Below, in pieces: positions 1-32,219 of a DNA stretch of 32,219 nucleotides. Positions within the stretch are counted from its first letter, which is position 1. Each line of letters opens with the position of its first letter. The stretch is from a virus. A model generated the notes under the pieces. The model did not search any database. It was not told the origin of the DNA and saw only the letters and a list, made by a program, of their open reading frames with translations. Both the position numbers and the translations under genes were made by a program. The DNA lies in the IMG/VR virus record IMGVR_UViG_3300047546_000765, positions 1 to 32,219 of that record. One strand, written 5' to 3'.

Positions 1-2481
1 AACTTCTAATACTGTAGAACTTACTCTATTTGTGACAATATAATTTCCATTTAAAAGACTGGATGCAAATGTTGTCTTTTTAATGGTAACATTATCAGAA
101 ACATAAAATCCATGAGGTACTGATGTTGTTATCTGTAGAATAACTTTTCCAAGATCTAATCCAGTACCAGTAGTTGGTCTAATTGAAGTGATTGAGAAAT
201 TTGGACTAAATTCATCTTCGATGATTTGATAAGTTTCATCCTTAATAAACTCAACATTATTGCGGATCAAATTGCAAGCATCTTGATATCTTCTGCTTAC
301 ATAATCAGTTATTGGAAACTTATATGGTGAATTTAGAAGTGAGAGAGTGAAGTAATATGAATATGATCTTACATAAGCAGATAATGGAGCATAGTTACTT
401 TGCGTGAAACCTACTCGACTACCTTGTTTTGCAATAACAATTCTTCTTGATCTGGCATCAGCATCTTCAATAATTTTATAAACTCGTTGTTTTCCATTTA
501 ACCAAGAAAGATCTGGTGACGATGTTGGCAAACCAAAGATTTCAATCTCTTCATTTTCTTTAAAGTTATGAACGTTCGATGCACCTACAAGTGGATTAGT
601 ATAGATTACTACTCCACCATAAGTGTTATATGTTGCAGTAGAAGCATCAATTCTGGTAATAGGAAGTTGAGATGTTATATCTTCGCCTTTCGATACAATT
701 TCTCCCTCTGGTCTAATAGACACAATTGTTGAAGAAGTAAATTGGAGACGATCTCTGATGTATAGAAGATTTGAAACTGTGCCAGATGTATGTGATGGAG
801 TAGCAGCTCCAGTTGTAACTGCAGCAGTTGTTAAATATACACGACCAGGACTGCCACTAGTTCCTGTAGTCCATAGATAAACATTAGCAGGAAACGATGT
901 GTTAGCTACCCAAGGTTGTGTGAATGTTCCTAGACTTGGAGCAGGACCACCATATCTAAATCTATCACCAGTGCTCAATTGGTTACTATTCTGGTTTAAA
1001 ACAACATCAATATATCCACTATCATATGCAGATGCACCAGTCGTTGCATTATAGAATACATTTGTTACAGTAGCATTTGCGTTGTTTGTTTCACCCCAAA
1101 TTGTTTCTCCAGCTGCTATTTGAGCATTACCAGTATTTTCTGAAAATGTAATTCTATATTCTTGTCTTCCTAATATTTGATATCCAATCGGGAAATCTCT
1201 ACCATAATCTCCGCCACTATTTGGATCATAATAAATTCTTTGCTTATCGTCAAATGCACAAGCAAAGTCCCACGTTTGTATAGGATTGCCAGTAGAATCT
1301 AAACGATCTCTAAATGTAATGCCAGTAATGTAGTTTTTATCAGCAAATTTGAACATGTGTTTTCCACCGTTCAAAGGTCTGACATTAACAATACGAAGAG
1401 AATCTCCAACGATAGAACAATCAGGAGGAATTGAGATTGGGTTATCTTCTACATAATCACCACCAGAAATAATAACAGTCTCTCTTACTCCAACAGTTCC
1501 AGTAGCAATTTGACATGCTCTCTTAATTGTTCTAACTGGATTTACTGCAGAACGACCATCGTTTGCATCGTCTCCAATTTGTTCAGAAACATAGATACGA
1601 CCACCAACGTCATTTGTTGCTAGGTTTAGAACGTATTCGGTTGTGGCAATTTTATTTGATCTGTCACCCTGCAGAGGAGTAATAGATCTTGGGAATAAAC
1701 CATCCCCAGTTTGATTATAAAGAGGCAATGAAGAACTATTTACTCTATATCCTACATGTTCTAGTATTGTAGTTCCATTTGCAAGTTCTCCACTGGTATG
1801 AATTGGAGCATTTGTTCCAGTTGTTCCATCTTGTTTTACACGATAGATATTATCTCCAAAATATCTAAAGGTATTTTCACTAACAATGGTAGATGGTAAC
1901 CATGATGTTCCAGTATTGTTAGCATATAGTTTTAAATATGGAGCACGAAATGTTCCATCGGCAGTTGTTAGATTAACGAAATCTAGGTTAATAACTCTTG
2001 CCGTATCAGAAATAATGGATGTGGAAGTTCTAATAGCACCATTAACATCCAATTCGTATTCAATACTATTAAGAGTTGCTGTAGCAGTCGCTCCATTACC
2101 AGCACCGCCCGAAATAGTAACAGTTGGGGTGGATGTATATCCATTGCCAGGATCATCTACAATAATTGCAGCAACTGTTCCTAAGTTAATCAAAGCACTT
2201 GCGGTTGCTTGTCTTCCAGTTGCTAAATTTGGAGCACTAATTAAAACAGTAGGAGCAGAAGAATAACCACCACCAGTATTTGTTAATGTAATTTTTTCAA
2301 CTTGCTGACCATTTCTGTTAATACCTACACGGGTAAGTTGCTGCGTTGCATCTAGCTGCCAACGCATAACCTCCTTTTCACTTGTTCCCGTTCCAGAACG
2401 TATCGTAAATTCGCTTGTTCCTAGAACGTAGGGTTTTGTTCCCTTAAGATACTGTTTGTCAGCATTAAATTCTAAACTCAT
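1..2481 (-). CDS. Large virion structural / tail-fibre-like protein, N-terminal 827 codons (runs off left edge)
   Basis: An uninterrupted minus-strand frame begins at an ATG at 2481 and stays open to base 1, so the C-terminus is missing. I translated most of it row by row and found no stop. The protein starts MSLEFNADKQYLKG. Residues 68-147 hold two glycine-rich beta repeats (NTGGGY, GNGYTSTPTVTISGGAGNGA). Residues about 190-235 and 520-570 hold PTHTSG-type modules (APIHTSG, TPSHTSG). Residues about 290-410 (GGRIYVSEQIGDDANDG, then RTIKRACQIA, ISGGDYVEDNP and CSIVGDSLR) look like the start of a pectin-lyase-like right-handed beta-helix of the kind common in phage fibres and tailspikes. Near residue 720 a helical stretch (YQDACNLIRNNVEFI) resembles modules in the giant gp7-like protein. 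It is the last gene of the baseplate-periphery series here. Fibre or host-contact function is inferred; no catalytic residues were assigned. Confidence 0.85.
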   Translation of the reverse strand, partial: MSLEFNADKQYLKGTKPYVLGTSEFTIRSGTGTSEKEVMRWQLDATQQLTRVGINRNGQQVEKITLTNTGGGYSSAPTVLISAPNLATGRQATASALINLGTVAAIIVDDPGNGYTSTPTVTISGGAGNGATATATLNSIEYELDVNGAIRTSTSIISDTARVINLDFVNLTTADGTFRAPYLKLYANNTGTSWLPSTIVSENTFRYFGDNIYRVKQDGTTGTNAPIHTSGELANGTTILEHVGYRVNSSSLPLYNQTGDGLFPRSITPLQGDRSNKIATTEYVLNLATNDVGGRIYVSEQIGDDANDGRSAVNPVRTIKRACQIATGTVGVRETVIISGGDYVEDNPISIPPDCSIVGDSLRIVNVRPLNGGKHMFKFADKNYITGITFRDRLDSTGNPIQTWDFACAFDDKQRIYYDPNSGGDYGRDFPIGYQILGRQEYRITFSENTGNAQIAAGETIWGETNNANATVTNVFYNATTGASAYDSGYIDVVLNQNSNQLSTGDRFRYGGPAPSLGTFTQPWVANTSFPANVYLWTTGTSGSPGRVYLTTAAVTTGAATPSHTSGTVSNLLYIRDRLQFTSSTIVSIRPEGEIVSKGEDITSQLPITRIDASTATYNTYGGVVIYTNPLVGASNVHNFKENEEIEIFGLPTSSPDLSWLNGKQRVYKIIEDADARSRRIVIAKQGSRVGFTQSNYAPLSAYVRSYSYYFTLSLLNSPYKFPITDYVSRRYQDACNLIRNNVEFIKDETYQIIEDEFSPNFSITSIRPTTGTGLDLGKVILQITTSVPHGFYVSDNVTIKKTTFASSLLNGNYIVTNRVSSTVLEV

Positions 2482-2523
2482 TTGCCCTTGGTGCTCCGAG
2501 AGTTCTGGTATCTATTCTTGTAT

Positions 2524-2531
2524 TATTTAGC
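2524..2531 (-). promoter_or_regulatory. Candidate late promoter core GCTAAATA
   Basis: The minus strand reads GCTAAATAATAC just after the stop of the 168-aa gene and about 43 nt before the start at 2481. It matches T4 late TATAAATA at six of eight positions. The same octamer precedes the 2709-aa gene. AT-rich DNA gives chance matches, so this rests on position plus recurrence. Confidence 0.4.
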
Positions 2532-2532
2532 A

Positions 2533-3039
2533 TCAGGTCCATACAACTTTAACCACTTCTACGTTTGCAAACCATTTAATAGCAACGGATGTTCCAGTTC
2601 TTGTGGTGGAATAGCTAAACTGATTTGCAACTGCAGAGTATGGCACAGCGGTCCAAGTTTCTCCAGTTGGAATGCTGTCTTTTATAATTGTATCTAAAGA
2701 AGATAAAATTGAAATAGCACCTGCTGAACCACAAGAGATCACAGTTTCATTTTTCAAAGAAAAATGACCTGTACCAGTTGGATTAACACCAATGATATGT
2801 GCAGTAATAAAATTAATAGTACTGTTTGTAATTGGTATTGAAGTTGATCCACTATCCAAACTAAGAATAGTTGTACTAACTCCTCTTAAAATATATCTTT
2901 TGCTAGAAGCATCAATAAAATTTGAATTTTGCAATTCCAATGTATTGACGTTTTTAACGTCCAAAGTATCTGTGATTAGTGGAGTTTCATTAATTCCAAA
3001 ACCACCACTGGAATTGAAAGTTTTTATGGTAGTAGGCAT
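2533..3039 (-). CDS. Small virion structural protein (168 aa), accessory to the upstream fibre protein
   Basis: The 168-aa product begins MPTTIKTFNSSGGFGIN and includes NTLELQNSNFIDASSKRYI, ISILSSLDTIIKDSIPTGETW and a C-terminal beta-rich tail ending VVKVVWT. It has no signal peptide, membrane segment or catalytic motif. The composition (Ser/Thr/Ile-rich, predicted beta) is that of a small phage structural protein. It starts only 6 nt after the stop of the 1294-aa gene, with no separate promoter, so the two are probably co-translated and may act together in the baseplate periphery. I recognise the general type from T4-like cyanophage tail modules but cannot give it a T4 name. A T4 gp11-like or gp12-like role by position is possible but not supported by sequence. 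Confidence 0.75.
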   Translation of the reverse strand: MPTTIKTFNSSGGFGINETPLITDTLDVKNVNTLELQNSNFIDASSKRYILRGVSTTILSLDSGSTSIPITNSTINFITAHIIGVNPTGTGHFSLKNETVISCGSAGAISILSSLDTIIKDSIPTGETWTAVPYSAVANQFSYSTTRTGTSVAIKWFANVEVVKVVWT

Positions 3040-3045
3040 GGTTGA

Positions 3046-6000
3046 TTACTTCTTGACTTGTGTTTTATTAACAACTATTTTCACGCTATTACCAGTTACA
3101 ACACTAGTTGCAAGCGTTGCAGTAAATCTAACATTATTAGACACATCAAAATCAAATGACCCAACAAACAGATCGCTGTTAGCCGTATTTATATTTCCAT
3201 ATTGAACAGCAACAATATCTGTTCCTTTATGTATGACGTTATATTCAACGATCTGTTTATCGCCAGTTGTTAGATTATCGGCAGATACTAAAATCTTTGC
3301 AGACGCATGAACTGTTGGAGTATATACAGTCACGTTTGCGACATTGCTGGTTCCTTTGACTAGAGTTGTTGATGACGTTTCATTACGAATATCAGTCAGT
3401 TCAAAGAATTTTAGGGTCTTATCTAAGATGCTAATATTATCTTCTGTTGAAGATACATCATAATTTCTATTGATGACCAATGATCCAGACGTTCCATTTA
3501 AAGTTAAGAGAGTATCTGGAACTCCCAAGATATTACCAAATGCAAATTTAGTATTGTTTAATCCACTCTCAAAAATTAAGTTATTTGTGGCATAACCATA
3601 TACACTTAATTTATCGTCAATATTAACTCGTACTCCTAATTTGATTTCATCACCACGAAGTTCGAGATTTGCATAACTATCGCTTACCCATGTTAGAGTT
3701 GCACTTCCATTTGCAACAGCTCCAGTAGTATGAGTAGGTGCTACAGTTCCAGTAGTTCCTGCCGTGGTTACTTGATAAATGTTATCTAAGTAATAAACAA
3801 ATGTATTCAGAGTGTAGGCAGTGGTTGGTTTCCATAACTGCTTTCCATCAGTATCTCTTGAAGTAATTTTATTTGCTGTTGTTAGAGCAAGTTCTGTCCT
3901 CGACAATCTTGCTGAATTATATCCATCGTTGAAGAAATATAAAATATTATCATTCGCACCTACAGTTTCTTCAGCAATAATATAAGTATTTCCATCGACA
4001 TCTCGGACACCACCCAGGGAAATAAAATTAACACCATTTGATCCTTCATACTGGGAAGTTTGCGTATTATATCTGATGATGCCAGCTGTTGTAGCAGATG
4101 GTCTGTTTGTAGAATTTCCAACTGGAAGTTTTACACCACCAGTTCCAGTAACTGAAAGAAGTCTAGAAGATGCTCCTGGAGTAATTGTGATATCTTCATT
4201 TTGAGTTGATGTGATGGTAGTACCATCAATATTGAGTTTATTATCAACAGTGATTCCAGACCCTGTTGTGTTAAGAGCACTTGCTGTGATAAGACCAGTT
4301 GCAACATCAGTAGTAATTGTTGTTGCTGTCGTTATATTGTTTATTGTTAGTGTTGCTCCAGTTGCTCCTGGAATTCCAGGAAGAGGAACTACCAATACAT
4401 CGCCAATTTCATAACCAATACCATTGTCGGTTACAGTGACTGAAGTTAATGCATTTCCAGAAACAGTTGCATTTAACGTTAAACCAGTTCCAGATCCTCC
4501 AGTTGGTTGTATTCCAGAATAAGAACCATTAGTGTATCCAGATCCACCAGTTATTGATGTTGATGTAATAGTTCTATAATCAAAGTTTAAATTTCTGTAT
4601 GATGTTGTCAGTAGATTTGTAAATTTCAGTGCCTCTCCACTTCCTACTGCAACAGATAATGCTAAAGAACTGGTATTAAATGCAAGTCCGTATCTTGTGT
4701 TTCCTCTAATTGTATATACTGGAGTTTTGATATCATTGGAAGAAGTTGCCTGATAACCACCAGTAGAAAGAACTGATCCATCAACTTGTAATCTCGATGT
4801 TCCAGAGAGATTAGTTGTATCTCCAATCCTTACAATTTTACTTACACCAGAAGAAAGATAAGTATTTCCAGTATTTTTTACATCGCCACTTACTTCAAAA
4901 TCATATACTAAAGGAGTTACTGCAGGATCTATATTTACTGATACTTTTTTATTAACTGAATCAACATATAATGTTGATCCAAAAGATGCATCTGATAAAA
5001 ATGATAGATCGTCTTGAACTGTTAAGGTGCCAGCAATTACTGTGTTTCCAGTTGAAGAAGCGACTGTAAATTTATTTGTACCTACTGTCAGATTGCCACC
5101 AAGAGTGGATGTTCCACCAACAGATAAATTATTTGTCGTTGAAAGTGAAGATGTGGAAGTTGCTCCAAGAGTAGCTGTTCCATCTTTATTCAAAATAATG
5201 TTGGAAGTTTCATTTACACTACCAACGGTAATAATCAGACCACTACCACTAACTGTAGCAGTTCCACTAATGGTGATCTTTCCTTCTCTTCCATCAAATC
5301 CACCTTCATTAATATGTTGATTTACTGGATCTCCAAAACCGTTACTACAATAATAGTATAAAGTGGTTGGAGTGTTATCATTCGGTGTGATTGAGACATC
5401 AACAGATGTATATTGATAATTTACTTCACTTCCATTATAAGGATCACCATAATCTGTTTGAGCACCAGAACCACTTAAAACCGTATGAATACCATCTGGT
5501 GTAGTACTAAATCTTATTGGGTGTGTATTATTTGAAGAATTTGCTTGGTTAAAGACGTACCTTTTATTTTTTTGGAACGTAAAATCTTTTATGTTCTCAA
5601 AAGGTCCATTTGCGTTTAGTGAAAAATAATAATTTAGAGCAGATGTCGATGATGCGACTACAGCACTATTTCCACTGCCATCTGAAGCAGACAACCCAGC
5701 AGAGAACTGTATAGTATTACCATCTTCACTACCAGCTCTAACGGCAACTGCTTCTACTCTATTTTGTGCATTTAAAAATCTTTTTACAATAGTTCTACTT
5801 TCACCACTGTAAGTTAGTGTGCCACCAACATTAAAACCAGTTGTTGGAAGTGTTCCAGAAAATACAAATAACTGGGTCATCCACATGCGGACATACCAAG
5901 TTTCTACTGGTGCCAGTTCTACTGGATCTACACTTAAGGTATCTCCAGATATATAACCATCACCACCTTCTGTTACAGAAGCATCAATTACTTTTCCTAC

Positions 6001-6930
6001 ACCATCAACAGTAAATTGAAATCCAGATCCAGATCCTCCAAGATTTGTATTACTTGCTGTTAAAACGTTACCTATTTGATAACCAGGATCTGCTAATAAA
6101 ATCTGTACCTGAGAAACGTTTCCTACACCATTGATTACATATTGAAACCCAGTAACACCACCAATAGCAGATGATGTTGCACTTAGAACGTTTCCAGTTT
6201 GATATCCACTTCCTTGATTAATAATATTGACAGATGTAACAGCTGTAGTAGCACCAGCATTAGTTACAACAATATCTGCCCTCATGCCAGTTCCACTACC
6301 ACCAGTTAAACTGACATTGGTAAATGTTGCCGAAGCTCCAGGTCCGCCTACACTACCACCAGATCCTCCATTTTGGATGCTTCCAGAAAATGGAGAAACC
6401 GTAATATCAGCAGTAGCTCCAGTTCCAGTTCCTCCAGTCAAAGGAACGCTTACATATGATCCTCCAACATAACCAGTACCACCGTTTGTAATAGTTCCAG
6501 TTATCGCTCTTACGGTCAGAGTTGCCTTTACTCCAGTACCAGAACCACCAGTCAATGGTATTGCAGAGAAAACTCCAGAACTATATGAAGAACCTCCATT
6601 GGTTAAAGTTATGCCACCAGCACCAATTTGAATAGCAGATACTAATGTTTTGAAATTTTGAAGAGCAGTTAAAGAAGTTTTATCAAACTTTGCAACAGTG
6701 CTTCCTTCAGCAGAAATATATAATTGTTTTCCTGAAGATCCTCTAAAAATACCGACATCTGTAGCATTTGTAAAAAATAAGGCAGGTTGTTGAACCGTGC
6801 CATCACTCATACTAAACGCACCTTCTCCAACAGAAGTTTGAACTGCGTATAAGTCTGCCGCTATTAAATTAATTTTTTGCCTCTGAGATTCAAAGGTATC
6901 TGTTTTAGCAACGGATCTAAGAACTGCCAT
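3046..6930 (-). CDS. Giant gp9/gp10-like baseplate fibre-connector protein with glycine-repeat block (1294 aa)
   Basis: The N-terminus ([19 protein letters not shown], then GEGAF) resembles the short motif shared by the starts of T4 gp9 and gp10 (KIN...F..IY...FGDG), a region that docks onto the baseplate. Residues about 103-340 are a run of glycine-rich beta repeats ([21 protein letters not shown]). Residues about 453-533 look like a cupredoxin-type fold ([20 protein letters not shown] ... [10 protein letters not shown]). The middle has [20 protein letters not shown] and similar left-handed or triple-helix-like fibre segments. Around residues 1030-1070 is a PTHTTG module. The last about 130 residues ([20 protein letters not shown] ... 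[12 protein letters not shown]) resemble the C-terminal beta domain of T4 gp9. T4 gp9 is 288 aa and gp10 is 602 aa, so this is greatly enlarged. Its start overlaps the 68-aa gene by 14 nt. The gp9/gp10 relation is inferred from memory of the families. Confidence 0.8.
5920..6620. repeat. Tandem glycine-rich coding repeats (GGSGY / LTGGSGTGA units)
   Basis: Within the 1294-aa gene, roughly residues 103-337 are built from related units of about 35-45 residues. Each has a GGSGY-like turn and often a PLTGGSGTG segment ([36 protein letters not shown], then [29 protein letters not shown]). At DNA level the plus strand shows recurring ccagttcc and ccaccagt words. The units are degenerate, so this is a protein repeat more than an exact DNA repeat. 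Confidence 0.85.
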
Positions 6931-7123
6931 TTCTTAATAACTCTCGTAATAGGGATTTGATCTCAGAGATTTCATTCTTCAACATATTTATGTCTTCCAA
7001 TGCGGAACTCAAGTGTTTTGACTTCCTTCTGGATTCGACAGCAGAATCATCCAAATTCAAGATGGCGCCTGTGTTTTCATCTCTTACTAGACCATCATGA
7101 CCAGCAACTTTTATATAATCCAT
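6917..7123 (-). CDS. Small coiled-coil protein of the baseplate module (68 aa)
   Basis: The 68-aa product starts [20 protein letters not shown] and ends with a charged heptad-like helix ([21 protein letters not shown]). This suggests an N-terminal beta hairpin followed by a coiled coil, as in small chaperone or trimerising adaptor proteins. It is transcribed between the 2709-aa and 1294-aa structural genes, 16 nt after the former and overlapping the latter by 14 nt, so translation is likely coupled. It fits a small conserved protein of T4-like cyanophage tail clusters. A role as a fibre-assembly chaperone or structural linker is inference only. Confidence 0.75.
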
Positions 7124-7139
7124 ACGCGGAAATTAAAAA

Positions 7140-10100
7140 TCAGAATGAAGCAACAGCACGAATATCTTGTATCTTAGGCACGTAAGCAGGATCAACAGAC
7201 TTCATGACAATTTTTACAGCAAAAGAAGAAAATTCTGGAAGATTTGAAACACTATATTTAAACTCTTGATAAGAAGATTGCTTCTCTGTTACTGCAGAAA
7301 TTGTATTTTCACTACTTGCTATTTCTAGAATATCTGGTTCTCCAGATTCATTGAAATAGATCCAATCAATATCTTCAAAGTTTTCCTGACTAGACGCTTT
7401 TTTATATCTATAGAGAACCTGAACATTCTGTACATCTTTGACATTTGCTGTCAATCTCACATCTATAGTAGTAGCTGGGCTATTGATTGAAACTTCCTTA
7501 GTTACATACTTTGCAGCAGATGAACTGTTCTTGGACGTATTATCTGAGACATAATCAATACCATTTTGATAAGTTACTTTTCCAACTTCCCAATAATATG
7601 CTTCATTGTCTGATTGATTTGGATATTTAATAAAATCACCAACTCGGAAAATATCAGATACTTGATCATTGATAACCGCATTTCTGTTAAAGATAGCATT
7701 ATCAATTATTCTTGATTCAAAGTCATCATTAATTGGTTGGACATCTACACGAACGATCAGTTCTTGAGTTTTATTATTCCATATAACAGTTTTACCAGTG
7801 ATAATGTTATCATAGGTTTGCAATATGGCAGATGGATTTCTAGCAGTTATTGTGGATTCATCTGGAATACTAACAAAAACTTGAGCAGGATTTGAATCAA
7901 TTATAACTTTCGGAAGAGTTACACTATTGACAACTTCAGTTAATCCTAACTGATTTCCAAGAATAACTCTTTCTCCCCTTTCGAAGAATTGAGAAGTCTT
8001 AACTCTAACCCAAACTACATTACCACTTACGCGAGCAATTGTTCCAGTTGCTTTGGTATTATATCCTTGTATCGTTTGATTTGATTGAATTTGAGTAGCA
8101 CCATTTCCAACTAATTGGAATTGATAAACTGGATAAAATTCAATTGTTTGATCTCTTCTTCCAAATCTGTTTTCTTTTCCATTTGCATTTTCAATTCTAT
8201 TAGAGACCATCTTTACAGAAGAACTGGAAAGATCTACTACTGGTGATAGATAAGATTTTTCTGAAGTTAGAACTACTTTATAAGATAGAGATTGTGTAAT
8301 ATTATTGAGAGTCTCATTAATTCTAGAAGCAATTACTTTTTGGTTTGCGAAGTAGTGTGGTTCATTTAAAAATGTCTTTTCATAGTCAGATTGTGAATAT
8401 GATACGTAATTTGTTGTTTTCGAATCAACAGGAATTATGTTAGTTGTTTTTACAAACGTTTCCAACTTAGTTCCAGTTAAAGTTAAATAATGAATTTGAG
8501 GATACAAAATTTCAAATTTTCTATTGAAAGATGCATACACTTGGTTACCGCCACCAAAAGAATTACCAGCTGCCTTAGAAGATGATGTAATGTTGTAGGT
8601 ATCAATTCCAGAGTTACCAATTTTAAATAAGGTATTATTTAAAATATTTGATGTAATACCAGCCACTTCTTTGGCACTTCTATAGAATACATACGACTTT
8701 CCAGAATCTTCAAAACCATGATCTCTATGATTTACTTTCAAAATGCTATTGTTATTCTTAAAGAGTTTTGAAGTTGCATTTGTGTTTGATCCAGCATTTG
8801 TTTCAAACGGATCTACATTAAGAAGTTCATAACCAAGATTTTGATTTGATAATAGTAATTCTGCTGGTCTAGTAATATTAAATTCTGCTCTGTATAATTT
8901 AAATTTCAAATCTTCAAAAATGTCTTCGGTCCAATCATCAACATTTTGTGATCTATAAACAGATCCTAGTGCTGGTTGAGTTGTAATTACGGTGCTTGTT
9001 GCAATATCAATTTCACCCAAACGAGATGCCCACATGCTGTAATCAACAGAATCGGTTTCGACCGCCATAGCATACTCTGTATCGTTCTGTAAATATACTG
9101 GATAATCAAAAGCAAAATGTGTTGGTATAGTTGAATTTGTTACTCCAACTGTATCGATAGCAACACCCATTTGAACTGCTGGAGTATCAATTTCGATAAA
9201 TGTTTCAATTTCACAACCACCAGCTCCATTTCCAACTCCCTTGACAACTACTGATGGTGGTTCTGTGTAACCAAAACCAGGCAATGAAATTTCTGTGTTG
9301 TAAATTTTTCCTCCAGAAACTTCAATACGTGCTGTGGCACCAGATCCACCTGGCAACTGAGGACTTTCAATAGTTAAGATTGCACTATCGTAGTTTGAAC
9401 CTGTTGATTTAATTTTAATATCCGAAACTTTTCCGCTATCCTTGGCAATTGTTAGTTTCAATTCAGTTCCATCTGTTGCATTTGCTAATGTTACGGATGG
9501 TATTACTAGGTCTTCATTCTGAACAAATGATTTGCCATTATGATTACTTAATACCAAAGTATATACTTGCTCATTTGTTAAAGAAAACTTGCCAGCAGAA
9601 GATGGAACAACTTCAACACCATTTTTGTCTATAACTTTTAGAATAGGACCACTAGCAGCAGATTTTGAACCAGTTACACTTTCTCCTTTTGTTATAGAAA
9701 CGTTTCCGTTTGTATAGCACTTAAGAAATGTATTTGGATTTAAAATTCTTTCGGTTCCTGGTACTACGTTCTTTCCAGGTTTTCCAGAAACAACATCTGT
9801 TAGATAAACTTTAATTGGTATGTTTGTACTTTTCTTGGAAAAGAATAGATCCACACCAGTAGTAAATAATCCACCATCAAAGTTTTGAATTTTGAATGTT
9901 TGTGCCAATGGATTTGGTCTTAGTGGATTGTCTGTGTTGTTATTAATAATCTGAACACCTTCATTAGATTTGAAGTATGCTGGTTTTGTTGAAACAATAC
10001 TTGCTGGATTTTCTGGGAGAATACCAGCAGCATAATACTTAACCTCTGCATAAGTATCAACGGTATCTTTGGAAGCATCAGTAGCACTGGAAGTAAATCT

Positions 10101-13100
10101 GAATGTTAATGTACCAGTAGTTAATCTTATCTCTTCACCAGTAGTATCATAATCTATAGTTGATACATCTCCAGTCCAAGTAGCATTTTCTCTTGGAGGA
10201 TTTCCAGATGGAACAAGAATAATACCACTCGCATTACCATTTTCATCTGTAACTACAGTTCCATTAAATGAAGATAGTGAATTGCCAGCAACTCCAGTAA
10301 ATCTAAGATCTGGATTTACCCAACGATTAATATTTCTTCCTTCTAGGAACACATTTACCACAGTATTTGGCTTCAATCTTCTAATTACATATTTTACTGG
10401 TATGCTTCTTGCAAAGAACGAGAGAGCAGTTGAAACTAGTTTCCCATTTACAGATTTACTTTGAACTCCCTTACCAATATCATTATTTTGAGGACTAATA
10501 TTTGAAGAACTTGCAATTGATGCTGAAGTAACGGCAGCAGTTGCTTGCTGGGTATTAACCTCTCCCAATGAATTAATTGATGTGAAAGCAGGAGAAGTTC
10601 CCAACCAATTAACTATGAATGAGTTATATAAGCTTGAGAAACTTTCTTTCGAATCATCTTTCGCAAGAAAAATATTAAACAAACTCGTATTAGTATCAAC
10701 AACTACAGGATCAGTAGTTTGATCATACCAGTGATCGATGTTTGGCGAGACAAAAACATCACCAACATATTGAATCACAACAAATGGATTTGGATTTAAT
10801 GTTTTTGAAGCAAATGAATTTCCTAGTAGTTCTAGATTTGTATATGGTAATGTAATAATATTACCAGATTTTTGATAACCAGCAACAGATCGCTGATCTT
10901 CCCTTGTATTTACTTCCCTCAATGAAACACAATCTTCTTTTGATTGAGGACGAAGAACTGATTGTTGTGTGTCAATAGAACACTTATAATCTAATGATGT
11001 TAGATTACCTACTTTATGTGATTCAAAATTATCAACAAAAAATCCACTCTTGAAACGATCCAAACCAATATCATCTTTGATTTGCATATTAAGAGCTTGT
11101 TGCTCTAGAATACTCAATGATGTGTAGTACTCAAGACGCTCAATACGCTTTTCAAGTTTTCCAATATCCCTCATCGTATATCTACGATTATCGACAGGAG
11201 TTACTCTTACATCTTTACTTGTTTTTGTATATGCTGGAATATAAACATAAAATAGAGGAATAGCATCATCAACTGTGTCTGGTTTTGATGGATTCAACGA
11301 TGAGTTTCCTTCCTTGACAAAGAACTCGCCATTTTTGTTTAGGAATACTCCGTCAATTCTATCAAGATATTGAACTTGACTAAACGAGAATGTATATTCT
11401 AAACCTAAGTCTGGAGCTGGGGTGACAGCAATAACTGATCCAGAACCAGAGAATTGACCAGTAGTAATTTCCAAAGAAGATGTATCTTGGAAACCAGCAA
11501 TAATTGCTTGGTTATCTACTTTTGGTCTAAAATCTAATACGTTCTTTAATTCTAAGTTTCCATGGACAGAAGAATTGAACGTTGGAATTTCTTCCTCATC
11601 TACACCAGCTTCATGTAGATAACTATCAATTGTACAAAAATCTCCTTGAGAATGTTCAAAATAATCAAAGGCAATTAATAATTGACCACTAGTTGGTTCA
11701 AATCCAGGTTTTAAAACAATTCTGGATACATCATAAATCGTGTCTCTTTGTCCAGTATCAAATGTAAATCTAGATGTTACATCTGTTCCGTAAATTAAAT
11801 TTCCAGCACTATCAACTTCTGGTGGTTGAGCACTAGTTCCTTCATAAACATAGCGCAACTTAAATGCATCTGAATATGATAAGATTTCTACAACCTCTAC
11901 GTCATAATCAGTACCTCTTAATGGAACAACTCTATCTCCAGATGAATTAACAATAATTCTCTTATTTCTTACAACAGTTTTTAGTCTTGGTTTTGCATTG
12001 GTTACTTCCAATGTTGCTGTTAGTTTTAATTTTGGAAACGTTCCGTTTGATGGAATTGTGCCAAAATAAGTTGATGGGAGTTGTAGGCTAATACTTCCAG
12101 AGGTCAAACCACTAGCAGTATCGGTGGATGAAGAAATTTCAACAGCATCTGGATCGACATAGATTATATCTCCATTGGAAATATTTGGAGCATCCCCTTT
12201 ATTCAATACAGTTATGATATAGTTTTCTTGAGTAAATGCTGCAAATCTTTGAGTACCAAATGGAAGTTGAGCAGCAAATGTAATTGTTCCTCCACTTGCT
12301 GATGCAGTTGTAACAAAATCTCTACGGAAGTAATATTTAATTTTGGTATCATCACCACCAGCAGATACTTTACTAATTTGTTTGCTTCCAGTTGGGAATA
12401 GTAATGTTCCAGAATTTGGATTCTTTAATTTTGGTCTCAAGCGAACGATACTTGTGTTATTAACACCTGCTGGTAATACTGTATCTAAATATACTCTTGT
12501 TTTTGATGATCCAGATGCCTTGGTAGCATACTGAACAATAGCACGGATTACGGTATTATTAACATCAGAGAATTGAACAATATCTCCCTGTTGTAATAAA
12601 TTGCTTGCATCAGCACTAAAGCTAGTTGATTCAATAAAATCATATCCTTGAGATCCAAAGAAAGTAAAATCTGTTACTGATTTGATTTCTGAGAATGCTT
12701 GATTATCTACTACAATATCTGCGCTGAAAACATTTGAATTACCAGATCCATATCTGCATCCAATAGATTTAACATTTTGTGGAGAATATGTAACTACGGT
12801 ATCTCTAAACAAAACGGGTACAACAGATGCTGCTGCACTTGGAGGAGAAGCAGTGGCTGGATTTTTTACTGTAACTGCTGGAGGTTGAGAAAATTCTAGA
12901 TTTACAGCATTTCTATTATTGATGATTGCCTTGTAAATCTGACCAGTTGGATTTTTAAACAATTCTATTTTAGAGGAATCATACTCCAAACCATTTATTA
13001 TAATGGTAGCTCCATCAGCATATCCAAGACCTCTATTTTGCACAACAAAATGAGAAAGAGTATTCTCTTTTGCAATTCTTACCGTGTTTCCAGCTTCATC

Positions 13101-15269
13101 TCTGATTGTTTCTCCAGGCAAAAATCTTCCAGACAAAGTTTTAATGAATAGAAGATTATTTGTGGTATAAACTCCAGATGGAGAACCTTCTACAACGCCA
13201 TAGGCACCGCTCTCTAGACCGAATATGTATTTTCCAGTGTCGAAGGCACCAGCGCCACTTGGAGGCGATTCTAGAGTGATTTTAGTAAAGAACTGAGGAT
13301 CAAAGTATGAGAAACCAAAAACTGAATTGTATGCAGATGATCCTCCAGATAAACGACCTTTAGATAAGATAATATCCGAATCTGGATTAAATCCAGATCC
13401 AGTGCTCTGTAGATAAAAATTGCTTGGTTTTACTTTACCAATTACAGGAGTTATTGTTTGTCTGTAATCTACAACAAATCCAAATTCTGATCCAGAGGAA
13501 TTTGTCTGAGCAGCATTTTCTGTGAGGAAAATCTTTCTTTTGAACTCAGTATCACCATTATCATACTCTAAAAGCAATAGTTCTAATTCGTCTTTTTGAC
13601 CAATTACGGTAAGTTCTAAAAACTTTACAGCAACATTGCTATTAATTAATGGTTTATTTACGGATGAGTATGATAGCGATTTAAATGAACCTACTGATGT
13701 TGGTGATCCAGTCTCACTTCTTGATTTTACAAAATAGAGTGTTCCTAAAATATTTTCAAAAGTTCCATCATTTATAGATGCCAACGTTGTAGTAGTATTA
13801 GTTACTTGAATTGTGATCGTTTTAATGGCATCATTGCTATTAAAAATCAATCCTCTTCTGTTTAAAGTTTGTCTATAATCGGTTGCTAACTCGGTGTTGT
13901 TTAGTCCGATAGATCCATCATTGAAAGTTGAGTATAAAAATACATCTGGATATGCGGTGAGATCTGATCCTTCCTTGTTTAAAGGAACACTACCAAATAC
14001 ATTTGATATACTAAACGTTGGAAGTCCCTTTGTTTTGAGAGTTACATTATCGCTGCTTAAACTCTCTCTAGATTTATTGATTGAATAGTACTTTGTTTCT
14101 TTATTAACAATTTCATAACCTTTTACATATGCTTTTCCTGGTCCAATACTGGCAACCATTTTTTTGGATGCCTCTGAGGAAGACAATCCATTATACAATC
14201 CAAATTCATCTACAGAATAAATTCCTCTATTTCCATCTTTTTGTGCATACTCTCTGATATCAATAGAAAAATTATCGACTACATAATCTCCACTTTCGTC
14301 AAAAGTTCTTCTTGCTAATGTTTCTTCTAATAAATTGTAATCGGTTTGAGTTACTTTATTTTTTACAACTCCTCTTGAAACGGTTAAAAGTTGAATAAAG
14401 TTCTTATCAGTAATTGCATCTAGTGCAAACTCTGTTAATGAAACTGATATTTTTAATCTATGTGCTCCAGGAGCTGTATAATTTGATGATCCAATTGCAT
14501 TATCATATAGTGATGGATCTTCTTCTGGAGTAACAATATTTTCAGATATGGTAAATCCAACCTTTGCTGATGGTTTATCATAATACTCATCGACAATTAA
14601 TAATTCTTGATTATTACGAACAAAATATCCGTTAATAAAGTAAATTCCTTCTTCCACTTTTACAGCAGAACCATAACCCATCGCTGGACTTTCAATAGAA
14701 GTTACTTCTCCAGTATCTGGATTGGTTATACTAATACTGGTTGGAAGAACGCTACCATCAGTTCCAACAACCAAAAGGGGAGTATTAACACCATCAATAA
14801 CTTCTAGAGTTTCTCCTTGTCTAAAAGTTGATTCTGTGTTTGAGTTGCCACTCGTTAAATAATTTACAAAAATGGTGTCTGCAGAATTTTCGGTTGATGT
14901 TTTTGCTGCTAGAACAGTACCGATTACACCAGATGTTAAACCAATTAGTTGTTGTCCAACTAATTGAGTGATATCGTATTTTTTATATACGATCTCATTT
15001 CCTAGATTGATTGCTACTTCAGATACAGAAGATAATTTGACATAATCAAGTTTTGTGTTTAAACCAATCTCTCCTGGAATCACCATCTCACCTTGCTTGA
15101 AAGCATACTTACCAAAGCTTTCAATTTGGTTTTGTAAGATGGATTGTAACTGAGTTAATTCCCTACCTTGGATGGAATAACCTGGACGGAAAAGAATTTT
15201 ATAAAAGTTCTTACTCGCGTCAAAGTCCTCATAGTAAGGATTTACATTAAGATTAGTCTTCTGTGGCAT
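7140..15269 (-). CDS. DUF4815-type giant virion structural protein (2709 aa)
   Basis: The N-terminus (NVNPYYEDFDASKNFYKILF, then PGYSIQGRELTQLQSILQ and GEMVIPGEI) is the signature I associate with DUF4815 structural proteins of T4-like cyanophages. From residue about 1366 is a predicted coiled coil (MRDIGKLEKRIERLEYYTSL) followed by FKSGFFVDNF. Around residue 1782 is PLAQTFKIQNFDGGLFTTG, and near residue 2035 FDYPVYLQNDTEYAMAV; both recur in large marine phage tail proteins. Glycine-repeat modules lie near residue 740 (NRGLGYADGA) and residues 1943-2020 (LPGGSGATA, LPGFGYTEPP). No enzymatic motif is visible. It follows gp8, where T4 has gp9 and gp10, so it probably forms part of the outer baseplate or a long fibre-like extension. 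Its leader carries a candidate late promoter and an inverted repeat over the ribosome binding site. Confidence 0.88.
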   Translation of the reverse strand: MPQKTNLNVNPYYEDFDASKNFYKILFRPGYSIQGRELTQLQSILQNQIESFGKYAFKQGEMVIPGEIGLNTKLDYVKLSSVSEVAINLGNEIVYKKYDITQLVGQQLIGLTSGVIGTVLAAKTSTENSADTIFVNYLTSGNSNTESTFRQGETLEVIDGVNTPLLVVGTDGSVLPTSISITNPDTGEVTSIESPAMGYGSAVKVEEGIYFINGYFVRNNQELLIVDEYYDKPSAKVGFTISENIVTPEEDPSLYDNAIGSSNYTAPGAHRLKISVSLTEFALDAITDKNFIQLLTVSRGVVKNKVTQTDYNLLEETLARRTFDESGDYVVDNFSIDIREYAQKDGNRGIYSVDEFGLYNGLSSSEASKKMVASIGPGKAYVKGYEIVNKETKYYSINKSRESLSSDNVTLKTKGLPTFSISNVFGSVPLNKEGSDLTAYPDVFLYSTFNDGSIGLNNTELATDYRQTLNRRGLIFNSNDAIKTITIQVTNTTTTLASINDGTFENILGTLYFVKSRSETGSPTSVGSFKSLSYSSVNKPLINSNVAVKFLELTVIGQKDELELLLLEYDNGDTEFKRKIFLTENAAQTNSSGSEFGFVVDYRQTITPVIGKVKPSNFYLQSTGSGFNPDSDIILSKGRLSGGSSAYNSVFGFSYFDPQFFTKITLESPPSGAGAFDTGKYIFGLESGAYGVVEGSPSGVYTTNNLLFIKTLSGRFLPGETIRDEAGNTVRIAKENTLSHFVVQNRGLGYADGATIIINGLEYDSSKIELFKNPTGQIYKAIINNRNAVNLEFSQPPAVTVKNPATASPPSAAASVVPVLFRDTVVTYSPQNVKSIGCRYGSGNSNVFSADIVVDNQAFSEIKSVTDFTFFGSQGYDFIESTSFSADASNLLQQGDIVQFSDVNNTVIRAIVQYATKASGSSKTRVYLDTVLPAGVNNTSIVRLRPKLKNPNSGTLLFPTGSKQISKVSAGGDDTKIKYYFRRDFVTTASASGGTITFAAQLPFGTQRFAAFTQENYIITVLNKGDAPNISNGDIIYVDPDAVEISSSTDTASGLTSGSISLQLPSTYFGTIPSNGTFPKLKLTATLEVTNAKPRLKTVVRNKRIIVNSSGDRVVPLRGTDYDVEVVEILSYSDAFKLRYVYEGTSAQPPEVDSAGNLIYGTDVTSRFTFDTGQRDTIYDVSRIVLKPGFEPTSGQLLIAFDYFEHSQGDFCTIDSYLHEAGVDEEEIPTFNSSVHGNLELKNVLDFRPKVDNQAIIAGFQDTSSLEITTGQFSGSGSVIAVTPAPDLGLEYTFSFSQVQYLDRIDGVFLNKNGEFFVKEGNSSLNPSKPDTVDDAIPLFYVYIPAYTKTSKDVRVTPVDNRRYTMRDIGKLEKRIERLEYYTSLSILEQQALNMQIKDDIGLDRFKSGFFVDNFESHKVGNLTSLDYKCSIDTQQSVLRPQSKEDCVSLREVNTREDQRSVAGYQKSGNIITLPYTNLELLGNSFASKTLNPNPFVVIQYVGDVFVSPNIDHWYDQTTDPVVVDTNTSLFNIFLAKDDSKESFSSLYNSFIVNWLGTSPAFTSINSLGEVNTQQATAAVTSASIASSSNISPQNNDIGKGVQSKSVNGKLVSTALSFFARSIPVKYVIRRLKPNTVVNVFLEGRNINRWVNPDLRFTGVAGNSLSSFNGTVVTDENGNASGIILVPSGNPPRENATWTGDVSTIDYDTTGEEIRLTTGTLTFRFTSSATDASKDTVDTYAEVKYYAAGILPENPASIVSTKPAYFKSNEGVQIINNNTDNPLRPNPLAQTFKIQNFDGGLFTTGVDLFFSKKSTNIPIKVYLTDVVSGKPGKNVVPGTERILNPNTFLKCYTNGNVSITKGESVTGSKSAASGPILKVIDKNGVEVVPSSAGKFSLTNEQVYTLVLSNHNGKSFVQNEDLVIPSVTLANATDGTELKLTIAKDSGKVSDIKIKSTGSNYDSAILTIESPQLPGGSGATARIEVSGGKIYNTEISLPGFGYTEPPSVVVKGVGNGAGGCEIETFIEIDTPAVQMGVAIDTVGVTNSTIPTHFAFDYPVYLQNDTEYAMAVETDSVDYSMWASRLGEIDIATSTVITTQPALGSVYRSQNVDDWTEDIFEDLKFKLYRAEFNITRPAELLLSNQNLGYELLNVDPFETNAGSNTNATSKLFKNNNSILKVNHRDHGFEDSGKSYVFYRSAKEVAGITSNILNNTLFKIGNSGIDTYNITSSSKAAGNSFGGGNQVYASFNRKFEILYPQIHYLTLTGTKLETFVKTTNIIPVDSKTTNYVSYSQSDYEKTFLNEPHYFANQKVIASRINETLNNITQSLSYKVVLTSEKSYLSPVVDLSSSSVKMVSNRIENANGKENRFGRRDQTIEFYPVYQFQLVGNGATQIQSNQTIQGYNTKATGTIARVSGNVVWVRVKTSQFFERGERVILGNQLGLTEVVNSVTLPKVIIDSNPAQVFVSIPDESTITARNPSAILQTYDNIITGKTVIWNNKTQELIVRVDVQPINDDFESRIIDNAIFNRNAVINDQVSDIFRVGDFIKYPNQSDNEAYYWEVGKVTYQNGIDYVSDNTSKNSSSAAKYVTKEVSINSPATTIDVRLTANVKDVQNVQVLYRYKKASSQENFEDIDWIYFNESGEPDILEIASSENTISAVTEKQSSYQEFKYSVSNLPEFSSFAVKIVMKSVDPAYVPKIQDIRAVASF

Positions 15270-15271
15270 CG

Positions 15272-15317
15272 TACTCCGCCAAATACAAACATCTAGTCGT
15301 TAATATTTAGCGGAGTA
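15272..15317 (-). promoter_or_regulatory. Leader inverted repeat that can pair with the ribosome binding site of the 2709-aa gene
   Basis: A perfect 8-base inverted repeat, TACTCCGC and GCGGAGTA, is separated by 30 nt. On the minus strand the downstream arm (15279-15272) contains the GGAG Shine-Dalgarno a few bases before the ATG at 15269. Read-through RNA from gp8 would contain both arms, while RNA begun at the candidate promoter inside the loop would lack the upstream arm. The arms are seen directly; the regulatory meaning is inferred. Confidence 0.5.
15304..15311 (-). promoter_or_regulatory. Candidate late promoter core GCTAAATA
   Basis: The minus strand reads GCTAAATATTAAC about 35 nt upstream of the 2709-aa start, in the 57-nt gap after gp8. 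The octamer is identical to the one before the gene at 1-2481 and matches T4 late TATAAATA at six of eight positions. Confidence 0.45.
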
Positions 15318-15326
15318 AAATATAAA

Positions 15327-17147
15327 TCAGAACTCGATAACTAGTTTGATATCTTCAATCTGGTCAGGTGCTCTTGTGATTAGACGACGGTTTTCAACGT
15401 AGATGATATCTCCAGAATTATTTGCAATTTCTGGGTTCGCATAACCAGCAGAGAATGTCACACCACCAGTTGATGAAGAATAAGCAGTGGTTGGAGTTCC
15501 AGAAGCACTTGACAATGCTCCAGTAACAACGTTTGAACCATTAAATGATCTTACAACACCAGAATCTGTGTGAGCATCATTAGTTTGAATATACTTGAGA
15601 ACACCAGCAGTTGTTGAACCGTTATCTAGAGTCCAAGAAACTACAGTTCCAAATGCAGTGCCACCAGAAACGGTTTGCTGAATTCTTTCATCTGGAATGA
15701 AATCAGCAGTAGCTCCGTTAATCTTGATTGCCTTTAATCCACTTAACGTATCTGCTGTTGAGAAAGTTGTTGTTCCAAAGTTGTATGGATCTTTTAGAAT
15801 ACCGATTCTGCGGAAATCGTTATCAACTGGGAAGTCTCCAGATCCTTCAGAATAAGTTAGACGAATATTCGTCATAACTCTCTTAGCATTTAATTCTGAT
15901 TCGTGATCTTTACCATGACCACCAAGAGGTGGAAGAATGACTTCAATAGCTCCTTTTGCTCCAGCAGTAACAGTAACGGATGTTGTTAAACCAACGTTTG
16001 AAAAAACATTTCCGTTTGTTAGAAGAACATTAGCATAAGTATATCCAGATCCTCTGGCTTGAATTGCAGCAGTTGTAATATTGCCGCTTCCATTGGTAAC
16101 AAATCTAACAATACCGCCTGTTCCATCTCCTCTGATTGCGGTGTATAGTGTTTGTGATGCTGGTAATCCAGTACCAGCATCTTCAATTAAAGCAACATCA
16201 CATGCACCATCAACAGCAGCTGCTGTTACTGCAGTTCTAGAAGCGTTTGATGGCAAAACAATTGGCATGAAGTCCGAAGATAAGAATCTTAGAACGTCAT
16301 CAGTTGGAATAGTGTACATGTACTTCCAAATATAACCAGCGCCAGTTGTTTCTGTGTATAGACCAGTTCCAGCAGCATAGTTGGCACCAGTTGTAATTGG
16401 TTCTTCCGTTGCATTTTGACCAGTGGCATTGGAAGGATTTTGACCATTATAAAGGCACTTAAATACTTCGTATGCAGAATTCATAACATAGAATTTAGCA
16501 TCAGCAATCGAAGATGCACCAGTTGCCGTTTGCTTTCCAATTCCACCACCACCTGCGGGAGTAGCAGAATAATCTGGTTTCCACATATCATATTTTGGAT
16601 TGGCAACCAAATCCCAGTTGTAACGTCTAATTACAGCTCGTGCAAAAGTATCGGTAATACGCTTAGCAGCAATAATCTCGTCGTAGATTGCATTTACTTC
16701 TGCTTGGTTATCTAGAGGAATTGGTGGAACGTCTTCTGTAGCGTAACGATAAACACCAGTAACTGCAGTTGCGTTTGTGACAATAGTTGCTCCGTTGTCT
16801 GCTGTTGCTGTGATTGTGCTTCCTACTGGAGGAGTTGAATTAACTCCGCTGGAACCAAAAACGTCGGTTAGAAGAAGTGCGTCTGCATAAACTGCTGCAA
16901 TCGTTGCCTTAAATGCTGAAGCAGCATATTGACCAGCAGTTGTTCCTACAAAAATTTTGTGACCTACTGTAAAGGATACACTTCCCTTAGAGTAGATTTC
17001 GAGATATGCTCTCCAAGGTTGCGGACGACCCACAAAGAAATACATTCTACTACGCTCGGAACCAGTATCCGTAGCACCTTCGGTTAGCGATTCTAGAAAT
17101 TGCTTCGCATTAAAAATTCTAAATTTATCAGAGATAATAGCAGGCAT
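15327..17147 (-). CDS. gp8: Baseplate wedge protein gp8 (enlarged, 606 aa)
   Basis: Strong landmarks of T4 gp8 are visible in the same order: SDKFRIFNAKQFLES and FFVGRPQPWR near the N-terminus, then AVIRRYNWD, YEVFKCLYNG, GYIWKYMYTIPTDD in the middle, and GDIIYVENRRL followed by APDQIEDIKLVIEF at the extreme C-terminus (T4: GEMIYMENRPP, MDQTEEINILF). gp8 is a wedge subunit that binds gp7 and gp10. T4 gp8 is 334 aa; this one is 606 aa. The extra length includes an insertion after PWR (about residues 45-145) and a glycine-repeat-like region near residues 346-410 (ARGSGYTYANVLL). It directly follows the gp7-like giant, as in T4, and has its own exact late promoter octamer. Confidence 0.95.
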   Translation of the reverse strand: MPAIISDKFRIFNAKQFLESLTEGATDTGSERSRMYFFVGRPQPWRAYLEIYSKGSVSFTVGHKIFVGTTAGQYAASAFKATIAAVYADALLLTDVFGSSGVNSTPPVGSTITATADNGATIVTNATAVTGVYRYATEDVPPIPLDNQAEVNAIYDEIIAAKRITDTFARAVIRRYNWDLVANPKYDMWKPDYSATPAGGGGIGKQTATGASSIADAKFYVMNSAYEVFKCLYNGQNPSNATGQNATEEPITTGANYAAGTGLYTETTGAGYIWKYMYTIPTDDVLRFLSSDFMPIVLPSNASRTAVTAAAVDGACDVALIEDAGTGLPASQTLYTAIRGDGTGGIVRFVTNGSGNITTAAIQARGSGYTYANVLLTNGNVFSNVGLTTSVTVTAGAKGAIEVILPPLGGHGKDHESELNAKRVMTNIRLTYSEGSGDFPVDNDFRRIGILKDPYNFGTTTFSTADTLSGLKAIKINGATADFIPDERIQQTVSGGTAFGTVVSWTLDNGSTTAGVLKYIQTNDAHTDSGVVRSFNGSNVVTGALSSASGTPTTAYSSSTGGVTFSAGYANPEIANNSGDIIYVENRRLITRAPDQIEDIKLVIEF

Positions 17148-17181
17148 GGTTTTTTCGTTCCGACGTGATTTGTGCCAAAGT

Positions 17182-17189
17182 TATTTATA
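17182..17189 (-). promoter_or_regulatory. Late promoter, exact TATAAATA match, upstream of gp8
   Basis: The minus strand reads ACATAAATATAAATAACTTT in the 55-nt gap between the giant gene and gp8. TATAAATA is the T4 late consensus recognised by the gp55 sigma factor with gp33/gp45. The octamer ends 34 nt before the gp8 ATG, leaving a short leader. This is the best promoter candidate in the window. Confidence 0.7.
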
Positions 17190-17202
17190 TTTATGTGTTT
17201 AT

Positions 17203-20200
17203 TTAGGTGATTTCAAATGGAATGATTTCATTACCAGTATTGGAAACGATGGCATCTCCATTTACAGTAATACTTAGATTATTTGAACTTCTGTCCTTTA
17301 TTGTTCTTCCTTGACATGTTAAGAGTGAAGTCCCAGAAATATTTGTTATTTGAGATGGAACAGTGAAGTTTGTTGTGTATAAAGAAGTTCCTTTTATAGC
17401 ACGGAAACTAGAAATATTTCCACCAAACCCAGCGGTTCCATCATATGACAAACCAATTTTCATTGGTTTGCTTGCATAATTATTATTATCTGTATATGTA
17501 CTTCCAACCTGAGTACCATTTTGGAATAGTCTAGTAGTTGTTCCAGTTTTACTTATTGCAACATGACACCAAGTATTTGCTGGAACATTGGTTGTAGATT
17601 GAATTACTATTGATCCATTTACATAAGCGTATAATCTATTAATATTATCAATTCCTACAGTTACCGCAATTTCAGATGCAACTGATGTACGAGTATCAAA
17701 TATAATTTGATACACACCACTTGTTGTTCTGTAAATCCAAGATTCTATTGTAAATGCACCAGTACCCCAACCAAATAAAGTAGATGATGCTAAGGAAAGA
17801 CCATCTCCAGTTCCATCAAAACTTACAGAATTTCCAATTAAAGTGGTTGATCCCCTTACTGATGTGCAACCAGTAAATGATGTAGAAGTCTTACCAGTAT
17901 ATTGAATGACACCTCCAGATCCAGTAAATAGATAACCACTTGTTGGGAAGAACGTAGTTGAAGGGACTTCGATTGTAGAAGTTACCGATCCTGTTGAAAA
18001 TGGAATTGTAATTGGATTTTGAATTGATGGTGGCATTAATGAGAAGTAGAAACCATCGAGTGTATAACTAGATCTTCCTCTCAATTCAAAATCCTGTATG
18101 GTTAGAGTTGGATAATATCTTTCAACTTCTTCGAGTGATATTCCAGAAACATCTGATGTTCCATCATCAAATAATCCATTAAAGTGGCTTATTGTATGAC
18201 CAGCATTTGTAACCTCATATGTTCCAATATATTGGTTGTCAGAAGGAGAAATATTTCTAATCAAAAGAATAGAACTATTTCTCTGAACTACGTGTCTTCC
18301 GTAAATTGAAGTATCTAAAGTAACAAAAGAACCACTTCTTTGTAAGATAGGATCTGTCCAATACAAGTTTTCTACATATCCATCAACAGCTCCAGTTGGA
18401 GGTGGTATTAATAGAAGTTCAAATTTTGCTGTAGATTGTATTTTTACATCTCTTAGTATATTAAAAGTAGTTGCTAATTGTTTTACCGATGCGGAAGTAA
18501 CAAAAGACTTTATACTGTCTAACGTTGTATTAACAATACTTGTTGTTTTATAAGAAACATTAGTTACAGAATTAATAACACCAGTAGATCTGAGATCAAT
18601 TTCAATTTGCTCAGATACATTAACTACCGAAGCAGATGGTGTAATAATTTGATATCTTTGTAGTGATTCTGATGCATTAGTTGCTCCTAATCCACCCTTG
18701 ACTGTAACAAGTTGAGATTGAGATTCTACTACAGATACTCCACCAAACGCAGTAGATACAGGATCTGGAATTTGACGTAAAAATGTTCCAGCAGACCACT
18801 CTGCTGGTGATGTATTTAACTGTCCTCTTTCTACGCTTAGGAATCTATCGTTTAATTTTCTATAATAACGAACAATTTCTTTTCCAATTAGGAGATAACC
18901 ATAGGACTTGAACTTGCTTGTATCAGCAACATACACAACAGTATCAGAAGCAGAAAGATCAACTTGTAAGAGAGACGCATTGGCATAGTAATTAATATTA
19001 CTTAGAGCATCATTAGGAATTAAATTCTCAAACGTTGATGTAATTTGTCTGGTTGTTGCAAGTATTGATGTCGAAATAATATCAGAAACTCTTCCAGAAA
19101 TTACGCTAATAGCTTGTGTTGCTTTATACTGCGTATTGAATGCCTTCACATCAGCAGCAAATGGTGCGGATGTAGTTGCCAATTGAGTTTTAGCAACCTT
19201 GAAGTTATTTCCAGGAACAGTCTTAATTTGGATTTGTGCTGTAATTACTCTATCAGCAGATAGAGGACTATCAACAATAACAGAAGTAATAGAACTTACG
19301 TTGGCAACTTGATTTCCTAAAATGTCAATGGATGAATATGCTACGTAACCACCTTGAGATATGAAAGAATTAATCCCAATATTAATCAATGATACACCGA
19401 TATCTCTCTCATTTAAGATATCAAATCCTCTTGCTACAACAATTTTTGGTTCTTGTGTGTAACCAGAACCACCATCTATTAGATCTACACTGATAACTTG
19501 TCCTTTGCTTACAAGAACATTTGCTCTAGCTCCACCACCATTGCCATCTAACGGTATAAAATGTAAAATTGGTGGAACTTCGTATTGATAAGCAGTTGGT
19601 TGTGTAATTGGATTGTAGCTTCTTTGATTCCACTCAAGTTTGATAACTTTTCCATTTTCTATCTTAGCTACAACACTCAAACCCTCTCCTCTACTAATAC
19701 CATTGAAAGTTTCAATATCTACTCTTCCGAAGAAAGAATTTGAAACCTGCTGATAATTTCTATTCTCTTTACTTGTAGTTCTTGTTGGAAGACGCTTTAT
19801 TCTTCTAAACTTATCTTGTCCATCGATACGAACAAGATCATTATTTGATAATCCAACAAATGGTCTCTTATATGATTTTCCAATTACAGTTCCAGACCAC
19901 ACCTGCTCTAAATCAGACAATACTAATCTTCCAGCGTCATCAGTTTCATAAACAATACTTGCCGATGATACAGTTATAGATGTTTTTAAATTATAAAAAC
20001 CACTTACAGCAAACCAAACTGGTTTTGTGATGTCTATTTGTGCTTTGCTACCAAATAGATCAAATTCTAATTGATTTCCTGTAACATAAACATTTGATAA
20101 TTGTCCTACAATATTATATGATCCATTGGTATTTGTTTGATAAACATGAATCGAAGATCCAATTTTATCACCCATCCATGAATATCTAATAAAGTCTGCT

Positions 20201-23200
20201 AACCCATTAGAAACTTGAAGGGTTGCTCTTCCCTTAGCATAGAAAGAATCAGGATTATAATCATAGACATTTAATACTTGACCAATATTTCTTCCATATA
20301 AGTATCGCATGTCAATTTTCATTTCCTTCAAAATTGGCACATTGAAGAAAATATTTGGACCAGATACTGTATAAGAATAACCCTTTCTTTGGAGAACTCC
20401 ATCTAGGAAGACATATAAGAAATCTGGCTCCTCTATATTTTGAACAGTAAAGTCCTCAACATCCAAGATTAAGAAAGGACCAGATTTGATATCATCAACC
20501 AAATTATAATCAATTGTTAATCTCTTATAATTGCCAACACCAATACCAACAACTTTTTCTACAGCAGTTGGTTCTCCAATACTCTTAGCACTAAAATCTT
20601 GGTCCCAAATTGGAGCAACATCAAATACCAATTGGTTTGGAACAACATCTCTCTTGATATAGTAAGAATCAAATCGTGGATAATCTTCTGTATATTTTGG
20701 TCTTTGGAGAACAGCGTTGATTGTCAAGAATAGATCTTCATCCTCATCTGTAACTACTTCTTCACCTGTTTCCCAATATAGATCAAATACCTTGTTTTCT
20801 CCATCGACATAATCTGGTAAGGTTCGAACTACAGTTTTCTTATCCAAAATATCTTTAACATTTGCATATAGAGAATCAACGGAAGAAATAACATCATTAC
20901 ATTCTTGTGCTAGCAGTAAAGGATCATCTATTAAATTATAATTTGAATATGTTAAAGTATTAGTCCAGTTACCAGATTTATTTCTATTATTTTCTGTTAT
21001 CTCAACTACTCCAGCACCATTCTCTAGTATATCTTTTACAATATTAATCATAGTATTGATACTAGATGCAACTTCTTGACATACTGGAGTAATAGGATCA
21101 GTTAAAATAGTATTATCAATTACTGGAGGTATTGAAGTATAAGCACCATTACTTAACTGATTCCTCATTGCAAGAATCATTAAGTCTCCCAATGTTTCCC
21201 ATGCATCTATAGCAGCTGCTGTTTCTATTGCACTTCTATTGATATATGTTAATTTTTCTCCATATGGGTATCCATAGAATTCATAGTATGATCTTGCAAA
21301 TTCAACTATTTTTTCGTTACCGCCAAATTTTAAATGATAAACAACCGCATCAATTAAATATCCTAAATCTCTCTTACACTTTTGTTTATCTGTGGATGGT
21401 AGTGCATAATTATCATAAATGTATTCACTAACTTCTTCTTGTAGATGAAGTTTATTTTTCTTGATAAGATTGGCAGCATCATAATACGATCCATTGTTTA
21501 TTGCGCTTAGATAGAACGTTGCTTGATCAGAAGCTGAAGTTACCAATGCATTATTTGATAACGTAATCTGTGTAGAATTATTAATTTCGGTAATTCTAGT
21601 ATTTGCTGGGAATGCTCTACCGCAACTTATATACATTCCAATTGCTAGTCTATTAGTATTAGCAACTGTTACACTCGAAGAACCAGTAGTGTAACTGATT
21701 CCGTTTTCAACTATATCCCAATTTCTAATAGAAAGAGATGCTAATTTTGTCGCATACTTGAATATATCAAGTGATCTTGTTTTATTTTTTGTAATATAAT
21801 CATAATCACTATCAGATTTAAAGATGCTTACATAATCTACAATTTTTACGTTTCCACCGAAACGGATATCGTGTTGATATGCATCCAAGATATATCCAAT
21901 ATCTCTCTGATAATCATCTAGTTTGGTACTCCAATCTAGATTCGGATGCTTTTCTTTTCCATATCCAACAGATTCTTCTATGATGAACGTTCTATTTCTT
22001 TCTAATTGATTGGCAGCATCGATCCATCTTCCACTTCTTTGGAAAATATTTCTGAGTTTCCTTAAATATCTTGAATTGTATTCATTATCTTTGAATGCAA
22101 AATATTTACCGTAGAAAGTTACCCCTTTGTAACTAGTTACATCCGATAAACCATTTCCAGTTTTTTCTACTCCAGGTCCCAGTGGCGGTTTAGAAAAAAC
22201 TATAGTATCGTTGAGAACGGTGTAAGAAACTCCTGGTTCTTGAATTATTCCATCCAGAGTAATAATTAAATTCTTGGCACTGTATGGAGTAAATGGGACA
22301 TTATTTTTTCTTAATTGAAATACAGTAGTTCCCTGCAATCTTCCATCACTATCATAGTATCCATCAAATGGTGCTGATAAAGATACTTCAAATGCAGTGT
22401 ATTCATCAAAATTAAATTCTGAAGGAGCAGCAGTTCCAAATCCACGTCGAATTCTTTGATTCTCAACTTTTTGAATTGTTTGAGTAATTGTTCGTTTTGT
22501 ATTTTCTACCGTAATTTTATTTTTATTTGGATCCCAAAGTTGGATGATAGAAAAATGGGAATTTTTATTGCTTTGCTGCTGAGGCATAGATGATTCAGCA
22601 GCTGCTTCAATATCAACCTGACCAAATAATCTAAATCCAGCTGGGTGTGTTGTAGATTTAATTAAATCTCTCCACTGATCAATTGGAGTTTTTGATTTTA
22701 CAACATAAGAATAATCTTGATAGAATTTGCTATCTAATAATCTCTGATTTGAAACTCCCAGTCTTCCTCTGTCGGAACTGTAATATCCAATATTGTCATA
22801 AAAACTTGAGATCTCATCTTCAAAAGTTGATACAAAGATAGATTTGATGATGCCAGAAGTTGTGAAGATTAAAGAGCTAACAGGGTAACCAGTTCTGAAG
22901 ATTCCAGAAACTTTCTCAACCTTTAGTAAATTGGATCCAGTTCTCCATTCAGATACAATACCTCTAGCAACTTCATTATTATTAATTTTTTGAACAACCA
23001 ATTCTCCTCTTTGGAAATTGCCAGAAATGGATGTTAATGCAAAAACATATTTTGATGTGAATTTTGAAGATACTGTTTTATCGTTATGGAATGCCCCTCC
23101 ATTTTGAATAATGGTAACACTCTGAGGAACTCCAATACTTGTGCTTTCTGCATATGCTTCTAGAGAACCTTCTATGATTTCTATCTCTGGAGCGAATGTG

Positions 23201-26200
23201 TAACCTTTTCCAGGATTAACAACTGTGATGGAAAATATTTTTCCGTCTCTGACAACAATGTTAAATCTTGCATCAACCCCATCACCGTTCGTAATAACAA
23301 TTCTTGGATTGATGTAATTTAAACCTTCTTCATCTATTCTAACCCCATTGATAATCTTGGTAGAATTATCGAATAGCACAGTTGCTTTTGCCTTAAAACT
23401 CTTATTAGGATCACAACCAATTACAACAGGAATTTTTTTATAATTTAATCCTAAATTAACTATTTTAACTTTATCAATTTGTCCAATAGCAAATTCGCCA
23501 TTGGTTGTGTATGTTATTACACCAGATCCATCCCAAAGTGGAGTCGAATTTAATTCATATACAAATCTTGTTGGTGTGACATATGTTATCTTTTTAGTTC
23601 CTTGTAAAGGATCACTAATTATTTTGAAATATTTTTCATCAGATTCAACTATTCCATTCTTATCGAAATAGTAGAAATTCGAGAATTGTGTTCCTTTCTT
23701 TTGATTGTATGAATTAAATGCCAACGCAGATCCAAAACCAAACTTGACTGAAGTAAATGCTCCAGAATTTCCTGGTAGAATATTTGATGTTACTTTTTCT
23801 TCAGTGATGATATTATAATTTTTGCTTGGACTAATATCAAAGTAAGTACCAGTTAAAGAAGAATGCGAGGTATCAAATTTATATTTGTAGTACTCTTGAA
23901 GATCAATGTTTGGATTCACTACAAAATTACTATTATCTGTAGAAAATTCAAATTTGTATTCTGCAGAATCTGCAGATTCAACAGAAACTAATTTTTTAGG
24001 AGAACTTGAATCAAAGAAACTAGTGCTTATTTGAACTTCCTCTGCGCTTTCCAACTGTGTTACATAATCAAAAACTATGGTAGCTTCTTGTGTTTCTTCA
24101 TCATACAATTTGATGTAACCAGTAGTAGCAGATGATGATAGTTGGAAATTATTAGTAAAACGATATTTTGCATTAAACAATATGACCTCTTCACCATCGA
24201 AGTGATCACTACTTAATGTTCCCTCTTTACCACGAACAACAGTTAATGTATTGCCAAGAATTGAAGATACTTCAACAACTTCTTTTCCAATTTTTAAAAG
24301 ATCTCCATTAGAAACTCCAATAGAACTATCTACGATTAGTTTTGTTAGTCCTGCTGCAAATCCAACGTGATCAACGTATAAAATTAATCTGGAATTTCCG
24401 AGAGAACCAGAGGATCTTACCAGAGATTCATCATCAACACTAAGATAATCTGCTTTTTTATAACCAGATCCACCAGAAGTTATAACAACAGAAGATACAA
24501 CTCCAGCAGATGAAACAACGATATTTGCTTGAGCACCTGTCCCAGAACCTCCTGTTAAAGGAACATTCAAATATGTTCCAGGTGTATAATCTGCTCCGCC
24601 ATTAAAAATTTCGAATCTTCCAACACCAGTATAAGTTAATACAGATTTATATGTTGGTGGTACAAATTTTACTTTTTGATAAAGTCTTTTTCTTAGATAA
24701 TATGTTTTTGTTTTAGTAGCATCATTTGGTAAAATATCAATATTAACTTCGTCACCAATACCAAGTCCATGCTCAACAGAAGTTTCTACAAGAGCGACAC
24801 TTTGATTCACATCAAATGGAATTAATCCATCACTCAATGATGTTAAAGTTACTATTCTCGAACCAGAAGTGTTGAATAAATCATTTGATTGAATGAAATA
24901 ATCATCATCGACTACCCAAGTTCCAGTGAGAACTTTTATCTTTACTGTATTTTGTTTTGATGTTCCTTCTAATACTTCTCCAGTAGCAATCGCTGGATTT
25001 AATCCATCGGTTAAACTTAAAATAGCTCCTTCGGTATAAGAACTATCTTGATCTATTAAAATTGAAAATGTTTTGATATCTGCAGAAAACGTTCCAGTAC
25101 CATTAAATGTTCCACTAACATTTTTAAGAACAACCAGATTGTCATTTGCAACAGTTCCTACAATTTCTCCATATGCACCAGTTGATGGTTGTCTTAATGT
25201 ATCGTTAGCAAATAGATAGGCGGTTTGAATTGTAGTTAATTGTACTACTTTGTTTTCTTTGCTTTGTATATAATTTACAGGTCTTCCTTTTACAGAAGAC
25301 ACGATAGCATCAACTTCTTTTCCTTCTGTGCCAGAATTATCAAAATAAATTTTTGAATTTATAGAAAAATTATTGGACGATTGCAATACTGAAATAGAAT
25401 CTACAGTTCCAGATCTTACCTCTGCAATTTTTGCAATAACGCCATCACCATTCCTTGGAATATTTGGAACAAACAATCTCTTAGACTTTCTTGGAATGTC
25501 AGCTTGATTGATGTTTGAATTGTAGTTACTATCAACTGGAAGAGAATAAAAGTTTTCTCCAATGAAATAAGGAAACTGTGGTACTTGATTACTATCAATC
25601 GTTAAGAAGTATGCATATGTTCCATCTGGATAATCTGGAGTGATGCAGAATCTTCCATTATTCTCATCCAATGAACCACTCTTATGTACATATCTGTAGT
25701 CATTCACAAAATCTCCAAGAGGATATGTCGTTGTTGATGGACCCTTTGGACGGTTATTGTTTAGAGTATAACTAGATGTCATCCTAACAATAGGAGATTG
25801 TGGATCTAAAGGATTTTGATGAGCAAATGGACCATAAATTGGATTGCCATCATATGCAAATCCTAAGATAGGAGAATGAACTTTTACAGGTGGTTCTGAT
25901 CCAGCATTGTTTAGATTGTCATTTAAAAGAATTCTGAGTGCTTTTGGGTTGCCAATATGACCGTAACCATACTCCAATACATTATTATAATTTTCAAAAA
26001 CATATCCGTAGTCAGTATCTAAAACATTAGATAATTTTGTAAATCTATTTTTATTCCATTCCTTTAAATATGGTGTTCCAGATGCTCCTCTTCCAACTGG
26101 TATTACATCAACGATAACAGTACTCTGCTCATAAAAATTACCTTCTGCGTTTTTTGTGAATCCAGTTAGTTTTCCATCTGTATCAACTATAGCAGTGTAG

Positions 26201-28131
26201 TCGGCAAATCTTCCTCTCCCCGCATTATCTCTAATTCTTATCAAAGGTGGTGAAGAATAATATTCACCTGGATTATCGATGACTAAACTTGTAACTTTTC
26301 CTTTTGTTACGATTGCTCTTACAACTGCTTCTCTTCCAGAAGTAATTACAACTTCTGGAGTTCTTGGAAAAACAGTCTGAGTATCAACTATAATCTTTTC
26401 AACAACTTGACCAGATAAAACAGATCTTGCTTGATTTGGAACTCCATCTAAAAGAACAAAAGGTGGCTTCTCATACCCACTTCCTTGTGTATCTACCTTT
26501 ATTTCTTCGAGAACACCAAAACGAACACTTTCTTCATCTTTATAACCAAAAATTGGAACACCATTTAATAGAACACCAACATCTCTTTTTGGTGTCTTAT
26601 AAACTTCTGTAGTTTTTGTTGGGTTCTTTCTGATCAGACGAAGAAGTTCTTGATCTAATACTTTTTCATTAACAATAGATCCATCCAAAATTTTATACGA
26701 TGGATAACTGGAGCTGGTAATATAGTAATATTGATCGTCCTCAAAAATTGCAGAAACGTCAGTTGATACTTCATCCAACTGAGAAGCAATAGATGGTAAA
26801 GTTGGTATATTAACTGAATTGCCTTGACTTAAAATCCATCTTGGTTGATTTGTTCCAGACAAAACAATCTTTGGATCTGCCGTTTCAAAACCAGGATTTG
26901 AAATCTGGATTTCATCTCCAGCAGATGAGTATGGTTGTGAATCTGCAGATTTAAAATTATATACTATACCTAAAGTTAATAACCTTACTCCAGGAGCATC
27001 TAAAACAACTGGTTTATAGACGGAAGATCCAACAGTATGGAAAGATGGAATAGAACCGCGTTGTTCAATAACAAATTGAGTTACATTTTTGTTCGAAAAA
27101 CGTATAAGTTCATTATTGATTAAAATCTCACCAGTTTTTTGCCATCCAATTGTTGAGAATACATCTATTCTTTTTCCAACGCCACTTGCCAAAAGCAAAT
27201 CTTTTTCTAATCTGGTTTTTGTAGATACTGAAAATAGTCCATTGACTGTTTCTGGAGCAAGAACAATATTCCAGATCTGCTCGTTATCTACTGTTCCTTC
27301 AGCAAAAACATTATCTATAGTTGCAGATGCATAACCATATTCATCGGATGCTGATTGAACAACCGACTTTCCGATTAAAGATTTTGGATCTCCAGAAATT
27401 ACTTTAACCTTTAAAGCATAGATGTTAATCCAATCGGATTCTGAAGATTTGTAAGTAAAATCTCTTGGGTTATATACAGATGGTTTATCATTAGAAATGA
27501 GAGTATTAAAAATGAATTTAATACTGGATTCTGTTCCTTTTGATTTGTAAAACTTTTTAATATTTTTGATGAGAGTTCTCTTATCGATCTCTCCCTTCAA
27601 ATATTTTTCTGGAAATGCTCCAAGATATTGTGCCTCAAAACTCTTGATTAAACCGTATAAAAATAAATTGCTGACATTAACAACAATGTCACTTGTTCCA
27701 TGTGCTGCAGCATCACTTGTTACAAAGACACTCTTTTCGTAAATATCACCAAGCTGAGTGTTTGCACTGACACCTCTGGAACACTCGGTTAATGTATTGC
27801 CGTTCTTCTCCGCATAAAAAATAATTTCATCGCCAATTTGCAAGAAACCATTTTTTTCTGGAAATCCCGATGCATCATCGAGAACGATTGTTGTATCAGA
27901 TGCCGTAATAGAACTTGTTAAGTTTGTATATTGATTGAGAATGCTCTTCTCGTAGAAATCAATATTTGCATACTTGTCTAAATTTAAAGCAATATCAAGA
28001 GCCTGCCCCTGCGCTTCTTGTTGCTCATAGTACTTCTGAACGAACTTACTAAAGAGTTCATATTCAGAACTAATGAAACTAGGAAGCTGCGACTCAATTA
28101 GAGTTGAAATTTTCTTAGTCTTGACTGCCAT
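17203..28131 (-). CDS. Giant gp7-like baseplate wedge protein with YHYH-like, helical-repeat and LamG-like domains (3642 aa)
   Basis: It lies exactly between gp6 and gp8, the gp7 position. Residues 1-270 contain EYELFSKFVQKYYE, DKRTLIKNIKKFYKSKGTES, IKFIFNTL and SLIGKSVVQSAS, which parallel the C-terminal third of T4 gp7 (FCEAYIQYL, FYSTKGIEASYKFLF, DLVGQTIY). A further gp7-like piece, YSYVVKSKTPIDQWRDLIKS and THPAGFRLFG, falls at residues about 1797-1838. Between them are RG-turn modules, glycine modules and a YHYH-like domain (about residues 700-880; AYDGNPIYGPF at 758, then GRFCITPDYPDGTYAYF). Residues about 2033-2370 hold two copies of a helical module (RDIGYILDA, FGGN). Residues about 3440-3590 look like a LamG/concanavalin-type lectin domain (FTIESWIYRT, NTWCHVAISK, IKGTSLYTTNF). 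T4 gp7 is 1032 aa. The wedge role is inferred from synteny and motifs; the lectin domain suggests surface contact. Confidence 0.9.
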   Translation of the reverse strand: MAVKTKKISTLIESQLPSFISSEYELFSKFVQKYYEQQEAQGQALDIALNLDKYANIDFYEKSILNQYTNLTSSITASDTTIVLDDASGFPEKNGFLQIGDEIIFYAEKNGNTLTECSRGVSANTQLGDIYEKSVFVTSDAAAHGTSDIVVNVSNLFLYGLIKSFEAQYLGAFPEKYLKGEIDKRTLIKNIKKFYKSKGTESSIKFIFNTLISNDKPSVYNPRDFTYKSSESDWINIYALKVKVISGDPKSLIGKSVVQSASDEYGYASATIDNVFAEGTVDNEQIWNIVLAPETVNGLFSVSTKTRLEKDLLLASGVGKRIDVFSTIGWQKTGEILINNELIRFSNKNVTQFVIEQRGSIPSFHTVGSSVYKPVVLDAPGVRLLTLGIVYNFKSADSQPYSSAGDEIQISNPGFETADPKIVLSGTNQPRWILSQGNSVNIPTLPSIASQLDEVSTDVSAIFEDDQYYYITSSSYPSYKILDGSIVNEKVLDQELLRLIRKNPTKTTEVYKTPKRDVGVLLNGVPIFGYKDEESVRFGVLEEIKVDTQGSGYEKPPFVLLDGVPNQARSVLSGQVVEKIIVDTQTVFPRTPEVVITSGREAVVRAIVTKGKVTSLVIDNPGEYYSSPPLIRIRDNAGRGRFADYTAIVDTDGKLTGFTKNAEGNFYEQSTVIVDVIPVGRGASGTPYLKEWNKNRFTKLSNVLDTDYGYVFENYNNVLEYGYGHIGNPKALRILLNDNLNNAGSEPPVKVHSPILGFAYDGNPIYGPFAHQNPLDPQSPIVRMTSSYTLNNNRPKGPSTTTYPLGDFVNDYRYVHKSGSLDENNGRFCITPDYPDGTYAYFLTIDSNQVPQFPYFIGENFYSLPVDSNYNSNINQADIPRKSKRLFVPNIPRNGDGVIAKIAEVRSGTVDSISVLQSSNNFSINSKIYFDNSGTEGKEVDAIVSSVKGRPVNYIQSKENKVVQLTTIQTAYLFANDTLRQPSTGAYGEIVGTVANDNLVVLKNVSGTFNGTGTFSADIKTFSILIDQDSSYTEGAILSLTDGLNPAIATGEVLEGTSKQNTVKIKVLTGTWVVDDDYFIQSNDLFNTSGSRIVTLTSLSDGLIPFDVNQSVALVETSVEHGLGIGDEVNIDILPNDATKTKTYYLRKRLYQKVKFVPPTYKSVLTYTGVGRFEIFNGGADYTPGTYLNVPLTGGSGTGAQANIVVSSAGVVSSVVITSGGSGYKKADYLSVDDESLVRSSGSLGNSRLILYVDHVGFAAGLTKLIVDSSIGVSNGDLLKIGKEVVEVSSILGNTLTVVRGKEGTLSSDHFDGEEVILFNAKYRFTNNFQLSSSATTGYIKLYDEETQEATIVFDYVTQLESAEEVQISTSFFDSSSPKKLVSVESADSAEYKFEFSTDNSNFVVNPNIDLQEYYKYKFDTSHSSLTGTYFDISPSKNYNIITEEKVTSNILPGNSGAFTSVKFGFGSALAFNSYNQKKGTQFSNFYYFDKNGIVESDEKYFKIISDPLQGTKKITYVTPTRFVYELNSTPLWDGSGVITYTTNGEFAIGQIDKVKIVNLGLNYKKIPVVIGCDPNKSFKAKATVLFDNSTKIINGVRIDEEGLNYINPRIVITNGDGVDARFNIVVRDGKIFSITVVNPGKGYTFAPEIEIIEGSLEAYAESTSIGVPQSVTIIQNGGAFHNDKTVSSKFTSKYVFALTSISGNFQRGELVVQKINNNEVARGIVSEWRTGSNLLKVEKVSGIFRTGYPVSSLIFTTSGIIKSIFVSTFEDEISSFYDNIGYYSSDRGRLGVSNQRLLDSKFYQDYSYVVKSKTPIDQWRDLIKSTTHPAGFRLFGQVDIEAAAESSMPQQQSNKNSHFSIIQLWDPNKNKITVENTKRTITQTIQKVENQRIRRGFGTAAPSEFNFDEYTAFEVSLSAPFDGYYDSDGRLQGTTVFQLRKNNVPFTPYSAKNLIITLDGIIQEPGVSYTVLNDTIVFSKPPLGPGVEKTGNGLSDVTSYKGVTFYGKYFAFKDNEYNSRYLRKLRNIFQRSGRWIDAANQLERNRTFIIEESVGYGKEKHPNLDWSTKLDDYQRDIGYILDAYQHDIRFGGNVKIVDYVSIFKSDSDYDYITKNKTRSLDIFKYATKLASLSIRNWDIVENGISYTTGSSSVTVANTNRLAIGMYISCGRAFPANTRITEINNSTQITLSNNALVTSASDQATFYLSAINNGSYYDAANLIKKNKLHLQEEVSEYIYDNYALPSTDKQKCKRDLGYLIDAVVYHLKFGGNEKIVEFARSYYEFYGYPYGEKLTYINRSAIETAAAIDAWETLGDLMILAMRNQLSNGAYTSIPPVIDNTILTDPITPVCQEVASSINTMINIVKDILENGAGVVEITENNRNKSGNWTNTLTYSNYNLIDDPLLLAQECNDVISSVDSLYANVKDILDKKTVVRTLPDYVDGENKVFDLYWETGEEVVTDEDEDLFLTINAVLQRPKYTEDYPRFDSYYIKRDVVPNQLVFDVAPIWDQDFSAKSIGEPTAVEKVVGIGVGNYKRLTIDYNLVDDIKSGPFLILDVEDFTVQNIEEPDFLYVFLDGVLQRKGYSYTVSGPNIFFNVPILKEMKIDMRYLYGRNIGQVLNVYDYNPDSFYAKGRATLQVSNGLADFIRYSWMGDKIGSSIHVYQTNTNGSYNIVGQLSNVYVTGNQLEFDLFGSKAQIDITKPVWFAVSGFYNLKTSITVSSASIVYETDDAGRLVLSDLEQVWSGTVIGKSYKRPFVGLSNNDLVRIDGQDKFRRIKRLPTRTTSKENRNYQQVSNSFFGRVDIETFNGISRGEGLSVVAKIENGKVIKLEWNQRSYNPITQPTAYQYEVPPILHFIPLDGNGGGARANVLVSKGQVISVDLIDGGSGYTQEPKIVVARGFDILNERDIGVSLINIGINSFISQGGYVAYSSIDILGNQVANVSSITSVIVDSPLSADRVITAQIQIKTVPGNNFKVAKTQLATTSAPFAADVKAFNTQYKATQAISVISGRVSDIISTSILATTRQITSTFENLIPNDALSNINYYANASLLQVDLSASDTVVYVADTSKFKSYGYLLIGKEIVRYYRKLNDRFLSVERGQLNTSPAEWSAGTFLRQIPDPVSTAFGGVSVVESQSQLVTVKGGLGATNASESLQRYQIITPSASVVNVSEQIEIDLRSTGVINSVTNVSYKTTSIVNTTLDSIKSFVTSASVKQLATTFNILRDVKIQSTAKFELLLIPPPTGAVDGYVENLYWTDPILQRSGSFVTLDTSIYGRHVVQRNSSILLIRNISPSDNQYIGTYEVTNAGHTISHFNGLFDDGTSDVSGISLEEVERYYPTLTIQDFELRGRSSYTLDGFYFSLMPPSIQNPITIPFSTGSVTSTIEVPSTTFFPTSGYLFTGSGGVIQYTGKTSTSFTGCTSVRGSTTLIGNSVSFDGTGDGLSLASSTLFGWGTGAFTIESWIYRTTSGVYQIIFDTRTSVASEIAVTVGIDNINRLYAYVNGSIVIQSTTNVPANTWCHVAISKTGTTTRLFQNGTQVGSTYTDNNNYASKPMKIGLSYDGTAGFGGNISSFRAIKGTSLYTTNFTVPSQITNISGTSLLTCQGRTIKDRSSNNLSITVNGDAIVSNTGNEIIPFEIT
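21000..22035. repeat. Duplicated helical module within the giant gp7-like gene
   Basis: Two copies offset by about 178-180 residues share the order DAAN.(L/I)..N, E(E)(S/V), RD(I/L)GY(I/L)(L/I)DA, (R/K)FGGN.KIV. Copy 1 runs from SGRWIDAANQLERNR (S at 22035) through QRDIGYILDA to IRFGGN. Copy 2 runs from NGSYYDAANLIKKNK through KRDLGYLIDA to LKFGGN. A shorter repeat follows copy 2 (CQEVASSINTMINIVKDIL versus QECNDVISSVDSLYANVKDI). Confidence 0.85.
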
Positions 28132-28135
28132 TTAA

Positions 28136-29932
28136 TTACTCTTTGTACGCAATAAAACTACTATTTGCTACATCTACATCAAGATAAACCTCACGACTTA
28201 CCTTGATATCATTTGAAGCAGGTTTGACTCTAACTGAGATTCTATTATCAAAGAAACTACCTTTTATGATAGTCAGATTATACATTTTAAGTTCGCCATT
28301 TTCATAATCGATATCGCCAACTTCTTTGTCCAGAACGACTTTATCACCAGTTATTGCATCTATTCTATATAGAATGATTTTACCATCCCTATCTTCGAGA
28401 TAGACATCAAATAACGGATATTCAGTAACTCTAAACCCAGTGGTGGATAGAGTTGGTCCATCGCAATCCTTATCAAAAGCATTCTGGAAACATATCTCAT
28501 AATAGTAAGTGGAGTTTAGTTGAGGATAGAAATCTTTCCTCATAAAAACTTGTGTTAGGTTAGAATTGATAGTTTTATCTGCGTCGTCAATAACACCAAT
28601 TGCTTTACTGTATCTAAAGGTTCCATTGAACTTTTCTGTGCCAGACAGATTAATATACTGCTGGAAAGCACCAATTACTTGGTCTCTAATTTGTGCAGGA
28701 GTTTTACTTGTTTTGCCACCATCATAGAAAATCTTACTTTGCAACTCAACAAATAAGATAGAAGGATCGATCAATACAGGTTCTACTGATGCAATCGCAT
28801 ATTTTTTTATCTCAGCAACAATTTCCTTCTTTGTGAATGATGTAAGATAAGATGCATCAGATGGCTTGACAGCAATAAAAACTTTTCCATACATGGGTGG
28901 ATTTTGTTCTTCTCCACCAAATGTAATAATATCACTGACTGCTGGATAAATCTTTCTTACAATTGCTGCATAATCATTTGATGTTACTGCGCGATCTTGA
29001 GCACCAAATAACTTTGGAGCATTAAATTTAATTTTTTCTACACTCTCAATGTCTTCCCCACCAGAAGAAGCAACAATGTTATTGATTGTCGTTGTAAAAG
29101 CATTAGGAGAGGTGCCTGTGGGAGTCTCCAAGACGCCAGAAAATACAAACGTGCCTACTCCATTAGATGCTGGACCAGAGGTTACTAGATAGGTCACTTC
29201 GATGCGAGTGTTGTTTTCTAGATTTCTACCCAAAACTCCATCACCAAAAATTAATTCGTATCTCTCATCTTCAATCTCATTCAAAAAGAAAATCTTTGAT
29301 AGACCATCGACATTGAGAATATTATCAGATCTCAGATAAGGTTCGTTGAATGATCCTCCACCAGGATAAACTCTCACTTCAATGGTGTTGGTATCAATCG
29401 ATTGGTTATCTAGGATAAACTTTTGACTCTTTAATGCAGTATTGACAGTAAAATTGTTTGTTACAAAAGTTCCTTCTTTTAATTTTACGTTGTCAAATAC
29501 TGCGATGTTATTTGATACTTGAGCCTTAATATCAACTGGAGTTATGTAAGAATACAATGTGTTCTCATATGAACTAATAAATCCAGTTCCTTTCTTAAGA
29601 ATTAGTTCTGTGTCTGTTGTTGGATTGGTGTAATTAACAGCAAAACTAACGTAAGCAGTTGGAGATGTAATTGATTTAGGAGTATAACCTAACTGCTTGG
29701 CAAGCGATACCACATTATCTCGTAGCGTTGCACTGTCAATGAATAACTCATTGACAACCATGTTGGTATTGAATGCCGTATAATACGTATTATACGCAAG
29801 AACATCAATAAGGTTACTTAATACAGAACCTTCAAAATCATAATCAGTGAAATCTGTCTGTGCTCTCAAATATTCTTTGAGTGCAATCTTGATTTCTTCA
29901 AAATCTAAATTGGCAACCTGTGCGTAAGGCAT
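28136..29932 (-). CDS. gp6: Baseplate wedge protein gp6
   Basis: At 598 aa it is close to T4 gp6 (660 aa), the gp6/J-like protein that forms the inner dimeric ring of the wedge and joins gp25, gp7 and gp53. Family landmarks are NLIDVLAYNTYYTAFN and LAKQLGYTPKS in the first 100 residues, FGDGVLGRNLENNTRIEV near residue 230, and SGGEDIESVEKIKFNAP followed by DRAVTSNDYAAIVRKIYP near residues 290-330. The gene starts on the base next to the gp25 stop codon, and its own stop is 4 nt before the giant gp7-like gene, so the three are probably translated from one message. Confidence 0.96.
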   Translation of the reverse strand: MPYAQVANLDFEEIKIALKEYLRAQTDFTDYDFEGSVLSNLIDVLAYNTYYTAFNTNMVVNELFIDSATLRDNVVSLAKQLGYTPKSITSPTAYVSFAVNYTNPTTDTELILKKGTGFISSYENTLYSYITPVDIKAQVSNNIAVFDNVKLKEGTFVTNNFTVNTALKSQKFILDNQSIDTNTIEVRVYPGGGSFNEPYLRSDNILNVDGLSKIFFLNEIEDERYELIFGDGVLGRNLENNTRIEVTYLVTSGPASNGVGTFVFSGVLETPTGTSPNAFTTTINNIVASSGGEDIESVEKIKFNAPKLFGAQDRAVTSNDYAAIVRKIYPAVSDIITFGGEEQNPPMYGKVFIAVKPSDASYLTSFTKKEIVAEIKKYAIASVEPVLIDPSILFVELQSKIFYDGGKTSKTPAQIRDQVIGAFQQYINLSGTEKFNGTFRYSKAIGVIDDADKTINSNLTQVFMRKDFYPQLNSTYYYEICFQNAFDKDCDGPTLSTTGFRVTEYPLFDVYLEDRDGKIILYRIDAITGDKVVLDKEVGDIDYENGELKMYNLTIIKGSFFDNRISVRVKPASNDIKVSREVYLDVDVANSSFIAYKE

Positions 29933-30325
29933 TTATCGAGTTCTCTCTAGGAAAAATTCTACTGCCACAGGTGTATCTTGTCTGCCAACAATACTATAAG
30001 AAAGTTCAACTTGAAATCCATTTTCATCAGAATCTGGATATGCTAGCACACTCAAAACAGAAATTCTTGGTTCGTATCTTTCGAGTACTTCTCTAACTTC
30101 TAAAGAAATCAAAGCAGCAGTTGCATTATCTAAAGGTTCAAATAATAGATTCAAAAGACGCGAACCAAGATTCGGTTGAAACATGCGCTCACCAATACGA
30201 GTAAAAAGCAAATTCTGAATTGCTTGAGCAATTGCAGCTTTATCTTTTACAACGATTAGATCGTCAGTAACAGGATGCTTTTTAAACGTGACGCTTAGAT
30301 CTTTAAACGTCTGAAATGATGGCAT
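29933..30325 (-). CDS. gp25: Baseplate wedge protein gp25 (GPW/gp25 family)
   Basis: The 130-aa product is nearly the length of T4 gp25 (132 aa). It shows the family core NLLFTRIGERMFQPNLGSRL, then LLFEPLD and the invariant RYEPRI motif, with EVREVLE before it. gp25 sits with gp6 at the tube/sheath end of the wedge, and the EPR motif is needed for nucleating the sheath; homologues occur as TssE in type VI secretion and in other contractile systems. An AATAAATA late-promoter-like octamer lies 25 nt upstream, and no clear Shine-Dalgarno precedes the ATG. Confidence 0.96.
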   Translation of the reverse strand: MPSFQTFKDLSVTFKKHPVTDDLIVVKDKAAIAQAIQNLLFTRIGERMFQPNLGSRLLNLLFEPLDNATAALISLEVREVLERYEPRISVLSVLAYPDSDENGFQVELSYSIVGRQDTPVAVEFFLERTR

Positions 30326-30349
30326 TAGAAGATAAACTGAGGCTAGTAT

Positions 30350-30357
30350 TATTTATT
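30350..30357 (-). promoter_or_regulatory. Candidate late promoter AATAAATA upstream of gp25
   Basis: The minus strand reads GTGAATAAATAATACTAG, overlapping the stop codon of the 68-aa gene and lying 25 nt before the gp25 ATG. It matches T4 late TATAAATA at seven of eight positions. Confidence 0.5.
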
Positions 30358-30563
30358 CACTCGTGCCAACGTTCTACAAAGTCATCAAAACCACCAGCAC
30401 CCCCACAAGGACGCTCATAACGATCCTCTGGAAGTGGATAGAGTTCTTCTTTCTTCTTTAGTTTTTTATATGCCTTAAGATGTTTCTCACTATCTGTCTC
30501 TGTGATTAGAGTCATACCTTCATCAATAAATTCTTTACTTTTATCGACTGGATATAGTCCCAT
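30357..30563 (-). CDS. Conserved-type small protein (68 aa) upstream of gp25
   Basis: The product starts MGLYPVDKSKEFIDEG, has a Lys-rich helical middle (HLKAYKKLKKKEEL) and ends in RPCGGAGGFDDFVERWHE. It is highly charged, with no signal peptide or membrane helix. The start is well supported: a strong AAGGAG Shine-Dalgarno lies 7 nt before the ATG, the best ribosome binding site among the small genes here. Its C-terminal acidic/aromatic tail (DDFVERW) could be a docking peptide, but that is a guess. I cannot name a function. Confidence 0.8.
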   Translation of the reverse strand: MGLYPVDKSKEFIDEGMTLITETDSEKHLKAYKKLKKKEELYPLPEDRYERPCGGAGGFDDFVERWHE

Positions 30564-30640
30564 TGTTTTTGCTCCTTAAAAGATCTATGATAGAACTTTT
30601 TTCGGGGTTGCTATCCCGTTCGGAGATGTCGGCGCTTTAT

Positions 30641-30793
30641 TCAACCCTTACCTTGACCACGATAACGCTTCTTACGACCATTACGTGAGCTTGCACCAAG
30701 ATGTGTATTTTGAGAACGACCTTGACGGGTCTTTTTCGGTGCTCCCTCGGTGTAACCAGTTTTGACTAGACCAACTTTTGATTTTGCTGCCAT
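30641..30793 (-). CDS. Tiny Arg/Lys/Gly-rich basic protein (50 aa)
   Basis: Translation from the ATG at 30793 gives a 50-aa product beginning MAAKSKVGLVKTGYTEGAPK and ending RNGRKKRYRGQGKG, with a TGA at 30641. It has about fifteen Arg/Lys, many Gly, and only one acidic residue. It fits tightly between the 150-aa gene (5-nt gap) and the 68-aa gene, and the frame uses no rare-looking codons. The composition suggests nucleic-acid binding or an unstructured ribosomal-protein-like tail; it could also be a virion-packaged basic peptide. No T4 homologue is recognised. The start lacks a strong Shine-Dalgarno and may depend on coupling with the upstream gene. Confidence 0.75.
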   Translation of the reverse strand: MAAKSKVGLVKTGYTEGAPKKTRQGRSQNTHLGASSRNGRKKRYRGQGKG

Positions 30794-30798
30794 AAGAT

Positions 30799-31251
30799 TT
30801 AAATAGGATTTGTACCAATAATTATTGTAGGATATTCCGATGGTGCTGTCAAGTCTTTGATCGGTCTGATAGGAGGCACCGTGGTGGGAAGACTTGACAT
30901 CCCATCACCTGCCACTGTTACTAAATTGCCCTCAAAAAACACCCGAGTATTTTGCACGGCAGTTATTGTAGGTCTTTTAATTGATGGCGGCGTGGGAATA
31001 TTGGGAGGAACTGGATTGGTCCCAGGAACGTCTGGATGGGACCCAGAAGACTCTGCAACGTTCATGATCTTCATATTGACTTGCAAAGTATCTGGCTGCC
31101 CTTCCTCGCCTGCTGAGGGGTTTGGAACAGAGGTTTTGATTGTTTCTAATTCTTTCTGCACACCTTGTATAACCAGTGGAGGAAAGATTGTTGTGCCGAT
31201 AACTGAGACAGTATCATCCATTAATGGATTGACAATTTTTCCAGATCCCAT
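30799..31251 (-). CDS. Proline-rich protein with PAAR-like C-terminus, candidate spike-tip protein (150 aa)
   Basis: The N-terminus reads MGSGKIVNPLMDDTVSVIGT with FPPLVIQGVQKEL. A proline-rich linker follows (PDVPGTNPVPPNIPTPPSI, about residues 74-92), and then TAVQNTRVFFEGNLVTVAGDG and a C-terminal YPTIIIGTNPI. The VFFEGNLVTVAGD segment resembles the beta repeat of PAAR proteins (V.VNGKP..R.GD), which cap the central spike of T4 (gp5.4) and of type VI systems. However, only one histidine is present, so the usual His/Cys metal site is not apparent. The start overlaps the stop of the coiled-coil gene as TGATG, implying translational coupling. The PAAR assignment is tentative; 'structural protein of the baseplate cluster' is safer. 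Confidence 0.78.
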   Translation of the reverse strand: MGSGKIVNPLMDDTVSVIGTTIFPPLVIQGVQKELETIKTSVPNPSAGEEGQPDTLQVNMKIMNVAESSGSHPDVPGTNPVPPNIPTPPSIKRPTITAVQNTRVFFEGNLVTVAGDGMSSLPTTVPPIRPIKDLTAPSEYPTIIIGTNPI

Positions 31252-31481
31252 CAGACTGTTCTTGCAAGTTTTGTTAGATCTTGTTTCAGACCTTCTATAT
31301 TATTATGTAGATAATCTAGAGTGTCTGAGAGTTTTTCATATTCACTCGCATTCGGACGGCGGTACATCAATGAAGGTTTCTCCAATTTCGATAGGCGCTG
31401 GTCCAGGTTCTGCAATTTCTCTGACAGCTCTTGGAGTTTCGCTTCGTGTCTCTGTAAGAGTTCTATTAAGTTTTCCATCAT
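31251..31481 (-). CDS. Small coiled-coil protein (76 aa)
   Basis: I place the start at the ATG at 31481 because a GGAG Shine-Dalgarno lies 6 nt upstream (31491-31488); the same frame is open for 21 codons further upstream but without better support. The protein starts MMENLIELLQRHEAKLQELS and continues with heptad-spaced Leu (EKLQNLDQRLSKLEK), then a second amphipathic helix (LDYLHNNIEGLKQDLTKLA). This is a two-part coiled coil typical of small phage structural or chaperone proteins. Its stop overlaps the start of the 150-aa gene. Its first 140 nt overlap the 3' part of the acidic 81-aa ORF in another frame. Confidence 0.75.
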   Translation of the reverse strand: MMENLIELLQRHEAKLQELSEKLQNLDQRLSKLEKPSLMYRRPNASEYEKLSDTLDYLHNNIEGLKQDLTKLARTV

Positions 31482-31587
31482 TCTGATCTCCACGTAGGAA
31501 TGCCTCTGCGGCGCGACTCTCGAAGGCGTCACAGAAATCATCAAAGTTGTTTAAAATATTTTCAAAATCCTTGAAATTAGGTTCCAT
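31342..31587 (-). CDS. Acidic small protein (81 aa), overlapping the coiled-coil gene
   Basis: The product starts MEPNFKDFENILNNFDDF and ends TFIDVPPSECE. The N-terminal half is an acidic helix (CDAFESRAAEAFLRGD), and the rest is Pro/Glu-rich and probably disordered (EIAEPGPAPIEIGE). A late-promoter-like AATAAATA lies about 40 nt upstream, but the Shine-Dalgarno is weak. It overlaps the upstream basic ORF by 37 nt and the coiled-coil gene by 140 nt on the same strand in a different frame. The biased composition and non-random N-terminus favour a real gene, but one of the overlapping frames could be fortuitous. Function unknown. Confidence 0.6.
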   Translation of the reverse strand: MEPNFKDFENILNNFDDFCDAFESRAAEAFLRGDQNDGKLNRTLTETRSETPRAVREIAEPGPAPIEIGETFIDVPPSECE

Positions 31588-31763
31588 AATGCTTTCAGTA
31601 TTAGAGTGAAACTATCATTCTTTGAATATTTATTGGACGACTTTTTCGGGCGATTTTTTTGGCGGGAATTTTTTTGGAATTCATAGAATTGACGAAGCAA
31701 TTTTCGTTCTTGGGTAGCTTGCCATCTGCGAGTACCCATGGAAAGTTTTTGACCTTTTCTCAT
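31551..31763 (-). CDS. Basic small protein (70 aa), unknown function
   Basis: The product begins MRKGQKLSMGTRRWQATQER, is very rich in Lys/Arg through residue 50 and ends in a short hydrophobic helix (TLILKALWNLISRILKIF) that could be membrane-associated or amphipathic. An alternative start at Met9 (31739) is possible; neither start has a clear Shine-Dalgarno. The coding strand contains two runs of seven A and one of five A, unusual for a short gene. It is the first ORF downstream of the terminator at 31875-31901 and overlaps the next ORF by 37 nt. No family recognised. Confidence 0.5.
   Translation of the reverse strand: MRKGQKLSMGTRRWQATQERKLLRQFYEFQKNSRQKNRPKKSSNKYSKNDSFTLILKALWNLISRILKIF
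31627..31634 (-). promoter_or_regulatory. Candidate late promoter AATAAATA upstream of the 81-aa ORF
   Basis: The minus strand reads CCAATAAATATTCAAAG within the 70-aa ORF, about 40 nt before the ATG at 31587. It matches seven of eight bases of T4 late TATAAATA and has the same octamer as the site before gp25. Confidence 0.45.
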
Positions 31764-31874
31764 GATTTTTTTCTGGGGGAATTTTTTATTTTACAAGAAT
31801 TTATCGAGGTCGTCTGGATACTTTTGTAGGTTAGGGGAGGTGCAATATGGGACCCGCTCGGCCGCCTTAAATAT
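31764..31874. other. Leader / intergenic region after the terminator
   Basis: About 110 nt between the terminator and the first small gene of the baseplate cluster hold no convincing ORF. On the minus strand it begins G+C-rich (GGCGGCCGAGCGGGTCCC) and becomes A-rich near the gene. A weak late-like octamer GATAAATT sits at 31798-31805. I looked for a tRNA T-loop signature and found none. Confidence 0.5.
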
Positions 31875-31901
31875 AAAAAAAGGGGGACAAATCACTGTCC
31901 C
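31875..31901 (-). terminator. Intrinsic terminator after the HicA-like gene
   Basis: On the minus strand GGGACA GTGATT TGTCCC forms a perfect 6-bp stem with a 6-nt loop, followed by CC and seven T. The upstream arm and loop include the last codons and stop of the HicA-like gene, so the gene ends inside the hairpin. It separates the right-end genes from the baseplate cluster. Confidence 0.88.
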
Positions 31902-32071
31902 ACTGTCATTAATTGCTTGGCGATGTTGTGTCCTACGAATGACTTAACTTGGTAGGGGATTGTGATCTGCTTGCCTGCATCTTCGTGGCGATAGATGTAA
32001 TGCTTGCTGCCGTTCCTATGTAATGTCCAACCATGCACCTTTGCGAGTTTGTGCAACTGTTTGCTGGTCAT
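31892..32071 (-). CDS. HicA-like (YcfA-type) small protein, 59 aa
   Basis: Translation from the ATG at 32071 to the TGA at 31892 gives 59 aa. It starts MTSKQLHKLAKVHGWTLHRN and continues GSKHYIYRHEDAGKQITIP and FVGHNIAKQLM. This is the HicA layout: N-terminal helix, W/F, R..GS.H, a beta hairpin ending in (I/V)P, then a C-terminal helix, the small dsRBD-like fold of toxin mRNA interferases. The GS and His are separated by one Lys (GSKH), where classical HicA has GSH, so catalysis is uncertain. No HicB antitoxin gene is visible next to it; the gene is followed at once by a terminator. G+C is about 47% by count, above the structural genes. No good Shine-Dalgarno is seen. Alternative: a HicA-fold RNA-binding protein without toxin activity. 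Confidence 0.72.
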   Translation of the reverse strand: MTSKQLHKLAKVHGWTLHRNGSKHYIYRHEDAGKQITIPYQVKSFVGHNIAKQLMTVGQ

Positions 32072-32111
32072 GAGTGAGTGTAGAGAAATGGCGGTGTGCT
32101 AGGATGGGGGG

Positions 32112-32219
32112 TCACCCGAAGGTGGGGAGTTTGGCGACTGCTTCCTCCTGGTAGCGGTCGGCATAGCACCCTGCCCACCACCAACCCTCAGCGGGGCGGA
32201 TCTGACCAGCATAGACTGT
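32112..32219 (-). CDS. C-terminal 35 residues of an unidentified gene (runs off right edge)
   Basis: The minus-strand frame is open from the window edge to a TGA at 32112. It encodes VYAGQIRPAEGWWWAGCYAD and then RYQEEAVAKLPTFG. The frame is 63% G+C by count, far above the rest of the window, and ends 40 nt before the HicA-like start. The aromatic cluster WWWAGCY and charged helix look protein-like but match no family I know. It does not resemble HicB. A short chance ORF cannot be excluded. Confidence 0.5.
   Translation of the reverse strand, partial: TVYAGQIRPAEGWWWAGCYADRYQEEAVAKLPTFG

Follow-up and report, generated by a model that had tools for sequence, protein, structure and literature searches.

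A probable gp7-type baseplate wedge protein with a core split by large insertions in a T4-like, cyanophage-type contig

The 3642-aa protein encoded on the minus strand of a 32,219-base IMG/VR virus record (a contig, here called the window, meaning the whole stretch of DNA analysed) is very probably a gp7-type baseplate wedge protein of the T4-like cyanophage kind, with a split core and with a fold and display that are predicted. Sequence comparison gives good support for a split gp7 core. As the sequences show, the conserved core of about 280 residues is cut in three here, first by a barrel of 93 residues and then by a multi-domain block of about 1475, and some 1800 residues come after it. The virus is oceanic, and its host is probably a cyanobacterium.

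Gene context

The gene (17203-28131) has a frame that is open across all 3642 codons. Assignment of the inserted pieces to a separate gene or to a frameshift was rejected, because of this open frame and because the architecture recurs in many contigs. The contig is of a T4-like, cyanophage-like type with the order gp25-gp6-3642-aa ORF-gp8, all on the minus strand. Within the baseplate operon the ORF thus has gp6 on one side and gp8 on the other, the position that T4 gp7 (PHROG 964; PDB 5IV5, 5HX2) also holds. The gp25 gene (29933..30325; PF04965, E 7e-20) lies upstream of gp6 (28136..29932; PHROG 219, E 4e-206; PF21379, E 1.5e-18), which precedes the 3642-aa ORF, and gp8 (15327..17147; PHROG 438, E 9e-176; PF09215, E 2e-12) follows downstream. 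A DUF4815 (VrlC-type) gene at 7140..15269, also on the minus strand (PF16075, E 1.5e-46), resembles the gp7 gene in being a large baseplate-region gene adjoining gp8, but is a distinct gene with a distinct domain; its product is a relative of the HTVC008M protein gp057, named VrlC (BLASTP E 5e-131). In the Pfam search at E<=0.1, the DUF4815 domain was not reported in the 3642-aa protein, which is not a member of that family. Residues 3-3431 match PHROG 4406, labelled merely 'virion structural protein', and an NCBIfam search returned no match at E<=1. With residues 1-1844 as the tblastn query, 478 of 50,697 phage records match, 374 of them named Synechococcus phage; the nearest are S-B43 (72.2% identity) and S-WAM2 (67.4%).

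The three core pieces and their link to T4 gp7

All three pieces are encoded on the minus strand. Core piece A1 (residues 1-60; 27952..28131) comprises the N-terminal helices and aligns to a profile of 35 relatives with an hhalign E of 3.1e-18. Core piece A2 (residues 154-310; 27202..27672) consists of helices with a KGTE motif and then a beta domain, which occupies the place of T4 domain V; its E values are 2.8e-17 to the shorter relatives and 3.9e-4 to T4 gp7 703-758. Core piece B (residues about 1785-1846; 22594..22779), with YSYVVKS...HPAGFRLFG, reaches 2.4e-20 to the shorter relatives and 4e-4 to T4 gp7 866-894. The shorter-relative profile was built from 35 ORFs of 400-981 aa and trimmed to the columns of residues 1-280 of one of them, L083, so that the inserts of other rows fall out. 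Pieces of the window family align to it as 1-62 to 3-58, 154-310 to 62-189 and 1775-1855 to 215-279, and residues 61-153 give no match (E 0.055). The corresponding HMM finds the window ORF at E 8.5e-37 with three ordered domains (4-66, 162-276 and 1681-1844). The third begins about 100 residues ahead of B and realigns to the beta-domain part (profile 132 onward), so that the end of the large insert (1681-1784) resembles a second beta-domain copy. The Pfam model PF23786 (Baseplate_wedge) matches all 35 shorter relatives at E<=0.1 (best 1e-16); in the window protein it covers just residues 1796-1836, with an E of 0.01 and 15.8 bits, below the curated cut-off of 27.

The original prediction placed a gp7-like core in two segments, the first 270 residues and a short stretch near residue 1800, both resembling the C-terminal third of T4 gp7. 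The resemblance stands, but the first segment is not one piece: when 22 long and 11 shorter relatives were aligned with residues 1-330 of the window protein, nothing in the shorter ones corresponded to residues of about 61-153, so that the 270 residues comprise two core pieces with an RG-turn domain between them. Two core pieces thereby become three, with two internal insertion sites and a C-terminal extension. The motif KFYKSKGTE starts at residue 193 and HPAGFRLFG at residue 1829, and their T4 gp7 counterparts start at 733 and 884. The distance between the A and B motifs is therefore about 150 residues in T4 gp7 and 1636 in the window protein, in line with the earlier remark that the pieces lie close together in T4.

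The connection to T4 gp7 is clearest through the shorter relatives. Compared by hhalign with an alignment of 22 T4-type gp7 proteins, their profile gives a single co-linear alignment, 8-269 to T4 647-891, with a probability of 97.5 and an E of 7.2e-12; the best of 100 shuffles reached 0.055, and the next alternative alignments 0.17 and 0.25. The same 22-protein profile was confronted with the window family (18 rows) cut into 58 tiles of 80 residues over residues 1-2360. The three best tiles, 161-240 (to T4 703-758, E 1.5e-4), 1761-1840 and 1801-1880 (both to T4 865-894, E 4.7e-4 and 4.5e-4), are those over the two motifs, and the fourth-best has an E of 0.018. When each segment was set separately against the T4-type profile, as had been proposed as a check, residues 154-310 gave 3.9e-4 (best of 100 column shuffles, 0.0013) and residues 1775-1855 gave 4.0e-4 (best of 100, 0.018). 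An HMM of the C-terminal third of T4 gp7 matches 164 of 1064 non-T4 ORFs at E<0.01, and all 164 carry the core according to HMMs made without T4. In a PDB profile search with the 35-relative alignment, T4 gp7 and a Klebsiella phage gp7 each score E 1.8e-6, and the next match 0.09. Iterated profiles were also grown from the window's own pieces with T4 loci excluded, and were applied to 68 ORFs longer than 500 aa from T4-like loci. The A2 profile matches 24 of these at E<0.01, including T4 gp7 at 730-758 (E 5e-10); the B profile matches eight, at 861-890 in full-length gp7s; and the A1 profile matches none (0/68).

Set directly against T4 gp7, the window protein gives much less. BLASTP yields E values of 0.007 and 0.17, the window ORF is not matched by the HMM of the T4 C-terminal third at E<=10 or by the T4 Pfam models (Gp7_helical, Gp7_5th and Gp7_6th) at E<=0.1, and gp7 is absent among the nine matches of a phmmer search of the PDB at E<=1. 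As BLASTP, phmmer and the T4 HMM provide no convincing direct match, the link is made through the shorter relatives. Similarly, A1 by itself aligns to T4 646-672 with E values of only 0.08 and 0.39, and hhalign with residues 1-2000 as one profile (61 rows, including 43 shorter ORFs) returned a sole match, spurious and of 21 columns. The N-terminal part of T4 gp7, about 640 residues, was not found, as the original prediction had remarked, and the window protein has no PHROG 964 match at E<=0.01. Full-length T4 gp7 carries these residues ahead of the core as well as the C-terminal domain VI, both missing here, and has no large break at site 1; its likeness to the window protein lies in the co-linear core, with the KG.E..YKFLF-like and HP.GF motifs and the beta domain (V) between them. 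Lacking PHROG 964 and T4 gp7 Pfam matches, the window protein is not placed in the narrower full-length gp7 family.

Structure models add evidence for one part of the core. The short relative L083 (449 aa; alignment without T4 rows) and window residues 1-330 were modelled, both with low confidence (pLDDT 61.8 and pTM 0.30; pLDDT 65.4 and pTM 0.40). For L083, the only three PDB matches by Foldseek at E<=0.001 are 9f4a, 5iv5 and 5hx2, all gp7-bearing baseplate entries, with chains of 1004-1031 residues, E values of 1e-7 to 1e-5 and 289-298 aligned columns; the TM score is 0.16 and the rmsd above 20 A, so that the model does not reproduce the overall gp7 arrangement. VIA-align superimposes L083 131-224, the beta domain only, on T4 gp7 (5iv5) 763-854 with Z 10.4 over 91 residues at an rmsd of 3.0. 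In BFVD, 45 predicted viral structures match the L083 model at E<=0.001, and 15 of them bear the name baseplate wedge subunit or initiator. Nothing in the PDB matches the model of window residues 1-330 at E<=0.001; 5iv5 gp7 stands third in rank (E 5.8e-3). These models support a fold kinship of the beta domain with T4 gp7, a domain that occurs in gp8-position ORFs as well. Of 265 matches of the shorter-relative profile at E<1e-3 among 1064 ORFs, 17 fall outside the core set, and because these ORFs (444-527 aa, in the gp8 position) match in the beta domain only (profile 127-227), that domain alone does not mark gp7.

It is unlikely that the core is instead the wedge core of a general contractile-tail family (P2 gpI, XM1 gp17, TssG), no closer to T4 gp7 than to the others. 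Such a relationship would fit the weak match of phiM12 gp7 to the TIGR02242 phage tail domain (E 1e-5, below the cut-off) and the E values of 0.02-0.23 that baseplate chains of XM1, 7-7-1, Milano, Diffocin and Pa193 reach in Foldseek, where the XM1 chain, at 404 residues, has the length of the gp6-like gp16. However, gp7 chains lead these general contractile-tail chains in Foldseek by more than three orders of magnitude, gp7 proteins are the only significant matches in the PDB profile search, and the gene order is of the T4 type.

Insertion sites, inserts and C-terminal extension

As judged from profile matches, the same two sites hold insertions of differing length in other lineages. A2 was detected in 246 non-T4 ORFs, which are not independent, since several contigs are near-identical and some records occur twice. 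B is also present in 176 of them, in every case after A2, and A1 in 170 of these 176, in every case before A2. Among the 70 A2-bearing ORFs with no B match, 69 run off the contig at the 3' end; the remaining one, L049 (1490 aa), is followed by an ORF in a different frame and may be a frameshift. At site 1, between A1 and A2, the gap ranges from 2 to 612 residues, with 2-4 in 80 ORFs, 93-118 in 49 and 596-612 in 41. At site 2, between A2 and B, it is 23-61 residues in nine ORFs, 256-363 in 72, 733 in phiM12, 1434-1510 in 35 (1476 in the window), 1611 in one, 2051-2253 in 15 and 2527-2744 in 43 (Syn9 type). The ends vary as well: about 640 residues precede the core in T4 and about 145 in four IMG/VR ORFs, and B is followed by 18 residues in S-CREM2 gp122 and by 2572 in Syn9. 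S-CREM2 gp122 carries all three core pieces, and an excerpt of PMC10665884 reports it among the virion proteins, on the strength of 91 unique peptides.

The expectation of a conserved gp7-like core is borne out by the shorter relatives, which carry it with little or no interruption. The compact gp7 of Ochrobactrum phage OC (631 aa) and its IMG/VR relatives have the three pieces in the same order, but no RG barrel at site 1, and the nine ORFs with 23-61 residues at site 2 are 400-631 aa long; where site 2 holds 256-363 residues, the complete proteins measure 529-1028 aa. The OC protein matches 943 phage records by tblastn; among the matches listed are genes of Aeromonas, Acinetobacter and Edwardsiella phages that are annotated as gp7 or baseplate wedge and align to query residues of about 3/7-311. 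The long cyanophage orthologs include those of S-B43, S-WAM2 and S-PM2, P-SSM2 gp7 (5195 aa), Syn9 gp101 (6076 aa) and P-HM2 gp7 (4454 aa). In those tested (S-B43, P-SSM2, Syn9 and P-HM2) the core is split at the same two sites, and the long orthologs differ from the window protein in the lengths of their inserts and in their C-terminal extensions. S-B43 has two inverted repeats of 365 bp, which may reflect either a genuine inversion, perhaps with a switch between full-length and short gp7, or an error of assembly.

Insertion 1 (residues 61-153; 27673..27951, minus strand) is an RG-turn beta-barrel, absent from the 11 shorter relatives aligned; a model of residues 64-157 resembles barrels of phage proteins (9in6_M, Z 9.9; 8jov_1, Z 9.7; 8rk3_b, Z 9.6). 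Insertion 2 (residues about 311-1784; 22780..27201, minus strand) fills the 1476-residue gap between the core HMM matches, which agrees with the roughly 1500 inserted residues first proposed. It holds the RG-turn, glycine-rich and YHYH domains named at that time: an RG-turn copy (306-375), glycine-rich domains (541-680, 1150-1249 and 1552-1655) and a YHYH domain (residues 727-851; 25579..25953, minus strand; PF14240, E 5.3e-33). The predicted further 1800 residues correspond to the C-terminal extension (residues 1847-3642; 17206..22593, minus strand), the end of which varies among relatives. Within it, on the same strand, are two helical RDxG copies, the first at residues 2040-2130 (21742..22014), overlapping a match to PHROG 5342 'tail fiber protein' (residues 2074-2327), and the second at residues 2220-2290 (21262..21474; E 2.9e-11 with the copy-1 profile), together with a Concanavalin A/Laminin_G_3-like (lectin-like) domain at residues 3439-3578 (17398..17817; PF13385, E 5.6e-16). 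Insert and extension have domain types in common: RG-turn copies occur at 61-153, 306-375, 3055-3103 and 3382-3431, and glycine-rich copies at 541-680, 1150-1249, 1552-1655 and about 2862-2899, as well as in the 1294-aa and 827-aa ORFs of the window.

Conservation differs sharply along the protein. In 12 long relatives (four of which run off contigs, with eight complete), mean identity, taken in blocks of 100 residues, comes to 66 for residues 1-300, 48-72 for 301-1800, 67 for 1801-1900 and 43-69 for 1901-2900, and then 33, 49, 31, 31, 45, 22, 10 and 8 to the end. Residues 3501-3642 show 0-3% identity in all eight complete long relatives; L004 and L019 keep 45-57% there. By tblastn, residues 3400-3642 match 373 phage records, every one at below 60% identity, and 356 of these are named Synechococcus phage, Cyanophage or Prochlorococcus phage. 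This pattern suggests a structural role for the insert of about 1475 residues, which is conserved to much the same degree as the core, and variation of the host-recognition kind at the far C-terminal end only. The large insert may accordingly be an internal baseplate scaffold that is not displayed, with only the C-terminal end outside, a serious possibility that falls a little short of an even chance: the insert (301-1800) has an identity of 48-72% per 100 residues against 66-67% for the core and just 8-22% for 3401-3642 in the 12 relatives. On the other side, the YHYH domain, a type tied to host recognition in a passage of PMC7029224, sits inside the insert, and an insert so large could hardly be buried within the core.

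For a displayed insert, Vibrio phage XM1 offers a parallel. According to excerpts of PMC10457771, the gp7 ortholog gp17 forms a core bundle with two copies of the gp6-like gp16 and has twelve spikes attached to it, half of them at an internal loop and the other half at its C-terminal region, and the pull of the spikes is proposed to reach the sheath via the wedge and a gp25-like protein; an excerpt of the TssFG paper (PMC6300606) reports the same 2:1 wedge as in T4 gp6-gp7. Compared by description, XM1 gp17 is likewise a wedge protein to which extra components attach, both internally at a loop and C-terminally (excerpts of PMC10457771), but it has 242 aa and holds separate spike proteins rather than built-in domains. 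By this analogy, the insert sites of the window protein may correspond to the loops of gp17. The three core pieces would then come together in one fold and build the inner wedge, with one copy of the protein for every two of gp6, while the large block would leave the core as an outward loop and form a conserved peripheral platform. The C-terminal extension would carry host-recognition parts, its last 240 residues or so being lectin-like and variable among relatives, and a signal from binding at the tip might pass through gp7, gp6 and gp25 to the sheath, much as proposed for XM1. A broader reading, in which a single wedge polypeptide makes up the inner baseplate as well as the periphery, is put forward tentatively and stays clearly below an even chance; the two fixed loop sites and the C-terminus would be landing places for domains, and in cyanophages the giant inserts nested in gp7 would do the jobs of several separate T4 peripheral and adhesin proteins.

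Labels in the literature and meaning of the split core

T4 gp7 is said in an excerpt of PMC7029224 (2020) to be absent from pelagi- and cyanomyophages, where it 'appears to be substituted' by VrlC. If gp7 had been lost in marine T4-like phages and replaced in this way, the 3642-aa gene would encode an unrelated fibre or structural protein with chance motifs. Besides that statement (in the same excerpt), the labels of the orthologs point this way, as among the matches listed they are mostly called 'structural protein' or 'virion structural protein', the Syn9 ortholog carries the note 'putative fiber' and that of S-MbCM7 is called VrlC; so does the weak direct similarity of the window protein to T4 gp7. 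Yet VrlC (DUF4815) is a separate gene both in the window and in HTVC008M, phiM12 has a gp7 as well as a VrlC-like gene, and the shorter relatives connect to T4 gp7 at E 7e-12, so that loss and replacement is highly improbable. In HTVC008M, all core pieces are present in gp055, which lies between gp6 and gp8 under the name 'head closure Hc2' (A1 E 2.8e-13, A2 1.7e-32, B 2.1e-20); none of the pieces turns up at E<1 in the four genes that bear the label baseplate wedge initiator.

A gp7-type wedge protein under other names is found elsewhere too. Gene 161 of Methylophilales phage Melnitz-3, called 'hypothetical', contains the gp7 core, and excerpts of the Melnitz-3 paper (PMC9004378) mention T4-like baseplate wedges generally. 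S-MbCM7 has the two names the wrong way round, with 'VrlC' for the gene that carries the gp7 core and 'gp7' for the DUF4815-like gene; the P-SSM2 and P-HM2 genes, both with a split core, are already labelled gp7. The PHROG labels 'head and packaging' and 'head closure' appear wrong for gp7-core families, given gene position and core, in a comparison that took in some of the families. An excerpt of PMC3037559 counts gp7 among very divergent non-cyanophage core proteins and expects many such functions in cyanophages as divergent copies. In an excerpt of PMC2984593, g7 is not in the list of missing cyanomyovirus tail genes; g10, g11 and g12 are reported missing. Among the matches listed in the open-licence PMC literature, as far as their excerpts go, no account of a split gp7 core was found. 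For marine T4-like cyanophages, the literature matches listed contain no baseplate structure; the tail structure of the freshwater myophage A-1(L) has been solved.

Because its recognisable core is cut up, gp7 is easily missed, and the split may explain some misnamed records as well as the verdict 'absent' of one paper. Marine T4-like phages regain a wedge protein that the excerpt of PMC7029224 had called absent, and its gene is now pointed out; wrong or swapped labels (head closure, VrlC, gp7) become correctable, and three short profiles are on offer for finding gp7 in further genomes. A structural question also becomes testable, namely by what means a conserved core can accommodate over 2700 residues inserted at a single site, and the further question is raised of whether the inserts take over roles of the T4 tail proteins g10, g11 and g12 that are listed as missing in the excerpt of PMC2984593.

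Inverted repeats around part of gp7 in S-B43

In cyanophage-type relative S-B43 (L082), a pair of 100% identical inverted repeats of 365 bp each (14891-15255 and 24117-24481) encloses an 8.9-kb stretch that, besides gp25 and gp6, encodes gp7 up to residue ~2150. Its C-terminal part, the counterpart of residues 2038-3431 of the window's gp7-type baseplate wedge protein, is a separate ORF on the opposite strand. Inversion of the segment between the repeats would restore one long gp7, and the arrangement possibly represents either a switch or an assembly error.

Labels in related genomes and domains in the window

Names in related genomes do not always follow the gp7 core. The HTVC008M gene gp055 (L275 21436-24486), named 'head closure Hc2', contains this core and lies between gp6 and gp8. 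In S-MbCM7 (L273), gp8 is flanked by two large genes (12001-22602 and 24576-29595) in which the names of gp7 and VrlC, a DUF4815 protein, are exchanged. Within the window, a glycine-rich domain of the kind found in the gp7 insert was matched six times (each E <= 0.003) in a 1294-aa ORF (3046-6930), for which a Pfam search returned nothing at E<=0.01. In the helical RDxG domains of the window's gp7, residues 2021-2082 and 2238-2278 are weakly phycobilisome/phycocyanin-like, with E 0.011 in Pfam and 0.14-0.97 in a phmmer search of the PDB; the likeness is probably that of a short motif.

Possible parts of gp7 in other genes

The beta domain, which occupies the place of T4 domain V, also occurs outside gp7. 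This part alone of the gp7 profile matches 17 ORFs (444-527 aa; e.g., L148 2271-3806) of IMG/VR relatives near their C-termini; these lie directly downstream of short gp7 genes and are perhaps gp8-type proteins sharing the domain with gp7. The predicted structure of a short gp7 relative (L083, 449 aa) was matched by BFVD E5DRT6, the 379-aa 'gp7b' of the T4-like Aeromonas phage 65, and the naming of a short 'gp7b' in this phage's record suggests that the N-terminal part of T4-type gp7 can be a gene of its own.

What the first reader, a model, noticed from the sequence alone, without database searches (positions are those of the whole stretch)
31875..32071. Orphan HicA-like gene with an altered GS-H motif, ended by a terminator inside its stop region
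A short gene absent from simple length-filtered annotation encodes a HicA-type fold in G+C-richer DNA (about 47% by count). The key motif is GSKH where GSH is usual, and no HicB partner lies on either visible side. It may be a defused toxin, a phage-encoded antitoxin-binding decoy, or an RNA-binding regulator. It ends exactly at the border between the right-end genes and the baseplate cluster.
Basis: partly seen in the sequence, partly recalled or inferred. Interest (0 to 1): 0.6.

Follow-up and report, generated by a model that had tools for sequence, protein, structure and literature searches.

The report
Lone HicA-type RNase gene in cyanophages
A 59-amino-acid gene in a virus of marine cyanobacteria encodes an intact-looking HicA RNA-cutting toxin without the usual HicB antitoxin; the same lone gene is carried, often unannotated, at the same place by many related viruses, so it is probably a tool the virus uses during infection rather than a broken toxin.

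Summary
The gene is real: minus strand 31892-32071, 59 aa, Pfam HicA_toxin above the curated cut-off. [quoted passage not shown] Its hairpin terminator (31884-31901) does contain the stop codon in its loop. The motif is not altered: E. coli HicA (6HPB) reads GSNH, about 50 distinct cyanophage relatives read G[GSA][KNRS]H or GKH, and the essential Gly and His never vary. "Defused toxin" is therefore not supported (dN/dS about 0.07-0.22). "Orphan" holds. No HicB profile match occurs in the window, in 15 related contigs (one 186 kb) or in four complete Synechococcus phage genomes. The 5' neighbour changes between relatives (62-aa ORF, DUF7249, DUF3574), so there is no fixed partner. The gene is an accessory insert (17 of 59 sites) just before a terminator and a conserved late-promoter-like junction leading to the baseplate genes; two reference genomes leave it unannotated. 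Best reading: a stand-alone HicA-family endoribonuclease deployed in infection, comparable in logic to T4 RegB. Catalysis, timing and target are inferred. New variant of a known kind.

The parts
31892..32071 (-). Stand-alone hicA-like gene, 59 aa, predicted HicA-family endoribonuclease; Gly21 and His24 form the G-x-x-H active-site loop
31884..31901 (-). Intrinsic terminator hairpin, 7 bp stem, stop codon TGA in the loop; T-run follows down to 31874
   Evidence: conserved with compensatory changes in relatives
32112..32219 (-). 3' end (35 codons and stop) of the upstream neighbour, a 57-65 aa ORF family ('ORF62') of unknown function, cut by the contig end; not a recognisable HicB
32072..32111 (-). 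Spacer upstream of hicA with TCTCTACACTCAC; close versions precede hicA behind two different upstream genes
31798..31847 (-). Conserved junction element (GGCCGAGCG...CCTAACCTACAAAAGTATCCAGACGA...GATAAATT) with a late-promoter-like end, between hicA and the structural genes; present also in phages without hicA
31342..31587 (-). Conserved structural-side neighbour (phrog_10663 family), found downstream of hicA in all relatives with enough sequence

Best explanation
The gene encodes an intact HicA-family (dsRBD-like) endoribonuclease carried without an antitoxin as an accessory gene of T4-like cyanophages (Kyanoviridae). It is the last gene of a variable block of small genes. A terminator with the stop codon in its loop, followed by a conserved late-promoter-like junction, insulates it from the structural/baseplate genes. 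Most likely the protein cuts mRNA during infection, either host messages (takeover) or the phage's own earlier messages (stage switch). This is the logic of T4 RegB, a phage endoribonuclease that resembles the RelE/YoeB toxins and has no known antitoxin. A lytic phage needs no permanent antitoxin, because dose and timing can limit the enzyme, or host HicB may restrain it. Shown: family, predicted fold, conserved active-site residues, purifying selection, lack of a recognisable HicB or fixed partner, conserved location and terminator. Inferred: RNase activity, timing of expression, RNA target, benefit to the phage.
For: Pfam HicA above cut-off for the window protein, and HicA matches in 38 of 40 relatives. 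Fold H-E-E-E-H, pLDDT 89.4; the top six structural matches are HicA/TTHA1913 chains, Z 5.4-8.7, including E. coli HicA 6hpb. Gly21 and His24 invariant in the 40-row family alignment. Strongly basic protein, pI about 10.2. dN/dS medians 0.07-0.22. No HicB profile match in 20 records, including four complete genomes, whereas the PF15919 search found HicB next to hicA in picocyanobacterial genomes. Upstream neighbour variable, downstream neighbour constant. Empty site in S-CAM4 and ACG-2014e. RegB precedent, including no known antitoxin (PMC3014915).
Against: No activity, toxicity or expression data. The HicB searches are profile based and could miss a strongly diverged antitoxin elsewhere in the genome. 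The structure prediction for the 62-aa neighbour was uninformative (pLDDT 45). The target (host or phage RNA) is unknown. That cyanophages lack RegB was tested only weakly (no positive control contains RegB).
Confidence: 0.5

Rival explanations
1. Hidden toxin-antitoxin pair: the true antitoxin is an unrecognised phage protein, either a small neighbour (62-aa ORF, DUF7249, DUF3574) or a gene elsewhere.
For: In some phages DUF7249 or DUF3574 touches or overlaps the hicA start (S-B43, L039, L049), as in compact class 1-2 hicAB/hicBA modules with HicB of 60-90 aa (PMC10865869).
Against: The neighbour is not constant. DUF7249 persists in phages without hicA. None of these proteins matches HicB, and no HicB profile rings anywhere in complete genomes.
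Confidence: 0.15
2. Host-HicB interactor: the phage HicA binds host HicB, either to be kept silent by it or to titrate it and release host HicA.
For: Synechococcus/Cyanobium genomes carry hicA (9 of 11) and HicB-like genes (6 of 11), several side by side.
Against: No sign of co-evolution was tested. The phage profile does not match the host HicAs, so a shared HicB interface is doubtful. Releasing a host toxin would not obviously help a lytic phage. The invariant catalytic His is not needed for a decoy.
Confidence: 0.15
3. Non-catalytic RNA-binding regulator on a HicA/dsRBD scaffold.
For: Basic dsRBD-like fold.
Against: The two residues required for HicA toxicity (Gly, His) are invariant across a family with only 61% mean column identity, which a purely binding role would not require.
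Confidence: 0.15
4. Decaying or defused toxin remnant.
For: No HicB; accessory distribution (17 of 59 junction sites).
Against: dN/dS well below 1, intact frames, invariant active-site residues and conserved terminator across about 50 distinct sequences.
Confidence: 0.05

Closest known systems
HicA toxins of type II HicAB modules (E. coli HicA 6HPB, B. pseudomallei HicA 4C26/6G26, S. pneumoniae HicA 5YRZ, TTHA1913 1WHZ)
   Same: Fold, size, basic surface, Gly and catalytic His in the beta1-beta2 loop, same G-S-x-H spacing as E. coli HicA
   Different: No HicB or other fixed partner; carried by lytic T4-like cyanophages in a structural-gene border; sequence too far for clear phmmer hits (best E 0.07 single sequence, 8.6e-4 with the profile)
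Planktothrix phage PaV-LD HicAB (Gerdes 2024 class 1)
   Same: HicA-fold protein encoded by a cyanobacterial phage
   Different: PaV-LD has a cognate small HicB; none of the 14 contexts in that paper is a lone hicA
T4 RegB endoribonuclease
   Same: Phage-encoded small RNase with toxin-like fold and no known antitoxin in a T4-like phage (function of ours inferred)
   Different: RegB is RelE/YoeB-like, not HicA-like; no homology claimed
phrog_353 'toxin' (S-H9-1 gp058 annotated 'toxin'; S-B43 QDH50599 annotated 'polyprotein')
   Same: S-H9-1 gp058 and S-B43 QDH50599 are homologues at the equivalent locus; the window protein matches phrog_353
   Different: No function described; two other isolates leave the gene unannotated

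Membership tests
HicA toxin family (PF07927) | Match to family profile above curated cut-off | tested here: met
   31.9 bits against 27; 38 of 40 relatives match at E 0.001
HicA toxin family (PF07927) | alpha-beta-beta-beta-alpha dsRBD-like fold | tested here: met
   AlphaFold2 pLDDT 89.4, H3-12 E16-20 E24-29 E34-39 H44-57; VIA-align Z up to 8.7 to HicA chains
HicA toxin family (PF07927) | Conserved Gly and catalytic His in the beta1-beta2 loop | tested here: met
   Gly21 and His24 invariant; E. coli HicA GSNH; requirement for Gly22/His24 in PMC3969222
HicA toxin family (PF07927) | RNase activity / growth arrest when expressed | not testable with these tools
   needs expression or in-vitro cleavage
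HicAB toxin-antitoxin module | Adjacent cognate HicB (partial RNase H fold) | tested here: not met
   no PF15919 or PF05534 match at E 1 in the window, 15 contigs or 4 complete phage genomes; neighbours not HicB by Pfam
HicAB toxin-antitoxin module | Conserved two-gene operon | tested here: not met
   upstream gene varies, downstream side is a terminator and structural genes
T4 RegB (works-like comparison only) | RegB sequence family PF10715 | not tested
   the hicA protein gave no PF10715 match in the Pfam scan; the fold is HicA-like, so membership is not claimed. No RegB over cut-off in the 5 large phage genomes searched (no positive control)

The most novel reading that the evidence does not exclude
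A HicA-based, antitoxin-free endoribonuclease that T4-like cyanophages use as their counterpart of RegB, cutting host or early phage mRNA at the switch to late expression, possibly buffered by host HicB: a toxin family domesticated as a lytic-cycle regulator.
Probability: 0.2. Interest if true: 0.65.

Novelty: new variant of a known kind. Interest (0 to 1): 0.42.

Why it matters
Gerdes's 2024 survey of HicA domains lists 14 genetic contexts and no lone hicA. A conserved, antitoxin-free HicA lineage at a fixed locus of abundant marine phages suggests that lytic phages use toxin nucleases in their own right. It gives a small, directly testable candidate for post-transcriptional control in cyanophages, whose takeover genes are mostly unknown.

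Tried and rejected
(1) Altered-motif idea: rejected on E. coli HicA GSNH and on the family alignment, which also contains GKH members. (2) HicB in the upstream gene: the window holds only its last 35 codons; full-length homologues match no Pfam or PHROG family; an AlphaFold2 model of this ORF62 family was too poor to use (pLDDT 45), so no fold search was run on it. (3) DUF7249 as obligate partner: rejected, it occurs at the same junction without hicA. (4) Bacterial source of the gene: the pattern scan of genome contigs found no relative and the phage profile found none in 11 picocyanobacterial genomes; both empty answers are weak. (5) RNA family or tRNA at the junction: no Rfam match in the window or 15 relatives, no tRNA in the window. 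(6) Junction element as a peptide gene (..PNLQKYPDDR): no conserved start, frame closed just upstream in three loci. (7) NCBIfam: no match; PADLOC: one weak match, E 0.0089.

Full report
OBSERVATION. The window is a 32,219-base virus record. Its 27,000-32,219 segment matches 279 phage records, mostly Synechococcus phages and other cyanophages; the best (S-WAM2, S-RSM4) are Kyanoviridae and match across the baseplate genes. On the minus strand, 31892-32071 encodes MTSKQLHKLAKVHGWTLHRNGSKHYIYRHEDAGKQITIPYQVKSFVGHNIAKQLMTVGQ. It matches Pfam HicA_toxin above its cut-off and PHROG 353 'toxin'. G+C is 46.7% in the ORF against 35.2% for the window. The terminator is at 31901-31884 minus with the TGA in its loop.

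THE MOTIF IS NORMAL. E. coli HicA in the crystal structure 6HPB contains GSNH, the same spacing as GSKH here. In B. pseudomallei HicA, Gly22 and His24 are needed for toxicity but Ser23 is not (PMC3969222). Among about 50 distinct relatives (49 distinct in IMG/VR, plus S-B43, S-H9-1, S-RSM4 and S-WAM2) the motif reads G-[GSA]-[KNRS]-H, or G-K-H in three members. Gly21 and His24 are invariant in the 40-row alignment, together with Gln5, Leu6, Ala10, Trp15, Arg19, Pro39 and Tyr40.

FOLD. AlphaFold2 with that alignment gives helix-strand-strand-strand-helix at pLDDT 89.4. The best structural matches are HicA chains of B. pseudomallei, S. pneumoniae, Y. pestis HicA3 and E. coli and the related TTHA1913, Z 5.4-8.7. 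Unrelated chains follow at 5.2 and below, so the weakest HicA rows are not separated from them by score alone. Sequence search with the profile finds 5YRZ HicA at E 8.6e-4.

SELECTION. Pairwise Nei-Gojobori dN/dS medians in four clades are 0.22, 0.13, 0.07 and 0.18 (the last clade has saturated dS in several pairs). The gene is maintained, not decaying.

CONTEXT. In relatives with enough flanking sequence, two structural-side families (phrog_10663 and a coiled-coil protein) lie downstream of hicA. The upstream gene is not constant: a 57-65 aa ORF family, DUF7249 (PF23907), DUF3574 (overlapping ATGA) or others. In the window only the last 35 codons of the 62-aa ORF are present. S-CAM4 and ACG-2014e have DUF7249 followed directly by the junction element, with no hicA between. 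Of 59 junction-element loci with at least 350 bases upstream, 17 carry hicA. The gene is accessory, at a fixed site. S-RSM4 and S-WAM2 carry it unannotated.

NO ANTITOXIN FOUND. HicB profiles PF15919 and PF05534 gave nothing at E 1 in the window, 15 related contigs (one of 186 kb) and four complete cyanophage genomes. The same PF15919 search detects HicB-like genes in 6 of 11 Synechococcus/Cyanobium genomes, in several next to a HicA gene, so it works on relevant material; a strongly diverged antitoxin remains possible. Each of eight records searched with the HicA profile has exactly one HicA gene.

TERMINATOR AND JUNCTION. A GC-rich hairpin near the stop recurs in about 42 of 57 distinct relatives. 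In the window's clade it starts 7 bases before the stop, and the arms change together (GGGGCAG/TTGCCCC to GGGACAG/TTGTCCC). The DUF3574 clade lacks it. It is followed by an almost invariant intergenic sequence, CCTAACCTACAAAAGTATCCAGACGACCGATAAATA, ending in the NATAAATA late-promoter motif reported for S-PM2 (PMC2984593). In the window the last part reads GATAAATT, one base off. The early/late assignment of hicA is an inference from this layout.

MECHANISM. The protein is probably an active mRNA endonuclease. A lytic phage does not need a stable antitoxin, and T4 RegB is a precedent: structurally like RelE and YoeB, it cleaves early mRNAs, and its review notes that an antitoxin may not be required (PMC3014915). 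Cyanomyoviruses infect hosts that often carry HicAB, so a host HicB may restrain or be titrated by the phage protein; this was not tested. Activity, timing and target are inferred.

NOVELTY. HicA itself, and a cyanobacterial-phage HicAB pair (PaV-LD), are known (PMC10865869; PMC6293099). A lone hicA is not among the 14 contexts of the 2024 survey. A search of the open library for HicA with cyanophage returned 9 papers; only PMC6293099 was opened, and no title suggested this gene. I class it as a new variant of a known kind.

Noticed in passing
window 31798-31847 minus; L021-L088, L089, L090: Near-invariant intergenic element CCTAACCTACAAAAGTATCCAGACGACCGATAAATA after a variable GCC[AG]AGCG...GGGTCC stretch. 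At least 120 IMG/VR stretches hold the exact 25-base core; 105 phage records match at E up to 10 (31 over at least 80% of the query; the rest are weak matches), one place per record, almost all without annotation, with or without hicA. No Rfam match in the window or 15 relatives. Possibly a late-promoter or other cis-acting element.
   Followed up: partly
window 32074-32086 minus and loci L021-L088: TCTCTACACTAAC-like sequence just before the hicA start in many relatives, behind different upstream genes; it could be a promoter -10 (TACACT) or a translation signal that travels with hicA.
   Followed up: no
S-RSM4 (NC_013085) 136802-136969; S-WAM2 (NC_031935) 57101-57265: hicA homologues with no annotated feature in the reference records; the S-B43 homologue is labelled 'polyprotein'.
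   Followed up: yes
L014, L039-L041, L047, L048, L051: DUF3574 protein overlapping the hicA start (ATGA), with a weak Pfam match to S-AdoMet_lyase (E 0.0015, below cut-off).
   Followed up: partly
L171, L172, L174, L180: Synechococcus/Cyanobium genomes carry compact HicA-HicB pairs in both gene orders.
   Followed up: partly
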